Source: Kineosporia mesophila (lineage in GTDB: Bacteria; Actinomycetota; Actinomycetes; Actinomycetales; Kineosporiaceae). Taken from it: DNA of 64,000 bases. Below, in pieces: positions 1-64,000 of this stretch. The first letter of the stretch is position 1. Each line of letters opens with the position of its first letter. The stretch spans positions 124,001 through 188,000 of the forward strand of contig NZ_JAJOMA010000007.1 of the NCBI RefSeq assembly GCF_021129235.1, written 5' to 3'. The position numbers and the translations under genes are program-made. The notes under the pieces were generated by a model. That model ran no database searches, had not been told where the DNA came from, and saw only the letters and a list, made by a program, of their open reading frames with translations.

Positions 1-216
1 ATCGCCGAGCTGCGCAACCACGTGGCGAAGGAGATCGGCCCGATCGCCAAGCCGCGGCAGGTGATGGTGGTCAACGAGCTACCGAAGACCCGCTCCGGCA
101 AGATCATGCGCCGTCTGCTGCAGGACGTGGCCGAGAACCGCACTGTCGGCGACGTCACCACCCTGGCCGACTCGACGGTGATGGACCTGATCAAGAAGGG
201 CCTGCGCGCCGGGTAA
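1..216 (+). CDS. acsA: acetyl-CoA synthetase, C-terminal fragment
   Basis: The window opens inside this gene; 71 C-terminal residues are visible, in frame from base 1. Acetyl-CoA synthetase activates acetate to acetyl-CoA through an acetyl-adenylate in the cytoplasm. The fragment holds the small swinging domain, with the PKTRSGKIMRR motif whose Lys is the catalytic, acetylation-controlled residue of the family. The stop at 214-216 is followed closely by a palindromic element (223-265) that may end its transcript. The assignment rests on the motif and the usual end of the family; another acyl-CoA synthetase of the same branch is less likely. Confidence 0.88.
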   Translation: MAELRNHVAKEIGPIAKPRQVMVVNELPKTRSGKIMRRLLQDVAENRTVGDVTTLADSTVMDLIKKGLRAG

Positions 217-222
217 CCTCCT

Positions 223-265
223 GTGACCGGGCAAAGGTTCCCCCGGGGGAGCCTTTGCCCGATCA
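223..265. repeat. intergenic palindromic element A, probable terminator
   Basis: A 43-bp inverted repeat with arms GTGACCGGGCAAAGG and CCTTTGCCCGATCAC (one mismatch) around a C/G-rich loop. It is the shortest member of the family seen at 7479, 19957, 24101, 32452 and 42203. It lies directly after acsA and just before the next gene, so it could end the acsA transcript. Its right arm stops about 8 bp before the Shine-Dalgarno of the gene at 282. Confidence 0.6.
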
Positions 266-281
266 CGCCGAAGGAGAGTGA

Positions 282-689
282 ATGTCGCAGACTCCGGGTC
301 CCCGTGGACTCCTGCACCACGTCGAGCTCTGGGTGCCCGAGCTGTCCCGGGCAGTTGCCGAATGGGGCTGGCTGCTGGGTGAACTCGGCTACGAGCAGTT
401 CCAGGACTGGCCCGCCGGGCGCAGCTGGACCCAGCACGGCACCTATCTGGTGGTCGAGCAGAGCAAGGCCATGACACCGGACCGGCACGAGCGCCTGCGG
501 CCGGGCCTGAACCACCTGGCCTTCCACGCCGGCACCCGGGAACAGCTCGGCGACCTGGTGGCCCGGGCGCCGGAGCAGGGCTGGAAGCCTCTCTTCGGGG
601 AGAAGTACCCCTTCGCGGGCGGCCCCTCGCACTACGCCGGATACCTGGAGAACAGCGACGGTTTCGAGGTCGAACTGGTCGCTTCCTAG
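282..689 (+). CDS. VOC (glyoxalase/bleomycin-resistance fold) family protein
   Basis: A 135-residue protein with the vicinal-oxygen-chelate pattern: LLHHVELWVPELSRAVAEW at the N-terminus (HxxL-type metal or substrate His), a central LRPGLNHLAFHAG (second His), and a C-terminal YLENSDGFEVELVAS (Glu of the metal triad). It is the usual length for a single-module VOC protein. The AAGGAGAG Shine-Dalgarno at about 270-277 fixes the ATG at 282. Substrate cannot be told from sequence; these proteins include dioxygenases, isomerases and antibiotic-binding proteins. It follows acsA but is separated from it by a palindromic element. Confidence 0.75.
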   Translation: MSQTPGPRGLLHHVELWVPELSRAVAEWGWLLGELGYEQFQDWPAGRSWTQHGTYLVVEQSKAMTPDRHERLRPGLNHLAFHAGTREQLGDLVARAPEQGWKPLFGEKYPFAGGPSHYAGYLENSDGFEVELVAS

Positions 690-1477
690 CTGCCGGACTT
701 CTCCTCGAAGATCCACGCGGTGGAGTCGTTCTCGGTGTTCGACCAGGTGAGGGAGCGGCCGTTGGCGGCCAGGTAGGCCGTCATGGTCGACTCACTGACC
801 ACGGAGGAGATCGCGTAGGTGGTGCCGTCGTCCGACAGCGTCATCCGGAAGTGCTGCTTCTCGTCATCGTCGTCACAGATCTCCTGGCGGAAGTCGACCT
901 CTCCGTTCGTGACACAGATCAGGTCCGGTTCGCTGGTCGGATCACCCATTTCCCAGACATCTTTCGTGCCCGGCACCGGGATGAGCAGCATCTGCCCGGA
1001 GTAGCTGATCCACGTCTCCTTGCGGTTCGACTTGGTGAGGTCGAGCTTCTCGGTCTTCGGGCCGTACGTCAGCATCCGGCTTCCCGGGCCGGTGTTCGCC
1101 GCCCAGATCCAGTACTGCGTATTGCCCTTCGCCGGGCTGAGCCGGTCGGTGCGGGTGGGGATCTTCACCGTGCTGCCCGATGACGGCGTCGGGGTGCTGG
1201 AGGACGCGTCGGTACCGGTCGGTGTCGGGTTGACCGGGGACGAGGTGGCCGGGGCGGCGGGGACGATCCGCGTGCGGGTGCTCTCCTGGCTCACCCAGGC
1301 CGTTACCCCTCCGGCGATGAGCGCGACCACGGCGAAGGTACCGACCGCCAGCCGGGTGCGCTGCGCCCGGCGTTTACGGTCGCCGCGGCGACGCAGCTCG
1401 CCGGGGGACGGCAACTGCCCGGAGGACTGTGCGAGTCCGTCCAGGTCGCGCAGGCGCTGCTCCACTTCGTCCACCAT
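686..1477 (-). CDS. membrane-anchored partner of the ECF sigma factor (putative anti-sigma)
   Basis: 263 residues. The start is the ATG at 1475-1477, which overlaps the stop of the sigma factor gene (TAATG), implying coupled translation; the frame runs further upstream only inside the sigma gene. An N-terminal cytoplasmic part of about 48 residues rich in Arg is followed by one membrane segment (about 50-72, LAVGTFAVVALIAGGVTAWV), a Ser/Thr/Pro-rich linker and an extracytoplasmic domain with two Cys. This is the layout of an anti-sigma factor, but I see no HxxxCxxC zinc anti-sigma motif, so the role is inferred from position and topology. It meets the VOC gene tail to tail. Confidence 0.55.
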   Translation of the reverse strand: MVDEVEQRLRDLDGLAQSSGQLPSPGELRRRGDRKRRAQRTRLAVGTFAVVALIAGGVTAWVSQESTRTRIVPAAPATSSPVNPTPTGTDASSSTPTPSSGSTVKIPTRTDRLSPAKGNTQYWIWAANTGPGSRMLTYGPKTEKLDLTKSNRKETWISYSGQMLLIPVPGTKDVWEMGDPTSEPDLICVTNGEVDFRQEICDDDDEKQHFRMTLSDDGTTYAISSVVSESTMTAYLAANGRSLTWSNTENDSTAWIFEEKSGS

Positions 1478-1983
1478 TACTCGCTTCTCCCGCCGTAGGC
1501 CGAGGAGGCGGACTCCCCGAGCTCGTTCTTCAGGGCCGCGCGGCCCCGCGACAGCCACGACTTCACGGTGCTCTCGTTGGCCTTCATCTCCCGGGCCACC
1601 TCGCGCACGGGCAGGTCGGCGATGAAGTGCAGCACCAGGGCCTGGCGCTGTTTGGCCGGCACCTTCTGCAGGGCCTGCACCAGCATCACCCGGGCGGGGT
1701 CGGGGGCCGTGGCCAGCGGGTCGGAATGCTGGTCGCGGCGATGCGCCAGCAACCGGTTCCGGGCCTTGCGCCAGTTGCTCACCGCCACCCGCAGGGCCAC
1801 CGTGCGCACCCAGGCCTCCGGCGAGCCGTACTTCTGCAGGCTCGGCCAGCGCTGCCAGGCCCGGGCGTAGGCCTCGGCGACGGCGTCCTCCGCGGCGCTC
1901 AGGTCGCCCGTCATCACGTAGACCTGGCCGAGCAGCTTCCGGGAGGAACCGGCGTAGAAGTCGTCGAAGTCGGCGTCGTTCAT
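1477..1983 (-). CDS. ECF RNA polymerase sigma factor (SigE/SACE family)
   Basis: 168 residues with region 2 (FYAGSSRKLLGQVYVMTGDLSAAEDAVAEAYARAWQRW, about 9-46) and region 4 (VPAKQRQALVLHFIADLPVREVAREM followed by the recognition helix NESTVKSWLSRGRAALK, about 108-152), as in short group 4 sigma factors of actinobacteria. It directs RNA polymerase to a small stress regulon, usually including its own promoter. It is the first gene of a two-gene unit with the membrane protein at 686-1477, its likely regulator. The signal sensed is unknown. Confidence 0.88.
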   Translation of the reverse strand: MNDADFDDFYAGSSRKLLGQVYVMTGDLSAAEDAVAEAYARAWQRWPSLQKYGSPEAWVRTVALRVAVSNWRKARNRLLAHRRDQHSDPLATAPDPARVMLVQALQKVPAKQRQALVLHFIADLPVREVAREMKANESTVKSWLSRGRAALKNELGESASSAYGGRSE

Positions 1984-2117
1984 CCGGTCACCTCACCCCT
2001 CGGCCGGCCGGCGCGTTGGCATTCACACCGGCAAACACGTGCGACCGGGCCGCCCGGTTGCAGTTCTTCTGAGAAAATCACCTGATGGACGCGGACCCGC
2101 ACCTTTTCGGGTGGGGG

Positions 2118-3101
2118 TCAGCGTAGCCGCGCGAGGGCGGCCTGTCCCGATTCGGTGAGCCGCCGGACCCGGGAGAGCGGCACCGGGCAGGTGACCTCGA
2201 ACAGGTCGGCCCGCTCGCGCGCGGCCAGCAGGTAGTCGTCGCTGGTGCGTAGTTCGTCGACCAGGTTCAGCTCGAGAGCATCGCTGCCGTACCAGTACTC
2301 ACCAGTGGCGACCCGCTCCAGCTCGATGCCGGGGCGCTGCTCGACCACGAAAGTCTTGAACAGGTCGTGGATCTCGTTGACCTGCTCGGTGACCTTGGCC
2401 CGGTCCTCGTCGGTGTTGCGGCCGAACATCGTCACGGTGCGCTTGAACTCGCCGCCGGTGAACTGCTCGACCTCGACCCCGAGCCGGTCGAGCAGCCGGT
2501 GGAAGTTGGGGATCTGCGAAACCACGCCGATCGATCCGATGATCGCGAACGGTGCGGCCACGATGCGGTCGGCCACGCAGGCCATCATGTAGCCGCCCGA
2601 CGCCGCGACGGTGTCGACGCAGACGGTGAGCGGGATGTCGCGGTGCCGCACACGCTGCAACTGCGAGGCGGCCAGGCCCTGGTCGTTGACCGTGCCACCC
2701 GGATTGGTCAGGCGCAGCACCACCTCGTCGGCCGGGGTGGCCAGGCTGAGCACGGCCGTGATCTCTTCCCGCAGGCCACTCACCCGGGAGGCGCGCAGAT
2801 CGCCGTGGAAGTCGAGCACGAACACCCGGGGCCGGGCCGGGATCTTCCCCCGGGCGGCCAGCTTGCGCTGCGACTTCTGCACCCGGCGCCGCTCGCGCAG
2901 TGCCCTCTTCGGGAGTACCGCCTCGGCGAGCTTGTCCCGCAGGTGGTCGTAGTGGTCGCCGATGTTCTTCACCCGCAGCCGGGACTGGGGTTTTCTCGGG
3001 GCGGCGAGCCGGGCCACCCCCACCACGAGAGCTCCCAGCAGCGCGACCACGGTCACGCCCTCGGCCAGGAACAACAGATAGTCCGTCAAGGCGTGCCGCA
3101 T
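2118..3101 (-). CDS. S49 family serine peptidase (SohB/SppA-like)
   Basis: 327 residues from the ATG at 3099-3101 (the frame stays open upstream but that stretch is non-coding in character). One N-terminal membrane segment (about 10-33) anchors a peptidase domain. The S49 Ser/Lys dyad is visible: Ser168 in DTVAASGGYMMA and Lys220 in TGGEFKRTVTMFG. RVFVLDFHGDLRAS matches the first strand of the fold. The family cleaves signal peptides or damaged membrane proteins within the membrane. Single-domain length matches SohB rather than the double-domain SppA. A Crp-like site lies about 80 bp upstream. Confidence 0.8.
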   Translation of the reverse strand: MRHALTDYLLFLAEGVTVVALLGALVVGVARLAAPRKPQSRLRVKNIGDHYDHLRDKLAEAVLPKRALRERRRVQKSQRKLAARGKIPARPRVFVLDFHGDLRASRVSGLREEITAVLSLATPADEVVLRLTNPGGTVNDQGLAASQLQRVRHRDIPLTVCVDTVAASGGYMMACVADRIVAAPFAIIGSIGVVSQIPNFHRLLDRLGVEVEQFTGGEFKRTVTMFGRNTDEDRAKVTEQVNEIHDLFKTFVVEQRPGIELERVATGEYWYGSDALELNLVDELRTSDDYLLAARERADLFEVTCPVPLSRVRRLTESGQAALARLR

Positions 3102-3178
3102 GCTCCACTTTAAACCGCCAGGTGACGGGTGGGACGGTGATTCACGGGGCCGCCGGGGAAAGGCCCGGGGAAATTGAC

Positions 3179-3194
3179 CGTGATCCGGGTCACA
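3179..3194. promoter_or_regulatory. possible Crp/GlxR-type site
   Basis: CGTGATCCGGGTCACA matches the TGTGA-N6-TCACA consensus of Crp-family regulators at nine of ten defined positions. It lies 78 bp upstream of the S49 peptidase start and 320 bp from the divergent TetR gene. The rest of the 413-bp gap (3102-3514) has no gene; a weak inverted repeat GGTATG...CATACC sits at about 3358-3386 nearer the TetR gene. Confidence 0.35.
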
Positions 3195-3514
3195 CCGCCA
3201 CTGGGTCTGGACGATTGTCAAGAATTCTTCTGGCCAGATGTCCAGCAATTCTGCCGAAGTTCATTGTGCCGCACTATTTCCGGTGAGCGAAAGCAGCTTT
3301 CGGCAAAGCCCGGGGATTCACCCTCCGGGTGATTTCCGGGAACCGCGGGACGCCAGGGGTATGAAGAAGGGGTAAAACCCATACCGTTCGCCGCTTCCAG
3401 CCGGTCGGAGGAGGGGACGGGGCGGCGGGCCGGGGTGCTGCGGCGCCGCTATCGTGCGGGTCGACGGCTGGATCGACGTACGGACGCGAGCGACGAGATC
3501 CCACGGGGGAGAGT

Positions 3515-4183
3515 GTGGCTGAGCCAACGGGGCAATTCGTGGCAGCCGGTGACGAAAGACCGGCACGCCACGAAGGCCGGGGCCGCGGAAGTGGAAAATT
3601 CGAGCAGCGGCGCACCGAACTCGCCGACGCTGCGCTGAAAACTCTGTCGGAACTGGGATATGCCCGCACCAGTCTGCGGGAGATAGCTCAGAATTCCGAG
3701 TTCTCGCACGGCGTGCTGCATTACTACTTCATCGACAAGGTCGATCTGATCACCCAGTGCGTGCGCCAGTACAAGAAGCGCTGCATGTGCCGGTACGACG
3801 ACATCGTCGACACCGCCACCACCGGGTCACAGTTGCGGCACGACTTCGCCCTGGCGATGGCCGAGTCGATGGTGCAGGACTCCGATCTGCACCGGCTCTG
3901 GTACGACCTGCGCTCGCAGTCGATGTTCGACGACGCGTTCCGCGCCGACGTCGGCGCGATCGATACCGGATTGCAAGACATGACCTGGCGCGTCGCGACC
4001 CGCATCAGCCAACTTGCCGCGGTGCCGCTGCCGTTCGGCGCCGACGTGATCTACGGCCTGCTGGACGGCCTGTTCCAGCAGGCACTGCTACGACACTGTG
4101 GCGGCGATGCAACGGCGTCCGACTACCTGATCGGTGCCATCGACGAGGTGATGGCGAGGTTCATGCCGCTGGCGCCGGTTTGA
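3515..4183 (+). CDS. TetR family transcriptional regulator (BetI-like)
   Basis: 222 residues from a GTG start with GGGGGAG just upstream (about 3505-3511). A polar N-terminal tail of about 28 residues precedes the TetR DNA-binding domain (about 30-82: RRTELADAALKTLSELGYARTSLREIAQNSEFSHGVLHYYFIDKVDL). The HGVLHYYF helix and following region resemble BetI-type repressors, which fits an organism that handles choline, but the betaine genes lie 5 kb or more away. The C-terminal ligand domain is divergent, so the ligand is unknown. It precedes the aldo/keto reductase gene by only 16 bp and may be co-transcribed with it. Confidence 0.8.
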   Translation: MAEPTGQFVAAGDERPARHEGRGRGSGKFEQRRTELADAALKTLSELGYARTSLREIAQNSEFSHGVLHYYFIDKVDLITQCVRQYKKRCMCRYDDIVDTATTGSQLRHDFALAMAESMVQDSDLHRLWYDLRSQSMFDDAFRADVGAIDTGLQDMTWRVATRISQLAAVPLPFGADVIYGLLDGLFQQALLRHCGGDATASDYLIGAIDEVMARFMPLAPV

Positions 4184-4199
4184 GCTGGAGGCCCTATCG

Positions 4200-5198
4200 T
4201 TGCGGGCTATGGAGAAACGGACCCTGGGCCGGACCGGCCGCAGTGTGGGAGTCATCGGGCTGGGAGCCTGGCAGCTCGGTGCCGACTGGGGTTCGGTGAG
4301 CACGCAGGACGCGCTGGCCACCCTGCACGCCGCCGTCGCGGCCGGTGTGACCTTCATCGACACCGCCGACGTCTACGGCGACGGGCGCAGTGAGAAGGTC
4401 ATCGGCAAGCTGCTGAAAGAGCTGCCCGACGCCGGGCTGACGGTCGCCACCAAGCTGGGCCGACGCGCTCAGCCCTTCGAGCCGGCCTCGTTCACCAAGG
4501 ACAACATGAAGGCGTGGGTCGACCGCAGCCGGTCGAACCTCGGCGTCGACACGCTGGACCTGGTGCAGCTGCACTGCCCACCGACCCCGGTCTACTCGAC
4601 GGACAAGGTCTACGACGCGCTCGACTCGATGGTGGCGAAGGGCCGGATCGCGGCCTACGGCGTCAGCGTCGAGACCTGCGCCGAGGCCGTCACCGCGATC
4701 GCCCGCCCGAACGTGGCGAGCGTGCAGATCATCCTCAACCCGCTGCGGCAGAAGCCGCTGGAGCAGGTGCTGCCCGCCGCCGAGGCCGCCGGCGTCGGCA
4801 TCATCGCCCGGGTTCCCCTGGCCAGCGGCCTGCTGTCCGGCCGCTACAGCGAAGACACGGTCTTCGCCGACGACGACCACCGCACCTTCAACCGCTCCGG
4901 TGAGGCGTTCGACGTCGGCGAGACCTTCGCCGGCGTTCCCTTCCGGGCCGGGGTGCGTGCGGTTCGCCGCCTGCAGCAGCAGCTTCCGGACGACGAGGGC
5001 ACGCTCGCCCAGACCGCCCTGCGCTGGATCCTCGACCAGCCGGGCGTCACCACGGTGATCCCGGGCGCCCGTTCACCCGAGCAGGCCCGGGCCAACGCCG
5101 CCGCCGCCGAGCTGCCCGAGCTCAGCGACGACGTGCGCGGCGTGATCCGGCGGGTCTACGACGAGGACATCCGTCCCCTGGTGCACAACCGCTGGTAA
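4200..5198 (+). CDS. aldo/keto reductase
   Basis: 332 residues from TTG at 4200, or 329 from ATG at 4209. A GGAGG at 4187-4191 gives ideal spacing for the TTG, while the family usually begins near the ATG (MEKRTLGRTG), so the start is open. The AKR tetrad is present: Asp and Tyr in FIDTADVYGDG, Lys in VATKLG, His in LVQLHCPP. The C-terminal PGARSPEQARANA segment is the NADPH phosphate-binding region. It reduces a carbonyl with NADPH; substrate unknown. It lies just after the TetR gene and runs tail to tail (5-bp gap) with another AKR. Confidence 0.88.
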   Translation: MRAMEKRTLGRTGRSVGVIGLGAWQLGADWGSVSTQDALATLHAAVAAGVTFIDTADVYGDGRSEKVIGKLLKELPDAGLTVATKLGRRAQPFEPASFTKDNMKAWVDRSRSNLGVDTLDLVQLHCPPTPVYSTDKVYDALDSMVAKGRIAAYGVSVETCAEAVTAIARPNVASVQIILNPLRQKPLEQVLPAAEAAGVGIIARVPLASGLLSGRYSEDTVFADDDHRTFNRSGEAFDVGETFAGVPFRAGVRAVRRLQQQLPDDEGTLAQTALRWILDQPGVTTVIPGARSPEQARANAAAAELPELSDDVRGVIRRVYDEDIRPLVHNRW

Positions 5199-5203
5199 AG
5201 CTC

Positions 5204-6115
5204 TCAGGCCGAGGCCGTGGTGAGTTCGTCCACCTCGGCCTCGGTCAGTTCCACCTGCTCCGTGAGGGCCGGAAGCTGTTCCACCGTGCGGGCACTCGCG
5301 ATCGGGGCGAGCACGTTCGGGCGGTTCCGCAGCCAGGCCAGAGCAATGGTGGTGAGCTGCGCCCCGTGCGCCGCCGCCACCCGGTCGAGTGCGTCGAGCA
5401 CCCGGAAACCCCGCTCGTCCAGGTAGTTCCCGGCCCGGTCGCCGCGCTCGCGGCCGGCCACGTCGTCCACCGTGCGGTACTTGCCGGTGAGGAAGCCACT
5501 GGCCAGCGAGTAGTAGGGGAAGACCGCCAGGTCTTCCTTGGCCACCAGTGCGGCCAGCTCGCCCTCGACGATGTCGCGCTCGACCAGGTTGTAGTGCGGC
5601 TGCAGGGCCACGTACCGGGCCACGCCCAGGTCATCGGCGATGCGCAGGGAACTCTCCAGCCGTTCGGCGGTGAAGTTCGACGCCGCCAGGTAACGCACCT
5701 TGCCCTCGCTGACGAGCTCGCCGAAGGCCGCCACGGTCTCTTCCTGGGGCGCGTCCGGGTCGTCGTAGTGCGCGTAGTACAGGTCGATGTAATCGGTCTG
5801 CAGGCGCCGCAGCGAGGCCTCGACGCTCTCGCGGATGCTGTCGCGGGTGAGCCCCTTCAGCTTGGTCGCGATCACCACGTCGTCCCGGCGCCCACGCCGG
5901 GCCAGCCAGTTACCGATGATCGTCTCGGACTCCCCTCCCACGTTGCCCGGCACCCAGTGCGAGTAGCCCTCCGCCGTGTCGATGAAGTTGCCCCCGGCCT
6001 CGGTGTACGCGTCGAGCACGGCGAATGACCGCTGCTCGTCGGCGGTCCAGCCGAAGACGTTCCCCCCGAGGCAGAGCGGGAAGACATCGAGGTCGGTGCG
6101 GGGAATCAGGGACAC
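5204..6115 (-). CDS. aldo/keto reductase (second, AKR11/YajO-like)
   Basis: 303 residues starting at GTG (6113-6115) with AGGAGG seven bases upstream. AKR tetrad: FIDTAEGYSHW (Asp, Tyr), ATKLKG (Lys), YYAHYDDPD (His). VAPIASARTVEQLPAL is the cofactor-binding C-terminus. The reading frame is open without a stop from the preceding AraC gene, so automatic translation gives a chimaeric 613-residue protein; the GTG with its strong Shine-Dalgarno marks the real start. The AraC-type regulator just upstream would be its natural controller, but that gene is frameshifted. Confidence 0.85.
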   Translation of the reverse strand: MSLIPRTDLDVFPLCLGGNVFGWTADEQRSFAVLDAYTEAGGNFIDTAEGYSHWVPGNVGGESETIIGNWLARRGRRDDVVIATKLKGLTRDSIRESVEASLRRLQTDYIDLYYAHYDDPDAPQEETVAAFGELVSEGKVRYLAASNFTAERLESSLRIADDLGVARYVALQPHYNLVERDIVEGELAALVAKEDLAVFPYYSLASGFLTGKYRTVDDVAGRERGDRAGNYLDERGFRVLDALDRVAAAHGAQLTTIALAWLRNRPNVLAPIASARTVEQLPALTEQVELTEAEVDELTTASA

Positions 6116-6173
6116 GGGGGAACCTCCTGGGCGGGCGACGACTACCGGTAGCGACAACGCATCACCCACGACG

Positions 6174-6973
6174 TCATTCCCGCCCCGCCGAAGCTGTGAA
6201 CCGGCCCGGCGTGGTGCCCAGCATCCGCCGGAAGTGCCGGGCCAGGTGCGACTGGTCGTAGAACCCCGCCAGCACCGCCACCCGGGCCGGGGGCTCACCG
6301 GAAGCAGAAGCCCGCGCGCCTTCTCCACCCGCCGCCCGGTCAGGTACAGGTGCGGTGGCATGCCGAACTCGCGGGTGAACGACCGCACCAGGTGGGTCGG
6401 GTCGCGGTGCAGGGTCCGGGCCGCATCCTCCAGTGAGATGCCCTCCACCACGTGGTCTTCCAGGAGGTCGCGGAGGTCGTGGGCGAGGCCGGCCCGGTGC
6501 TCGGGACGCTCCGGGGGCGAGCCCAGCATCTCCTGCACGCGCTCGCGGATCAGGGCCAGGCGGCTGGCGGCCTCCAGGTCCTCCGTGCGGCGCCCCAGCA
6601 CCACGTTCAGCTGGTGCACGCGCAGTCGCAGCACCGGATCGTGCAGGGAGGGCTGCCGGAGCGCGGCATCCACGAGGGCGGGGCCGAACTGGGTCTCGTC
6701 CAGGTAGAGCACCCGCTTGCGGAAGCCACCGGGCCCGGCGGCCCGCCCGTCGTGCGGCACTCCCGGCGGCAGCACGGTGACCGTGCTGGTCAGGGCTCCG
6801 TGCTCGTGGCGGGCGAGGTGGTAGCGCACCGCCCCGGAGTCGATGAGCATGAGGATCCACGCGTCGTGCGCGTGCATCGGGTAGGCGTGCTGGTGGAAGC
6901 GGGCATGCAGCACTTCCCGGACACCACTCAGGCCCGGTTGCCACGCCGTGAGCTCCGGCGCCTCGTCCGCCAT
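6174..6973 (-). pseudogene. AraC family regulator with a frameshift near its C-terminus
   Basis: From the ATG at 6971-6973 one frame gives an AraC N-terminal cupin domain (HAYPMHAHDAWILMLIDSGAVRYHL, VTVLPPGVPHDGR) and the first helix-turn-helix (ISLEDAARTLHRDPTHLVRSFTREFGMPPHLYL). At RRVEKARGLLL (about 6298-6310) the AraC signature jumps to another frame, which continues GEPPARVAVLAGFYDQSHLARHFRRMLGTTPGRF to a stop at 6174. One missing base near 6300 explains this. It is either a recent inactivating deletion or a sequencing error; the intact product would be about 266 residues. Confidence 0.72.
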
Positions 6974-7023
6974 GTCAAGAACGTACAAGAGCCTGCTGGA
7001 GGACGCGGGGCACCATCGGTCGC

Positions 7024-7458
7024 GTGAGTACAGCAGAACTGGCACCCATCCGTTTCGACACCAAGATCGCGGTGCTCCTGCGCGACGACCTGGCCCCCTG
7101 GCAGCGCCTCAACGTGTGTGCCTTCCTGGTCAGCGGCATCACCGCGGGCCAGCCCCACCTGATCGGTGAGCCCTACGAGGACGCCGACGGCACCGGCTAC
7201 CTGGGCATGCTGCGCCAGCCCGTGCTGGTGTTCCAGGGGTCGAAGGACGTGATCACCGCGGCGCACGGAAAGGCCCTGGGCCGCGAGCTCCCGATGTCGA
7301 TCTTCACGACCGACCTGTTCGCCTCGGGTAACGACCGCGACAACCGCGCCGCCGTGGCCGCCGTGCCCCGGGCCGAGCTCGATCTGGTCGGGATCGCCGT
7401 GCACGGCCCGAAGAACGCGGTCGACAAGGTGCTCAAGGGTGCGGTCATGCACCCCTGA
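7024..7458 (+). CDS. DUF2000 family protein
   Basis: 144 residues from GTG 7024 (start chosen by the family's usual N-terminus; alternative starts are lacking). It reads RFDTKIAVLLRDDLAPWQRLNVCAFLVSGI near the start and ends with DLVGIAVHGPKNAVDKVLKG, the pattern of small DUF2000 proteins, which have a peptidyl-tRNA hydrolase II-like fold but no assigned reaction. It diverges from the AraC gene across 50 bp and is followed by palindromic element B. Confidence 0.7.
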   Translation: MSTAELAPIRFDTKIAVLLRDDLAPWQRLNVCAFLVSGITAGQPHLIGEPYEDADGTGYLGMLRQPVLVFQGSKDVITAAHGKALGRELPMSIFTTDLFASGNDRDNRAAVAAVPRAELDLVGIAVHGPKNAVDKVLKGAVMHP

Positions 7459-7478
7459 CCGAAGAGCCCCGACCTGCT

Positions 7479-7538
7479 CGTGATCAGGCAATCCCCCAGC
7501 CTTCGGCCGGGAGGTCCGGGGAAGTTTGCAGGATCACG
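7479..7538. repeat. intergenic palindromic element B
   Basis: A 60-bp element beginning CGTGATCAGGCAA and ending TTTGCAGGATCACG. Its centre contains CCCCAGCCTTCGGCCGGGAG, which is repeated almost exactly in element E (32452-32522). It lies between convergent genes (DUF2000 and the GGDEF gene), a position suited to a bidirectional terminator. Confidence 0.65.
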
Positions 7539-7554
7539 CACAGGGTGGAGCGGG

Positions 7555-8679
7555 TCACGGACGGCTGGGTGGGGGTTTATGGACGAGGAGGGGCGTTGGG
7601 GTTGCCGCCTCCGGTGGGGGGTTGAGGGAGGCGGTGCGGGTCGGCCCGACCTGCCCGCGCCCGGCGTGCTTGGCCGCGTACAGCGAGGCGTCCGCGGCCG
7701 AGTACAGATCGCGCAGCGGCATCGGGCCGGGATCGCTGTGTCCCACCCCCACGCTGATCCCGAGGGTCAGGTCCGCCCCGGTGCTCATCGGCAGGGGGTG
7801 GCTCAGCACGCGGGCCAGCAGGGTCCGGGCCCACTCCTGCGCCGTGTGGGCGGTGCACCGGGTCAGCAGCACCGCCATCTCGTCCCCGCCGAGCCGGGCG
7901 ACCACCACGTCCGGCCCGGCGTCGTGGCGCAGCAGCGCGGCCAGGTGCACCAGGGCGTCGTCCCCGACCGGATGGCCGTAGGTGTCGTTGATGGCCTTGA
8001 AATGGTCCAGATCCAGCAGCACCAGAGCCGTCCCCCGGGCGTCACCGCCCTGCCGGGGGACCAGCGGCATCAGCGCCTGGTGCATGGCCTCGTCCAGCAC
8101 CCGCCGGGTGACCAGCCCGGTGAGCGGATCGCGGGAGGCCTGGGCCTTGAGCATGGCGACCAGCCGGTCGTGCCGCTGGGCTCCGAGCAGCAGGATGCCG
8201 GTGATCAGGCCGATCACCAGGGACACGTCGAACCAGTCGTACACGCCGCCACCGTCCGGCCGCAGCACCGCGACGGTCAGGGCGACGCCGAACATGCAGA
8301 ACACGGCCACGATCAGCGCGCCCAGGGATCTCAGGTGCGTGGCCGCGAACAGGGCAGGCAGGCAGAACATCACCTGAGCCCCCGCCGAAGCGTCCCGGGT
8401 GGCGATGTTCAGCGTCACCACGCTGACGATGCCCAGGAGCGGGGCGAGGATGAGGAGAGCACCCCGCACGGCCTCGGGAAGACGCCTGATCGTCAGGACG
8501 CCGGCCAGGGCGATGGAGATGACGGGCGAGCCGATCATCATGGTCCGCTGAGTCGCCGGCCCGGGCAGCCCGATACTGGAGACCGGGATCGCGGCGGCCG
8601 AGAGCAGGAGGATCCAGCTCGCGGTCCGCGCCGCGGCCCTCGGATTCCGGGCGCCGAGTCCCGAACGCGCCCAGTTCAC
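7555..8679 (-). CDS. membrane GGDEF protein, putative diguanylate cyclase
   Basis: 374 residues. About five membrane helices (about 20-165) form an N-terminal sensor-like part of no known family, followed by a GGDEF domain (about 182-350). Substrate and metal residues are visible: DPLTGLVTRRVLDEAM, LDLDHFKAINDTYGHPVGDDAL and the active-site loop GGDEM at 264-268 (Met for Phe, a tolerated change). The RxxD product-inhibition site is degenerate, reading AGPD. It would make c-di-GMP from two GTP at the membrane, probably without product inhibition. The last 25 residues are Pro-rich. Confidence 0.82.
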   Translation of the reverse strand: MNWARSGLGARNPRAAARTASWILLLSAAAIPVSSIGLPGPATQRTMMIGSPVISIALAGVLTIRRLPEAVRGALLILAPLLGIVSVVTLNIATRDASAGAQVMFCLPALFAATHLRSLGALIVAVFCMFGVALTVAVLRPDGGGVYDWFDVSLVIGLITGILLLGAQRHDRLVAMLKAQASRDPLTGLVTRRVLDEAMHQALMPLVPRQGGDARGTALVLLDLDHFKAINDTYGHPVGDDALVHLAALLRHDAGPDVVVARLGGDEMAVLLTRCTAHTAQEWARTLLARVLSHPLPMSTGADLTLGISVGVGHSDPGPMPLRDLYSAADASLYAAKHAGRGQVGPTRTASLNPPPEAATPTPLLVHKPPPSRP

Positions 8680-8710
8680 ACCTCCTCGTCGGTCGCCGCG
8701 CCCCCGGACT

Positions 8711-11170
8711 TCAGCCGCGCAGGCGCTTCATCTCCGGGTCGAACAGCGGTTCCGCCGCCACCGTGGCGGGCAGGCGCCGGTCGAAGTAGCCGATCTCGAC
8801 CCGCTGACCCGGCACCGACAGCGAGGCGGGCAGCCAGGCGTAGGCAATGGGAGCGTCCACCGTGTACCCGTAGGCGGCGCTGGTGACGTAGCCGACGCAG
8901 GCGCCGTCACGGTAGACCGGCTCCTTGCCCAGGGGCTGGTCGTAGGTGGCCGCATTCTCGTCGACGTCGACCAGCAGGCAGGTCAGGCGGCGGGAGACGG
9001 ACTCCTGGCGGGCCACCACGGCTTCCCGCCCGAGGAACGACTCCTTCTGGAGCCGCACCGCGAAGTCCACCCCGGTCTCCCAGGGGTCGTGCTCGAACGT
9101 CATGTCCGTGCCGAACGACCGGTACCCCTTCTCCAGGCGCAGGCTGTTGAAGGCCCCCCGCCCGGCGGCGATCAGGCCGTGCCCCTGACCGGCGGCCCAG
9201 AGCGTGTCCCAGAGCTTCTGGCCCTGGTCGGAGGTGGTGTAGAGCTCCCACCCGAGTTCCCCGACATACGACAGGCGCATCGCGGTGACCGGGATGTAGC
9301 CGATCTGGATCTCCTTGGCGCGGAAATATTTCAGGCCCGCGTTGGAGACGTCGTCGTGGGTCAGGCCGGCCAGCACGTCGCGGGCCCGGGGCCCCCACAG
9401 GCCGATGCAGCAGGTTCCGGGCGTGATGTCGCGGACCTGAGTGAGGCCGTCGTCGGGCAGGTGCCGCGAGAACCAGGCCTCGTCCAGGGCCCCGTTGGCG
9501 CCCACCTGGTAGCGGTCGCGGCCGAGCCGGGCGATGGTGACGTCGCTGCGGATGCCGCCGTCGGCGTCGAGCAGCAGCCCGTAGGTCACCGAGCCGATCG
9601 ACTTGTCCACGTTGCCGGTGAACATCGTCTGCAGGAACGCGGTGGCGCCGCGCCCGGTGACCTCCAGCCGCTTCAGCGCGGTCATGTCGAACATCGACAC
9701 CTGCTCACGGGTGTGCTGCGCCTCGGCCGCGACGATCGGCGACCAGTAGCGCGAGGCCCAGGCGTCCGGTGTGCGCGTCGGGTACTTCGCCACGAGGGGG
9801 GCGTTCGAGCGGTACCACTGCGGGCGCTCCCAGCCCGAGGCCTCCAGGAACATCCCGCCCAGCTCCTGCTGGCGGTGGTAGAAGGGCGTGGTGCGCAGTG
9901 GACGCGGGTCTTCCATCGGCTGGAGCGGGTGCTTGATGTCGTAGACCTCGACGAAGTTCTGGCAGTCCCGGGCCAGCACGTAGTCGGGTGTCAGCTGGTG
10001 CTTCTCGAACCGGTTGACGTCGCACTCGTGCAGGTCGAACGACGAGCAGTGGCCGTCGACCAGCCATTCGGCCATCGCCGCGCCGACCCCGGCCGAGTGC
10101 GTCACCCAGACCGCCTCGGCCACCCAGAAGCCCTCCACCTCGGTCGAGGGCCCGAGCAGCGGGAAGTCGTCGGTGGTGAACGAGAAGATGCCGTTGATCG
10201 CCTCACCCACCGACGTGCCGGCCAGATCGGGCAGCAGGCGCTGGCTTTCGGACCAGGCCGGGGCGAAGTCGTCGGGCGTGAACTCCAGCACCGAGGGCAT
10301 GTCGGGGGCCTCGCCCACGGAGAGGATCTCGTCCTGGGCGACGGGCATCGGCCGGTGGCCGTAGTAGCCGATGCCGATGCCCTCGAAATGCTCCCGGTAG
10401 TACAGGTCGCCGTCCTGGTGCCGCAGGATCGGGCGCGTCGCCTCGGCGGTGGAACCGGCCAGCGAGGGAACGGTTTCGGTCCAGGCCAGCTGGTGCCCGA
10501 GCGGGGTCAGCGGCAGGGTCAGGCCCACCATCGCGGCCACCTTCGGACCCCAGAAACCGGCGCAGCAGACCACCAGATCGGCCTCGATGTCGCCCTGGTC
10601 GGTGCGCACCCCGGTGACCTTGCGGCCGTCGTCGGTGCGCAGCACGTCGAGCACCTCGTGCTGGTCGAGCACCTTCACACCGCGCGACCGGGCCCGCCGC
10701 AACTGTGCCTCCACGGCCCGCACGGCCTTCGCCAGGCCGTCGGTGGGCAGGTGCAGGCCCCCGAGCACCCGCGACTCGTCGAGCATCGGCCACAGGGCCG
10801 TACATTCGGCCGGGGTGATCACCGTGGCGTCGATGCCCCAGGCCGTGGCCCAGCCGGCCCGGCGATGCAGCTCGGCCAGACGTTCCGGGGTGGTCGCGAT
10901 CTCCAGCCCACCCACCTGGAGGAAGCACGGCTCACCGTCCAGGTCGAGCGAGACCAGCTTCTCCACGGTGTATTTCGCCAGCTGCGCCATGGTCTTGGAC
11001 GAGTTGGCCTGGAACACCAGACCGGGCGCGTGCGATGTCGACCCGCCAGGTCTGGGGAGTTCGCCCTGCTCGACCACGGTGATCTCGGTCCAGCCCCGGC
11101 CGGACAGCTCGTCGGCGAGGGCGGCTCCGACGACGCCTGCTCCGATGATGACGACGCGCGGTCCAGTCAT
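8711..11170 (-). CDS. dimethylglycine oxidase (FAD/GcvT-type)
   Basis: 819 residues from ATG 11168-11170 with AGGAGG seven bases upstream. The N-terminal half is a FAD oxidase domain (VVIIGAGVVGAALADELSGRG dinucleotide fold, then GGSTSHAPGLVFQ); the C-terminal half (about 430-819) is a GcvT/aminomethyltransferase domain with GELGWELY and LRLEKGYRSFGTDM. Length, order and many stretches recall Arthrobacter globiformis dimethylglycine oxidase, which oxidises dimethylglycine to sarcosine and passes the one-carbon unit to tetrahydrofolate. Sarcosine dehydrogenase is the main alternative. In context it is the step after betaine demethylation. An operator-like site (11188-11203) sits just upstream. 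Confidence 0.88.
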   Translation of the reverse strand: MTGPRVVIIGAGVVGAALADELSGRGWTEITVVEQGELPRPGGSTSHAPGLVFQANSSKTMAQLAKYTVEKLVSLDLDGEPCFLQVGGLEIATTPERLAELHRRAGWATAWGIDATVITPAECTALWPMLDESRVLGGLHLPTDGLAKAVRAVEAQLRRARSRGVKVLDQHEVLDVLRTDDGRKVTGVRTDQGDIEADLVVCCAGFWGPKVAAMVGLTLPLTPLGHQLAWTETVPSLAGSTAEATRPILRHQDGDLYYREHFEGIGIGYYGHRPMPVAQDEILSVGEAPDMPSVLEFTPDDFAPAWSESQRLLPDLAGTSVGEAINGIFSFTTDDFPLLGPSTEVEGFWVAEAVWVTHSAGVGAAMAEWLVDGHCSSFDLHECDVNRFEKHQLTPDYVLARDCQNFVEVYDIKHPLQPMEDPRPLRTTPFYHRQQELGGMFLEASGWERPQWYRSNAPLVAKYPTRTPDAWASRYWSPIVAAEAQHTREQVSMFDMTALKRLEVTGRGATAFLQTMFTGNVDKSIGSVTYGLLLDADGGIRSDVTIARLGRDRYQVGANGALDEAWFSRHLPDDGLTQVRDITPGTCCIGLWGPRARDVLAGLTHDDVSNAGLKYFRAKEIQIGYIPVTAMRLSYVGELGWELYTTSDQGQKLWDTLWAAGQGHGLIAAGRGAFNSLRLEKGYRSFGTDMTFEHDPWETGVDFAVRLQKESFLGREAVVARQESVSRRLTCLLVDVDENAATYDQPLGKEPVYRDGACVGYVTSAAYGYTVDAPIAYAWLPASLSVPGQRVEIGYFDRRLPATVAAEPLFDPEMKRLRG

Positions 11171-11187
11171 GGCCCAGCCTCCTGTGG

Positions 11188-11203
11188 GTGCGTATTACGC
11201 AAC
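11188..11203. promoter_or_regulatory. betaine-regulon operator, site 1
   Basis: GTGCGTATTACGCAAC, with a perfect 13-bp palindromic core TGCGTATTACGCA, centred about 26 bp upstream of the dimethylglycine oxidase start. Near-identical sequences occur at 15568-15583 and 17625-17640, with variants at 21158-21193. I infer binding by the IclR regulator encoded at 20302-21099. Confidence 0.6.
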
Positions 11204-11362
11204 TCAAATCATCAAGCGCAACTCGACTGTCCAACGTCGGGCGCACTGAGTCAAGAGGCAAGTACGGGCAAAGTGCCACGCCGACCGCGAGAAGCTCAAC
11301 GACGTCCAAAATTGTTGCCCTGAAACGCAACCGGAACATCGAGGCGACCTGACCGCAAAACC

Positions 11363-11398
11363 CGAGCGGGGCAGTGGCCGCAGCCACTGCCCCGCTCG
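11363..11398. terminator. hairpin terminator after proX
   Basis: A 36-bp near-perfect hairpin with arms CGAGCGGGGCAGTGG and CCACTGCCCCGCTCG, starting 9 bp after the proX stop on the minus strand. It would end the proVWX transcript before the dimethylglycine oxidase promoter region. Confidence 0.8.
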
Positions 11399-11406
11399 TG
11401 AAAGAC

Positions 11407-12378
11407 CTACTTGATCCAGGCGTCGACCTTGGCCTGGTTCGCGTCGACCCACTTCTTCGCGGCGTCCTCGTCGTCCATCTTGTCCTCGGCGATGTACTTC
11501 GCCACGATGTTCTGGTCGTCGTTGGTCCAGCTGAAGTTCTTCACCAGCTTCGCGGCCGGGCTGCCCGAGTCCATGAACTCGGTGCGCGCGAACTTGATCA
11601 GCGGAGTCTCCGGGTAGTCGCAGTCGACCTTCTCCGGGTCGGCGTCGCAGCCCTCGCTGTACGCCGGCAGGTCCACCTTCACCAGGGGAACCTCGGAGAG
11701 GAACCACTGCGGCGTGTAGAAGTAGCCCAGCAGCGGGGTCTTCTTCTCCTCGGCCTGACGGAAGGCCGTGATCAGCGCGGCCTCGCTGCCCGCGTAGACC
11801 ACCTTGTAGTCGAGGTCCAGGTTCTTCACCAGGGCCTCGTCATTGGTGACGTACGACGGGTCACCGTCCAGAACCTGGCCCTTGCCGCCCGACTCGGAGG
11901 TCTTGAACAGGTCGGCGTACTTGTTCAGGTTCTTGGAATCGGTGATGTCCGGGTACTTCTCGGCCATCCACGGCGGAACGAACCAGCCGATCTGGCCGAC
12001 GTTGCCGCTCTCGCCGACCTTGGTGGCGACCTTCTGCTCGTCGACGTACTGCTTCTCCAGGTCGGGGTGACCCCAGTCTTCCATGATCACGTCGATCTCG
12101 CCGGAGGCGAATCCCTGCCAGGAGACCTCCTCGGTCAGGTCTTTCGTGTTCACCGAGCAGCCGAGTTCCTTCTCGGCCACGTACTTGACCACGGCGACGT
12201 CGGCCTCGAAGCCGACCCACGGGTTCACGGCCATGTTCACGGTGCCGCAGTCTTCGGCGGAGCCTCCGCCCGACCCGGTGCTGCCGGACTCCACGGTCGC
12301 GCCGCCGCAGCCGGACAGCGCCAGGCCGAGGGCTGCCGCCCCCAAGACGGCCCTCCTGGCCTTGTTATTGTCTAGCAC
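11407..12378 (-). CDS. proX: glycine betaine/proline-betaine ABC transporter, binding lipoprotein
   Basis: 323 residues from a GTG (12376-12378); AGGAGG lies ten bases upstream. A lipoprotein signal ends at LGLALSGCGG (lipobox Cys about 24), then a Gly/Ser-rich tether. The mature part is of the OpuAC/ProX type: NMAVNPWVGFEADVAVVKYVAEKELGCSV, then VIMEDWGHP and a Trp-rich pocket (IGWFVPPWMAEKYPDI, YFYTPQWFLSEVPLV) that would cage the trimethylammonium group. It captures betaine outside the membrane for the permease and ATPase genes upstream. Adjacent catabolic genes suggest uptake for growth as well as osmoprotection. Confidence 0.88.
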   Translation of the reverse strand: MLDNNKARRAVLGAAALGLALSGCGGATVESGSTGSGGGSAEDCGTVNMAVNPWVGFEADVAVVKYVAEKELGCSVNTKDLTEEVSWQGFASGEIDVIMEDWGHPDLEKQYVDEQKVATKVGESGNVGQIGWFVPPWMAEKYPDITDSKNLNKYADLFKTSESGGKGQVLDGDPSYVTNDEALVKNLDLDYKVVYAGSEAALITAFRQAEEKKTPLLGYFYTPQWFLSEVPLVKVDLPAYSEGCDADPEKVDCDYPETPLIKFARTEFMDSGSPAAKLVKNFSWTNDDQNIVAKYIAEDKMDDEDAAKKWVDANQAKVDAWIK

Positions 12379-12433
12379 GGGGTTTCATCCTCCTGATGGG
12401 CATGCATGAATCTGGAACGGCACGCACTTACTG

Positions 12434-14401
12434 TCAGGCCGTGCGCCGGCGTTCGGCGGCGGCCTGAGTGATCCGGTTGAGCATGATGCCCAGGATGACG
12501 ATGGCAAACCCGGCGGTGAGGCCCTTGCCGAACAGCTCACCCTGTGAGAAGCCCGCCACCACGTCGTATCCCAGCGCGCCGGCACCGACCAGGCCACCGA
12601 CCACGATCATCGCGAGCACATAGCAGATGCCCTGGTTGGCCGCGAGGACCAGCGCCTGCCGGGCCATCGGGATCTGCACCTTCCAGATGATCTGGGTGCT
12701 GCTGGATCCCGAGGCGATCGCGGCCTCGACGGTGGTCGCCGAGACCCCGGAGATGCCGTCGGCCACCACCTTGATCACCACCGGCGCAGCGTAGAGCACG
12801 GCGGCCAGGATGGCGGTGAACCGGCTGGCGGCGAACAGGGCCAGGAACGGCACCAGGTAGACGAACGGCGGCATCACCTGAAGCGCGTCGAGCACCGGCC
12901 GGATCACCATGTCGGCGCGCCGGCTGCGGGCCATCCAGACGCCGACCACGATCCCGATCACCATCGTGGCGGCGGTGGCGATCAGCGTGGCGGCCAGCGT
13001 GGTCATGCTGTCCTGCCAGAGTCCGCTGAACACCAGACCGGCCACGCAGAACGCGGTGAGCACGGTGACCCGGAGATTGCCGAGCAGATAGGCCAGCGCC
13101 AGCAGCAGGGCCGCGACCAGCCACCACGGCGACTCCACCAGCAGCGTCTGCAACGGGTCGATCAGCAGCAGGCTGGTGGTGTCTTTCATCCAGCCGGTGA
13201 CGTCCGACGCCTGGGTCGTGAACCAGTCGGCGAAATTACCGCTGATCCGGGCAATGTCGTTGCCGAAGTTGATGTCGGTGCTGCCCACGGTGTCCGGGAA
13301 CTCGGCCGCCCAGATGAAGGTGCGGGAGAGATAGATCGCGAACAGCGTGAGGACGCCCGCCACCCCCAGGAGGGGAAGCCGGAGTTTGGAGGGCCGATGG
13401 GTACGGGCCCGCCGGCTCGCGGCCGTGGTCAGCCGGTCCAGCACGATCGCCATCACCACGATCGCCAGCCCGGCGTTGAACGAGGTGCCGACGTCGAGGG
13501 TCTGGAGCGCCTTGAGGATGGTCTTGCCCAGACCGGGCGCGTCGATCAGCGAGGCCACGGTGGCCATCGAGAGCGCGGCCATGATGGTCTGGTTCAGGCC
13601 GAGCACGATGGTGCGCGTCGACATCGGCAGCAGCACGCCGGTCAGCCTCTGGAACCCGTTGGCACCCAGCGACTCGGAAGCCTCGACGCTGGCCCGCGGC
13701 ACGGACCGGATGCCGTGCGCGGTGTAGCGCACGGCCGGTGGCAGCGCGTAGACCAGGGTGACGAGGGTGGCCGAGGCCGGCCCGATGAGGAACAGCAGGG
13801 CGAACGGGGAGAGGTAGACGAAGGTCGGCATCGTCTGGAGGAAGTCCAGTACCGGCGTGACCACCGCGTTGACCCGGTCGGACAGGCCGGCCCAGATGCC
13901 CAGCGGGATACCGATCACCAGCGCCAGCAGCACGGCCGAGAGGGTGAGGGCGAGCGTGTCCATGCTCTCTTCCCACAGCCCCTGCAGGCCGATGAAACCG
14001 AAGCCCGCGATCACCAGGAGCGCCACCCGCAGGTTGGCGAAGGCCACCGCGATCAGCGTGATGATCGAGACCACGCCCAGCCAGCCGATCACCGGCACCG
14101 GGCGGCCGTAACTCGGCTGCGCGATGAGGTTCTGGATCAACGTGGTGAGACCGTCGACGAAAGCCCGGATCTCGTTGAAGAAATACAGGAAGAGCGGGCT
14201 GTCGTTGCGGTTGGTCGTGACCCAGTGATTCACGTCGTTGAACCAGCGGTGCAGCGCCGTGGTGTCCGAGGGCACCAGCGAGAGTGTGTTCTGACCACGG
14301 AACACCGCGGCCAGCACCACGAAAACCACCAGCACGGCCGCGATGATCCGGCCCCGGCCGGGTTTCGCGATGGCCGCCCGGGAGGCCGTCAGCACGGTCA
14401 C
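12434..14401 (-). CDS. proW: glycine betaine ABC transporter permease, tandem double-domain
   Basis: 655 residues from a GTG that overlaps the proV stop (GTGA). It contains two complete permease domains in tandem. The first (about 150-330) holds the EAA-type loop [21 protein letters not shown]; the second (about 470-645) holds [22 protein letters not shown]. Each has five or more membrane helices, and an extracytoplasmic stretch (about 360-420) joins them. ProW is usually a single domain that dimerises, so this is a fused dimer. The fusion may allow the two halves to specialise. Its partners are ProV and ProX in the same operon. Confidence 0.86.
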
Positions 14402-15498
14402 CGGGCGCCTGCCACGATCGCGAGAATCTCTTCCTGGCCGACGATTCCGAGCAGCTTGCCGGCCTTGTCCACCACCTTGACGGGCTTGTGGCTCTCCAGC
14501 ACCACACGGGTGGCGTCGCGCACCACCACCTCCGGCCCCAGTTCCGGGCCGTCGGTCGGGTCGGCGTCGGAGACCGGCCGCATGATCCAGCGCAGGGTGA
14601 GCACGTCGCCCTTGGGCACGTCCGAGACGAAGTCCCGCACGTAGTCGTCGGCCGGGGCCCCGACCAGCTCGTCGCCCGTGCCGATCTGGACCGGCCGGCC
14701 GTCGCGCATGATCAGGATGCGGTCGCCGAGTTTCAGCGCCTCGGAGAGGTCGTGGGTGATGAAGATCATGGTCTTGCCCAGCTCGCGGTGCAGCCGGATG
14801 ACCTCGTTCTGCATGTCCCGCCGGATCAGCGGGTCGAGCGCGGAGAAGGGCTCGTCGAAGAGCATCAGGTCGGGCTCCACGGCCAGCGCCCGGGCCAGGC
14901 CCACCCGCTGCTGCATACCGCCGGACAGCTGATCGGGGTAGGAGTTTTCGTAACCGGCGAGGCCGACCAGCTCGATCACCTCGTCGGCGCGCTTACGCCG
15001 CTCGGCCCGGCCGGCGCCGCGCACCTCGAGGCCGTAGGCCACGTTGTCGGCCACCCGTCGGTGCGGGAGCAGGCCGAAATTCTGGAACACCATGGAGAAC
15101 TTGTGACGACGCAGTTCTCGCAGGCGCTTCGCGTCAGCCTCGAGCAGGTTCTCGCCCTCGAAGACCACCGAACCACTGGTGGGTTCGATGAGCCGGGTGA
15201 GACATCGCACCAGCGTGGACTTACCGGAGCCGGACAGGCCCATCACCACGAACACCTCGCCCGGGGCCACGTCGAACGAGACGTCGCGCACCGCGATGGT
15301 GTTACCCGTGCGCTGCATCAGTTCCTTGCGCGGGAGCTCACACAATTCTTTATTTGCCGGTACGGCAGCGGCTTTCGGGCCGAAGACCATCCACAGGTCG
15401 CGCACCGAGATATGCGGTGCGGCGGGGGCGGTGGTCGGTTCGGCGCTCGTTCCGGGCACTACGGCCAGGTCTTGACTGTCCCCGGTGACGGCGGCCAT
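14398..15498 (-). CDS. proV: glycine betaine ABC transporter ATP-binding protein
   Basis: 366 residues. Walker [11 protein letters not shown]-loop FQNFGLLPH, signature LSGGMQQR, Walker B LMLFDEP and switch ITHD are intact. The long N-terminal part with [17 protein letters not shown] is typical of ProV/OpuAA, and a C-terminal CBS-type region (about 285-366) could sense ionic strength, as in OpuA. It is the first gene of the proV-proW-proX operon. The ATG at 15496-15498 has AGGTGAG upstream. An operator-like palindrome lies 70-85 bp upstream. Confidence 0.9.
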
Positions 15499-15567
15499 CG
15501 CTCACCTTTCTGATTATCCACAACGGAAGGGCCAATGGCCCTGGGCGAGCTACGGACTTCATGAAAT

Positions 15568-15583
15568 GTTGCGTATGGCGCAC
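15568..15583. promoter_or_regulatory. betaine-regulon operator, site 2 (proVWX promoter)
   Basis: GTTGCGTATGGCGCAC, matching the reverse complement of site 1 at 13 of 16 positions and site 4 at 13 of 16. It lies in the 385-bp gap between betA and proV (15499-15883). The rest of that gap shows no gene and no strong hairpin. Confidence 0.55.
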
Positions 15584-15883
15584 TACGATTCTTCTTGGGG
15601 GACACACTGTGCCCGTGGTGAGGTCATGGTCAAGGTATACGGTCGTTTCGGTGTGGTTAATCTAGCCAAAGCCGTAGCTATACCCGAATCTCCGTCGCCC
15701 AATCGTGACATGACGCACTGTTGGTCACCCGTTCACTCTGAGTAGTGATTACGGACGACCAACAGGCGCTTTGCGTATCGTGCGGTGCGAGGGTGGCCCG
15801 GTGGGGCGGCTTGCGCCGAACGGTTTTCGGGCCGCCGGTTGAAGGCGGATCGAGAAGCGTTGAAGGAGGGCGTCGCGGCTTTC

Positions 15884-17581
15884 CTAAGCCGACTGCTCGC
15901 TACTCACGACGTGCCGATAGAACGGCACCGGCTGCGCTTCCAGAGGCGTGTTTCCACCGATCAGGTCGGCCGCCTTCTCCGCGAGCATGATGACCGGCGC
16001 GTAGATGTTTCCGTTGGTGACGTAGGGCATGACCGAGGCGTCGGCGACGCGCAGGCCGGGAACTCCGTGAACGCCCATCGTGAGGGGATCGACGACGGCG
16101 AGGTCGTCGGTGCCCATCTTCGCCGTGCAGGACGGGTGGTAGGCCGTCTCGGCGTCGCGGGCGACCCAGTCCAGGATCTCCTCGTCGGTGCTCACTTCGG
16201 GGCCGGGGGAGATCTCCCCGTCGCTGAAGTCGGCGAAGGCGGGCTGGGCGAGGATCTCGCGCGCCACGTGGATCGCCTCGACCCACTCCCGCCGGTCCTG
16301 TTCGGTGGAGAGGTAGTTGAAGGTCATGGCCGGGGCCCGGCGCGGATCGGTGCTGGTGATCTTCACGCTGCCCCGGGCGTCGGAGTACATCGGGCCGATG
16401 TGCACCTGGTAGCCGTGGTCGGCCGCCGGGGAGCTGCCGTCGTAGCGCACGGCCACCGGCAGGAAGTGGAACATCAGGTTGGGGTAGCCGACGTCGTCGT
16501 TGCTGCGGGCGAACCCGCCGCCCTCGAAGTGGTTCGTGGAGGCCGGGCCGGTCTTGCGCAGCAGCCACTCCAGGCCGATCGCCGGGCGGCGCCACAGCTT
16601 GAGCGAGGGGTTCAGTGACACCGGCTGCTTGCAGGCGTGCTGCACGTAGACCTCGAGGTGGTCCTGAAGGTTCTCGCCCACCCCGGGCAGGTCGGCCACC
16701 ACGTCGATACCGAGCTTGCCCAGTTCGGCCGCGTTCCCGATGCCGGACAGCTGCAGCAGCTGCGGGGTGTTGATCGCACCGCCGGCCAGGACGACCTCAC
16801 CGGCCTCCACCCGCTGCGGGCCCGATCCGACCCGCCCGAGAGGCCCACCGAACGGAAGGGATCGTGTGTACTCCACCCCGACCGCGCGTCCATCCTTGAA
16901 GATCACCCGGTGGACCAGCGAAAGCGTTCTCACCGTCAGGTTTTTCCGGATCTTCCGGACCGGGTGCACGTAGGCGCGGGCGGCCGACAGCCGCCGGCCG
17001 TTGCGGATCGTGCGGTCGAACTCGTGGAAACCCTCTTGCTGGTAGCCGTTCACGTCGTCCGTGAGCGGGTGGCCGGCCTGCTGCACGGCCTCGAAGAACG
17101 CCGAGAACAACGGGTTCGTGGCCGGGCCGCGCTCCAGTTCCAGGGGGCCGTCACCGCCACGCCACTCGTCCGCCCCGGTCAGGCAGTTCTCCATTTTCTT
17201 GAAATACGGTAGACAATGCGCGTAATCCCAGGACTGCATGCCCGGGTCCGCGCCCCACCGCTCGAAGTCCAGGGGGTTGCCGCGCTGGAAGATCATGCCG
17301 TTGATGCTCGACGAACCACCGAGCACCTTCCCCCGGCCGTGCGAGACCCGCCGCCCGTGCATGAAGGGTTCGGGTTCGCTCTGGTACCGCCAGTCGTAGA
17401 GCGGATTCCCGATCACCATGGTCAGGGCCGCGGGCATGTGGATCAGCAGGTCCCAGGCGAAGTCGGATCTGCCGGCCTCCAGTACCAGCACGCTGGTGGA
17501 GGGGTCTTCGCTCAGCCGGTTCGCCAGTACACACCCGGCCGAACCACCGCCGACGATGACGTAGTCGTACCGCTCGACCAT
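15884..17581 (-). CDS. betA: choline dehydrogenase (GMC oxidoreductase)
   Basis: 565 residues from ATG 17579-17581, which has AGGAGG six bases upstream; longer starts would run through the operator region. FAD-binding [20 protein letters not shown] at the N-terminus, GMC signatures [15 protein letters not shown] and [22 protein letters not shown], and the C-terminal active-site His in [10 protein letters not shown]. It oxidises choline to betaine aldehyde and can continue to betaine. It diverges from betB across 116 bp that carry a shared operator. Another alcohol oxidase of the GMC family is possible, but the context favours BetA. Confidence 0.86.
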
Positions 17582-17624
17582 GCCTGTCCTCCTGATGACC
17601 GGGGCGGGCAAACCGCCTACCATC

Positions 17625-17640
17625 GTTGCGTCATACGCAC
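17625..17640. promoter_or_regulatory. betaine-regulon operator, betA/betB promoter
   Basis: GTTGCGTCATACGCAC in the 116-bp divergent gap, 44 bp from the betA start and 57 bp from the betB start. It agrees with the motif at 11188 (reverse complement) at 14 of 16 positions. A looser half-site pair (GCGTTCC...AATGCAAC) follows at 17642-17660, so two proteins could bind side by side. Confidence 0.6.
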
Positions 17641-17697
17641 TGCGTTCCAGACAATGCAACGGCCACAGTGAATCATCACGATTGGTGAGGGGTCTAG

Positions 17698-19209
17698 ATG
17701 TCATCCGCGGCTACTCAGCTCGCAGTCTCCCTCGACGGCACGCCCACGGTGCCCGGCACGCTCTACATCGGTGGGCAGTGGCGCTCCGCGTCCGGGCATC
17801 GCGCGGTGCTGAATCCCGCTGATGCCAGAGAGATAGGCCAGGTGGACGAGGCCTCGGCCGCCGATGTGGAGGCCGCCGTCGCCGCCGCGCGGGCGGCCTT
17901 CGACGCGGGGGAGTGGAGCTCGACCTCGCCGGCAGAACGCAGCGCGATTCTCGGGAGGGTCGCCGATCTACTACAGGCCAACCGGGCCCAGATCGCTCGC
18001 ATCGAGACGCTTGACACCGGAAAAACCTTGCGCGAGAGCGAGATAGATGTCGATGACGTGACATCTGTGTTTCGTTATTACGCGGCGCTGGCTCTCGGCG
18101 AGCCGGGCCGGCTGGTCGACGCGGGCAACCCCGCCGTCATCAGCCGGGTCGTGTACGAGCCGGTCGGGGTCTGCGCGCTGATCGGTCCGTGGAACTATCC
18201 GTTGTTGCAGATCTCCTGGAAGATTGCCCCCGCTCTCGCGGCCGGCTGCACCGCGGTGCTCAAACCCAGCGAGGTCACGCCCCTCACCACGATCGTGCTG
18301 GTGGGACTGCTGGAAGACGCGGGGGTGCCTGCGGGGGTGGTGAACCTGCTGCTCGGGTCGGGTGCGGTGGCGGGCGCGGGTCTCGTCGAGAGCGAGGATG
18401 TCGACCTGGTCTCGTTCACCGGCGGGCTGAACACCGGGCGCTCGATCATGCGCACGGCGGCGGACACGGTGAAGAAGGTCGCGCTCGAGCTGGGCGGCAA
18501 GAACCCGCACATCGTCTTCGCCGACGCCGACCGGGAGGCCGCTCTCGACGCCGCCCTGACCGGCGTCTTCCTGCACGCCGGGCAGGTCTGCTCGGCCGGC
18601 ACCCGGCTGATCCTCGAAGACAGCATCCACGACGACTTCGTCGCCGAGCTGGTGCGCCGGGCTGAGCTGATCCGCATCGGTGACGGTCTCTCCGAGGAGA
18701 CCGAGATGCCGCCGCTGGTCTCCGCCCAGCACCTGGCCAAGGTGGAGGACCACGTGCGGATCGGTCTGGAGGAGGGCGCCAAGCTGCTCACCGGCGGTGC
18801 CCGGCTCTCCGACGACCAGACGGGGTACTTCTACCGGCCAACCGTTTTCGTCAACTGCACGGGCGTGATGCGGATCGTGCAGGAAGAGACCTTCGGGCCC
18901 ATCGTCACCGTCGAGCGCTTCAGCAGTGAGGACGAGGCGGTCCGCCTGGGCAACGACACCCGGTACGGGCTGGCCGGGGGCGTCTGGACCTCGGACCGGG
19001 GCAAGGCCCACCGCGTGTCCCGGCGGCTGCGGCACGGCACGATCTGGATCAACGACTTCGGGCCGTACCTGCCGCAGGCCGAGTGGGGCGGTTTCAAGCT
19101 GTCCGGCACCGGGCGTGAGCTGGGCCCCTCCGGGCTGGCGGAGTACCGCGAGGCCAAGCACGTCTACGAGAACACCGAGCCGGCGGCGCAGCACTGGTTC
19201 TCCGGCTGA
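17698..19209 (+). CDS. betB: betaine aldehyde dehydrogenase
   Basis: 503 residues from ATG 17698 with GAGGGG five bases upstream. An aldehyde dehydrogenase of normal length with the catalytic pair Glu264 ([10 protein letters not shown]) and Cys298 ([11 protein letters not shown]), and the NAD region GPWNYPLLQ...FTGG. It oxidises betaine aldehyde to glycine betaine with NAD(P)+. Its position opposite betA across a common operator supports this substrate over other aldehydes. Confidence 0.9.
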
Positions 19210-19348
19210 CCACGAATTCCCGCGCCGCGCTGCAACGCTGATCCATCGGGTGACGTCGGGGTGTTGGTGCTGGTCGACGGGCTGCTAGGTTCGCGCGACC
19301 CTGACCGCCAGCACCACCCCTTGACCGCCGACATCATGGAGAGCCCGC

Positions 19349-19942
19349 GTGTCGATTCAGGAAGCCGTGAGAACGGTTCTGACCCAGAAGTACGCCACCT
19401 TCGAAGGCCGGGCCCGGCGGTCGGAGTACTGGTGGTGGTACCTCGCCTACTCGATCGGCTTCATCGCGGCCCTGATCGTTGCCGGAATTCTCTACGCGAT
19501 CCTTCCGGCCACTGCCGGCGAGGCGTTGTTCGGCCTGATCTACTTGGCGATGATCTTCGGGTTCATCGTCCCGAACCTGGCGGTCACCGTCCGGCGCCTG
19601 CACGACACCGGCCGTTCCGGCTGGTGGTTCCTGGTCTCGGCCGTCCCGTTCGTCGGTCCTCTGGTGGTGCTGGTCTTCACGGTGCTCGACAGCCAGCCCG
19701 GCTCCAACCAGTACGGTCCCAACCCCAAGGGCATTGAGGGGGGCTTCGGCGGGCAGGGTTACGGCCAGCCGCAGGCTTACGGGCAGCAGGATTACGGCCA
19801 GCAGCAGAACTACGGCCAGCAGCAGAACTACGGCCAGCAGCAGAACTACGGGCAGCAGCAGCCCGGGTATGGCCAGCAGCCTGGCCAGAGCGAGCAGGGT
19901 CAGCAGGGGTACGGCCAGCAGCCCCCTTACGGCCAGGGCTAA
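19349..19942 (+). CDS. DUF805 membrane protein with a YGQQ-repeat tail
   Basis: 197 residues from GTG 19349. The N-terminal 125 residues form a DUF805 domain: [20 protein letters not shown], three or four membrane helices and [15 protein letters not shown]. The tail (about 130-197) is low-complexity Gly/Gln/Tyr with YGQQQN units, encoded by an 18-bp tandem repeat at 19793-19864. DUF805 function is unknown. The tail would be disordered and cytoplasmic, recalling prion-like or condensate-forming sequences. It has no evident tie to the betaine genes around it. Confidence 0.82.
19793..19864 (+). repeat. 18-bp tandem repeat coding YGQQQN units
   Basis: Four head-to-tail copies of TACGGCCAGCAGCAGAAC, the last diverged at its end. 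They lie within the DUF805 reading frame and keep it, so copy number can change without a frameshift. Confidence 0.85.
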
Positions 19943-19956
19943 CCCGCCCACCCCTT

Positions 19957-20039
19957 CGTGATCATGCAAAATGTCCCCGGAGTTCTAGAACTGCCGATGG
20001 CGGTGTTCTAGAACGCTGAAAACACTTTGCATGATCACG
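19957..20039. repeat. intergenic palindromic element C (83 bp, TTCTAGAA type)
   Basis: Outer arms CGTGATCATGCAAA and TTTGCATGATCACG are exact inverted copies. Inside are two copies of GTTCTAGAAC, itself a palindrome. Element F (42205-42287) has the same 83-bp span and internal plan but a different centre. It lies after the DUF805 gene, between convergent genes. Confidence 0.75.
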
Positions 20040-20094
20040 GCAAGGTCGGATGGGGCAGCTGACAGCGGCCGCCACCGACCTCGTCCTCAATTTC

Positions 20095-20143
20095 AAATAT
20101 CAAGGCGCCGCTCCCCATCACGGGGAGCGGCGCCTTGATATTT
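20095..20143. terminator. strong hairpin terminator
   Basis: A 49-bp hairpin whose arms (AAATATCAAGGCGCCGCTCC and its complement) pair perfectly around a loop of a few bases, followed by T residues on the plus strand. It stands between the convergent DUF805 and IclR genes. With element C it gives two stacked terminator-like structures in one gap; the remaining 158 bp before the IclR stop hold nothing I recognise. Confidence 0.85.
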
Positions 20144-20301
20144 TCCCGAAACCAGCTGGCGACGATTCGGGCAAAAATGATCTTGCTGATCAACGGGACT
20201 GGCGCTCCTCGTCTTCACGAGTGCAGGACAGCGAGGCGGGCAGCAACGGCTACGGCTGTATTTCTGCCGGATGGCCGATCGCGAATTTCCCCGTAACTTT
20301 C

Positions 20302-21099
20302 TCAGTCGCCGTAATATCCGAGGCGTGAACTGATCTCGTCCGCCCCACTGATCAGTCTCCCGGCCACCGCCTCGAACCGGTCCGGGGTCAGGCGGAACGA
20401 CGGGCCGGACGCACTGACGGCCGCGATCACCCGTCCTCCGCCGTCCCGCACGGGTGCGGCGACCGCTGTGAGACCGATCTCCAGCTCCTCGTTCGTCGAG
20501 GCCCAGCCCTTCTCCGCCACCTCGTGCAGCTCGCTGAGCAGCTCGTCGGGGTTGCTGAAGGTGTTCGGGGTGAGGTGATCCAGATCTCTCGTCAGGGCGT
20601 GCTTGCGCACGGCCTCGTCGCAGAAGGCCAGCAGCACCTTCCCGCTCGAGGTGGCGTGCAGCGGCGTGCGCCGCCCGATCCAGTTGCGGGTCATCACCGA
20701 GGCGTCGCCGTACTCCTGGAGCACGTTGACGGCCGACGTGTCATCCATGATCGCGATGTTGACGGTCTCACCGAGCTCGTGAGCCAGCTGTTCGCAGACG
20801 TCACGCCCTTCGCGGCTGACCTCGAGCTGGCCGGTCGTGGCCGAGGCCAGGCGAAGAATGCCCAGGCCCAGGCGGTATTTGCCGCGGTCACCGATCTGTT
20901 GCACCAGGTCACGGCGCTCCAGGGCGGTCACCAGCCGGAACGCCGTGGACTTGTGCACCGCGAGCTCGGCGGCCAGCTCGGTCACGCCGAGCTCGCCTCT
21001 TCTGGCCAGTAGATCGAGCACCATCAGCGCCCGGTCGACAGACTGCACCTGTGAGGCGTCGCCTCCGGCGCGGGTCGTCTCCCCCATGAACGAAACCAT
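20302..21099 (-). CDS. IclR family regulator, probable regulator of betaine genes
   Basis: 265 residues from ATG 21097-21099 (an internal ATG four codons on is possible). N-terminal winged helix-turn-helix (about 16-75: SVDRALMVLDLLARRGELGVTELAAELAVHKSTAFRLVTALERRDLVQQ) and an IclR effector domain with TPLHATSSGKVLLAF and GLTAVAAPVRDGGGRVIAAVSASGPSFRL. It diverges from the Rieske ferredoxin gene over a region with operator-like repeats. I infer that it controls the betaine regulon; no residue identifies the effector. Confidence 0.86.
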   Translation of the reverse strand: MVSFMGETTRAGGDASQVQSVDRALMVLDLLARRGELGVTELAAELAVHKSTAFRLVTALERRDLVQQIGDRGKYRLGLGILRLASATTGQLEVSREGRDVCEQLAHELGETVNIAIMDDTSAVNVLQEYGDASVMTRNWIGRRTPLHATSSGKVLLAFCDEAVRKHALTRDLDHLTPNTFSNPDELLSELHEVAEKGWASTNEELEIGLTAVAAPVRDGGGRVIAAVSASGPSFRLTPDRFEAVAGRLISGADEISSRLGYYGD

Positions 21100-21157
21100 A
21101 GCTCCCCACCAGTAACCCCGTTATGTCTTGACGCGCGGCATCCGTGGGCCGCACGCT

Positions 21158-21193
21158 GTTGCATATCGCACTTCGCGTTGTGCAAGGCGCAAC
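21158..21193. promoter_or_regulatory. operator-like repeats, iclR/Rieske promoter
   Basis: GTTGCATATCGCAC (21158-21171) is followed by GTTGTGCAAGGCGCAAC (21177-21193). Both share the GTTGC...CGCAc halves of the 16-bp motif at the other betaine promoters, with different spacing. The pair lies between the divergent IclR and Rieske ferredoxin starts and fits autoregulation. Confidence 0.45.
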
Positions 21194-21232
21194 AAATGCA
21201 GCGAGAAATTCCTCCAGTCCTTCCGTCTTGAG

Positions 21233-21580
21233 ATGAGGCGTGCCGTGATTCGGGTCTGTGCGGTCGGGGAGATCCCCGAGGGTGAAGCGGTTCGGGTCGA
21301 GAGTGGTCCGGACGGCGTCCCGGTAGCGGTGTTCAACGTGGGCGGCAGCTATTACGCCATCGACGACACCTGCTCACACCAGGATGCCTCGCTCGCCGAA
21401 GGTTATGTCGAGGAGGAGGACTGTGCGGTCGAGTGCCCGCTGCACGCCACCTGCTTCGATCTGCGTACGGGGCAACCCGGTGGGCCGCCGGCCCGGGTCC
21501 CGGTGCGCACGCACACCGTAGTGATCGAGAACGGCGATGTGCACGTGGCGCTGTCGCAGGCCACCGCCCAGGTTGCCTAG
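21233..21580 (+). CDS. Rieske [2Fe-2S] ferredoxin
   Basis: 115 residues from ATG 21233 (GTG 21245, with GAGG upstream, is an alternative; longer starts would cross the operator). The Rieske cluster ligands are CSH in DDTCSHQDASLA and CPLH in AVECPLHATCFD. The small soluble form with a C-terminal GDVHVAL matches the ferredoxin of three-component ring-hydroxylating oxygenases. It would carry electrons from the reductase encoded next (26-bp gap) to the oxygenase at 22964. NirD-like proteins are related but are not expected here. Confidence 0.86.
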   Translation: MRRAVIRVCAVGEIPEGEAVRVESGPDGVPVAVFNVGGSYYAIDDTCSHQDASLAEGYVEEEDCAVECPLHATCFDLRTGQPGGPPARVPVRTHTVVIENGDVHVALSQATAQVA

Positions 21581-21606
21581 GCCGGACGCGAGCAGGAGCA
21601 GGATTG

Positions 21607-22833
21607 ATGACGACGGAACAGACCGCCGGCACCATGCACGTGGTCGCGGTGGTCGGGACCGGCCTGGCCGGGCTGTCCTCGGCGCGGGCGCTGCGGGAAC
21701 TCGGCTTCACCGGCCGGATCGTGCTGATCGGTGACGAGAAGCACGACCCGTACGACCGGCCGCCCCTGTCCAAGGCCTTCCTGGCCGGTGAGTGGGACCC
21801 GGCGAAGATCGCGCTGGGCCTGCCCACCGACGCCGGGCTCGACCTGGATTGGCGTCTCGGGGAACGGGCCGTCGGCCTGCGCCCCGAGGGGGCGGGCTGG
21901 GTGGTCGAACTTGAGCACGGTGAGGGAGTGCCCGCCGACGGCGTGGTGATCGCCACCGGGGCGCGGGCCCGGAAGCTTCCCGGTCAGGTGCTGGCGGGGG
22001 TGCACACACTGCGCACTCTCGACGACGCCCTGGCCCTGAAGGCTGAGCTGGTTCCCGGGGCTCGCCTGGTGATCGTCGGCGGCGGATTCATCGGCGCCGA
22101 GATTGCCTCCACCGCAGTTACCCTCGGGATCGACACGACCGTGGTCGAGATGGCCCCGGCGTTGCTGGCCGGTCCGCTCGGTGATGCCGCGGGGGCTGCG
22201 ATGGCCCGGATCCACGAGGCGCACGGCGTGAAAGTCCTGACGGGTGTCGGTGTATCCGGTCTGACGGGCGAATCGGGTCGGGTCGCCGGAGTGTCTCTGG
22301 CCGACGGGCAATCACTGCTTGCGGACGTCGTTGTCGTCGGGATCGGTTCGGTTCCGAACACGGAGTGGCTGGCGGGGACGGGTCTGACCGGCCCCGAGGG
22401 AGATCTCGCCGGAGGCGTGCTGACCGAGGAAGACGGTCGCACCGCCCTTCCCGGTGTCGTCGCGACCGGCGACTGCACTGCCACGCACCATCCCTTTGCC
22501 GGCCGCGTGACCCGCCAGGAACACTGGACGCACGCCGCGCAGCACCCGGCGCAGGCTGTGGCCGTCCTGATCGGTGCCCCGGCGCCGGTCGTGGCCCCGG
22601 CGATGCGGGTGCCCTACGTCTGGTCCGAGCAGTACGGCAAGCACTTCCAGTTCGCCGGTCATCATCAGCCGGGTGACGAGGCGGAGCTGGTGGACGGCGA
22701 TCTCGATGATCTGACCGACCCCGCCTTCACGGTCGTCTACCGGCGTGAGGGCGAGCCGGTCGGGGTGTTCGGCGTGGGCCGGCCCAAGGTGTTCGGCCGC
22801 TGGAGAAGAGAACTGGCCAAGCGACTTTCGTAG
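21607..22833 (+). CDS. FAD-dependent ferredoxin reductase
   Basis: 408 residues from ATG 21607 (GGAG upstream). Two nucleotide-binding folds (VVAVVGTGLAGLSSARALRELG for FAD and LVIVGGGFIGAEIASTAVTLG for NAD(P)H), the DPYDRPPLSK motif and GVVATGDCT are those of rhodocoxin/BphA4-type ferredoxin reductases. The C-terminal dimer domain is complete. It lies between the ferredoxin and the oxygenase, making a full electron chain NAD(P)H - FAD - ferredoxin - oxygenase. Confidence 0.88.
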   Translation: MTTEQTAGTMHVVAVVGTGLAGLSSARALRELGFTGRIVLIGDEKHDPYDRPPLSKAFLAGEWDPAKIALGLPTDAGLDLDWRLGERAVGLRPEGAGWVVELEHGEGVPADGVVIATGARARKLPGQVLAGVHTLRTLDDALALKAELVPGARLVIVGGGFIGAEIASTAVTLGIDTTVVEMAPALLAGPLGDAAGAAMARIHEAHGVKVLTGVGVSGLTGESGRVAGVSLADGQSLLADVVVVGIGSVPNTEWLAGTGLTGPEGDLAGGVLTEEDGRTALPGVVATGDCTATHHPFAGRVTRQEHWTHAAQHPAQAVAVLIGAPAPVVAPAMRVPYVWSEQYGKHFQFAGHHQPGDEAELVDGDLDDLTDPAFTVVYRREGEPVGVFGVGRPKVFGRWRRELAKRLS

Positions 22834-22963
22834 TCACCAGGTGAGTACCGCGTTGTGATCGCGGGGAAACAAACTCCCGTGATGATGTTTCATGCCACCA
22901 CTCCGCCTGTCGTTTATGGCATTTCGGCGGATTCTGCGCGGAAATTGTTGATAGGAGCTCAAC

Positions 22964-24085
22964 ATGACCAGTGTCAGTTTGCCGCCGAGCCTGGTGGCGA
23001 CCCTGCCGGGGAGCATCTACGCCGACCCGGGCGTGTTCGCGCAGGAGCAGGAGAAGATCTTCGAGCGGATGTGGTTCGCGGCCGCGCGGTCCAGCGATCT
23101 GGCCGAGACCGGCAAGTTCGTCACCAAGCAGGTCGGCCGCGAGAACGTCGTCATCGTGCGGGGCCGCGACAAGCAGCTGCGGGCCTTCCTCAACGTCTGC
23201 CGTCACCGCGGGGCCAGGCTCTGCACCCAGGAAGAGGGTCAGCTGCGCCGCAACATCCAGTGCATGTACCACGCCTGGACCTACGGCCTGGACGGCAAAC
23301 TCGTCGCCGCCCCCAACCTGACCAAGATGCAGGACATCGACCGCGGCGAGTACGGCCTGATCAACGTCGCGCTGCGCGAGTGGCTCGGCTACGTCTGGGT
23401 CTGCCTGGCCGACGAGCCCCCGTCGTTCGAGACCGACGTCATCGCCGCGGCTGACGAAAGGCTCGGCGGCGAAGGGGTGATCGGCGGCTGGCAGGTGGAC
23501 GAGCTGGCCGTGGGCAAGCGCATCACGTACGACGTGAAGGCCAACTGGAAGCTCATCATCGAGAACTTCATGGAGTGCTACCACTGCGCCACGATCCACC
23601 CCGAGCTCACCGAGATGCTGCCCGAGTTCGCCGGTGGATACGCGGCCCAGGCCTTCGTCGGTCACGGGGCCGAGTTCCGTGACGATGCCCAGGCCTTCAC
23701 CATCGACGGGGCCGGCGGGCACGAGCGCATCCCGGGTGTCGACGAGGACCACGACCGTCGCTACTACGCCATCACCGTGCGCCCGCAGGTGTTCATCAAC
23801 CTGGTGCCCGACCACGTCATCTTCCACCGCATGTTCCCGATGGCCGTCGACCGCACCATCGTCGAGTGCGACTGGCTCTACCTGCCCGGCGTCGTCGAGT
23901 CCGGCGCCGACCTGACCCGCTCGGTCGAGCTCTTCGACCGTGTCAACCGCCAGGACTTCGAGGCCTGCGAGGTCACCCAGCCGGGCATGTCCAGCCGGGC
24001 CTACCGGGCCGGCGGAGTACTGGTGCCGAGTGAGCACCACATCGCCGAGTTCCACGAGTGGGTCCAGACCCGGCTCCTGGGCTGA
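22964..24085 (+). CDS. Rieske non-haem iron oxygenase, probable glycine betaine demethylase
   Basis: 373 residues from ATG 22964 with AGGAG upstream. The Rieske domain has CRHRG and CMYHAWTYGLDG; the mononuclear iron site is in IIENFMECYHCATIHPEL plus a downstream acidic residue. The fold matches GbcA/stachydrine-demethylase-like oxygenases. With the ferredoxin and reductase genes upstream (130-bp gap) and dimethylglycine oxidase nearby, the likely reaction is oxidative N-demethylation of glycine betaine to dimethylglycine and formaldehyde. Choline or carnitine monooxygenase is an alternative. It is shorter than Pseudomonas GbcA. Confidence 0.84.
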   Translation: MTSVSLPPSLVATLPGSIYADPGVFAQEQEKIFERMWFAAARSSDLAETGKFVTKQVGRENVVIVRGRDKQLRAFLNVCRHRGARLCTQEEGQLRRNIQCMYHAWTYGLDGKLVAAPNLTKMQDIDRGEYGLINVALREWLGYVWVCLADEPPSFETDVIAAADERLGGEGVIGGWQVDELAVGKRITYDVKANWKLIIENFMECYHCATIHPELTEMLPEFAGGYAAQAFVGHGAEFRDDAQAFTIDGAGGHERIPGVDEDHDRRYYAITVRPQVFINLVPDHVIFHRMFPMAVDRTIVECDWLYLPGVVESGADLTRSVELFDRVNRQDFEACEVTQPGMSSRAYRAGGVLVPSEHHIAEFHEWVQTRLLG

Positions 24086-24100
24086 CGTCCGCCTCCTGTT

Positions 24101-24244
24101 CGTGATCAGGCAATACCCTCGATGATCATGAATGCGGGGGAATTCTTTCGCGGGTAATGTCTCTCGCCTGGTCCCACTCCGGCGCCCGGCGGGGGAGCGG
24201 GGGCGTCTCGCGGCCCCTGGGGGCTGGGGGATTGCCTGGTCACG
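24101..24244. repeat. intergenic palindromic element D (long form)
   Basis: Ends CGTGATCAGGCAAT and ATTGCCTGGTCACG are inverted copies with one mismatch; the 144-bp span contains an extra internal ATGATCATGAATGCGGGGG. It lies between the convergent oxygenase and ABC exporter genes. The remaining 235 bp to 24479 are GC-rich with no gene I can support. Confidence 0.6.
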
Positions 24245-24479
24245 AAGAATGGGAGTGGGGTGCTTCGTGACGGTGACCGGTCGGAGGCCGTCTCCCGGAC
24301 GGGTGGACCACCTCGCCCGACGTCCGGTGGCCGGCGGCCTTGTCGGCCGACAGTCATCCCCGAGACCACACGGGCCCGCGCACCCAGAAGGAAGCCCGGC
24401 CTCGGGGTCCGGAATTGGCGTCGTGTCACCGCTCTCGAGTACTTGGCGCTGGTCCGCGCGCCCGGGAGGGAGACCGGTT

Positions 24480-26798
24480 TCAGGCTCCGGAATCGGCTGT
24501 TGCTCCGCCGGTCTCGAGCACCCGGCCGTCGGTGAGCTGGAAGCCGTCGGCGGTGCGGGCTTCGACGAGGCCCCCGCCGAACTGCTGCTCGTACAGCCGG
24601 GCGTAGGCGCCGTCGAGATCCAGAAGGGTCTCGTGGGTGCCCTTCTCGACCACGCGGCCGGCGTCCATCACGAAGATGACGTCGGCCGAGCGGATCGTGC
24701 TCAGCCGGTGGGCGATCGCGATGGTGGTGCGGCCGGTCATCAGGGGCTCCAGGGCGGCCTGCACCCGGCGCTCGCTGAGGGTGTCGAGCGCGCTCGTGGC
24801 CTCGTCGAGCACGAGCACCCGCGGATCTTTCAGCAGCACCCGGGCAATGGCCAGCCGCTGTTTCTCGCCGCCGGACAACCGGTATCCCCGCTCACCCACC
24901 ACCGTGTCGTAGCCGTTCTCCAGCTCGAGGATGCGCTCGTGGATGAACGCCGCCTCGGCCGCCGCGACCACCTCGTCGTGCGTGGCCTCCGGCCGGGCGT
25001 AGGCCAGGTTGTCGCGCACCGTGGCGTGGAACAGGTACGTCTCCTGCGTGACCATGCCGATCGCCCCGGCCAGCGACTCGAGTGACAGCGTGCGCACGTC
25101 GTGGCCGTCGAGCCGCACCGCTCCCGACGTGACGTCGTACAGCCGGGGGATCAGATAGCTCAGCGTGGTCTTGCCCGCCCCGCTGGCCCCGACGATCGCG
25201 GCCAGCTGCCCCGGCTGCACGGTGAGATCGAGCCCCCGCAACGCCCAGCGCCGCCCGTCCGAGGTGTCCGCCTCCGCACCCTCGGGCGAGTCGGGCACCG
25301 TGCTGTGCGCGATGGGAAACATGGTGTCGGGTGGGCCGTCCCGATGCTGAACCGGTACCGACCCGGTTCCGGTGTCGGCCGAGCTGCTTCCGACGGAACC
25401 GTTTCCGGACGAGCCGATGCCGGCCGAGCCGTTTCCGGCCGAGCCGTTTCCGGACGAGCCGTTTCCGGACGAGCCGATGCCAGCCGAGCCGATGCCGGCC
25501 GGACCGGTTCGAGACGCCTGACCCGAGCCCGCACCCGAGCGTTCGCCAGTTGCCTCGTCTTCAAGTAGTTCTGTGGAATCCTCGCCCACCCCGTAACTGA
25601 ACCAGACATCGTCCAGGCGGATCTCGCCGCGGATCTGCTCGGGGTTCAGGCGGGTGGGTGAGTCGGGCTCGACGATCTCGGGCCGCAGGTCGAGGTAGCC
25701 GAAGACCCGGGCGAACAGGGCCAGGCTGCTCGACACCTCGGTGCTCGTCTGCAGCACCTGGCCGATCGGCATGAACAACCGCGACTGGAGCGTGGTGAAG
25801 GCGATGATCGTGCCGGCGCTCGGGCCGCTGCCGCCGGACAGCTGCAGCCCGGCCACCAGGTAGACCAGCACCGGGGTGATCGAGAAGAACGTGGACACCA
25901 CCGCGAAGAACGCCCGGCCCACGATCTGCTGCCGCACCTGAAGAGCGGCCAGCTTCTCGTTCTGCCGGTGGTAGCGGTCGGCGTCGCGGTCCTGCCGGCC
26001 GAAGACCTTCGACAGCAGCACCCCGGAGACCGACAGCGACTCCTGCGTGATGGCGCTCATCTCGGCCAGGGCGGACTGCGTCTCCCCGGTGATCTGACGG
26101 CGGATCCGACCCACCCGGCCGGTCAGCCAGATGAACAGCGGCATCATCACCAGCGACAGCAGGGTGAGCTGCCAGGACAGCACGAACATCGCGATCAGCG
26201 TGGAGATCAGGATGACGCTGTTGCTGAGCAGCGTGCTCGCGGTGTCGGTGATGACGGTCTGCAGGCCACCGACGTCGTTCTGCAGACGGCTCTGGATCTC
26301 GCCGGTGCGGGTGCCGGTGAAGAACCGCAGCGACAGGCTCTGCAGATGGCTGAACAGGCTTCCGCGCAGGTCGCGCATGATCTGCTGACCGACATAGTTG
26401 GTCTGGTAGGCCTGCACCACACCGAGGATGCTGGCCGCGGCGGGAATCGCGATCATGATCGCGCACAGCGTGACCAGCAGCGGCACGTCGGGCCCGCCCG
26501 ACACGAACAGTGCCTTGTCGAAGACCTCGCGGATCAGCAGCGGGTTGGCCACCCCGAGCCCGGCCGTGAACAGGATCAGCCCGGCCACCATCAGCACCCG
26601 CCGGCGGTAGGGCCGGAACAGAGCCACCACGCGGCGCAGCAACGGCCGGTCGGCCGCGGCCGCGCGCAGGCCGGCGGCCGCCTCGGAGACCGTGGCCCCC
26701 GGGTGGCGGCCGGCGTGACCCTGGCCCCGCACACCCCCGCCCGACGGGCCCCGGCCCTCCCGGCTGCCCGAACCCGCAGATCGTTCGCTGCTGCTCAC
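24480..26798 (-). CDS. ABC exporter half-transporter with repeat insert
   Basis: 772 residues from GTG 26796-26798 (GAGAGGGG upstream). A Ser/Gly/Arg-rich N-terminal tail, six membrane helices (about 60-340) and a nucleotide-binding domain with Walker A GASGAGKTT, Q-loop VTQETYLFHATV, signature LSGGEKQR and Walker B VLVLDEATS. Between the first strand of that domain (LDDVWFSYGVGEDS) and WALRGLDLTVQPGQ lie about 100 extra residues, rich in Gly/Ser/Asn with seven (A/S)G(I/N)GS pentapeptides. Lipid or drug export is typical for the family; the substrate is unknown. It presumably works as a homodimer. Confidence 0.85.
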   Translation of the reverse strand: MSSSERSAGSGSREGRGPSGGGVRGQGHAGRHPGATVSEAAAGLRAAAADRPLLRRVVALFRPYRRRVLMVAGLILFTAGLGVANPLLIREVFDKALFVSGGPDVPLLVTLCAIMIAIPAAASILGVVQAYQTNYVGQQIMRDLRGSLFSHLQSLSLRFFTGTRTGEIQSRLQNDVGGLQTVITDTASTLLSNSVILISTLIAMFVLSWQLTLLSLVMMPLFIWLTGRVGRIRRQITGETQSALAEMSAITQESLSVSGVLLSKVFGRQDRDADRYHRQNEKLAALQVRQQIVGRAFFAVVSTFFSITPVLVYLVAGLQLSGGSGPSAGTIIAFTTLQSRLFMPIGQVLQTSTEVSSSLALFARVFGYLDLRPEIVEPDSPTRLNPEQIRGEIRLDDVWFSYGVGEDSTELLEDEATGERSGAGSGQASRTGPAGIGSAGIGSSGNGSSGNGSAGNGSAGIGSSGNGSVGSSSADTGTGSVPVQHRDGPPDTMFPIAHSTVPDSPEGAEADTSDGRRWALRGLDLTVQPGQLAAIVGASGAGKTTLSYLIPRLYDVTSGAVRLDGHDVRTLSLESLAGAIGMVTQETYLFHATVRDNLAYARPEATHDEVVAAAEAAFIHERILELENGYDTVVGERGYRLSGGEKQRLAIARVLLKDPRVLVLDEATSALDTLSERRVQAALEPLMTGRTTIAIAHRLSTIRSADVIFVMDAGRVVEKGTHETLLDLDGAYARLYEQQFGGGLVEARTADGFQLTDGRVLETGGATADSGA
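25396..25500 (-). repeat. 15-bp tandem repeat inside the ABC exporter
   Basis: Seven copies of a 15-bp unit (GAGCCGTTTCCGGAC / GAGCCGATGCCGGCC variants, plus strand) encode (A/S)G(I/N)GS pentapeptides on the minus strand. The unit keeps the frame, so copy number may vary between strains. Confidence 0.88.
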
Positions 26799-26967
26799 GC
26801 CGCCCCTCTCCGATCTGACGGATGCCGGATGAACCGTCGGGGCGACCGTACCCGGCACCCCCGACAATTCGCGCGCCGGACTGTCCCGGTGCCCTCGCCG
26901 CCAACGTCCACCCGCACTCGTCCCTTCCGGTGTTCACCACCAGCCGAAGCGGCCCCGACAGGACTGC

Positions 26968-27023
26968 CGCGACGTGTACACCTCGTACACCTGGTACCAG
27001 GTGTACGAGGTGTACACGTCGCG
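26968..27023. promoter_or_regulatory. 56-bp perfect palindrome between divergent genes
   Basis: A perfect inverted repeat with no loop, centred at 26995/26996 on GGTACC. Each arm contains GTGTACACCT followed by CGTACACCTGGTA, so GTACACCT occurs twice per arm. It lies in the 334-bp gap between the ABC exporter (start 26798) and the Gfo/Idh gene (start 27133). It may be a double operator for a dimeric repressor, or a cruciform. No T-run follows, so a terminator is unlikely. Confidence 0.75.
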
Positions 27024-27132
27024 CACCCTCCGCCCACGGGTCGGGGCGCCGGCCTCCCCGGAAAATGGCCGACCCGGCGTCCGGATCGAGCCCCGCTCGG
27101 CGTGTCCGGGCCCGGCTGCATACGATCGACCC

Positions 27133-28176
27133 GTGACGGATGACGTGAAGATCGGTCTGGTCGGTTTCGGCTTCGGCGGGAAGTACTTCCACGCCCCCTT
27201 GCTCGCCGCCGCGCCGGGTGTGCAGTTCGCCGGCGTGGTCACGAAGTCGCCGGAACGCCAGGCGGAGGTCGCACAGCTCTACCCGGGCGTGCCCACCTTC
27301 GACTCGCTGGCCGACCTCAAGGCGGCGGGCGCGCAGGCCGTCGCCATCTCGACCCCGGCAGCCACCCACATCCCCCTGGTGCACGAGGCCATCGGGCTGG
27401 GTCTGGCCGTGGTCTCGGACAAGCCCTTCGCCCTCGACGCCGCCGATGCCCGCGGCGCCGTCGAGGCGGCCGAGCAGGCCGGTGTGAAGCTGTCGGTCTA
27501 CCAGAACCGCCGCTGGGACGCCGACCTGCTCACGGTCAAGAAGCTGGTCGAGGCCGGCGAGCTGGGCACGGTGTTCCGGTTCGAGTCCCGGTTCGAGCGC
27601 TTCGACCCGACCGGCCGGCCCCCGGCGGCCGGTGGCGGCATCCTGCTCGACTTCGGCAGCCACCTCGTCGACCAGGCGCTGTACCTGTTCGGCCCCGCGG
27701 ACTCGGTCTACGCCGAGCTGGACACCACCAGCCCCGACGAGCTGGAGTCCCGGGTCTTCGTCGCGATCACGCACACCAACGGCGTGATCTCGCACCTGAT
27801 CGGCAACTGGCTGGAGGGGGCCCCGGGCCCGCGCTACCGGGTCAGCGGCTCGACCGGATCGTTCGTGCTGGAGACGCCGATGGAGGGCCAGGAGGCTCTC
27901 CTGCTCAAGGGCCTCAACCCGGCGACCGCCGGCGACGACTGGGGCGTGGAGCCGGAGAGCGGCTGGGGCAAGATCTACCGCGGTGACGACGGCACCCCGG
28001 TCCCGACCGAGCGCGGCAGCTGGGACACCTACTACCCGGCCTTCGCCGCCGCGGTGCGGGGCGAGGGCGAGGTCCCGGTCGACCCGCGCGACGCCATCGC
28101 CTCCCTGGAGGTGCTCGACGCGGCCCGCCGCAGTGCGGCTACCGGGCAGATCGTGTCCCTCGGGGCGGCCGGATGA
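27133..28176 (+). CDS. Gfo/Idh/MocA family oxidoreductase
   Basis: 347 residues from GTG 27133; the frame is open further upstream only through the palindrome. The N-terminal Rossmann fold reads IGLVGFGFGGKYFHAPLL, then SDKPFALDAADARGAVEAA (the EKP-type motif with Asp-Lys-Pro), and the C-terminal half has LLDFGSHLVDQALYLFG. These enzymes oxidise or reduce sugars and inositols with NAD(P). The substrate is unknown. It may form a unit with the GNAT gene 30 bp downstream. Confidence 0.85.
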   Translation: MTDDVKIGLVGFGFGGKYFHAPLLAAAPGVQFAGVVTKSPERQAEVAQLYPGVPTFDSLADLKAAGAQAVAISTPAATHIPLVHEAIGLGLAVVSDKPFALDAADARGAVEAAEQAGVKLSVYQNRRWDADLLTVKKLVEAGELGTVFRFESRFERFDPTGRPPAAGGGILLDFGSHLVDQALYLFGPADSVYAELDTTSPDELESRVFVAITHTNGVISHLIGNWLEGAPGPRYRVSGSTGSFVLETPMEGQEALLLKGLNPATAGDDWGVEPESGWGKIYRGDDGTPVPTERGSWDTYYPAFAAAVRGEGEVPVDPRDAIASLEVLDAARRSAATGQIVSLGAAG

Positions 28177-28206
28177 CCACGGCCTCCGCGTCGTACCCTG
28201 ACCCCC

Positions 28207-28749
28207 GTGAGTTCACCTGGTACCAGCGGAGTGACGGTCCGGATCGTGCGGGAGGAAGACGCCGAGCCGTTCGCCCGGGTCATCTCCCAGAACCGGGACT
28301 TCCTCCAGCCGTGGGAGCCCATCCGGGGCGAGGAGTACTTCACCGTCGAGGGCCAGCGCCGCATACTCGATGATTCCCTCCTCCTCTACTCGGGCGGGAT
28401 CCTGCTGCCCTGCACCATCATCGAGAAGGGTGAGGTGGTGGGGCGGATCAATATCAACAACATCATCCGGGGCGCCCTGCAGTCCGGCGACATCGGCTAC
28501 TGGGTGGCCGAGTCGGCGGGCGGCCGGGGCGTGGCCACGGCCGCCGTCGCCGGTGTGATGCGGATCGCCTTCGACACCCTGGGCCTGCACCGGCTCGCGG
28601 CCAGCACGCTGGTGAGCAACGAGCGGTCGCAGCGGGTGCTGGAGAAGAACGGGTTCGAGCGCATCGGGATGGCCCCGAAGTTCCTGAAGATCAACGGAAA
28701 CTGGTCCGACTCGATCCTCTTCCAGCGGCTGAACGAGGCCTACGACTGA
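28207..28749 (+). CDS. GNAT acetyltransferase, RimJ/RimL type
   Basis: 180 residues from GTG 28207. The acetyl-CoA loop appears as [14 protein letters not shown], preceded by GYWVAESA and followed by [30 protein letters not shown], the classic RimJ/RimL pattern. It would acetylate a protein N-terminus, an aminoglycoside or a small amine. Its 3' end overlaps the hutI 3' end by 10 bp on the opposite strand. Confidence 0.85.
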
Positions 28750-29933
28750 AAGGCCCGGGCCAGCGGCACCCCCGGCCGGTAGGCCAGGTGCACGTACGAC
28801 GGGGCGTCGATCACGGCCAGGTCGGCCCGGGCACCCACCCGGATCCGGCCGATGTCGCTGCGCCGCAGGGCGATCGCCCCACCCCGCGTGGCCGCCCAGA
28901 GTGCTTGCGCCGGGCTCATGTTCATCTCCCGCACGGCCAGCGCGATCACCAGGGGCAGGGACGAGGTGAAGCAGCTGCCCGGGTTGCAGTCACTGGCCAG
29001 CGCGACCACGGCCCCGGCGTCCAGCAGCCGCCGCGCGTCCGGGTAGGGCGAGCGGGTGGAGAACTCGACCCCCGGCAGGAGGGTGGCAACCGTTCCGGAG
29101 ACCGGGTTCTCCTGGTCGATCCGCTGCCCGGCCGCCCCCAGCGCGGCCACGTCTTCATCCGTCAGGTGCGTGCAGTGGTCCACGCTCGCGGCATCCAGCT
29201 CCACCGCGATCTGCGCACCCGGCCCCTCGGAGAGCTGGTTGCCGTGCACGCGCAGCTCCAGACCGGCTGCCGCACAAGCTTTCAGCACCGTCCGGGTCTC
29301 GTCGCCGTCGAACGCGTAGGCGCTCGCCGGTTCGCAGAACACGTCGGCCCAGCGGGCGTGCGGGGCGCACGCCTCGAGCATCTCGCCGGCCACCAGCCGC
29401 ACGTAGTCGTCCCGCCGGTCGCGCATCAAAGGGGGGACGACGTGCGCACCCAAGTAGGTCACCTCAGTGGTCACCTGGGCGGCGATGCGCAGGGCCCGGG
29501 CCTCCTGCTCGACGTCGAGCCCGTAACCGCTCTTGATCTCGACCGTCGTGGTGCCCTGTGAACGCATCTCCGCCAGAAGGGCTTTCGCATGGTTCAGTAG
29601 CTCTTCGTCGCTCGCCGCGCGGGTCGCGGCCATCGTGGTCGCAATGCCCCCGCCGGTGTACGGCTCGCCCGTCATCCGGGCGGCGAACTCACCCGCCCGG
29701 TCGCCGGCGAAGACAAGATGCGAGTGGGAGTCGACGAAACCGGGAACGACGGTGCGACCGGTCAGGTCGGTCACCCGGTCGGTGGCCGGGGCCTGCGCGG
29801 CCTGGCCCACCCAGGCGATGTGGTCGTCCTCCAGAACGATCGCGGCGTTCTCGAGCAGGCCCAGCTCCGAACCGTCGCCGATCGCGGGGTCGTTCGTGAC
29901 GAGCTGGCCGATTCCGGTGACCAGGTGGCTCAC
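28740..29933 (-). CDS. hutI: imidazolonepropionase
   Basis: 397 residues from GTG 29931-29933. A metal-dependent amidohydrolase with [48 protein letters not shown] and [10 protein letters not shown], all HutI signatures. It opens imidazolone propionate to N-formimino-L-glutamate, the third step of histidine breakdown. It is the last gene of the hutU-M20-hutF-hutI operon, 11 bp after hutF. Confidence 0.93.
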
Positions 29934-29944
29934 GGGGTTTCCCT

Positions 29945-31264
29945 TCAGTCCGAAAGTGTTGCGAGAGCTGTCTGCAGGAGCGCCCCGACGTCGCCGAGCC
30001 GGTGCCGGCCGGCACTCACCACGACCTCGCCGCCCACGATCACCGTGTCCACGTCGGGTGCGGTGGCGCTGAGGGCCACCTGGTCCGGGCGGGTCCCGGC
30101 CGTACGCACCGAGTCCAGACGCACGGCGATCAGGTCGGCGGGGGAACCGGTCTCCAGGCGCCCCAGTTCGGGCCAGCCCAGGCTGCGGTGCCCGTCGCCG
30201 GTCAGCGCGGTGAGCAGCGCGGCGGGGGAGAAGCGGCCCCGGGCCCGGGTGGCGAGCCGTTCGTGCATCTCCAGCCCGCGCGCCTCCTCGAACAGGTCGA
30301 TCACGGCGTGCTGGTCGCTGCCCAGCGTGATCGTCGCCCCGGCGTCGGCCAGGGCCCGCGCCGGGCCGATCCCGTCGGCCAGGTCGCGTTCAGTGGTGGG
30401 GCAGAAGCAGGCGTACGTGCCGCTCAGGTCGGTGATGTCGGTGGCGGTCAGGTGGGTGGCGTGAATCAGGGACGTCCGCGGCCCCAGAACGCCGGCCCGC
30501 TTCAGTAACGCGGTGGGCGTCAGACCGTGGTGGGCCCGGCAGGCCTCGTTCTCCGCCGGCTGCTCCGAGAGGTGTACGTGCAGTGGAAGGCCGTCCTGGC
30601 GGGTGAAGGCGGCCACGGAGCCCAGCTGGTCGGCGGGCACCGCGCGCACCGAGTGGATCGCCGCGCCGACCCGCAGACCGGAGGAGGGCTTGAGGCCGGA
30701 CACCCGCGAGGCCCAGGCGTCCGCCGTCCCGTCGCCGAACCGGCGCTGCACCCCGTCCAGCGGCGTGTAGCCGTCGGCCGTGAGACCGCCGGTCAGATAG
30801 CAGGTGTCGAGCAGGGTGAGGCGGATCCCGGCCTCGGCCGCGGCCTGGCGCAGGGCCTCACCCATGGTGTTCGGATCGGCGTAGGGCCGGCCGTCGCGGT
30901 CGTGATGCAGGTAGTGGAACTCGCCCACGGTGGTGATGCCGGCCAGTGCCATCTCCGCATAGACCGCCCGGGCCAGGGCGAGGTAGGAGTCCGGGTCAAG
31001 CCGGCGGGCGATGTCGTACATCACCGTGCGCCAGGTCCAGAACGACCCGCCGTCGGCATGGGTGCGACCCCGCAGCGCCCGGTGGAAGGCGTGCGAGTGG
31101 GCATTGGCCAGTCCGGGCAGAAGGACGCCCGGGAGCCTCTGGTCGGTCGGCTCCGGCCGGACTCCCTCCCGGACCGAGGTGATCAGGCCGCCGGTGACGC
31201 AGACCTGCACATCGTCGGCAATGCCCGAGGGCAGCCAGGCGTGGGGCGCCCAGTAGGAGGTCAC
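29945..31264 (-). CDS. hutF: formimidoylglutamate deiminase
   Basis: 439 residues from a GTG that overlaps the stop of the gene before it (GTGA). Amidohydrolase motifs [48 protein letters not shown] and [14 protein letters not shown] match HutF. It converts N-formimino-L-glutamate to N-formyl-L-glutamate and ammonia, so this organism uses the five-enzyme route and needs a deformylase next. Confidence 0.93.
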
Positions 31265-32460
31265 GAGGCCAGCTCCCGCAGCACGGTGGTCAGCGCCTCG
31301 ACCCCCGCGACGCAGTCCGCCTCCTCGGCGAACTCGGCCGGGGAGTGCGAGATCCCGGTCGGATTACGGACGAACAGCATGCCGGTGGTGACGCCCGCCG
31401 TGGCCAGGATGCCGGCGTCGTGCCCGGCGCCGGTGCCCAGGAGGGGCGCACCGCCCAGGACCCGACTCAGGCGGTCGGCCAGTGACGAATCGAAAGCCGT
31501 GTTCCCCGTCCATGATTCCTCGGTGACCGTCGCCCCGAGTTCCTGGGCCGCAGCGGTGAGATCACGCAGCACGCCCTGCACGCTGCTCTCCGAGGGTGCC
31601 CGGGCATCGAGCCAGGCCCGCACCAGCGAGGGGATGGCATTCACGCCGTTGGGCTCGACGAGCAGTTTGCCGAAGGTCGCGACGGCCTCGTGCGCTCCGG
31701 CGAACGTCCGCGCCGCTAGCACGGTCGAAGCATAGTCGAGCATCGGGTCGTGCCGATCGGCCAGCCGCGTCGTACCGGCGTGGTTGGCCTCGCCCGCGAA
31801 GTCGAAACGCCAGCGCCCGTGCGGCCAGATCGCCGTCCCCACACCGATCTGCGCGTCCCCGTACTCCTCGGTCGCCAGCGCCCGGCCCTGTTCCACGTGC
31901 AGCTCGACGAAGGCGCCGATGCGGTGCAGGGTCTCGTCGTCGCGCCCGAGGTGCCGGGGGTCCTGGCCGGCGCTGCGCATGGCCTCGGGGATCGAGGTGC
32001 CGTCGCCGTCCCGCAGACCCGCGGCCCGGTCGGCCGACATCGCCCCGGTGATCAGTCGCGAACCGGCGCAGGCGACCCCGAACCGGGCGCCCTCCTCGTC
32101 CACAAAATTGACTACACCCAGAGGTTTTCCGGGCTGGAAACCCTCGGCCTTCAAAGCTTCCACGGCCGCCAGGGCGCTCACCACGCCGAGTGGCCCGTCG
32201 AAGGCCCCACCGTCCGGCACCGAGTCCAGGTGGCTGCCGGTGACGATGCCCGGCGCCGAGTCCGGATCTCCCCACCACGCCCACTGGTTCCCGGCCCGGT
32301 CCACGGTGAGATCCATCCCGAGAGCAGCGGTCTCACCGGCGAACCACTCACGCAGAAGAGTGTCCTCGGCAGTCCAGGCAAACCGCCGGTACCCACCGGA
32401 CGAGGCCCGTCCGATGGGCTCCAGCTCGGCCCACCGCCGCCCGAATCCCCTCGTGATCAT
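31261..32460 (-). CDS. M20 amidohydrolase (allantoate amidohydrolase-like) in the hut operon
   Basis: 399 residues. The ATG at 32458-32460 lies inside palindromic element E; GGGGA just upstream serves as Shine-Dalgarno and the spacing to WAELEPIGR fits the family. Metal ligands: GSHLDSVPDGGAFDG, DEEGARFG, ELHVEQG and a C-terminal SHSPAEFAEE. The family includes allantoate amidohydrolases and N-carbamoyl amino acid hydrolases. Between hutU and hutF, with no HutG in view, it probably removes the formyl group from N-formylglutamate. That is inference; ureide breakdown is the alternative. Confidence 0.8.
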   Translation of the reverse strand: MITRGFGRRWAELEPIGRASSGGYRRFAWTAEDTLLREWFAGETAALGMDLTVDRAGNQWAWWGDPDSAPGIVTGSHLDSVPDGGAFDGPLGVVSALAAVEALKAEGFQPGKPLGVVNFVDEEGARFGVACAGSRLITGAMSADRAAGLRDGDGTSIPEAMRSAGQDPRHLGRDDETLHRIGAFVELHVEQGRALATEEYGDAQIGVGTAIWPHGRWRFDFAGEANHAGTTRLADRHDPMLDYASTVLAARTFAGAHEAVATFGKLLVEPNGVNAIPSLVRAWLDARAPSESSVQGVLRDLTAAAQELGATVTEESWTGNTAFDSSLADRLSRVLGGAPLLGTGAGHDAGILATAGVTTGMLFVRNPTGISHSPAEFAEEADCVAGVEALTTVLRELAS

Positions 32461-32522
32461 GCAATTCCCCAGCCTTCGGCCGGGAGGTGCCCCCACCTCC
32501 GGAGCCGGTTTGCCTGATCACG
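32452..32522. repeat. intergenic palindromic element E
   Basis: A 71-bp element with ends CGTGATCATGCAATT and TTTGCCTGATCACG and a centre sharing CCCCAGCCTTCGGCCGGGAG with element B. It interrupts the hut operon between hutU and the M20 gene and supplies the M20 start codon (ATG-ATC-ACG, minus strand). The other 80 bp before the hutU stop hold no gene. Confidence 0.65.
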
Positions 32523-32602
32523 AACGAGGTAGAGGGCGCCCAGTGCGGCGTGGAGCGGGCCCCGCGGGGTGGGGAGGTTGCCTCGCGTGGTGTTGAGGGC
32601 GC

Positions 32603-34279
<1,677 letters not shown>

Positions 34280-34332
34280 GCCTCTTATTGGACCGCTGCC
34301 CGGCGCCGGGTAACAGGACCGCCACGGTGATC

Positions 34333-34352
34333 GTGTCTCGGATACGAGACAC
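34333..34352. promoter_or_regulatory. hut operator palindrome
   Basis: GTGTCTCGGATACGAGACAC: 8-bp arms pair perfectly around GATA. It lies 54 bp from the hutU start and 46 bp from the IclR start, as expected for an operator serving both. IclR-family proteins often bind such short palindromes. Confidence 0.7.
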
Positions 34353-34392
34353 TGAAGCCGTGCCGAAACACGCGTCCACCATTCGGGGAAGG

Positions 34393-34406
34393 TTTGCATG
34401 ATCACG
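34393..34406 (+). repeat. half copy of the palindromic element at the IclR start
   Basis: TTTGCATGATCACG is identical to the right arm of elements C and F and is preceded by GGGGAAGG. The ATG at 34398-34400 is the start codon of the IclR gene, so the element's end supplies both ribosome-binding context and start. No left arm is seen within 100 bp. Confidence 0.55.
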
Positions 34407-35174
34407 GGACAGGTGCCGGCGGCGGCGCGGGCCCTGGCCGTGCTCCGGGTGCTCGCGCGGGCTCCCGGCCCGCTGCCCGCCGGTGCCCTGGCCCGGGAGC
34501 TCGAGCTGCCCCGCAGCACCGTGTACCACCTGCTCACGGCCATGATCGAGCAGGGCTTCGTGACCCATCTGCCGGAGGAGCGGCGTTACGGGCTGGGAAT
34601 CGCGGCGTTCGAGATCGGTTCGGCCTACACCCGGCAGGAGCCGTTGCAGCGGCTGTCCCGGCTGATCCTGACCCGGCTGGTCGACGCGGTCGGGCACACG
34701 GCCCACCTGGGCGTACTGCACGGGCGCGAGGTGCTCTACCTGATCGAGGAACGTGCTCCCGGCCGGCCGCCGCTGGTCACCGATGTCGGCGTGCGGCTGC
34801 CCAGTGAGCGCACCGCCAGTGGCCGGGCCATGCTCGCGGCGCTGCCCGCCGCTCAGGTGCGGGCCCTGTTCCCGGGGCGGGAGCCGGCCCAGAGCCCGAC
34901 CCAGCTGCGCCGGCTGCTCACCGGGGTGCGGCGTGCCGGTTACGCCGAGGAGGTGGACGAGGTCACTCCCGGCTTCTCGTCGGTGGCGGTCGCCGTGCTC
35001 GACCACACCGGGTACCCGGCGGCCGCGGTGGCGGTCACCTGCCCCAGCGGCACGCTGGACGACGATGTACGCACGAGGTTGGTCACCTCGGTGACCGCGG
35101 CCGCCCAGGCACTGGAGCGCCGGTTGCACGGCGGGCGCCTCACGCCGGCTGATCGCCCCGATTCAGCACCGTGA
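34398..35174 (+). CDS. IclR family regulator, probable hut repressor
   Basis: 258 residues from ATG 34398, with GGGGAAGG five bases upstream. N-terminal winged helix ([47 protein letters not shown]) and effector domain with [20 protein letters not shown] and [13 protein letters not shown]. It stands divergent to hutU with a shared palindrome, so control of histidine use is the likely role, perhaps with urocanate as effector as for HutC-type repressors of another family. Its 3' end overlaps the VanZ-like gene by 35 bp. Confidence 0.84.
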
Positions 35175-35646
35175 TGCCCACGACCACGCCGATGATGACG
35201 CCGAGGGTGCCCGCGATCCAGTCGCTGCCCCGGCACGCCCCGGCGCCGGAGTAGGCCTGCCAGGCCTCGATCCCGGCGGTGAAGGCGGAAAGCGCGAGCA
35301 GGCTGATGATCGGCCGGCGGGTGGTCAGGGTCAGCAGCAGGCCGGGGAGCACGAACAGCAGCACGTCCACGTACTGCAGCCCCTGGAGGGTGAACCAGGT
35401 TTTCGGGGTGAAGCAGCTGGTGATGCGCTCGGTCAGGAACTGGGCGTCGCTCAGTTGCCCCCAACCCTGCGACGGCGGCACTGTCACGGCCACGACCACG
35501 GCCATGATCACGAGGAAGGCCAGGTTCAGGGCGGTGGCCCGGGCTCGGACCCGGGGTGCCATCAAGGCGACGACCAGCAGCAGAAGCAGCGCCACCAGGG
35601 TCACCGTGACGTCCTGCTGATCGAACAAGGCCCGTACCTGGTCCAT
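35140..35646 (-). CDS. VanZ-like membrane protein
   Basis: 168 residues from ATG 35644-35646. Five membrane helices, with the region ALSAFTAGIEAWQAYSGAGACRGSDWIAGTLGVIIG matching the conserved E-x-x-Q ... D-x-x-x-N/G core of VanZ proteins. In the glycopeptide-resistance cluster VanZ gives low teicoplanin tolerance; free-standing members are common and uncharacterised. No other van gene is nearby. Confidence 0.72.
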   Translation of the reverse strand: MDQVRALFDQQDVTVTLVALLLLLVVALMAPRVRARATALNLAFLVIMAVVVAVTVPPSQGWGQLSDAQFLTERITSCFTPKTWFTLQGLQYVDVLLFVLPGLLLTLTTRRPIISLLALSAFTAGIEAWQAYSGAGACRGSDWIAGTLGVIIGVVVGITVLNRGDQPA

Positions 35647-35776
35647 GCGACTCCCGTTCGTCCGTAGGTCGCCGCCCATCCTGCCGGTCAGAGGTGAAGA
35701 TCAGGTGCAATTGATCAAGTGCGGACCTGGGACGCATGAGGCGTCAACAATGTCCATGGCTCTTGACGCTGGAAAC

Positions 35777-35795
35777 TTAGGTCAGCCTCACCTAA
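35777..35795. promoter_or_regulatory. DtxR/IdeR-type iron box
   Basis: TTAGGTCAGCCTCACCTAA, with outer TTAGGT/ACCTAA arms identical to the 19-bp iron-box consensus and three mismatches in its centre. It overlaps a plausible promoter (-35 TGGAAA at 35770-35775, 17-bp spacer, -10 TAATGT at 35793-35798). Iron-loaded DtxR/IdeR would block it, so the next gene should be expressed when iron is scarce. Confidence 0.75.
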
Positions 35796-35805
35796 TGTCT
35801 TGGGT

Positions 35806-35982
35806 ATGGGCGTGAAGAAGGCGAAGAAGAAGTGCTGCAAGGACAAGCCCCGGTGCAAGACCTGCCCGGTCGTGCTCAAGCGGCTGTCCGACGCGGGCTT
35901 CGCCACGCGCATCGATCTACGGACGTACGACTTCGACGGCAAGCCCCCGAAGAAGGCCGTGGCGGAGGCCCGCTCGCGCTGA
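35806..35982 (+). CDS. small Cys-rich basic protein under iron control
   Basis: 58 residues from ATG 35806. The start is seven bases after the proposed -10, with no Shine-Dalgarno, which suggests a leaderless mRNA. A Lys-rich N-terminus carries four Cys (10, 11, 17, 20) in a CC-x5-C-x2-C pattern, then PVVLKRLSDAGF and a basic tail. The four Cys could hold a metal or an iron-sulfur cluster. Similar short proteins occur in actinobacteria, as far as I recall without known function. The iron box points to a role in iron starvation. Confidence 0.72.
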   Translation: MGVKKAKKKCCKDKPRCKTCPVVLKRLSDAGFATRIDLRTYDFDGKPPKKAVAEARSR

Positions 35983-35999
35983 GCCCTCACCAAACGACA

Positions 36000-36039
36000 G
36001 AAGTGCCCGTCCCCGCGCTCGGCGGTGGGCGGGCACTTC
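36000..36039. terminator. bidirectional hairpin terminator
   Basis: Arms GAAGTGCCCG and CGGGCACTTC pair perfectly, extended inward by further imperfect C/G pairing, between the small Cys-rich gene (+) and the binding-protein gene (-). It would serve both. Confidence 0.75.
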
Positions 36040-36051
36040 CGCGTCAGGTGA

Positions 36052-36972
36052 CTAGCTGAGGCCGTTGCTGGAGAGGAACTCCTTGGCGACGTCGGCCGGC
36101 TCCTTCTGGTCGAGGTTGACCTCGCCCATCATCGAGGTGAGATTCTCGGTGGTGAGCTTGGCCGAGACGGCGTTCAGCGCGGCGGACACCGCGTCGCTCG
36201 CCTTCTCCTTGTTGATGATCGGCACCACGTTCTGGGCCGCGAACTGGTTCTCCGGGTCTTCCAGCGTGACCCAGCCGTTCTCGGTGATGGTCGGGTCGGT
36301 GCTGAACACGTCGGCCGCGTCGACCGTGCCGTTCTTCAGCGCGGCGACGGTGAGCGGGCCACCGGCGTCCAGGGACTTGAACTCCTTGAACTCCACGCCG
36401 TAGTTCTTCTTGAAGCCGGGCACGCCGGTCGGGCGGGTCTTCCACTCCGGCGGGCCGCCGAGCACGAGGTTCTTGCCCTTCATGTCACCGATCGACTTCA
36501 GGCTGTACTTCGCGGCGGTCTCCTTGGTGACCGTCACGACGTCCTTGTCCTCGGCCGTGGACTGGTCGAGGACCGTCAGGCCCTCGGGCAGCGCGGCGGG
36601 CAGGGCGGCGTAGACCTCGTCGGAGCTGACGGCCGTGGCCTTGTTGTCGAGGTACGAGAGCAGGTTGCCCGAGTACTCCGGGAGCAGGTCGATCGAGCCG
36701 TCTTCGAGGCCCGGGATGTAGGCCTCGCGGGAGCCGATGTTGAGCTTCTTGGAGACCTTCACACCCTTCGCCTCGAGGGCGCCGGCGTAGATCTCCGCCA
36801 GCAGCACGTTCTCCGGGAAGTTGGCCGAGCCGACGGTGATGCTGTCGCCGGACGAGCCCGAGCCGCTGTCGCTGGTCGAGGTGTCGAGCGGGTCGCTACC
36901 CCCGCCGCACGCGGTCAGCGCCAGCGAGGAGACAAGGGCCGCCGTAGCGAACATCATGCTGCGTCGTTTCAT
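36052..36972 (-). CDS. betaine-type ABC transporter binding lipoprotein (OpuBC/ProX-like)
   Basis: 306 residues from ATG 36970-36972. Signal MKRRSMMFATAALVSSLALTACGGG has a lipobox (LTAC, Cys 23). The mature domain is of the OpuBC/YehZ type: ITVGSANFPENVLLAEIYAGALEAKGVKV, LLPEYSGNLLSYL and GAALKNGTVDAADVFSTDPTI-like sequence (PLTVAALKNGTVDAADVFSTDP). This fold binds quaternary ammonium compounds. It ends the operon IclR-ATPase-permease-permease-binding protein. Because the divergent gene is an ammonia-lyase homologue, its ligand may be a histidine-derived betaine rather than glycine betaine. Confidence 0.85.
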   Translation of the reverse strand: MKRRSMMFATAALVSSLALTACGGGSDPLDTSTSDSGSGSSGDSITVGSANFPENVLLAEIYAGALEAKGVKVSKKLNIGSREAYIPGLEDGSIDLLPEYSGNLLSYLDNKATAVSSDEVYAALPAALPEGLTVLDQSTAEDKDVVTVTKETAAKYSLKSIGDMKGKNLVLGGPPEWKTRPTGVPGFKKNYGVEFKEFKSLDAGGPLTVAALKNGTVDAADVFSTDPTITENGWVTLEDPENQFAAQNVVPIINKEKASDAVSAALNAVSAKLTTENLTSMMGEVNLDQKEPADVAKEFLSSNGLS

Positions 36973-37116
36973 CAGTGCACTCCTGTGGGGATGTTGTGGG
37001 ACCGCGGTGAACAGCATCTCGTTCGCCACCGACAGTCTTGGTTGGTCGTGAAGGCGCGCGGGTCTCAACTCGGCAACAGTCGGGCCGCAACCCCGCGCAG
37101 ATCCCGCTTTAGGGGG

Positions 37117-37854
37117 TCAAACGGAAACACTCGACTCGGCGGCGACCACGTCGGCGCTCGCGGCCGGCAGGGCGTAGCGGCCGGTGATGCCGCGCGACAC
37201 CACGTATCGCTGGATGACCGCCATCACCAGGTCGAGCGCCACCGCGAGCAGGCCCACCAGCACGGCGCCGCCGGCCATCTGGGCGTAGTCGCGCTGGGAC
37301 AGGCCGTCGATCATGAACCGGCCCAGACCGCCGAGCGTGACGTAGGCGGCGATCGTGGCGGTGGCGACGATCTGCAGCAGCGAGCTGCGGATGCCGGAGA
37401 TGATCAGGGGCAGCGCGTTCGGCACCTCCACCCGCCAGAGCACCTGCATCCCGGTCATGCCCATGCCCCGGGCCGCGTCGCGCGCGGCCGGGTCGACGTT
37501 CTGCACACCGGCGTAGGTGTTCGACAGCACCGCCGGCACGCCCAGCACCACCAGGACGAACAGGGCGGGGCCGAGGTAGATCCAGTCGGTGGGCAGGTTC
37601 CCGGAGTAGGCGATGACCAGGTAGAGCAGCAGGCCGAAGGTGGGCAGGGCCCGCAGTGCGTTGGCGACACCCGCGATGGCCACACCGCCCTTGCCGGTGT
37701 GCCCGATGTACAGACCCAGCGGGATCCCGATGATCAGGACGAACACCAGAGCACCGAACGAGTACTCCAGGTGCTGGACGAGCCGGTGGGTGATGCCGTC
37801 GGGCCCGGACCAGTTCGCACCGTCACCGAGCCAGCTGAAGACACTGCTGATCAT
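37117..37854 (-). CDS. betaine-type ABC transporter permease 2
   Basis: 245 residues from ATG 37852-37854, which overlaps the stop of permease 1 (ATGA). About six membrane helices and the EAA-like loop ARGMGMTGMQVLWRVEVPNALPLIISGIR. OpuBB/OpuBD-type. It pairs with permease 1 as a heterodimeric channel. Confidence 0.85.
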   Translation of the reverse strand: MISSVFSWLGDGANWSGPDGITHRLVQHLEYSFGALVFVLIIGIPLGLYIGHTGKGGVAIAGVANALRALPTFGLLLYLVIAYSGNLPTDWIYLGPALFVLVVLGVPAVLSNTYAGVQNVDPAARDAARGMGMTGMQVLWRVEVPNALPLIISGIRSSLLQIVATATIAAYVTLGGLGRFMIDGLSQRDYAQMAGGAVLVGLLAVALDLVMAVIQRYVVSRGITGRYALPAASADVVAAESSVSV

Positions 37855-38498
37855 CGCTTTGCCACCGCCCGCTGCCACGGGGTCAGCACGCGGCTGCCCA
37901 GCACGATCAATGCGTCCAGAACCAGGGCCAGCGCCAGGCAGAGCAGGATGCCGAGCAGGGTGATCCCGGGGATGTACCGGCTGAAGCCCTCGGTGAAGAG
38001 CGAGCCGAGCTGGGGCACGCCGATCAGGGCGCCCACCGAGACCAGGCTGACGTTGGACACCGTGGCCACCCGCAGGCCGGCCGTGATGACGGGCACCGCG
38101 ATCGGCAGGTCGACCCGCAGGAAGCGGCCGATGCCGGAGAAGCCCATGGCCGTGGCGGCGGCCCGGATGTCCGGGGCCACCGAGTTGAGACCGTCCGCGA
38201 CCACCCGCACCAGCAGCGCCAGGCTGTAGACGGTCAGCGCGACCACCATGTTGACCGGCGACAGGATCTTCGTGCCGAGGATCGAGGGCATCAGGATGAA
38301 CAACGCCAGCGACGGGATCGTGTAGAGCAGCCCGGCCAGGTTGGTGATGGGCGGGTAGGTCCAGCGGTAGCGGCTCGCCACCCAGCCGATCGGCAGGGCG
38401 ATGATCAGGCCGATCACCACCGGCAGCACCGACATCCACAGGTGCGTGAAGAACCAGGACGAGACGTTGTCCGGGTTGTTCTTCAGGTAGTTGATCAT
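37851..38498 (-). CDS. betaine-type ABC transporter permease 1
   Basis: 215 residues from ATG 38496-38498, overlapping the ATPase stop (ATGA). About five membrane helices and the cytoplasmic loop AATAMGFSGIGRFLRVDLPIAVPVITAGLR that contacts the ATPase. Short OpuBB-type permease. Confidence 0.85.
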   Translation of the reverse strand: MINYLKNNPDNVSSWFFTHLWMSVLPVVIGLIIALPIGWVASRYRWTYPPITNLAGLLYTIPSLALFILMPSILGTKILSPVNMVVALTVYSLALLVRVVADGLNSVAPDIRAAATAMGFSGIGRFLRVDLPIAVPVITAGLRVATVSNVSLVSVGALIGVPQLGSLFTEGFSRYIPGITLLGILLCLALALVLDALIVLGSRVLTPWQRAVAKR

Positions 38499-39610
38499 CC
38501 GTCGCTCCCGTTGCGCCGGCCGGCCAGCTGGGACTCGATGCGCTGCACCACCTCGCTCGCCGTCACGGTACCCACCAGGGCGCCGTTGTCGTCGATGAGC
38601 ACCCCGCGGCCGGCGGGCGAGGAGAGCGCGGCGTCGAGTGCCCCGCGCAGGGAGCCGGACACCGGGGCCAGGGTGCCGCCGCGGTGCAGCAGCTCCGGCG
38701 TCACCTGCTTGCCCTCGGCCAGGGCGGCGGCGCGCACCCAGCCCAGGGGCCGGCGGGCGTCGTCGACGGCGAGCGACCAGCCGTCGCGGGCGGCCCGGCC
38801 CACGGCCGCTGCGTCGTCGCCCAGCTTGACCGTCTGCTCGGTGTCGGGGTCAAGCTGGCCGGACTCGAAACCCAGTGCCCGGTAACCACGGTCGCGACCC
38901 ACGAAACCGGCGACGAAGTCGTCCACCGGGTCGGTCAGCAAGGTCGCGGGCGAGGCCAGCTGGGCCAGCGTGCCACCGACCTTGAGCACGGCGACCTGGT
39001 CGCCGAGCTTCACCGCCTCGTCGATGTCGTGCGTGACGAAGATGATGGTCTTGCCGAGTTCCGACTGCAAGCGCAGGAATTCGTCTTGCAGCTCGGCGCG
39101 CACCACCGGGTCGACGGCGCTGAACGGCTCGTCCATGAGCATCACGGGCGGGTCGGCGGCCAGGGCCCGGGCCACGCCCACGCGTTGCTGCTGGCCGCCG
39201 GAAAGTTGTGCGGGGTAACGCTTCGCGAAAGACGCGGGCAGTCCGACGCGCTCCATCAGCTCGATCGCCTGGCTGCGCGCCTTCTTCTTGTCCCGGCCGA
39301 GCAGCAGTGGCACGGTGGCCACGTTGTCGACGATCGTGCGGTGAGGGAACAGGCCGGCGTGCTGGATCACGTAGCCGATGCCCCGGCGCAGCGTGCTCGC
39401 GTCGACCTTTCCGGTGTCCTGGTCGTCCAGCCAGATCGTGCCCGAGGTGGGCTCGATCATCCGGTTGATCATGCGCAGCGAGGTGGTCTTGCCGCAGCCG
39501 GAGGGGCCGACGAACACCGTGATCTTTCCCGAGGGCGCCACGAGATCGAGCCCGTTCACGGCCACGGTTCCGTCCGGGTACTTCTTCACCACGGATTCAA
39601 ACTTGATCAT
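38495..39610 (-). CDS. betaine-type ABC transporter ATP-binding protein
   Basis: 371 residues. Walker A GPSGCGKTT, Q-loop IQHAGLFPH, signature LSGGQQQR, Walker B VMLMDEP, switch VTHD; then a C-terminal pair of CBS-like repeats (about 240-360). OpuBA/OpuCA-type. It lies 4 bp after the IclR gene and is translationally coupled to permease 1, so regulator and importer form one operon. Confidence 0.88.
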   Translation of the reverse strand: MIKFESVVKKYPDGTVAVNGLDLVAPSGKITVFVGPSGCGKTTSLRMINRMIEPTSGTIWLDDQDTGKVDASTLRRGIGYVIQHAGLFPHRTIVDNVATVPLLLGRDKKKARSQAIELMERVGLPASFAKRYPAQLSGGQQQRVGVARALAADPPVMLMDEPFSAVDPVVRAELQDEFLRLQSELGKTIIFVTHDIDEAVKLGDQVAVLKVGGTLAQLASPATLLTDPVDDFVAGFVGRDRGYRALGFESGQLDPDTEQTVKLGDDAAAVGRAARDGWSLAVDDARRPLGWVRAAALAEGKQVTPELLHRGGTLAPVSGSLRGALDAALSSPAGRGVLIDDNGALVGTVTASEVVQRIESQLAGRRNGSDG

Positions 39611-39614
39611 GCGC

Positions 39615-40382
39615 TCATCTCTGCTCTCGGGGCATCGTGCGGGGTTCAGCGGGGTGTGCCGGGTCAGTAGTGGGCATGGCTTCGGTTCTTTCGGGCTTTT
39701 CGGAGCAATGGACGAGCTGGTCGCCTCCCAGCTGAGCGCCCAGTCCGGCGGCCAGATGGGTCAGGAGAGGCCCGAATCGGCCGATCGCCGATTCGTCCAG
39801 CCGGTAGGTGGGGCCGACGATGCTCAGGGCCGCCGCCACTCCACCGGGACCGGTGACCGGGGCCGCGACCGCCGTGACGTCGGGTTCGATGCCGGAGGCG
39901 ATGCTGGTCCAGCCCTTGTCCGGGGTGCGCCCGAGCAGGACCGATCCGGCCGCGCTCCCGGCCAGCGGGAAGGCCCGGCCGACCCAGCCGGCGTGTCGCA
40001 CCGAGTGCGTGCCCTGGGCCATGGCCAGGTAGAGGGCCGTCGCGCCGGGCCCGGTGACGCTCAGGTAGGCCGACTCGCCGGTGGCCTCGACCAGCTCGTT
40101 CAGGGCCGGGCGGCTCAGCGGCACCAGGTGCTCGTGGGAGAGGGCCTGGGCGCCCAGCTGCATCATCCGCGGGCCGGGGCGGTAGCCACCGACTTCGGCG
40201 CGGGTGACGAACTGGTCCTGCTCGAGCGTGCGCAGCAGCCGGAGTGTGGTGCTGACGGGAAGCCCGACGAGGCGGGCGAGCTCCACCAGGGGACCGGTCC
40301 CCCCGGTGCAGACGGCCGCCAGCAGAGCCAGCGCGCGTTCCACGGATCGCGTGGAAGAGCTGGCGGGGGGCTTGCCGGGCAT
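39615..40382 (-). CDS. IclR family regulator of the lyase/importer locus
   Basis: 255 residues. Winged helix (STRSVERALALLAAVCTGGTGPLVELARLVGLPVSTTLRLLRTLEQDQFV) and IclR effector domain (AFPLAGSAAGSVLLGRTPDKGW, AVAAPVTGPGGVAAALSIVGPTYRL). The last 30 residues are polar and probably disordered. It is the first gene of the importer operon and diverges from the lyase gene at 40588, with an IclR-type box between them. Confidence 0.84.
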   Translation of the reverse strand: MPGKPPASSSTRSVERALALLAAVCTGGTGPLVELARLVGLPVSTTLRLLRTLEQDQFVTRAEVGGYRPGPRMMQLGAQALSHEHLVPLSRPALNELVEATGESAYLSVTGPGATALYLAMAQGTHSVRHAGWVGRAFPLAGSAAGSVLLGRTPDKGWTSIASGIEPDVTAVAAPVTGPGGVAAALSIVGPTYRLDESAIGRFGPLLTHLAAGLGAQLGGDQLVHCSEKPERTEAMPTTDPAHPAEPRTMPREQR

Positions 40383-40456
40383 TTTCGGCGCCCCTCTCTG
40401 GTCGGTGAATGACCTTTTCTACCTCACCAGGAGGGTTGCGTCGCGGCCGGAAGAAA

Positions 40457-40475
40457 GTTTTCACTTGATGGAAAC
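40457..40475. promoter_or_regulatory. IclR-type box, lyase/importer promoter
   Basis: GTTTTCACTTGATGGAAAC, arms GTTTTCA/TGGAAAC with one mismatch around CTTGA, resembling the TTTCCA/TGGAAA halves bound by IclR. A further TGGAAAG half-site follows at about 40490. It lies 75 bp upstream of the IclR start and 113 bp upstream of the lyase. Confidence 0.45.
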
Positions 40476-40587
40476 ACCTTGCCGACTGGTGGAAAGTAAG
40501 GTCACATCGACATGAAGCGGTAAGGCGTCCAGAAACCTGCCGGGGCGGCCGTTACTTCATGAGATGGATCGGAAGCGAGGCGTGGCC

Positions 40588-42174
40588 ATGGATCAGACTC
40601 CGGCAGACCGGGCCGCCGCCGCCGCTGCGGCCTACGCGGCCCCACCGGCGCGGGTACGCAGGGCGGACGGCCCGCCCGCGATGACGATCGACGGCCGCAC
40701 CCTCACCACCCGCAAACTCGTGGCCCGCGTGGACGCCCCGCTCAAGGTGCGGATCACCCCCACCGCCCGCCGCCGCGCCGCCGCCTCGCACCAGGCCGCG
40801 AACGCCGCCGTCGGCCTGCGCCCGGTCTACGGCCGCACCACCGGCGTCGGCGCCAACCGCGAGGTGGCGCTGCCCGCCACCGACGCCGCCCGCCACACCC
40901 TCGGCCTGCTGCGCAGTCACGCCACCAGCGCCGGTCAGGTACGCAACGACATCCGGATCCGGGCCATGCTCGTCGTGCGCCTCAACCAGCTGGCCGCCGG
41001 CGGCAGCGGCATCTCGATGGCCGCGATCGACGGCCTCCAGGCGATGATCAACGCCGATGCCCTGCCCCCGATCCGCGAGCACGCCGGCATCGGCACCGGC
41101 GACCTCACCGCCATGGCCACCACCGCCCTCGGCCTGCTCGGTGAGGCACCCCTGACCAACCCGCTACGCCCGATCTCGCTCGGCATCCACGACGCCCTGC
41201 CCTTCCTCAGCTCGAACGCCGCCACCCTGGCCGACGCCGCGCTCGCCGCCACCCGCCTGCAGACCCTGGCCCGCGCCGGTCTGGCCGTGGCCACGCTCAC
41301 CGGCGTTGCGGTGCGGGCGAACTGGGAGGCATTCGGCCCGGCCGTGGCCCGCGTGACGCCGGGCCTGGGCACCCGCCAGGTCTGCCGCGTGGTCACCGGT
41401 CTGGTCACCGAGCCCGGTCAGGACGTGCCCGTGCACGACCCCGCCCGCATCCAGGACCCGTTCGGCATGCGCTGCCTGCCGCAGGTCAACGGCCTGATGA
41501 TCGACACGCTGGCGCAGCTCGACCGGGTCGTCGGCGCACACCTGAACGCCGCGGCCGAGAACCCGGTGATCCTGGCCGGTCCCGCGGTGCTCGGTCCCGA
41601 TCCGGCCCCGGTCGTCGCGCACCACGGGGGTTTCCATATTCCGGCGGTCGCCCTGGGCTGCGACAGCGCGGCCATCTCGGCGGCCCAGTCCGCGTCCCTG
41701 CTCCAGGCCCGCCTGGCCATGCTGGTCGACCCGGCCGCGACCGGCCTGCCCCCGTTCCTGGGTGACGGCACTCCCGGCGCCTCGGGTGTGATGATGCTGG
41801 AATACCTGGCCGCGTCGGCCTTCGCCGAACTGCGCAGCGCCGCGTCACCGGCCTCGCTGGGTTCGGTGAGCCTGTCGCGCGGCACCGAGGAGCACGCGAG
41901 TTTCGCCTCCCGCTCGGCCGTTCAGGTGCTGAACGCCGGAGACGCCTACGCCACGGCTCTTTCCTGCGAGTTGCTCGCCGCGGTCCGGGCCCTGCGCATG
42001 CAGGAGGCCGTCACCAAGACCGGTTCTTGCGCCGGCTGGGTCAAGATCCTCGACCTGTGCACCTCGCTCGGCGACAGCGCGGCCGACCGCGACCTCACCG
42101 GCGACCTCGCCACCGCCCAGGAACTCCTGCCCGTGCTGGCCGATCTCGTCGAGAGCTACGAACAGGACCGCTGA
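40588..42174 (+). CDS. aromatic amino acid lyase homologue lacking the MIO triad
   Basis: 528 residues from ATG 40588 (GAGG seven bases upstream). It is colinear with histidine ammonia-lyase: VYGRTTGVGANREV (Tyr81), LLRSHATSAG, QDPFGMRCLPQVNG, NAAAENPVI, GGFHIPAVALGCD and TEEHASF. The MIO-forming Ala-Ser-Gly is Gly169-Thr170-Gly171 (GIGTGDLTAMA), the usual catalytic Tyr in QDxYSxR is Phe292, and the conserved Asn near the MIO is replaced in PFLSSNAA. So MIO is probably not formed. Ergothionase-like enzymes of this fold expel trimethylamine without MIO. With a betaine-type importer opposite, such a substrate is likely. A true HutH role cannot be excluded. Confidence 0.82.
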   Translation: MDQTPADRAAAAAAAYAAPPARVRRADGPPAMTIDGRTLTTRKLVARVDAPLKVRITPTARRRAAASHQAANAAVGLRPVYGRTTGVGANREVALPATDAARHTLGLLRSHATSAGQVRNDIRIRAMLVVRLNQLAAGGSGISMAAIDGLQAMINADALPPIREHAGIGTGDLTAMATTALGLLGEAPLTNPLRPISLGIHDALPFLSSNAATLADAALAATRLQTLARAGLAVATLTGVAVRANWEAFGPAVARVTPGLGTRQVCRVVTGLVTEPGQDVPVHDPARIQDPFGMRCLPQVNGLMIDTLAQLDRVVGAHLNAAAENPVILAGPAVLGPDPAPVVAHHGGFHIPAVALGCDSAAISAAQSASLLQARLAMLVDPAATGLPPFLGDGTPGASGVMMLEYLAASAFAELRSAASPASLGSVSLSRGTEEHASFASRSAVQVLNAGDAYATALSCELLAAVRALRMQEAVTKTGSCAGWVKILDLCTSLGDSAADRDLTGDLATAQELLPVLADLVESYEQDR

Positions 42175-42202
42175 ACTCGAGGACGGGGGCACCCCCCACC
42201 AT

Positions 42203-42289
42203 TTCGTGATCATGCAAAACCTCCCCAGCGTTCTAGAACTGTGACTCGCAGAGTTCTAGAACACCGGGGAGGTTTTGCATGATCACGAA
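42203..42289. repeat. intergenic palindromic element F (83-bp core, TTCTAGAA type)
   Basis: Core 42205-42287 begins CGTGATCATGCAAAACC and ends GGTTTTGCATGATCACG, a perfect pair that extends inward through CTCCCC/GGGGAG. Two GTTCTAGAAC palindromes lie inside, as in element C. It sits between the convergent lyase and cupin genes. Confidence 0.75.
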
Positions 42290-42300
42290 CAGGAATTACG

Positions 42301-42876
42301 TCAGTTCTGGATCTGGGCGTCCCGCAGACGTTCCTGGTCGTCCGGGAACGGCTCGTCGATCGGGCGCAGCTCGTCGGCGTAGGAGACCGAGGTGCGACGC
42401 AGGACGCCGGTGGTGCTGATCGCGTACTGCCCCATGCGCCACAGGGGCGGGGAGTAGGCGTGGATCGAGACGCTGCCCTCGGCGGCGCCGGTCATCCGGT
42501 GGATGTGGTCGGTGCCGAAGCTGAACGCCTGGCCGGCGGGCACCCGGATCTCCAGGGCGGCGCTGCCGATCACCAGGTTGTGCTCGATCACCTCACCGTG
42601 GGCCACGGCGACGGCACCGGAGGAGACGTCGTGGTCGTGCCAGCCGGTGTCGTTGCTCGGGGTCCAGCACAGCACCCAGACGTCGACGTTCGCGTCGCGG
42701 TGCAGGCAGACGTAGTGGCGGTGCTCGTCGTCGTAGGCCACGTGCGGCTCCCACGCGGCCGGGTCGGCGGCGATGGCCGCGACCAGGTCGCGCAGTTCCG
42801 GGCGGGTGAGGACGCGCGCAGGAAGGTCGTTCAGGACCTGCACTTGCGTGGCCGCGGTGTCGGTGGTGCTGGTCAT
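42301..42876 (-). CDS. cysteine dioxygenase-like cupin protein
   Basis: 191 residues. A cupin of the cysteine dioxygenase type I family: GWHDHDVSSGAVAVAHGEV gives two iron-binding His and FSFGTDHIHRMTG the third, with the SIHAYSPPLWRMGQY end typical of the family. These iron enzymes oxidise thiols (cysteine, 3-mercaptopropionate and others) to sulfinates. Its start overlaps the stop of the amidohydrolase gene (ATGA), so the two work together. Because the upstream lyase may release a thiol-bearing product, a non-cysteine thiol is possible. Confidence 0.78.
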   Translation of the reverse strand: MTSTTDTAATQVQVLNDLPARVLTRPELRDLVAAIAADPAAWEPHVAYDDEHRHYVCLHRDANVDVWVLCWTPSNDTGWHDHDVSSGAVAVAHGEVIEHNLVIGSAALEIRVPAGQAFSFGTDHIHRMTGAAEGSVSIHAYSPPLWRMGQYAISTTGVLRRTSVSYADELRPIDEPFPDDQERLRDAQIQN

Positions 42877-43787
42877 GGCCTACCTCCGATCAGGAAACGC
42901 TGCGGATTGCTGACATCGATGGCGTGGTCGGCGGCACTGCCGAAGCCAAGGGGGACGGGCTGGGCGTACGGACGGTCGCTGCCCCGGACGATCGCGTCGA
43001 TCCCGAGCACGCGGACCAGGGCGTCGACCGCCTGCGGGCCGTAACTGGAGGTCTCGACGAACACACCGGGATCGAGCCGGCCCATCCGTCCGCCCCGGGC
43101 GTTCAGGCGCTCGTGCTGCAGAGGGGCCAGTCCGGCCCCGGCGACGAAACCGATCCGGAGCTTCGGCAGGAGCCCACGGCCCACGTGGTGCCAGGACCAC
43201 CAGGCCGCCGAGAGCTGGGCGGTGTAGTCGACGACGGCGGGCCACCAGCCGGGAAGTTCCTCGACCGGTACCTGCGCGACCGCCCCGGGGTGCACCAGGA
43301 CGGGCTTGCCGGCCTCTTCGCAGACCCTCAGGACCGGCGCCAGGGCGTCGAGAGCCCGGGGAGTGGCCAGCCAGGGGGCCGGCACCTGCAGCCCGACGAA
43401 ATCGCCGTGCAGCAGTTCGGCCAGGCCGGACCGGTCGGGCTCGTGACGGCCGACCGCGGCCCAGGCCCCGAAACCGGACGGGAGCTCACGGGCTCCCTCG
43501 TGCCAGGTGTCGAGAAGGGGCTGGGCCTCAGAGGCCGGAAGGTCTTCGAGGCCCAGTGGGCTGGACAGCGAGACCAGGGCCCGGACATCGCCCTGCAGGC
43601 CGAGCCGGGCGGCGACATCGTGATCGGCGGGGTTCACCTCGTACGGCGGTTCGCCCGGGAGATGAAGGGTCCATCCGCGGAGGAAGGGCGGTTCCCGGCG
43701 AGCCCGGAGCGCGGAGATCAGCGTGGACGGCCACAGGTGCTGATGCACATCGCACGACTCGCCCGAACGCGACGACACACCGACCAT
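42873..43787 (-). CDS. amidohydrolase family protein (TIM-barrel)
   Basis: 304 residues. CDVHQHLWPSTLISALRARREPPFL near the N-terminus gives the His-x-His metal motif, KPVLVHPGA a further His, and VRGSDRPYAQPV the terminal Asp of amidohydrolase-2 enzymes (hydrolases or decarboxylases). It is the first gene of a two-gene operon with the cupin. Three LacI operator copies lie between it and the LacI gene, so the substrate is probably the LacI effector or close to it. The reaction is unknown. Confidence 0.7.
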   Translation of the reverse strand: MVGVSSRSGESCDVHQHLWPSTLISALRARREPPFLRGWTLHLPGEPPYEVNPADHDVAARLGLQGDVRALVSLSSPLGLEDLPASEAQPLLDTWHEGARELPSGFGAWAAVGRHEPDRSGLAELLHGDFVGLQVPAPWLATPRALDALAPVLRVCEEAGKPVLVHPGAVAQVPVEELPGWWPAVVDYTAQLSAAWWSWHHVGRGLLPKLRIGFVAGAGLAPLQHERLNARGGRMGRLDPGVFVETSSYGPQAVDALVRVLGIDAIVRGSDRPYAQPVPLGFGSAADHAIDVSNPQRFLIGGRP

Positions 43788-43850
43788 CCTTCCGCATCTC
43801 TCGGACCTCCCCCGTCCCGACCTGCATTCTCGACTAAATCTATAGACTTA

Positions 43851-43864
43851 TTGAAGCGGTTCAC
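43851..43864. promoter_or_regulatory. LacI-type operator 1
   Basis: TTGAAGCGGTTCAC, 64 bp upstream of the amidohydrolase start. It has 12 of 14 positions in common with the perfect copy at 43977. Confidence 0.65.
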
Positions 43865-43976
43865 CCGAATGATTTCAAGTGCTGTTGCCCATGCGTCTCA
43901 AGGTGTGTCGTCCTGACGAACACCGAGCGACGCTCGATCGGGCGTCGGTGATTCCGGTAACCCGGTCCCACCTGCG

Positions 43977-43990
43977 GTGAAGCGCTTCAC
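43977..43990. promoter_or_regulatory. LacI-type operator 2 (perfect palindrome)
   Basis: GTGAAGCGCTTCAC, a perfect palindrome with the central CG that LacI-family proteins prefer. It is 73 bp upstream of the LacI start. Confidence 0.75.
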
Positions 43991-43999
43991 TGGTGTCTA

Positions 44000-44013
44000 T
44001 TGAAGCGCTTCAC
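44000..44013. promoter_or_regulatory. LacI-type operator 3
   Basis: TTGAAGCGCTTCAC, one base from the perfect palindrome and 23 bp centre to centre from operator 2, so the two lie about two helical turns apart. Confidence 0.7.
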
Positions 44014-44062
44014 CTTGATCATTTCAAGAGGAGGCGCCGGTTCCGTTCGTTACGGTTACCGC

Positions 44063-45076
44063 ATGACTCAGGGGCGTCACCGGCCGACGCTGCGCGATAT
44101 CGCCGAGGAGACTGGGCTGTCTCCGGCCGCTGTCAGCTATGCCCTGCGGGGGCTACAGGTCACCGAGGAGACCCAGGCGCGCGTCCGCGAGGCCGCGAAA
44201 CGCCTGGGGTACGAGGCTGATCCGATCGCGCGGGCACTGGCTTCTGGGCGTACCGAGACGATCGGCGTGCTCTGCGGCTCTCTCGCCGACGGATGGCAGC
44301 AGCAGGTGGCCGCGGCTCTGGGGCGAGGGCTGCTGGGGGCGGGGCGCAACCCGGTCACGGTGGACGCCGGCAACGACCCGGTGCGGGAGGCCACCCTGGC
44401 CAAGCGCATGGTCGACCAGCGGGCCGACGCACTGATCGTGCTGCCGGTCGACCCGAACGCGCCGCACTGGGCCGAGGTGGCCGACCGCACGGTGCTCGTG
44501 GCGGTGGGCGACGGCCTGCCCGGGGCCCCTACCGCCGCCGAGGTGGTCTTCGACAACGACACCGGCGTCAGCCACGGTCTGCGCATGCTCGCGGCCGCCG
44601 GGCACACCCGCGTCACCCTGCTGACGCCGACCGACCGGGCCACCCCCGACCGCCCGGCCGAGCGGATCGTGCGGCAACTGGCACCCGAGCTCGGGCTCGC
44701 CGCGGTGGTGCGCAGTTGCCCGCACGATCTCGACGGGGCCGCCGCGGTGGTGCGTGAGCTGATGGCCGCCGACGCGCCCCCCACGGCGTTCTTCTGCCTG
44801 GCCGACTCCATCGCGTTCGGCGTCTACCTGGCCGCTCGGGATCTGGGACTGTCCGTGCCGGAAGATGTTTCAGTCGTGGGCTACGACGACTTCCCGGCCG
44901 GCCGCCTGCTCACCCCGCCCCTGTCGAGCTACCGCTGGCCCATCGACGACCTGGTCTCGGCCGTGGTCAGTCACGCCGTCGAGGCGATCGACAGCAAGAC
45001 GACCGATCGGCAACGGCGCACCGTACTGGTGCCCGAGCCGATGCCCCGGGGCAGCGTGGCGCCGCCCCGGTCTTGA
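44063..45076 (+). CDS. LacI family transcriptional regulator
   Basis: 337 residues from ATG 44063; the frame is open back through operator 3 but that part cannot be coding if the operator is used. N-terminal helix-turn-helix and hinge (RPTLRDIAEETGLSPAAVSYALRGLQVTEETQARVREAAKRLGYEADPIARALASG), then a periplasmic-binding-like effector domain ending in DVSVVGYDDFPAGRLLTPPLS. No Shine-Dalgarno stands before the ATG and a TACGGT lies seven bases upstream, so the mRNA may be leaderless. It likely represses itself and the amidohydrolase-cupin operon. Confidence 0.86.
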   Translation: MTQGRHRPTLRDIAEETGLSPAAVSYALRGLQVTEETQARVREAAKRLGYEADPIARALASGRTETIGVLCGSLADGWQQQVAAALGRGLLGAGRNPVTVDAGNDPVREATLAKRMVDQRADALIVLPVDPNAPHWAEVADRTVLVAVGDGLPGAPTAAEVVFDNDTGVSHGLRMLAAAGHTRVTLLTPTDRATPDRPAERIVRQLAPELGLAAVVRSCPHDLDGAAAVVRELMAADAPPTAFFCLADSIAFGVYLAARDLGLSVPEDVSVVGYDDFPAGRLLTPPLSSYRWPIDDLVSAVVSHAVEAIDSKTTDRQRRTVLVPEPMPRGSVAPPRS

Positions 45077-45330
45077 GGTTTCGGCCGGCGGTGCCGGATC
45101 GGTTCACGGTGATGTGCACGGAGGTGGCCGCGACGGCAATTATCAGCAGGGCCGGGGTTTTGAGTTTTCCCACGGTGAAGGCGTAGCCCGTTCGCGGGCC
45201 TTTGGGTAACAAAGTCCGGGATGTCGCGATGGGCAGCGAGGACGGGTGCCGCGAGCGAGATACGTTTGCCCGGCGGGACATTGGGGTCGACTGCGTTTGC
45301 CCCGCCACGACCCTGGGTGACACTGAGGCG

Positions 45331-46731
45331 GTGACTACCGGGTCCGAGGGAAATGCTCGACGTGAGAACGGCCGCCTGAAGACGGGGCGGGTGGCCCGGG
45401 CGGCACCGCTGGTGGCTCTCACCGGCCGCACGGCAGGCGAGGCGGTGATCTCCGCGCTGCGCCGGAAGGACCGGGCCGGCGTGCACCGGCGCGGGGCGGA
45501 ACGCTACGCCGAGTCCCTCGGGCACAGCCGCGGGGTGCTGATGAAGGCGGGGCAGATCCTTTCGTTCGTCTCGCTCGGCTCGCTGGCCGAGGGCAGCAGC
45601 CAGTCGGTGTATCAGGCGGCGCTCGCCCGGCTCCAGGACGACGCCCCGCCGATGGAGCCGGAGCTGGCTGCCTCGGTGGTGACGGCCGAGCTCGGGGCGC
45701 CCCCGCACGAGGTTTTCGCCGAGTTCGAGCCGCTGCCCCTGGCTGCCGCCTCGATCGGCCAGGTGCACGCCGCCACCACGCACGACGGGCGCCGGGTGGT
45801 GGTGAAGATCCAGTATCCGGGCGTGGACGAGGCGATTCGCGCCGACCTGGCCAACGCCGAGTTGCTCGCGACGTTCTTCCAGGTCATCCGGGGTGTGCTG
45901 CCTGATCTGGGCCGCACCGACGCCCGCGCCCTGGCGGCCGAGGTGACCGAGCGGATCGGTGAGGAGATCGACTACCGCACCGAGGCCGCGAACCAGCAGG
46001 TCTTCGCCGACGCCTATCGCGACCATCCGTTCGCCCGGGTGCCGGAGGTGCTGCCGGAATACAGCACCGGCCGGGTGCTGACCATGGAGCGCAGCGACGG
46101 GATGCGCTGGTCTGCCGCCAAGGATGCCGACCAGGATCTGAAAGACCAGTGGGGAGAGGCTGTCTACCGCTTCACCCTGGGAAGTCTCCGGCGGCTGGGT
46201 CGGTTCAACGCCGACCCGCATCCGGGCAACTACCTGTTCCATCCCGACGGCACGGTCACCTTCCTCGACTTCGGCTGCGTGAAGACCTGGCACCAGGAGC
46301 AGGTCGGCTGGATGGTCAAGGCCGTGCAGGCAACCATCGACGGTGACGCCGACGAGTTGCTGAAGCAATACAGCGAGCACGGTTTCGTGCCGGGTGAGCC
46401 CCCGAACGCGCAGGCGATGCTGGCCTGGGCCCGGGAGTCGCTCACCCCGGTGATGTCCGATCAGCCCTTCACCTACACGCCGGAGTACGCGGCCCGGATC
46501 GTCGATCTCGAGTTCTCGCCGCGGGGGCCGCATTCCGCTGTCGTGCAGAAGCTGGCCCTGCCGGGGGAGTACCTGGCCCTCAGTCGCATCGACCTGGGCC
46601 TGACCTCGGTGCTGGCCGGGCTGCGCGCGAAGAACGACTGGCGCGGCATCCGCGAGGAGATGGATCTTGGCGCCGAGCCGGCGACCCACTACGGCCGGCT
46701 CGAGGCCGACTACCGAAAGGCCCGGGCATGA
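45331..46731 (+). CDS. AarF/ABC1/UbiB-family kinase-like protein
   Basis: 466 residues from GTG 45331 (a GGGTGA lies upstream; an ATG at 45229 is possible). ABC1 signatures: RGVLMKAGQILSF (the KxGQ motif), PLAAASIGQVHAA (the Ala-rich nucleotide loop), VVVKIQYPG, EEIDYRTEAANQ, NADPHPGNYLF (catalytic) and FLDFGCVK (metal). UbiB/ADCK proteins are atypical ATPases linked to isoprenoid lipids. The first gene of AarF-P450-peroxidase; its stop overlaps the P450 start (ATGA). Confidence 0.86.
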   Translation: MTTGSEGNARRENGRLKTGRVARAAPLVALTGRTAGEAVISALRRKDRAGVHRRGAERYAESLGHSRGVLMKAGQILSFVSLGSLAEGSSQSVYQAALARLQDDAPPMEPELAASVVTAELGAPPHEVFAEFEPLPLAAASIGQVHAATTHDGRRVVVKIQYPGVDEAIRADLANAELLATFFQVIRGVLPDLGRTDARALAAEVTERIGEEIDYRTEAANQQVFADAYRDHPFARVPEVLPEYSTGRVLTMERSDGMRWSAAKDADQDLKDQWGEAVYRFTLGSLRRLGRFNADPHPGNYLFHPDGTVTFLDFGCVKTWHQEQVGWMVKAVQATIDGDADELLKQYSEHGFVPGEPPNAQAMLAWARESLTPVMSDQPFTYTPEYAARIVDLEFSPRGPHSAVVQKLALPGEYLALSRIDLGLTSVLAGLRAKNDWRGIREEMDLGAEPATHYGRLEADYRKARA

Positions 46732-47810
46732 GCCACGTCAGCTGGGACGAGTCGGTAAGGGCCTTCCGGATCACCGGATTCGACGAGGCCTCGGCCGTGT
46801 TGCGGGGGCAGGGCTGGAGCAGCGACCCGGCCAACAGCCCGCTGGTGCCCGACGACGTCACCCAGTTGCCTTCGTCCTTGATGCTGTTCACCGACCCGCC
46901 CGACCACACCCGGCTGCGCCGGCTGGTCGCCCCGGCGTTCACTGCCCGGGCGGTCGAGGCCTTCCGGGGTCGGGTCGGGTCGATCGTGGAGTCGTGTCTG
47001 GATCAGATGGAGGACGCGGGTGAGCAGGTCGATCTGCTGGCGGACTTCGGGTATCTGGTGCCTCTGGCGGTGATCGCCGAGCTGCTCGACGTGGGCGTCG
47101 AGGGGGCCGAAGTGTTTCTCGACCAGACCCCCGACCTGGTCCGGCTTCTCGAGGTCGACCCGACACCCGACGATGTCCGGCTCGCCGTGACCGCCGGGTT
47201 CGAGGTCACGATGTTCCTCACCCCGGTACTGGCGCAGCGCAAGGGTGGTGACGGCGACGACTTCATCAGCCAGTTGCTGCGTACCGACCTGTCGGTGGAC
47301 GAGGTGATGGCCACCTGTGTGCTGCTGCTGGCCGCGGGCCACGAGACCACCGCCAACCTGATCGCCAGCGGTGGTCTGGCCCTGATGCAGCACCGCGACC
47401 AGCTGCCCGCCCTGCACGAGAACCCGTCCCGGGCGATCGACGAGCTGGTGCGTCTGGAGGGTCCGGTGCGCATCATCGGCCGCACCGCCCTGACCGACCA
47501 CGAGCTGGGCGGCGTGCCGGTACCGCAGGGCAGTGCCGTGCTGATCGAGCTGGACCGGGCCGCCCGCGACGAGCGCCGCTGGCCCGACGCCGAACGCCTC
47601 GACCTGACCCGTGAGGGTCCGGGCAGCCTGGGGTTCGGCACCGGTATCCATTTCTGCCTGGGGGCCGCGCTGGCCCGGCTGGAGGCCGAAGAGGCCCTGA
47701 CCCGGTTCTTCAACCGGTACCCGAACGCCCACGCGCTCACCGGCGTCCCTCGTTGGCGGGACTCGGGCACCTTTCACGCCCTGGCCGAACTGCCGATTGC
47801 CCTCGCGTGA
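46728..47810 (+). CDS. cytochrome P450
   Basis: 360 residues from ATG 46728. The I-helix reads AGHETT, the ExxR motif DELVRLEGPVRII, and the haem loop FGTGIHFCLGAALARLE carries the Cys ligand. It is about 40 residues shorter than usual because the N-terminal beta region is brief. It uses O2 and a ferredoxin partner; the substrate is unknown. The overlap with the AarF-like gene suggests joint action on a lipid or isoprenoid. Confidence 0.88.
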   Translation: MSHVSWDESVRAFRITGFDEASAVLRGQGWSSDPANSPLVPDDVTQLPSSLMLFTDPPDHTRLRRLVAPAFTARAVEAFRGRVGSIVESCLDQMEDAGEQVDLLADFGYLVPLAVIAELLDVGVEGAEVFLDQTPDLVRLLEVDPTPDDVRLAVTAGFEVTMFLTPVLAQRKGGDGDDFISQLLRTDLSVDEVMATCVLLLAAGHETTANLIASGGLALMQHRDQLPALHENPSRAIDELVRLEGPVRIIGRTALTDHELGGVPVPQGSAVLIELDRAARDERRWPDAERLDLTREGPGSLGFGTGIHFCLGAALARLEAEEALTRFFNRYPNAHALTGVPRWRDSGTFHALAELPIALA

Positions 47811-47845
47811 CGGAACAATCCCGGCCCGGGAATGTTGCGGGAGTC

Positions 47846-48331
47846 ATGAGCCTTCACGCGATTCCCCTGTCCACGCTCTCCGGCGACCCCACCAGCCTGG
47901 GTGACTACGCCGGAAAGACCGTGCTGCTGGTCAACGTCGCCTCCCAGTGCGGCCTGACGCCGCAGTACGAGGGGCTGGAGCGACTGCAGAAGACCTATGC
48001 CGACCGCGGGTTCACGGTGATCGGGGTGCCCTGCAACCAGTTCGCCGGGCAGGAGCCGGGCAGCTCGCAGGAGATCGAGGAGTTCTGCTCGCGCACCTAC
48101 GGCGTGACCTTCCCGATGCTGGCCAAGACCGAGGTCAACGGTCCTGACCGGGACGCGCTCTACCAGCAGCTCACGCAGCAGCCCGACGCCTCCGGCGAGG
48201 CCGGGGACGTGGCCTGGAACTTCGAGAAGTTCCTGATCTCCGGCCGCGGCGAGGTGCTCGCCCGGTTCCGCCCCCGCACCGAGCCGGAGTCGCCCGAGGT
48301 CGTGGCGGCCATCGAGGCCCAGCTCGGATAG
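47846..48331 (+). CDS. glutathione peroxidase-family thiol peroxidase
   Basis: 161 residues from ATG 47846. NVASQCGLTPQYEGLERLQKTY holds the peroxidatic Cys (Cys rather than Sec), then GVPCNQFAGQEPGSSQEI with Gln and the resolving Cys, and VAWNFEKFLI with the catalytic Trp/Asn. In actinobacteria, which lack glutathione, such enzymes use thioredoxin to reduce peroxides. It follows the P450 by 35 bp. Confidence 0.9.
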   Translation: MSLHAIPLSTLSGDPTSLGDYAGKTVLLVNVASQCGLTPQYEGLERLQKTYADRGFTVIGVPCNQFAGQEPGSSQEIEEFCSRTYGVTFPMLAKTEVNGPDRDALYQQLTQQPDASGEAGDVAWNFEKFLISGRGEVLARFRPRTEPESPEVVAAIEAQLG

Positions 48332-48339
48332 CAGAGGCC

Positions 48340-50820
48340 TTACTCGCGCTGCGCCAGCGCCTGGGCCGGGGGCAGGCGCAGCGCGTGCCGGGTGGCGAGC
48401 TCGACGGTGAGGAAACCGATCAGGGCCACCACCCCGATCGTCACCGGCACCAGCCAGACCGGGCCGGAGGGGTAGGGGCGGCCGAGCAGTCCCAGACCGA
48501 GCAGCACCATCGGGGTGGCGGCCAGCCCCAGCCCCGCCGTCACCGCTGTCGCCGTGATCAGCCCGGCCTCGCGCCGGGTCATCGAGAGGATCTGCCGCGT
48601 CGTGCAGCCGTTCAGCCGCAGCGTGGCGAACTCGGCCCGACGGCCCGTGGTCGCGGCCACCAGCTTGTTCGCGATGCCGAGCAGCAGATAGCCGAGCAGC
48701 ACGCCGATGGCCGCCAGGTTGATCCAGACGTCGGCCGGAACCCCCTTGGGGCCGGTGGCCGTGGTAACGGGATCGCCCAGCACGAGTCCGGGTCGGCTTG
48801 CCATGAAGGCCGACAGCGCCGCCTCGTCCGTCGTGCGTACCAGCAGGCTCGAGGCCAGATCCGCGGTGTGACCGGCCACCAGATCGGGTGAGGCCACGAG
48901 CGGCCCGAAGCCCAGATCCCGCTCGTAGACGGCCACCACGCGGGCCGTGGCCGGGGTGCCGTCACCGAGGTACAGGGTGGCCTCGTCACCGACCTCCAGA
49001 TGGGTCGAAGCCCCGGCGGCGACGGTCGCACCCGTCAGGTCGTCCAGCGAGCCCGCGCTGACGTCGAGGTCGAGCACCGGGGCCGCGTCCGGGCCGAGGA
49101 TCATTGCCGAGGTGCTCTCGACCTCCACGTCGCCCAGCATCCGGTACTGACGCAGCAGGGTCGTGGTGCTCACCGCGGCCGCGCCCTCCACCCCGGCCAG
49201 AGCTCGCACCGACTCCAGAGTGCCCGGCGGCACTCCGCCGAGAGCCGGTGCGGAGATGCTGAACCCGGCCTTGGTGCCGGTGGCCGTGTCGTCGGCCTGC
49301 GCCCGCATCAGCGTGGTCTGGGTGAACACGTAGGTGATGACGAAGACCACGGCGATACCGAGAGTCGTTCCGGCGCCGGCGAAACGCCTTGCGTATCCCT
49401 GCAGGTTGGAGACGGCGAGCCAGGCGGTGGGGGATCCCCGGCGGGGCAGCCGGGCGCTGAGCGCCTGCAACTGGGTCGGTCCGGCCAGAGCCAGGCCGAT
49501 GGCCGCGATGATGCCGGCCAGGGCCGACGTGGAGATCGCGATGACCGAGCGGGAGACCAGCGGTGTTACCGCGAGCATCGTGCCGCCGGCGATGAGCAGC
49601 AGCCCGGCGCCGTTGCGGATCCGGGCGCCCCGGCCGTCGTTCGGCGCCTCGGTACGCGACTCGGCGACGGCCTCGGTGGCCGGGCGCCGGGAGACCCGCC
49701 AGGCCGCGCTGCGGGCCGCGATCTGCACGGTGAGCAGGAGCAACACCGCCGCGCCGAGGGCCGGCAGCGGGCTGAACGTCAGGGGCAGGCCCTCGGGCAG
49801 CAGGTCCAGGCGCACGAGCAGCCGCCGGGCCTGGTCGGCCAGCAGATAGCCGAGCGGGATGCCCGGCACCAGGGCGAGGCCCGCCGCGACGCAGGCCTGA
49901 CCGGCCGCCAGCCGCCGGATCTGGCGTGGGGTGGCGCCGACGGCCCGCAGCAGGGCGAGTTCGCGGCGCTGGTTGTCGATTGACACGCCGAGTGCGCCGG
50001 CCACGATGAAACCGACCAGGATCAGTGTGATTCCGGACATCGACCCGGAGAGGGCCACCAGCAGGGTGCGGGCCGCACCGAGTCCGGGGTCGAGCACATC
50101 ACCCCGGGAATCGCCCTGGGCGACAGCGAGATTGGGCCACCGTGATCGGATTTCCTCGATCACCGCATCACGGCGATCGGACGGTACCGTGATGCCGATC
50201 AGATCCACCGACCCGGCGGACCCGGCCAGCTCCGCCGCCGCCTCGTCCGTGAAGTACACCCCCGCGTCCGCCGAGGTGACCAGAGAAGTGATGCGGACCG
50301 TCCGCGTCCGCCCGTCGGCCACCACCCGGGCCGTGTCGCCGACGCCCAGACCTGCGGCCCGGGCCAGGTTCTGCCCGAGAGCGACCTGATCGCCCCCAGT
50401 CGGTGCCGTACCCGTTGTCGTTCCGACGAAAGCCGTTGTCGAGAAACCGTGCCCGGCCGTTGCCGGGTCGCCGGCGACCACCGGCTGCCCGTCGGCGCCC
50501 AGCACCGCGGCGGGGAAGCTCACATCCCCGGCGGCTGCGCTCACCCCGGGCAGAGTGGCCATCTCGCTGACCAGACCGGCCTGGAGAGAAGCTCTTTCCG
50601 GCAGTGCGATCGAACCCCCGGCCGGATCGGGGAAGTTCTGATCGGCCCCGACCAGCACGTCGGCACCGGTCAGCCGGGTGACCGGGGCGTGCGAGCGGAA
50701 TCCCGATTCGCCCAGCACCGCGGTGGTGGTGATCAGGGCGGCACCACCGAGGACGGCACTGATCACCGCGACCAGTGCCGCGATCCGCCGCCGGGCCATT
50801 TTGCTTGCCACGTACAACAT
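48340..50820 (-). CDS. FtsX/MacB-type ABC transporter permease
   Basis: 826 residues with about ten membrane helices: one at the N-terminus, three around 265-380, two around 410-460, one near 490 and three at the end. Two FtsX domains flank large extracytoplasmic parts. [20 protein letters not shown] and [19 protein letters not shown] are the paired cytoplasmic loops. Such two-module permeases are type VII (mechanotransmission) transporters that handle antibiotics, lipids or lipoproteins. Its ATPase is encoded 1 bp upstream. Confidence 0.85.
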
Positions 50821-50821
50821 C

Positions 50822-51541
50822 TCAGCCCTCCCCGACCCGGATCAGGCTCGCGGCCAGGTCGGCCGCCGACGGCTTGGCCAGGGTCTCGACGATCCGGCCG
50901 TCGGCCATCACCAGGGCCCGGTCCGCATGCGCCGCAGCGGCCGGGTCGTGGGTGACCATCACCACGGTCTGGCCCAGTTCGTCCACCATGCTCCGCAGCA
51001 GTTTCAGCACATCGCGGGCCGCGCGCAGGTCGAGGGCGCCGGTCGGTTCGTCGGCGAAGACCACGGCCGGCCGGGCCACCAGGGCCCGGGCGATCGCGGC
51101 CCGCTGCTGCTGGCCCCCGGAGAGCTGCCCGGGCCGGTGGTGCCGGCGCTCGGTCAGGCCGACCCGTTCGACCAGCTCCGACACCCAGGCCCGGTCGGCG
51201 GTGCGCCGCGCCATCCGCAGCGGCAGCGTGATGTTGTCCTCGACGGTGAGCGAGGAGACCAGGTTGTACGACTGGAAGACGAAACCGATGCGTTCACGTC
51301 GCAGTTCGGTGCGCCGGGTCTCGTTCAGCCCGCCGATCGCGGTGCCGCCGACGGTCACCTCGCCGCCGGTGGGCGTGTCCAGCCCGGCCGCGCAGTGCAT
51401 CAGTGTGCTCTTGCCCGAACCGGAAGGGCCCATCACCGCCACGAACTCGCCGGATTCCACGTCCACCGAGACCCGGTGCAGAGCGGTGACGTCGCCGTAC
51501 TCCCGGGACACGTCGGTGAGCCGGATCGCCGGGCCGTTCAT
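50822..51541 (-). CDS. ABC transporter ATP-binding protein (MacB/LolD type)
   Basis: 239 residues. Walker [11 protein letters not shown]-loop [15 protein letters not shown], signature LSGGQQQR, Walker [13 protein letters not shown] and switch VTHD are intact and of the LolD/MacB subtype. Its ATG overlaps the stop of a 58-residue membrane-protein gene (ATGA) and it is followed at once by the permease. Confidence 0.9.
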
Positions 51542-51714
51542 CGCCGGTGCAGCCAGTTCACGACGAGCGTGACCACGCCGACGGTGGTGAGGGCGCCGAA
51601 GCCCAGGTGCACCGGCATCGAGTCGCCGGCGAGGGAGGCCACGGTGTTGCCGACGACTCCGGCCACCACCGCCAGCCAGGCCCCGCCGACCACTGCAGAG
51701 GTGTTCTCCGTCAT
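51538..51714 (-). CDS. 58-residue membrane protein coupled to the ABC transporter
   Basis: ATG 51712-51714 with AGGAGA seven bases upstream. Two hydrophobic stretches (about 8-28 and 36-53) separated by GDSMPVH make a helical hairpin. The stop overlaps the ATPase start (ATGA), so it opens the operon and is translated with it. I know no family. It may be a regulatory subunit or a small sensor for the transporter. Confidence 0.72.
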
Positions 51715-51824
51715 GAAACTTCTCCTAGTCCGGGAGGGGTTTTCGTTCTTCCCACGCTAGGGACGAACACCCCTCCCGGCCGATCCCGGCTACTGCCGGA
51801 CCGGGGGTACAGCAGGCTGTACCC

Positions 51825-52004
51825 CTAGGAGTTCCCGTCGGCCTCGGTCAGGCGCTGCTGCAGCCGCTCCCGGACCTGCTCGGGGGTGTACGACTGGCGC
51901 TGGCGCTCGTTGCGCACCACCAGCGCCCCACCCGCGGCCACTCCGGCCGCACCGGCCAGCCCGATGAGTTTCCACCAAGGGATGCGTCGTTGTTTCTTCG
52001 CCAT
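51825..52004 (-). CDS. 59-residue membrane-anchored protein
   Basis: ATG 52002-52004. A basic start (MAKKQRRIPWWKL) leads into one membrane helix (about 12-30, Gly/Ala-rich), then a charged tail YTPEQVRERLQQRLTEAD likely to be helical. Similar short proteins are widespread in actinobacteria without known function. It diverges from the NlpC/P60-like gene across 18 bp. Confidence 0.7.
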   Translation of the reverse strand: MAKKQRRIPWWKLIGLAGAAGVAAGGALVVRNERQRQSYTPEQVRERLQQRLTEADGNS

Positions 52005-52022
52005 CGGCCTAGGGTAGGGGTC

Positions 52023-52700
52023 GTGCCCGCTCCTCAGCCGCTTCTCCTGTCCCAGGCCGCCGAGCTGACCCGAACCGGCGACATCTGGCTCTTCCGGGGG
52101 CGCAGCAGCGCCGACCGGGCGATCCAGACCGTCACCAATTCGCCGGTCAACCACGTCGGTATGGCCGTTGTCCTCGATGACCTGCCCCCGCTCATGTGGC
52201 ATGCCGAGCTCGGCCGGTCGCTCCCCGACGTCTGGGTCGGCGAGCACCGCCGCGGGGCCCAGCTGCACGACCTGTCCTCCGCGGTCACCACCTGGGTGAC
52301 GCGGTACGGCCAGCGCGCCTGGTTCCGCCAGCTCGACTTCGAGGTGGACCGGGCCACGGAGGACGCCGTGCTGCGCACCATCGCCCGGATGGACGGCACG
52401 CCCTTCCCGAGCACTGTCGGCCTGATGGGCCGCTGGGTCGGCAGCAAGAAGCTCGTGCGCACCCTGCGCCGCTCCGGCCGCACCGACGAGGCTGTCGCCC
52501 TGGAGACCGCCTATTGCGCCGAGATCGTCGCCATGACCTACCAGGCGATGGAGTTGCTCCCCGGCGACCGGCAGCCCAGCTGGTACGACCCCGGCCGCTT
52601 CTGGAGCGGTGACAGCCTCTCCCTCCAGCGGGGGGCCACCCTGGGCGGGGAGATCAGGGTCAAGCTCGACGACCCGACCACGGAAGACGTAGGGGCCTGA
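52023..52700 (+). CDS. permuted NlpC/P60-like (YiiX-type) protein
   Basis: 225 residues from GTG 52023. ELTRTGDIWLFRGRSSADRAIQTVTNSPVNHVGMAVV has the GDI...HVG (catalytic His) arrangement and ETAYCAEIVAMTYQAMELL supplies the Cys, the circularly permuted order of YiiX/YebB proteins. Such enzymes act as amidases, acyltransferases or peptidases. No signal peptide is visible, so it is probably cytoplasmic. Confidence 0.68.
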   Translation: MPAPQPLLLSQAAELTRTGDIWLFRGRSSADRAIQTVTNSPVNHVGMAVVLDDLPPLMWHAELGRSLPDVWVGEHRRGAQLHDLSSAVTTWVTRYGQRAWFRQLDFEVDRATEDAVLRTIARMDGTPFPSTVGLMGRWVGSKKLVRTLRRSGRTDEAVALETAYCAEIVAMTYQAMELLPGDRQPSWYDPGRFWSGDSLSLQRGATLGGEIRVKLDDPTTEDVGA

Positions 52701-52818
52701 CCGGAGGTAGGGGTGCCTCAGGGTGGTGTTGGGGTGATTCCCGATATGCCGTTGTCTCACACCTGCAGCAGGGTGGACGAGTCAGCTCACCCCGAACCAG
52801 CAAGGACGTGACGTCGCC

Positions 52819-53046
52819 ATGAACACCGTTCGTCGGAACATGTACGAGCAGGGCCTCTTCCGACCGCGCCACGGCGGAATCCTCGCCGGCGTGTGCGCCG
52901 GACTGGCGCGGCGGTTCGGGATCAGCCCGACGATGATGCGGATCATCTTCCTGGTCTCGATCATCATCCCGGGCAGCCAGGTCCTGATCTACCTGCTGCT
53001 GTGGCTGCTCATGCCGAAGGAAGAGACCGTCATTCACCAGGGCTGA
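52819..53046 (+). CDS. PspC domain membrane protein
   Basis: 75 residues from ATG 52819. FRPRHGGILAGVCAGLARRFGISPTMMRIIFLVSIIIPGSQVLIYLLLWLLMPKE is the whole PspC domain: a basic segment and two membrane stretches. PspC proteins sense or signal envelope stress; here the domain stands alone. Its end overlaps the DUF3037 gene by 17 bp, tail to tail. Confidence 0.88.
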   Translation: MNTVRRNMYEQGLFRPRHGGILAGVCAGLARRFGISPTMMRIIFLVSIIIPGSQVLIYLLLWLLMPKEETVIHQG

Positions 53047-53503
53047 GGGCGGGCAGTACCAGCCGCCGGTGCAATCCGGCCAGCTCGGCCCCTGGGTCGC
53101 TGGTCAGGCCGGAATGCACCGGCCCGGTGTGCACCACGGTGCTCTTCGGGGCGGTGAGCCAGCCGAAGCGGGCCCGCAGGGGCTGCCGGCCGATCAGCCC
53201 GGCGACGGGTGATCCCTCACACACCGATCCGATGGCCCGCAGGGCGGCCCGGGCCATGGCCAGGTCGACGTCCGGGTCGAGCGCCTGCAACCGCCCGGCA
53301 CTGAGGTGGTGCGTGCAGGCCAGGAACTCGTGGTGTTGCGAGTAGAGCACCACCCCGATGTTGACGAACTCCCCGCGTTCCATCCGGGGTACCGCCCGCA
53401 CCACGGCCCAGGTGAACAGCTTGGGCCCGTCCGGGTCGCTGTCCACGTTGGCCACGGCGGGCGAGCTGTTCAGGCCGCTGTCCAGACCTCCCCGCGAGCT
53501 CAC
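53030..53503 (-). CDS. DUF3037 protein, partner of a HipA-like kinase
   Basis: 157 residues from a GTG that overlaps the stop of the HipA-like gene (GTGA). The core FTWAVVRAVPRMERGEFVNIGVVLYSQHHEFLACTHHLSAGRLQALDPDVDL is characteristic of DUF3037. The first 25 residues are poorly conserved in character and a later start is possible. DUF3037 genes commonly stand next to HipA-like genes; the function of the pair is unknown. Confidence 0.75.
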   Translation of the reverse strand: MSSRGGLDSGLNSSPAVANVDSDPDGPKLFTWAVVRAVPRMERGEFVNIGVVLYSQHHEFLACTHHLSAGRLQALDPDVDLAMARAALRAIGSVCEGSPVAGLIGRQPLRARFGWLTAPKSTVVHTGPVHSGLTSDPGAELAGLHRRLVLPALSPGE

Positions 53504-54294
53504 GAGCCCACCGGGGCCAGCTCGGGGCGCCAGGTGTCGCGGTCGCGCAGCCGGGCCAGCAGGTACTCCTGGTACCGCGCCCGCCAGGCGCCGGCGGCCC
53601 GGTCGTCACCGAAGGCCGAGTTCATCGACAGCAGCCAGTCGTCCGGCACGAGCCCCGTCACCTCGCCGAGCAGCCCGGGGGTGATCCGGGCGGCCAGATC
53701 GGCGTCCAGGGTGCTCAGATCGTCCGCTGAGAGCGTGTCGGCCACCGGCGCCAGGATGTGCTCACTGAGGTCGTAACGGCGTGTGGCCCAGCGGTCCACC
53801 GGCGGCCAGGCGTGCTGGAACACCAGCGACGCCCCGTGGTCGATCGCCCAGAGCTTCTTGTGCCAGATCAGCAGGTTCGGGTTGCGCCAGGTGCGGTCGA
53901 TGTTCGCGGCGAACGCGTCGATCCAGCGGATGGTGGCGGCCTCGGGCGCCGGGGGCTGCCAGTGGATGCCGTCGTAGCCGAACGAGCCCGGCAGGTAGTC
54001 CATGCCCAGGTTCTCGCCCGCGCTGTTGTTCAGGAGCTCCTGGACCTCCTCGTCCGGCTCCAGGCGGGCCATCTGCGCGGCCACGCCGATCCGGACGAGC
54101 TCCGGCACCCGCACGCCCAGACGGCGGGACAGCTCGCCCACCACCACCTCGGCCACCAGGGAGGCCGTGCCCTGCCCGGCCCCACGGAACTTGACCACGT
54201 ACATGCCGTCGTCGTCCGCCTCCATGAGTCCCGGCAGGGACCCGCCCTCCCGGAACGGGGTCACGTAGGCGGTGGCGGTGACGGTACGGAGCAC
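53500..54294 (-). CDS. HipA-like kinase family protein
   Basis: 264 residues from GTG 54292-54294. It reads YVVKFRGAGQGTASLVAEVVVGELSRRLGVRVPE (ATP-binding Lys), IRWIDAFAANIDRTWRNPNLLIWHKKLWAIDHGASL (catalytic Asp/Asn and metal Asp). It is shorter than HipA (about 440) and lacks the N-terminal HipA subdomain; no HipB-like gene is nearby. It may phosphorylate a protein or small molecule with its DUF3037 partner. Confidence 0.78.
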   Translation of the reverse strand: MLRTVTATAYVTPFREGGSLPGLMEADDDGMYVVKFRGAGQGTASLVAEVVVGELSRRLGVRVPELVRIGVAAQMARLEPDEEVQELLNNSAGENLGMDYLPGSFGYDGIHWQPPAPEAATIRWIDAFAANIDRTWRNPNLLIWHKKLWAIDHGASLVFQHAWPPVDRWATRRYDLSEHILAPVADTLSADDLSTLDADLAARITPGLLGEVTGLVPDDWLLSMNSAFGDDRAAGAWRARYQEYLLARLRDRDTWRPELAPVGS

Positions 54295-54390
54295 CTGGTC
54301 AGGGTAGGGGCTCGGGGGCCGGTGCGGGTTCCCGGGGTGGACCGCACCGATTGAGGACGAGGCTGGGCTCCCCGGCCCGGGTGGCCGGGA

Positions 54391-54436
54391 ACGAAGGACG
54401 GCGCCGTTCTCGTGAGAGCCCGGCGCCGTCCTTCGT
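54391..54436. terminator. hairpin terminator after ndh
   Basis: Arms ACGAAGGACGGCGCCG and CGGCGCCGTCCTTCGT pair perfectly around 14 bases, starting 12 bp after the ndh stop on the minus strand. Confidence 0.82.
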
Positions 54437-54447
54437 GCTGACGTGAC

Positions 54448-55848
54448 CTACGCGGCGCCGTTCTCGGCGGTCTGGGCCTGCTCGGCCTCGGTCGCGAGCT
54501 TCTCGCGGTGCAGGGCCATCCGCGCCACGACCTGCTGGTCGGTGACGGCGCGCTCGGACCGGCCGCGGCCGATGAAGGTGACCGTCCAGTGCAATAGCGT
54601 GGTGACGCGGTTCTTGAACCCGATCAGGTACACGATGTGCACACCCAGCCACGCCAGCCAGGCGAAGAACCCGGAGAGCTGGATGCGGTCGTTGATCTTG
54701 GCCACCGCGTGGAAGCGGGAGACGGTGGCCATGCTGCCCTTGTCGAAGTACTCGAACGCCGGAAGCTTCTCGCCGCCCGGGTGCTTGATCCGGTGCGTGA
54801 TGGTCTTGGCGGCGTACTTGCCCTGCTGCATGGCGACCTGGGCCACGCCGGGGTACCGCTTGAGCGACATCATGTCGCCGATCACGAAGATCTCCGGATG
54901 ACCGGGAAGGGTGCAGTCCTCCTCGACCATGACGCGGCCCGCGCGGTCGGTCTCGGCGCCGGTCTGCTCGGCGAGCTGCTGGCCCAGCGGCGAGGCCTGG
55001 ACACCGGCGGCCCACACCTTGGTGCGCGTCTGGATGCGACGGGGGCTGCCGTCGGGGTCGATGACGTCGACGGCCTCCTCGTCCACGTTCACGACCTTGA
55101 CGTCGAGCTGGACCTCCACACCCATCCGCTCGAGCTGGGCCTGGGCCTTCTTGCCGAGCTTCTCGCCGAACGGCGGCAGCACGGCCGGGGCGGCGTCGAG
55201 CAGCAGCACGCGCGCCTTGGTCGGGTCGATGCGACGGAAGTCCCGCTTCAGCGTGCTGTGGGCCAGCTCGGCGATCTGGCCGGCCATCTCCACACCGGTG
55301 GGGCCCGCGCCGACCACGACGAAGGTCAGCCACTGCTGGATCTCTTCCGGGTCTTGCAGCACCTCGGCCATCTCGAAGGCGCCGAAGATCCGGCCGCGCA
55401 GTTCGAGGGCGTCGTCGATGCTCTTCATGCCCGGGGCGAACTCGGAGAAGTGATCGTTCCCGAAGTACGACTGACCGGCGCCGGCGGCCACGACGAGCGT
55501 GTCGTACGAGGTCACCGCCTCGCCGACCGGCGACTGGGAGGTGACGGTCTTCGCCTCCACGTCGATCTGCGTCACGTCACCGAGCATGACCCGGGCGTTT
55601 TTCTGCCCGCGCAGGATCTCCCGGGTGGCCGGGGCGATCTCGCCCTGGGACAGCACGCCGGTCGCCACTTGGTAGAGCAGCGGCTGGAAGAGATGGTGCG
55701 AGGTCTTGGCGATGATCGTGACGTCGACACCGGTGTGGGCCAGCTTGCGGGCGGCGAACAGGCCACCGAAACCGGAACCGATGATGACGACCCGCTCGCG
55801 GGCCGGCTTGGCGGCAGCGTCGCGGGGCTGTGCAGGCTGGTTCGACAT
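54448..55848 (-). CDS. ndh: type II NADH dehydrogenase (NDH-2)
   Basis: 466 residues from ATG 55846-55848. FAD fold RVVIIGSGFGGLFAARKLAHTGVDVTI, NADH fold TFVVVGAGPTGVEMAGQIAEL, and the quinone-site region HPEIFVIGDMM...VAQVAMQQGKYAAKTI. A C-terminal segment (FFAWLAWLGVHIVYLIGFKNRVTTLLHWTVTFIG) anchors it to the membrane. It passes electrons from NADH to menaquinone without pumping protons. Confidence 0.92.
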   Translation of the reverse strand: MSNQPAQPRDAAAKPARERVVIIGSGFGGLFAARKLAHTGVDVTIIAKTSHHLFQPLLYQVATGVLSQGEIAPATREILRGQKNARVMLGDVTQIDVEAKTVTSQSPVGEAVTSYDTLVVAAGAGQSYFGNDHFSEFAPGMKSIDDALELRGRIFGAFEMAEVLQDPEEIQQWLTFVVVGAGPTGVEMAGQIAELAHSTLKRDFRRIDPTKARVLLLDAAPAVLPPFGEKLGKKAQAQLERMGVEVQLDVKVVNVDEEAVDVIDPDGSPRRIQTRTKVWAAGVQASPLGQQLAEQTGAETDRAGRVMVEEDCTLPGHPEIFVIGDMMSLKRYPGVAQVAMQQGKYAAKTITHRIKHPGGEKLPAFEYFDKGSMATVSRFHAVAKINDRIQLSGFFAWLAWLGVHIVYLIGFKNRVTTLLHWTVTFIGRGRSERAVTDQQVVARMALHREKLATEAEQAQTAENGAA

Positions 55849-56578
55849 CGTGTCTTTTTCCACTCCCGAAGGTCTTGCCACGTGCGCTCAGTCTTGCATT
55901 GGCATCATCTGGAACAGCCAGCGGCACGGGTTTGTGCCGCCCTGCCCGATTCGCCCGGCAGACGTGCGCACCATCACGTCGTCGCTGTTCACGGCCGGTT
56001 TGGCGACATCGTCGTCGCCTCGCCGACTGCCCCTGTGGGCTGTTGGTCGGCGGGTCTCGGCATCGAGTTGAGCCCTCGGCGACGGACCTCTGTGTCCTGC
56101 GCCACTTCCGGCGACCGCTCGGCGCACGGAATTACCGTGCATCTTGCGGGTCGATCCGGACGGGGTCGCGACGTCCAGTTGGTACCGCCGGCGGTGAGCG
56201 CCGTTCGTCGCTGGTCGGGTCACCGCGGCATGGACCGGTGGGTGGTGGCCGACCGGGCGGGCTGCGGTGTGACGCGGTCGGTCAGCATCGTCCAGCGCGT
56301 CGGGAAGACCAGCGTATCCGGGCAGACGTCGGGTCTCACCAGGGGGTGTACCGAAGTCGCACCGAATGGTAGGGCCGGACGGCCCGGAAGGAGTGAAGTG
56401 AGGAAAGGACTCCCGGGGCGATCACGGGAAGAAGTTTGGTGGGCGCGGGGTGAACGGGAGGGACTCGTTCATCCCCGCGCCATGCCGTAACAATACGAGT
56501 GACCGACGAGTAAATGCAAGGATTGCAAACTCATTTTGCGCTTGTCCGGCGAAACACCTGACCGAAAGGATGAGGTCC
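55849..56578. other. 730-bp gap without a supported gene
   Basis: The stretch between ndh and the XRE gene, which diverge, contains several open frames but none with family signatures, codon bias or a good ribosome site; the longest are Arg/Ser-rich shadow-like products. The 120 bp before the XRE gene are less GC-rich than the surroundings. I see no hairpin or repeat of note. Confidence 0.6.
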
Positions 56579-57424
56579 ATGGCCCCGCGCACGCCGCCGA
56601 CCGTCCGCATGCGCAGACTCGCGAGTGAATTGCGCAGGCTGCGGGGCGCAGCCGGCATGAGCCGCGAGGACGTCGCCGGGCGCACCGACATCAATGTCGC
56701 CACCCTGTACCGGCTCGAGACCGCCAAGGGGCGCCCGCAACGCCGCACCCTGACCAGCCTGCTGGAGCTCTACCAGGTTGCCCCGGAAGAGCGGGACGCA
56801 TTGTTCGCCCTGCTCAAGGCCGCCGGGGAGAAAGGCTGGGTGCAGCCGTACGCCGGGTCGATCCCGGAGGAGTACAGCATGTACATCCAGCTTGAGTCGG
56901 AGGCCGCCTCGGTGCGGAACTACGAGTCACTGCTGGTTCCCGGCCTGTTGCAGACCGCGGGCTACATCGTGGCCAGTTCGGCCGGGCAGATGCCGCTGAT
57001 GCCGGTTGACCAGATCGACCTGCAGGCCAAGATCCGGGTCGGGCGTCAAGACTTGTTAACGCGTAGTAATCCCCTGGCGTTGTGGGCCATTGTCGACGAA
57101 GCCGTGTTGCATCGGGTGGTCGGAGGGCCTGATGTGATGCGTGATCAATTTGAACACCTACTGTCGATGATGGAATTGCCGAACGTGACTTTCCAGGTCG
57201 TGCCATTCTCGGCCGGTTCCCACGTCGGCATGCTGGGTTCCTTCTCGCTGCTCGACTTCCCCGATCCCGATCCCACCGTCGCCTGCGTCGAAACCATGGC
57301 GGGGAGCATGTTTCGGGAGACGGAGGACGAGGTCCGGGCCTGTACTGTGGCCTTCGACCATTTGCGGGCCACGGCCGCATCACCTGCCGCATCAGCGCGC
57401 ATGGTGAGCGACCGACTGCGATGA
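56579..57424 (+). CDS. XRE/DUF5753 regulator
   Basis: 281 residues from ATG 56579 (AGGATGAGG upstream). N-terminal helix-turn-helix (RRLASELRRLRGAAGMSREDVAGRTDINVATLYRLETAKGRPQRRTLTSLLELY) and a DUF5753 domain (about 100-275: YESLLVPGLLQTAGYI, LWAIVDEAVLHRVVGG, FQVVPFSAGSHVGMLGSFSLLDF). These proteins are numerous in Streptomyces and relatives and usually pair with a small DUF397 protein, as here; BldB/WhiJ-like pairs affect development. Confidence 0.9.
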   Translation: MAPRTPPTVRMRRLASELRRLRGAAGMSREDVAGRTDINVATLYRLETAKGRPQRRTLTSLLELYQVAPEERDALFALLKAAGEKGWVQPYAGSIPEEYSMYIQLESEAASVRNYESLLVPGLLQTAGYIVASSAGQMPLMPVDQIDLQAKIRVGRQDLLTRSNPLALWAIVDEAVLHRVVGGPDVMRDQFEHLLSMMELPNVTFQVVPFSAGSHVGMLGSFSLLDFPDPDPTVACVETMAGSMFRETEDEVRACTVAFDHLRATAASPAASARMVSDRLR

Positions 57425-57440
57425 AGGACGGAACAGGGCA

Positions 57441-57650
57441 ATGCGAACTGACGAGCTGGCCGATGTCGTCTGGATCAAGTCCAGCCGCTCCGGTGTGAAT
57501 GGGAATTGCGTGGAAGTCGCATTCCTGGGTGAAGGTCGTGTAGCTCTGCGTGACAGCAAAGACCCCGAGGGGCCTGTGCTGCGTTTTACCCGGGGCGAAT
57601 GGTCGGCATTCGTCGACGGCGTTTCCGAGGGTGAGCTCCGCACCCCGTAG
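57441..57650 (+). CDS. DUF397 protein
   Basis: 69 residues. VVWIKSSRSGVNGNCVEVAFLGEGRVALRDSKDPEGPVLRFTRGEWSAFVDGV is the full DUF397 domain. It follows the XRE gene by 16 bp and presumably binds or antagonises it. Confidence 0.92.
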   Translation: MRTDELADVVWIKSSRSGVNGNCVEVAFLGEGRVALRDSKDPEGPVLRFTRGEWSAFVDGVSEGELRTP

Positions 57651-57658
57651 AACTTGAA

Positions 57659-57708
57659 CGAACGTCGAGGGGCCCGGCACAGGTCTGTGCCGGGCCCCTC
57701 GACGTTCG
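57659..57708. terminator. bidirectional hairpin terminator
   Basis: A 50-bp perfect hairpin with 24-bp arms that contain CGTCGAGGGGCCCGGCACAG and its complement, loop GT, between the convergent DUF397 and GMC genes. Confidence 0.88.
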
Positions 57709-57709
57709 T

Positions 57710-59377
57710 CTATCGCAGGGTGGGCAGTTCCTTCACCAGATGCGCACCCAGGCGCAGGGAGAGGGCCACGATCGTCAGCGTGGGGTTCACCGATCCGCCC
57801 GTCGGGAACACCGAGCTGCCGGCCACGAACAGGTTGGCCGTGCCGTGCACCCGGGCGTTGACGTCGACCACGCCGGTGCCCGGGTCGGCCGACATCCGCA
57901 CGCCACCCAGGTGGTGGTGGTTGCCGCCGATCATCCGCGGGTGGCCGCTGTCCCAGTCGGTCTGCACGAAGTCGCCCAGCCCGGCCGCGGCGAAGGCCTC
58001 GCCGTAGAGGTCGCGGGAGCGGGTGATGCGCTCCCGGTCCGACCGGCTCCAGTTCCAGTGCAGCACCGGCAGCGGGCGGCCGAACCGGTCGGGGGCGCTG
58101 CGGTCCAGCACCACGCGGTTGTCCGGGTCGGGCGACTGCTCGGTCTGGTGCAGGATCTCGAAGACCCGGAACCGGCCCACGTCGGGCTGCCGGGACCAGC
58201 CGGAGTGGTCCAGGCCGGGCTGGTCGGCCATCGCCTTGCGGGCGGTCAGCAGATGGGTCGCGCCCAGGGCGATGCGGGCGCCCAGCGCCGCCTGGTGCAC
58301 CAGTCCCGAGCCGCGGCCGGAGGGGCTGCGGATCTCGGTGTAGGCCTGGACGGCGCTGCCCGCGAGTGCGTCGTGCCGGGGCAGGAACAGGCAACTGGTG
58401 GAGAGCAGCCCTTCCTGGCGCATCCGCTCGGCTGCGACGGAGAGCTTGGCCATCACCTTGGTCGAGCCCTGCCAGTGCGCGTCGTAGAGCTTCAGGCGCT
58501 CGGCCAGGGACACCCCGGACCGGGCGACCAGCATGCCGCCGCGCACCAGCGGGTGCTCCATCCAGTAGCGGCCGACCTGGTCCTTGGCGTTGCCCAGGCC
58601 GCCGGTGACGCGGTCGTCGGACATCAGCAGCAGCCGGGCCGTCTCGATGCCCCCGGCCGCCAGCACGACCGCGCGGGCGCGGACGGTGCCGCCGGCGCCG
58701 GTGGAGCGGGCGAAGTGGACACCGGTCACGGTGGTGCCCTCGGCGTCCACCTCCAGCCGGGTCACGTTGGCGTCGGTGAGCATGAGCACCCCGATCGCGG
58801 AGCGCAGCGCCCCCGCGGCCCGGTTCACCCAGGCCGAGGCCGGGGCGAACTGGAACATCTGGGTCTCGACCAGCGACGGGTCGAGTTCCAGGGGCTGGGC
58901 CTGCGGGGTGCTCCAGGAGTTCGGGTGGTAGGCGAACTCGCCCAGGCCGGCGATGCGCTGGGCCTTGGCGTACCAGGGGTCCAGGTCGGAGCGGGTGAGC
59001 GGCCAGCCCGAGTGCGGCACGGCCTCGCGCTGCTCGAAGTCGATCGCGTCCATCGGCGCGTACCGGCAGCCGCGCTCCCCGGCCTCGGGGTCGGCGTCCA
59101 CGTTGGACATCCGGTAGCTCCACTGGCCGGCGGTGCCGCCGATGCCGGAGCCGCGGGTCTCGGTGACGCTGCCCTGCGGGTAGAGGTCGTCGCCCTCGGC
59201 GCTCACATCGGTCAGCAGACGCCAGGTGGCCTCGGCGCCGCCCTCGAGCAGCACGACGCGCACCCCCGAGCCGGCGAGCACCGTCGCGACCGAGAGCCCG
59301 GCCGGGCCGGCCCCGACGATGCAGACGTCGGCCTCGATCGCGGCGTCGTCCGGTGTATCGGTGGACGCGTCGCTCAC
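57710..59377 (-). CDS. GMC-type FAD oxidoreductase in a polysaccharide locus
   Basis: 555 residues from a GTG that overlaps the stop of the glycosyltransferase gene (GTGA). FAD fold VCIVGAGPAGLSVATVLAGSGVRVVLLEGG, GGIETARLLL, and the C-terminal active-site HHHLGGVRMSADPGTGVVDVNARVHGTANLFVAGSSVFPTGGSVNPTLTI. The family oxidises sugars, polyols or alcohols. Being coupled to a glycosyltransferase, it may modify a glycan or its lipid-linked precursor. The substrate is not known. Confidence 0.85.
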   Translation of the reverse strand: MSDASTDTPDDAAIEADVCIVGAGPAGLSVATVLAGSGVRVVLLEGGAEATWRLLTDVSAEGDDLYPQGSVTETRGSGIGGTAGQWSYRMSNVDADPEAGERGCRYAPMDAIDFEQREAVPHSGWPLTRSDLDPWYAKAQRIAGLGEFAYHPNSWSTPQAQPLELDPSLVETQMFQFAPASAWVNRAAGALRSAIGVLMLTDANVTRLEVDAEGTTVTGVHFARSTGAGGTVRARAVVLAAGGIETARLLLMSDDRVTGGLGNAKDQVGRYWMEHPLVRGGMLVARSGVSLAERLKLYDAHWQGSTKVMAKLSVAAERMRQEGLLSTSCLFLPRHDALAGSAVQAYTEIRSPSGRGSGLVHQAALGARIALGATHLLTARKAMADQPGLDHSGWSRQPDVGRFRVFEILHQTEQSPDPDNRVVLDRSAPDRFGRPLPVLHWNWSRSDRERITRSRDLYGEAFAAAGLGDFVQTDWDSGHPRMIGGNHHHLGGVRMSADPGTGVVDVNARVHGTANLFVAGSSVFPTGGSVNPTLTIVALSLRLGAHLVKELPTLR

Positions 59378-60345
59378 GCGAGCGCCCCCGGACCCCCGGA
59401 CGTGTTGCCGTCCAGGGAGAGGCGGTTGTGCAGGGCACTGCCCTTGCCCCATCCGACGGCCTGTTTGATCATCCGCAGGGCGTTCGGCGGGATGGTGCGG
59501 TTGGCCAGCACGGTCAGGCGCATGCGCCGGTCCGCCTCGGCCACGATCGCGGCCAGTTCGGCGCGCAGTTCGGGGGAGATGTCGGCGCGCTGCACGAAGC
59601 GGCCGTGCGCCTGGAGGGTGGCGTTGGCGTGCTGCGCGGTCATCTGGTGCTGGCCGCCGTTGACCTGCACCAGCTGGAAGCCGGAGCTGGCCGAGCCGCC
59701 GTGCACCATGTAGCCGGACAGCGGCGCGGCCAGGAAGCCGACGTCGGAGCGGCTGGCGATGCGGCACCACAGGGCGATGTCGGCATACGGGCCGTCGGAG
59801 CTGTCGAAGCGCTCACCGGCGACCATCGAGCTGCGCGTCATGACCGAGGAGACGCAGACGATGCCGCCGACGGCCAGGGAGCGCCGCAGGAAGGTCAGGC
59901 CGGTCTCCAGGGTGTCGCGCTCCAGCCGGGACCAGTTCTGGGTCTCACCGACAGGTGCGGGGCCGTCGTCCAGGTGCCGGAACGCGGAGTGCACCAGTCC
60001 CGCGGACGGGTGGGCGTCGAGGAAGGCGACCTTGGCCTCGAGGTTGCCCGGGAGCATGCTGTCGTCGTCCGGCAGCATCACCCGGTAGCGGCCGGTGCCC
60101 AGCGCGAGACAGCGCGAGAGGTTGCCGAACAGGCCGATGTTCGAGGGCAGCCGGTCGTAACGGACGCGGGGGTCGCCGATCGAGCGGACGTAGTCCTGCG
60201 TGTCGTCGGTGGAGGCGTTGTCCGAGACGATGATCTCGACGTCCTCGAACGACTGTTCGAGCACACTCCCCAGACTCCGGCTCAGCAGCTCACGCCGGTT
60301 GAACGTGGGGATGCAGACGGTGACCGCGGGCTGGGCCAGAGTCAT
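59374..60345 (-). CDS. family 2 glycosyltransferase
   Basis: 323 residues. GT-A fold start VTVCIPTFNRRELLSRSLGSVLEQSFEDVEIIVSDNASTDDT, DxD-type motif VMLPDDDSM, and a C-terminal helical region without membrane segments. It transfers a sugar from a nucleotide donor to a glycan or lipid acceptor. It leads the two-gene unit with the GMC oxidoreductase. Confidence 0.86.
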   Translation of the reverse strand: MTLAQPAVTVCIPTFNRRELLSRSLGSVLEQSFEDVEIIVSDNASTDDTQDYVRSIGDPRVRYDRLPSNIGLFGNLSRCLALGTGRYRVMLPDDDSMLPGNLEAKVAFLDAHPSAGLVHSAFRHLDDGPAPVGETQNWSRLERDTLETGLTFLRRSLAVGGIVCVSSVMTRSSMVAGERFDSSDGPYADIALWCRIASRSDVGFLAAPLSGYMVHGGSASSGFQLVQVNGGQHQMTAQHANATLQAHGRFVQRADISPELRAELAAIVAEADRRMRLTVLANRTIPPNALRMIKQAVGWGKGSALHNRLSLDGNTSGGPGALA

Positions 60346-60621
60346 GACGTGCCGTCCTCAGGGACCATGCGCTTGATCCTGTCTTGATCGTTCGTTTGAC
60401 AGTTGGAGAATAGACCGCACTTGTTTCGGGCACAGTGACCCGTTCGGGGTGGCCTTGCCGTGGAGTTCGTCACCCCTCGGCGGACCAGGACTTTAGTCCG
60501 GCGTCCGGCTCAGGAGAAGGGTTCTGGGAGAGCAGCTCGACCACCGGCGCCGGGGCACCCGGCAACAGGAAGACCGGACTCGGGGGCCACATCCGGTCTC
60601 AGCAGTCGTTAGGGTCTGGGG

Positions 60622-61800
60622 GTGCCCACGACTGACGTTCCCGCGCCCGGCTCCGCCGGCACCCCCCGCTGTCTGCTGGTGACCAAGGAGTTCTCCACGG
60701 TCCCGACCTCGGGCGGCACCCTGCGCACCCTGGCCCTGCTGGAGACCCTCGCGACCCGGTACGACACCACCGTGGTCAGCCCGGAGGGCGTCGTGGCGAA
60801 GGGGCCGGGCCGACCGCTCGAAGAGCACCCGGGCCGCGCGTCGGGCGGTGACGCGCTGCGTCAGCTGCGCACCACCTGGCGGTACAAGTCGCTCAGCGGT
60901 ATCCGCACCGGTGGCTCGAAGCTGCTCGACAACCTGTGGAACGCCGCCGAGGGCCGGTACGACGTCGGCATCATCGACCACACCGCGCTGGCCGGCCTGA
61001 CCGACGAGGTGGCCTCCGGCTGCGACCAGGTCGTGGTCAGCATGCACAACATCGAGTCCGACCTGATGAATCAGCGCGCCCAGCTGGCCATCTCGGCCAA
61101 GTCCCGGCTCGCGATGAACGCCGAGGTGCGGCTGCTGCGTCACCTCGAGGCGCACGTGGCCGACCACTACCCGGTCGTGGTCTGCACCGAGGCCGACTCC
61201 CGGGCGCTGAACGCCAAGCGTGGCGGGATCGTCTGCAAGAACGGCATCTTCGCCGGACAGGTGACCCCCTCGGGCAAGCGCCCGCCGAACTCGATGGTCT
61301 TCTCCGGCGCCCTGGACTGGGAGCCGAACATCGACGGCATCGTCTGGTTCTCGGAGAAGGTGTGGCCGCTGATCCGGGCCCAGATGCCTGACGCCACGGT
61401 CACGATCGCCGGCCGTAACCCCGGCCAGGCGGTCACCGCGGCCTGTGCGCCCGAGGGCATCACGCTGCTGGCCAACCCGCCGGTGATGGCTCCCGTGCTC
61501 GACGCGCACGTGATGGGCATCGTGCCGCTGCTGGCCGGCGGTGGCTCGCGGATCAAGATCCTGGAGTACCTGGCCGCGGGCATCGACATCGTCTCGACCG
61601 ACGTCGGCGCCTCGGGCCTCGAGGACATCCCCTCCGAGCTGGTCGAGCGCCTGGCCATCGACCCCCAGCTGTTCGCGGACATCGTGGTGGCCCGCCTGCG
61701 CGCCCCCCGTGACACCTCGGCCCAGGCCCAGGACTGGGTCCGCAAGCACTACTCGTGGGACGTCACCCTCCAGCCCCTCCTGGACTTCCTGGCCCGCTGA
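60622..61800 (+). CDS. family 4-type (GT-B) glycosyltransferase
   Basis: 392 residues from GTG 60622. The N-terminal domain starts CLLVTKEFSTVPTSGGTLRTLALLETLATRY; the C-terminal donor domain has VFSGALDWEPNIDGIVWF, TVTIAGRNPG and GIVPLLAGGGSRIKILEYLAAGIDIVSTDVGASGL with the E-x7-E-like donor motif. It is divergent to the family 2 enzyme across 276 bp (60346-60621) that hold no other gene. Confidence 0.84.
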   Translation: MPTTDVPAPGSAGTPRCLLVTKEFSTVPTSGGTLRTLALLETLATRYDTTVVSPEGVVAKGPGRPLEEHPGRASGGDALRQLRTTWRYKSLSGIRTGGSKLLDNLWNAAEGRYDVGIIDHTALAGLTDEVASGCDQVVVSMHNIESDLMNQRAQLAISAKSRLAMNAEVRLLRHLEAHVADHYPVVVCTEADSRALNAKRGGIVCKNGIFAGQVTPSGKRPPNSMVFSGALDWEPNIDGIVWFSEKVWPLIRAQMPDATVTIAGRNPGQAVTAACAPEGITLLANPPVMAPVLDAHVMGIVPLLAGGGSRIKILEYLAAGIDIVSTDVGASGLEDIPSELVERLAIDPQLFADIVVARLRAPRDTSAQAQDWVRKHYSWDVTLQPLLDFLAR

Positions 61801-61864
61801 CCCCCTCTTTCTGTTCACGGACGAAGGGCCTGAGGGCACCGGGGCCGTACTCCAGCCGTCCCGG

Positions 61865-61912
61865 CCACGACGAAGGGCGCCTCCCCGGTGGGGAAGGCGC
61901 CCTTCATCGTGG
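61865..61912. terminator. bidirectional hairpin terminator
   Basis: Arms CCACGACGAAGGGCGCC and GGCGCCCTTCATCGTGG (one mismatch) with a C/G inner stem, between two convergent glycosyltransferase genes. Confidence 0.85.
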
Positions 61913-61921
61913 TGCGAGGTC

Positions 61922-62875
61922 TCAGCCGGCCTGACGCAGCCGGTTGTCGGACGGGCTGGCCGTGGCCGGCAGCGCGGGCAGGGGCGGCAGCGCGTCGTCC
62001 TGGTAGGCGCGGTGGCCGACGTGCCAGCCGACGGCCCACAGCAGGGCGCCGGGCGTCGGGTTCTCCCGCATCAGCTTCAGCGCGGAGGCGACGGGGCTGG
62101 AGGGCTGATGCGACTCGGCCACCTGCGAGGCCTTGATCACCGCGATGGACGTGGTGACGGCCGTGACGCTGGCGATCGGCTTGTTGCCGTAGCGGCGCTC
62201 GAGCAGGGCCGCGGCGTGGCCGTACGACCAGCCCTGGCGCCACATCTTGCTGAACGAGGTCCGCAGCCGCACGTGCATCACGACGTCGGGGCCGAAGATC
62301 AGGGGAGTGCCGGAGAGCTGCACACGCCAGCACAGGTCGGTGTCTTCCAGAGTGCCGACGGCCTGGTCGAAGCCGCCGACGGTCAGGAAGGTCTCCCGCT
62401 TGATGCCCATGTTGCCGGCGCCGGCGTGCGGCAGGCCCGGGCCGAAGGGGGACTCCTGGAGTCCGGTGTTCTGCTGCAGCGGGCGCGAGCGCCAGACCCG
62501 CTCGGAGTTGAGCTTGCGCGACTCGAAACGGCCGGCCACGAAGGGGTTGCGCTCCAGCGCGGCCATCATCTGGATCAGCCAGTCGTCGGCCACCTCGTCG
62601 TCGGCGTCGCAGAAGGCGAGGAAGTCAGCCTTCGATGCGTGGGCGGCCACGTTGCGGGCGTGGCCGGCGCCGGGCCGGTCGGAGGAGTCGATGATCTGAA
62701 GGTTAAGAACGCTTTCATAACGCTGGGCCACGACGCGTGTATGGTCGGTCGACCCGTTGTCACTGATGATGACGTCCCAGTCGCCGGTGTAACGCTGGCG
62801 GGACAGGGCCTCGAGCTGGATGCCGAGAGTGTCGGCGGCGTTACGGCAGGCGATCACCACGCTCACAGACGGCAT
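61922..62875 (-). CDS. family 2 glycosyltransferase
   Basis: 317 residues. VSVVIACRNAADTLGIQLEALSRQRYTGDWDVIISDNGSTDHT, DDE-type motif AFCDADDEV, and VGGFDQAVGTLEDTDLCWRVQL, which places the catalytic ED/W pair as in rhamnosyl- and galactosyl-type enzymes. It resembles enzymes that build cell-surface polysaccharides. Start ATG 62873-62875. Confidence 0.86.
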   Translation of the reverse strand: MPSVSVVIACRNAADTLGIQLEALSRQRYTGDWDVIISDNGSTDHTRVVAQRYESVLNLQIIDSSDRPGAGHARNVAAHASKADFLAFCDADDEVADDWLIQMMAALERNPFVAGRFESRKLNSERVWRSRPLQQNTGLQESPFGPGLPHAGAGNMGIKRETFLTVGGFDQAVGTLEDTDLCWRVQLSGTPLIFGPDVVMHVRLRTSFSKMWRQGWSYGHAAALLERRYGNKPIASVTAVTTSIAVIKASQVAESHQPSSPVASALKLMRENPTPGALLWAVGWHVGHRAYQDDALPPLPALPATASPSDNRLRQAG

Positions 62876-63352
62876 TTCAGATCAGGCCTCTCCGTAGGCA
62901 ACACATGTGCAACTTACTCTTAAAGACTTGCAGGCACAGCCTAAGGCCAACTGAGAGCGGCCTGAGAGTCTGCCGTCATAGTTAATGCTCCCGATCTGCG
63001 GTTCAAGGGGCGATTGAGCCTGCCTCATCCGTTCGGACGATGTAATCAGCCCTTTAGGTCCTGTTGATGTTCGTTTCCGTAGTTGAACGGCGCCGAACAG
63101 GTGTAACGGAGAGAAACGGGCGTATCTGACGGGACGTAAAGGTAGGCTGGGGCGCCGGAAGCTCCCTGTGGTGATTTCCGGCTGCGCTTCAGCAAGGGGG
63201 CTGGCAGCGCCGATCGAACCGCTCACAGACGTGCCGGTCGATCGTTCGGCGGTCCTGTCCCGGGCCCGTCGACCGCGATCCGAAAGGTGTGCGTGAATGC
63301 CCGGCCGCAGCGGCGCCCCCGAGTCAGGCACCCGCCGATCAGCAGGTGACCC
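62876..63352. other. 477-bp divergent gap without a supported gene
   Basis: Lies between the divergent family 2 glycosyltransferase and the flippase gene. The first 200 bp are clearly less GC-rich than the genes, as expected for a promoter region. I see no strong palindrome, and no reading frame with family signatures. Confidence 0.5.
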
Positions 63353-64000
63353 GTGGCCATAACCGGTAGGCACGTGCGGGCCGACGAGGCCGACCTGGAG
63401 CCGGACCTCGAGGACGCCCCCTCCAACCGCAGCCGCATCATCTGGACCTTCGCCGACCAGGCCCTGTCCAGCCTGGCCAACTTCGCGCTGTCGATCGTGG
63501 TCGCGCGTGAGGTGTCGGAGAACGACTTCGGCTCGTTCAGCCTGATGCTGGTCACCTTCACCTTCCTGATCGGCCTCGGCCGGGCCATGGTCGGTGACCC
63601 CTACGTGGTCCGGTTCACCGACGCCGACCGTCACACGCGCCGCCGGGCGTCCCGTCAGGCCACCGGTGCGGCCGTCAGCTTCGGCGTGATCGCCGGCGTG
63701 GTCTGCGCGGTCGCCTCGATCTTCCTCGACAAGCAGAGTGCCGCCGGCATCCTCGGTCTCGGCATCGCGATGCCCGGCCTGATGCTGCAGGAGACCTGGC
63801 GCAGCACCTTCTTCGCCGAGGGCCGCCCGCGCACGGCCACCATCAACGACGGCGTGCGCACCGTGATCCAGTTCGCCCTGCTCGGTGTGCTGCTCACCTC
63901 CGACAGCCCGTCGGTCTTCCTGATCACCCTCGCCTGGGGCGCGGGTGGCCTGGTCGCCGCACTCATCGGCATCCTGCAGACCCGCGTCGTGCCCGACCCG
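63353..64000 (+). CDS. polysaccharide flippase-like membrane protein (N-terminal part)
   Basis: 216 codons run to the end of the window without a stop. An in-frame stop at 63347-63349 puts the start at GTG 63353 (AGG upstream) or GTG 63374. After a charged tail of about 28 residues the sequence WTFADQALSSLANFALSIVVAREVSENDFGSFSLMLVTFTFLIGLGRAMVGDP is the first helix pair of Wzx/MurJ/PST exporters, and further helices follow. It would flip a lipid-linked glycan, consistent with the glycosyltransferases before it. Confidence 0.78.
   Translation, partial: MAITGRHVRADEADLEPDLEDAPSNRSRIIWTFADQALSSLANFALSIVVAREVSENDFGSFSLMLVTFTFLIGLGRAMVGDPYVVRFTDADRHTRRRASRQATGAAVSFGVIAGVVCAVASIFLDKQSAAGILGLGIAMPGLMLQETWRSTFFAEGRPRTATINDGVRTVIQFALLGVLLTSDSPSVFLITLAWGAGGLVAALIGILQTRVVPDP

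Follow-up and report, generated by a model that had tools for sequence, protein, structure and literature searches.

Ergothioneine is a dietary antioxidant, and its microbial fate in soil is, to our knowledge, poorly mapped. Nalivaiko, Vasseur and Seebeck reportedly described, in Angew Chem in 2024, an oxidative route for ergothioneine degradation in actinobacteria, which uses a dioxygenase and an ergothioneine-sulfinate desulfinase. In the histidine ammonia-lyase HutH, a tyrosine serves as the base of the reaction. Ergothionase (Treponema denticola, structures 6S7J and 6S7Q; Burkholderia sp. HME13) has the HAL fold and works without MIO (PMC13405746). Its structure paper reportedly names four essential catalytic residues. 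EgtU, the binding component of the EgtU/EgtUV ergothioneine importer, belongs to the OpuAC superfamily and contacts its ligand through Lys242, Gly244, an aromatic pentagon (Phe293, Tyr341, Tyr419, Tyr443), Glu375 and Arg379 (PMC9732360).

The window (the whole stretch of 64,000 nucleotides of DNA from the soil actinomycete Kineosporia mesophila that was analysed) contains a MIO-less lyase of this fold, divergent from an importer operon and flanked by a thiol dioxygenase, an amidohydrolase and hut genes (Table 1). This cluster probably imports and breaks down ergothioneine, and we moderately favour the reading that the region would serve aerobic use of ergothioneine or hercynine joined to the histidine pathway, with the lyase taking hercynine to urocanate and releasing trimethylamine rather than ammonia.

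Table 1. Features of the lyase locus, in window coordinates.
Feature	Position	Strand	Evidence
HutI, imidazolonepropionase	28740..29933	-	TIGR01224 352.7 bits, cut-off 298.15
HutF, formimidoylglutamate deiminase	29945..31264	-	NF006681 619.6 bits, cut-off 362
AllC-like amidohydrolase beside hut genes	31261..32496	-	NF006770 584.7 bits, cut-off 372
HutU, canonical urocanate hydratase	32603..34240	-	TIGR01228 885.1 bits, cut-off 375
Solute-binding lipoprotein, OpuAC/ProX superfamily	36052..36972	-	PF04069 E=2e-52; lipobox LTAC
Importer permease B	37117..37860	-	PF00528
Importer permease A	37851..38498	-	PF00528
ABC importer ATPase, ProV/OpuBA type	38495..39610	-	TIGR01186 292.4 bits, below 326.6 cut-off
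IclR-family regulator, divergent from lyase	39615..40382	-	PF01614 and PF09339
MIO-less HAL-fold lyase, predicted hercynine (N-alpha-trimethylhistidine) trimethylamine-lyase	40588..42174	+	PF00221, GTGD loop, Ser208-Ser209, own clade
Predicted ergothioneine dioxygenase (thiol dioxygenase)	42301..42876	-	phmmer E=7e-64 to 8qfr
Amidohydro_2 protein, predicted ergothioneine-sulfinate desulfinase	42873..43787	-	PF04909 26.0 bits, just under 26.4 cut-off
Three LacI-type operators	43852..44012	.	TGAAGCGGTTCA at 43852; TGAAGCGCTTCA at 43978 and 44001
LacI-family regulator	44063..45076	+	PF00356 and PF13377

The lyase reading frame has two start options (40564 or 40588) and its product matches PF00221 with E=1.3e-86. 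The HutH-like frame that a preliminary description had listed (Tyr81, the SHA segment, QDPF and EEHAS) can be read directly as Tyr81, RSHA (His111), G169-T170-G171-D172, Ser208-Ser209, Q289-D-P-F292, Arg295 and EEHAS (Glu434). The protein shares with HutH (TIGR01225) the fold and Tyr81, His111, Gln289, Arg295, Phe349 and Glu434, but differs from it in having neither the MIO tripeptide nor equivalents of Asn195 and Tyr280, and in belonging to a separate clade. Gly-Thr-Gly does replace Ala-Ser-Gly at 169-171, as had been noted; aligned with HutH chains whose loop is intact (GIG-TGDL against GSVGASGDL), the loop is one residue short, and the MIO tripeptide is thus deleted rather than merely substituted, leaving GTGD in place of the MIO-forming Ala/Cys-Ser-Gly. 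The Asn-Gly of HutH is replaced by Ser-Ser, and the two other reported substitutions, Ser208 for the conserved Asn and Phe292 for the catalytic Tyr, are also present, position 292, the counterpart of HutH Tyr280, being variable across the family. The hutH score is 244.5 bits, below the NCBIfam cut-off of 539.15. A separate hutH, which the preliminary description had proposed to look for, lies elsewhere in the genome: the other PF00221 gene scores 643.7 bits and has the loop GCSGD of a normal HutH.

The shortened loop and the Ser pair are common to all 80 fetched relatives of the lyase; the motifs GT[GA]D and SS[NSGH]A are present in 79 of the 80 as called, the remaining one (L105) having been called in the wrong frame, with both motifs visible in its tblastn pieces. 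The tree comparison suggested earlier, made with FastTree and without the full ergothionase sequence, places the family outside HutH as a clade of its own with support 100.

The active-site region resembles that of ergothionase. The loops are of equal length (GEGD in ergothionase, GTGD here), a Ser occupies the HutH Asn site in both (SCNA and SSNA), and the best match among solved structures to the loop/Asn-region profile of the lyase is ergothionase 6s7j (SSIGEGD, SCNA; residues 125-232). These likenesses, the MIO-free chemistry of ergothionase (PMC13405746) and the ergothioneine dioxygenase homologue close by would all suit a lyase that is itself an ergothionase, converting ergothioneine directly into thiourocanate and trimethylamine. 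We nevertheless consider this unlikely. The C-terminal region of the lyase is far nearer HutH (80 bits versus 35.5 for ergothionase), its full-length profile scores 272.5 bits to ergothionase versus 330.9 to HutH, and, once the loop and Ser columns are set aside, ergothionase is nearer to HutH than to the lyase family (30.4% versus 22.9%); HutH is the nearer relative of the lyase family everywhere but in the loop/Asn region. The adjoining dioxygenase and desulfinase would, moreover, be redundant. The lyase context also differs from that of ergothionase in having a canonical HutU and no thiourocanate hydratase that could be seen: the HutU of the window scores 648.4 bits with the thiourocanate hydratase model (cut-off 930), HutU is canonical in all 11 lyase-linked proteins tested (the window and 10 of 25 relatives), and thiourocanate hydratase, a marker for ergothionase neighbours, reaches its cut-off in none of the 396 phylum genomes. 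Because of this absence and of the canonical HutU, direct ergothionase action is less likely than action on hercynine.

The strongest clue to ergothioneine is the dioxygenase homologue, which lies just beyond the range covered by the preliminary description. It is closely homologous to the ergothioneine dioxygenase of PDB 8QFL-8QFR, and its next phmmer match outside this group has E=6e-7. Foldseek returned titles reading 'Ergothioneine dioxygenase from Thermocatellispora tengchongensis' at 55-57% identity (13 chains with E<=0.001); the query, an alignment-based model with pLDDT 64.3, served only to obtain PDB titles, and a single-sequence model (pLDDT 37) was discarded. The solved enzyme's His147 and Tyr149, which are mutated in the PDB variants 8qfq and 8qfo, correspond to His139 and Tyr141 here, both invariant in 12 aligned sequences. 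The amidohydrolase and dioxygenase genes share 4 bases, and homologues of the two are adjacent in 7 of 7 sampled genomes with a dioxygenase at E<=2e-30; we take the amidohydrolase to be the ergothioneine-sulfinate desulfinase, an assumption that this conserved pairing backs. The Kineosporia pair resembles the actinobacterial oxidative pathway, with the difference that an importer, a MIO-less lyase and hut genes adjoin it here.

The importer (ATPase, two permeases and OpuAC-type lipoprotein together at 36052-39610) and the IclR regulator, all on the minus strand, were recovered by domain matches as first described, and so were the hut genes, said to lie 2 kb away: HutU, the AllC-like hydrolase, HutF and HutI lie about 1.8 kb past the importer, and some 6.3 kb separate HutU from the lyase. 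This arrangement recurs. Counted as linked when at least three of its four parts lie within 10 kb, the importer is near the lyase in 43 of 80 loci, whereas 6 OpuAC genes per 7.78 Mb would lead one to expect about 1.5%. Each of 11 named families supplies one or more such cases, and in several families hutU is linked to the lyase and importer as well. Near the lyase there are also HutU (25 of the 80 loci), the dioxygenase (20, all with the importer), the amidohydrolase (13), an IclR homologue (13) and EgtD (11). No dioxygenase is found nearby in the other 60, and no amidohydrolase within 10 kb in 7 of the 20 dioxygenase loci. Twelve genomes of the phylum sample have a lyase match, and only one of them, Kineosporia itself, has a strong dioxygenase homologue. 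Nine of 15 Thermomonosporaceae loci have ergothioneine biosynthesis genes in the vicinity, EgtA, EgtB, EgtC and EgtD score above the cut-off beside the module, and EgtD is present in all six genus genomes.

The nearest solved relatives of the binding protein are of the OpuBC type, EgtUC and ProX. The suggested likeness to an OpuB-type ergothioneine importer, sound at the level of the superfamily, fails at the residue level, because only Glu375 and Arg379 of the EgtU contacts are kept exactly (as Glu176 and Arg180); equivalents of Lys242, Gly244, Tyr341 and Tyr443 are missing, and Phe293 and Tyr419 are replaced by Tyr and Phe, respectively. A pocket so unlike EgtU would fit a lyase acting on some other N-methylated or quaternary amino acid (dimethylhistidine, for instance, or a non-histidine betaine), with the ergothioneine neighbours reflecting shared regulation or family diversity, and so would the variable position 292 and the relatives that have no importer, hut or dioxygenase genes. 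The lyases of the 10 Lentzea loci and of several further Pseudonocardiaceae have neither importer nor hut genes nearby, so members of the family may differ in substrate. For Kineosporia such a non-hercynine substrate seems improbable to us, since linkage to hut and egt genes recurs and the 12 aligned binding proteins all keep Glu176 and Arg180, which align with the residues that contact imidazole and carboxylate in EgtU. A degenerate HutH paralogue, or one without catalytic activity, as the deleted MIO and low HutH score might suggest, is hardly credible, given that 16 diverse members all retain Tyr81, His111, Gln289, Arg295, Phe349 and Glu434 and that the gene is kept in five other genus genomes at 88-98% identity with no internal stops.

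In the favoured hercynine route, the importer would take up a histidine-derived substrate, the dioxygenase would, judging from its close homology, oxidize ergothioneine to the sulfinate, and the amidohydrolase would remove SO2 from it, giving hercynine. The lyase may then split hercynine into urocanate and trimethylamine, with Tyr81 as the base, as in HutH, and HutU, HutI, HutF and the AllC-like hydrolase would carry urocanate towards glutamate. MIO would be unnecessary because the quaternary amine lacks the lone pair needed to attack it and makes a good leaving group as it stands. The original proposal of histidine-betaine uptake with MIO-free elimination of trimethylamine is partly supported: the loop and Ser pair, the gene linkage and the adjoining dioxygenase and amidohydrolase strengthen it, but the likeness to EgtU and direct ergothionase action do not stand in the form proposed. 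Among the papers listed by title and abstract opening, with most subscription journals outside the search, no title names a lyase that converts hercynine (trimethylhistidine) into urocanate. If the hercynine reading is correct, many proteins that today probably pass as histidine ammonia-lyases would gain a function, the HAL fold would have a second case of working without MIO on a quaternary leaving group, and actinomycete ergothioneine turnover would include release of trimethylamine and sulfite. More tentatively, the lyase might found a family of hercynine trimethylamine-lyases that is widespread among actinobacteria and dispenses with MIO; the family would have reached an ergothionase-type site independently and would complete an aerobic route for ergothioneine from import to glutamate. 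In some genera this route has genes for ergothioneine biosynthesis as neighbours, so that these bacteria would both make and consume the compound.

The LacI gene likely starts at 44063 (the listed reading frame begins at 44000), and the binding-protein gene probably at 36972 (MKRRS...LTAC) and not at 37068. Of 19 relatives that have both LacI and the dioxygenase, 16 carry the same LacI-type operator at or near the start of the LacI gene or of the dioxygenase/amidohydrolase genes; it was searched for upstream of the lyase and not found there. The upstream alignment of lyase genes contains other conserved blocks. Among nine plasmid HutH-like matches, the two without the MIO tripeptide (Klebsiella L157 and Rhizobium L129) were considered as ergothionases and rejected, both scoring higher with HutH than with ergothionase. 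An Arthrobacter plasmid (L158) carries a member of the Kineosporia lyase's own family.

The MIO-less lyase is predicted from its sequence and surroundings to convert hercynine to urocanate within a module for ergothioneine or hercynine use, a reading that we hold with somewhat better than even confidence; the main uncertainties are its substrate, the ligand of the divergent importer and whether all members of the family share one function. On this reading, chemistry like that of ergothionase in the HAL fold would be joined to an oxidative step that is already known.

Features discussed in the text
Feature	Sequence	Coordinates	Strand	Remark
Second OpuAC importer region	window	8711-17704
AllC-type amidohydrolase	window	31261-32496		inside hut gene run
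HutU	window	32603-34240	-
ABC importer	window	36052-39610	-	ATPase of ProV/OpuBA type
IclR regulator	window	39615-40382	-
MIO-less lyase	window	40588-42174	+	PF00221 (domain search)
Dioxygenase	window	42301-42876	-
Amidohydro_2 protein	window	42873-43787	-	4-base overlap with dioxygenase gene; just below Pfam cut-off
LacI regulator	window	44063-45076	+
Permuted binding protein	L051	4174-5496
Klebsiella pneumoniae lyase	L157 (plasmid pINF019_1)	4314-5846		GSVGYLIATAH
Rhizobium leguminosarum lyase	L129 (plasmid)	8001-9488		GSAGYLVHNAH

The lyase keeps most HutH active-site residues (Tyr81, His111, Gln289, Arg295, Phe349 and Glu434, in what we take to be the matching HutH positions), and these are invariant in 16 of 16 diverse members. 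Its MIO loop is one residue shorter than that of HutH in the alignment (GIG-TGDL vs. GSVGASGDL), Asn195-Gly of HutH is replaced by Ser208-Ser209, and Tyr280 of HutH corresponds to Phe292, at a position that varies across the family. The GT[GA]D and SS[NSGH]A motifs are present in 79 of 80 called relatives, which are the best by similarity of at least 569 confirmed matches and hence biased to near kin; both are visible in tblastn pieces of the eightieth, called in a wrong frame. The preliminary description, according to which the MIO-forming Ala-Ser-Gly is missing and the catalytic Tyr and a conserved Asn have become Phe292 and Ser, is upheld, and goes beyond chance. Two more distant members (L043 and L048) carry a GIGD loop. 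The loop was not seen in the lyase matches of L046 (genome G485) and L047 (G318), which are partial or interrupted by a stop codon and suggest that some genomes carry decayed copies.

In a FastTree tree of 109 rows, a branch supported at 100 separates the 89 MIO-less ones from HutH, PAL-like and plasmid proteins; the program flagged several joins at which long rows meet, including L044 beside the MIO-less branch. The window's genome (7.78 Mb, high GC, actinobacterial) encodes a normal HutH on another contig, the separate hutH that the preliminary description had proposed to look for, so the window lyase should not be needed as a histidine ammonia-lyase. Among the matches listed, its nearest named relatives are from Kineosporia (88-89% identity), and it is found in six of six genomes of the genus (88-100%). 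At E<=1e-40 it was matched in 20 of the order's 297 sampled genomes (19 once L038, a normal HutH by its loop, is removed) and in 12 of 396 of the phylum at E<=1e-45, the window's own included.

Ergothionase is described as lacking MIO (PMC13405746). The likeness to this enzyme holds for the loop and Ser region: with residues 150-250, a stretch picked since the active-site loop falls there, ergothionase 6s7j heads the profile search (46.4 bits, vs. 37.4 for HutH 7tqr), with the same loop length (GEGD) and S-C-N-A at the place of HutH N-G-T. It fails over the full length (HutH first, 330.9 vs. 272.5 bits) and the C-terminal stretch (80 bits for HutH vs. 35.5). Excluding motif columns, the ergothionase fragment shares 22.9% identity with 21 members of the lyase family, 20.0% with the window's and 30.4% with seven HutHs. 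The two thus have an active-site signature in common but not the background, and independent origin of the ergothionase-type solution in the lyase family is a fair reading, which long branches keep from being a firm statement.

The gene after the lyase lies outside the range of the preliminary description, which ended at 42174. Its product matches PDB entries 8qfl-8qfr (E 7e-64 to 2e-62; next dioxygenases only 6e-7), and Foldseek with a modest-confidence model (all 13 hits at E<=0.001) returned titles of ergothioneine dioxygenase from Thermocatellispora tengchongensis at 55-57% identity. The residues altered in two of these entries, His147 and Tyr149, correspond in the alignment to His139 and Tyr141, which do not vary among the 12 aligned sequences. 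At E<=2e-30, a limit chosen after the list was inspected, the dioxygenase occurs in 7 of 396 phylum genomes, always with an adjacent amidohydrolase homologue (7 of 7). No amidohydrolase match was found in the next genome below (G500, 4.5e-29), and in G453, which has the amidohydrolase, the sole dioxygenase match is weak and lies on a different contig. An actinobacterial ergothioneine dioxygenase and a metal-dependent sulfinic acid desulfinase were reportedly described in 2024 to yield N-alpha-trimethylhistidine (hercynine) and SO2, a route that the gene pair fits.

The window HutU reaches 885 bits with the urocanate hydratase model and 648 with that for thiourocanate hydratase (cut-off 930); HutU neighbours of relatives behave likewise in all 10 tested of 25, and none of the 396 phylum genomes reaches the thiourocanate hydratase cut-off. 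The downstream enzymes therefore suit urocanate (expected from hercynine) better than thiourocanate (expected from ergothioneine). An AllC-type amidohydrolase in the hut run perhaps stands in for N-formylglutamate deformylase. EgtD exceeds its cut-off in six of six genomes of the genus, which, to judge by this enzyme, itself produces ergothioneine.

The importer's binding protein is an OpuAC-type lipoprotein; in a profile search EgtUC (147 bits) ranks among the closest solved structures, below Lmo1422 (155 bits). The ergothioneine contacts listed in PMC9732360 were mapped by hand on the EgtUC alignment, with a numbering offset of 229 consistent with all listed residues. Only Glu375 and Arg379 are matched exactly, by Glu176 and Arg180 (invariant in 12 aligned proteins), whereas Tyr419 is retained in one of the 12 and replaced by Phe in the other 11, Phe293 is replaced by Tyr100, Lys242, Gly244 and Tyr341 by Ala50, Phe52 and Asp144, and Tyr443 by Gln in 10 of the proteins and by Glu in two. 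These changes weaken the idea that the importer serves ergothioneine; the residues do not reveal the ligand, and hercynine or another histidine derivative is possible. The binding-protein gene is circularly permuted (second lobe and C-terminus, then first lobe) in 7 of 43 relatives with both halves found (L051, L052, L053, L055, L056, L057 and L068), whose lyases all belong to the group neighbouring the window's in the tree; L054, also a member of this group, is unpermuted. A second OpuAC importer in the window has as neighbours a GMC oxidoreductase and a DAO/GCV_T fusion resembling dimethylglycine oxidase; together they probably form a cluster for the degradation of choline or betaine.

Among the 80 lyase loci (neighbours within 10 kb), the importer (at least three of four components) is present in 43; five loci (L073, L082, L090, L091 and L096) have less than 1.1 kb of upstream sequence, where it could hardly show. 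By chance, about 1.5% of 20-kb stretches would contain an OpuAC gene, given six in the window's genome. In 44 of 45 loci the lyase and the ATPase gene are on opposite strands. Importer linkage occurs in at least one member of each of 11 named families, sparsely in Pseudonocardiaceae (2 of 23) and Micrococcaceae (1 of 6). It accompanies all 20 loci with the dioxygenase, all 13 with the amidohydrolase (absent from seven dioxygenase loci) and 20 of 25 with HutU. Normal HutH is near the lyase in eight loci, EgtD, EgtB and EgtC in 11 and EgtA in nine, with EgtA-D representatives exceeding NCBIfam cut-offs; among Thermomonosporaceae, 9 of 15 loci have EgtD nearby. Several loci (L060, L062, L064, L097, L107 and others) hold egtA-D beside importer, lyase and dioxygenase homologue, that is, making and degrading genes together. 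In the phylum sample, a HutU-like gene lies within 8 kb of the lyase match, by coordinates, in 4 of 11 other genomes (G336, G411, G421 and G453), and in G411 the dioxygenase family is matched weakly (36%, E 5e-19) about 0.5 kb from the lyase.

A LacI-type element is present in three copies between the amidohydrolase and LacI genes. The search with its presumed consensus gave 8 matches vs. 1.46 expected (three near-palindromic sites each counted twice), a number reached in 0 of 100 shuffles. Of 19 relatives that have both LacI and the dioxygenase, 16 carry the element at or near the start of the LacI or dioxygenase/amidohydrolase genes; of the 61 remaining loci, one has it at any position. No copy was found ahead of the lyase, whose control may lie with the divergent IclR protein.

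The doubt about one function for the whole family arises because 60 of the 80 loci, the Lentzea group included, have no dioxygenase within 10 kb. The Lentzea MIO-less lyases (L069, L072, L074, L079, L080, L086, L087, L093 and L095) have conserved but different surroundings, with a large adjoining gene (about 990 codons) and no importer or hut genes, which suggests another role in this branch. Two plasmid lyases of a different lineage, from Klebsiella and Rhizobium, also lack the MIO tripeptide and are beside an ABC importer, the former in a hut cluster with hutU, hutC, hutD and HutF.
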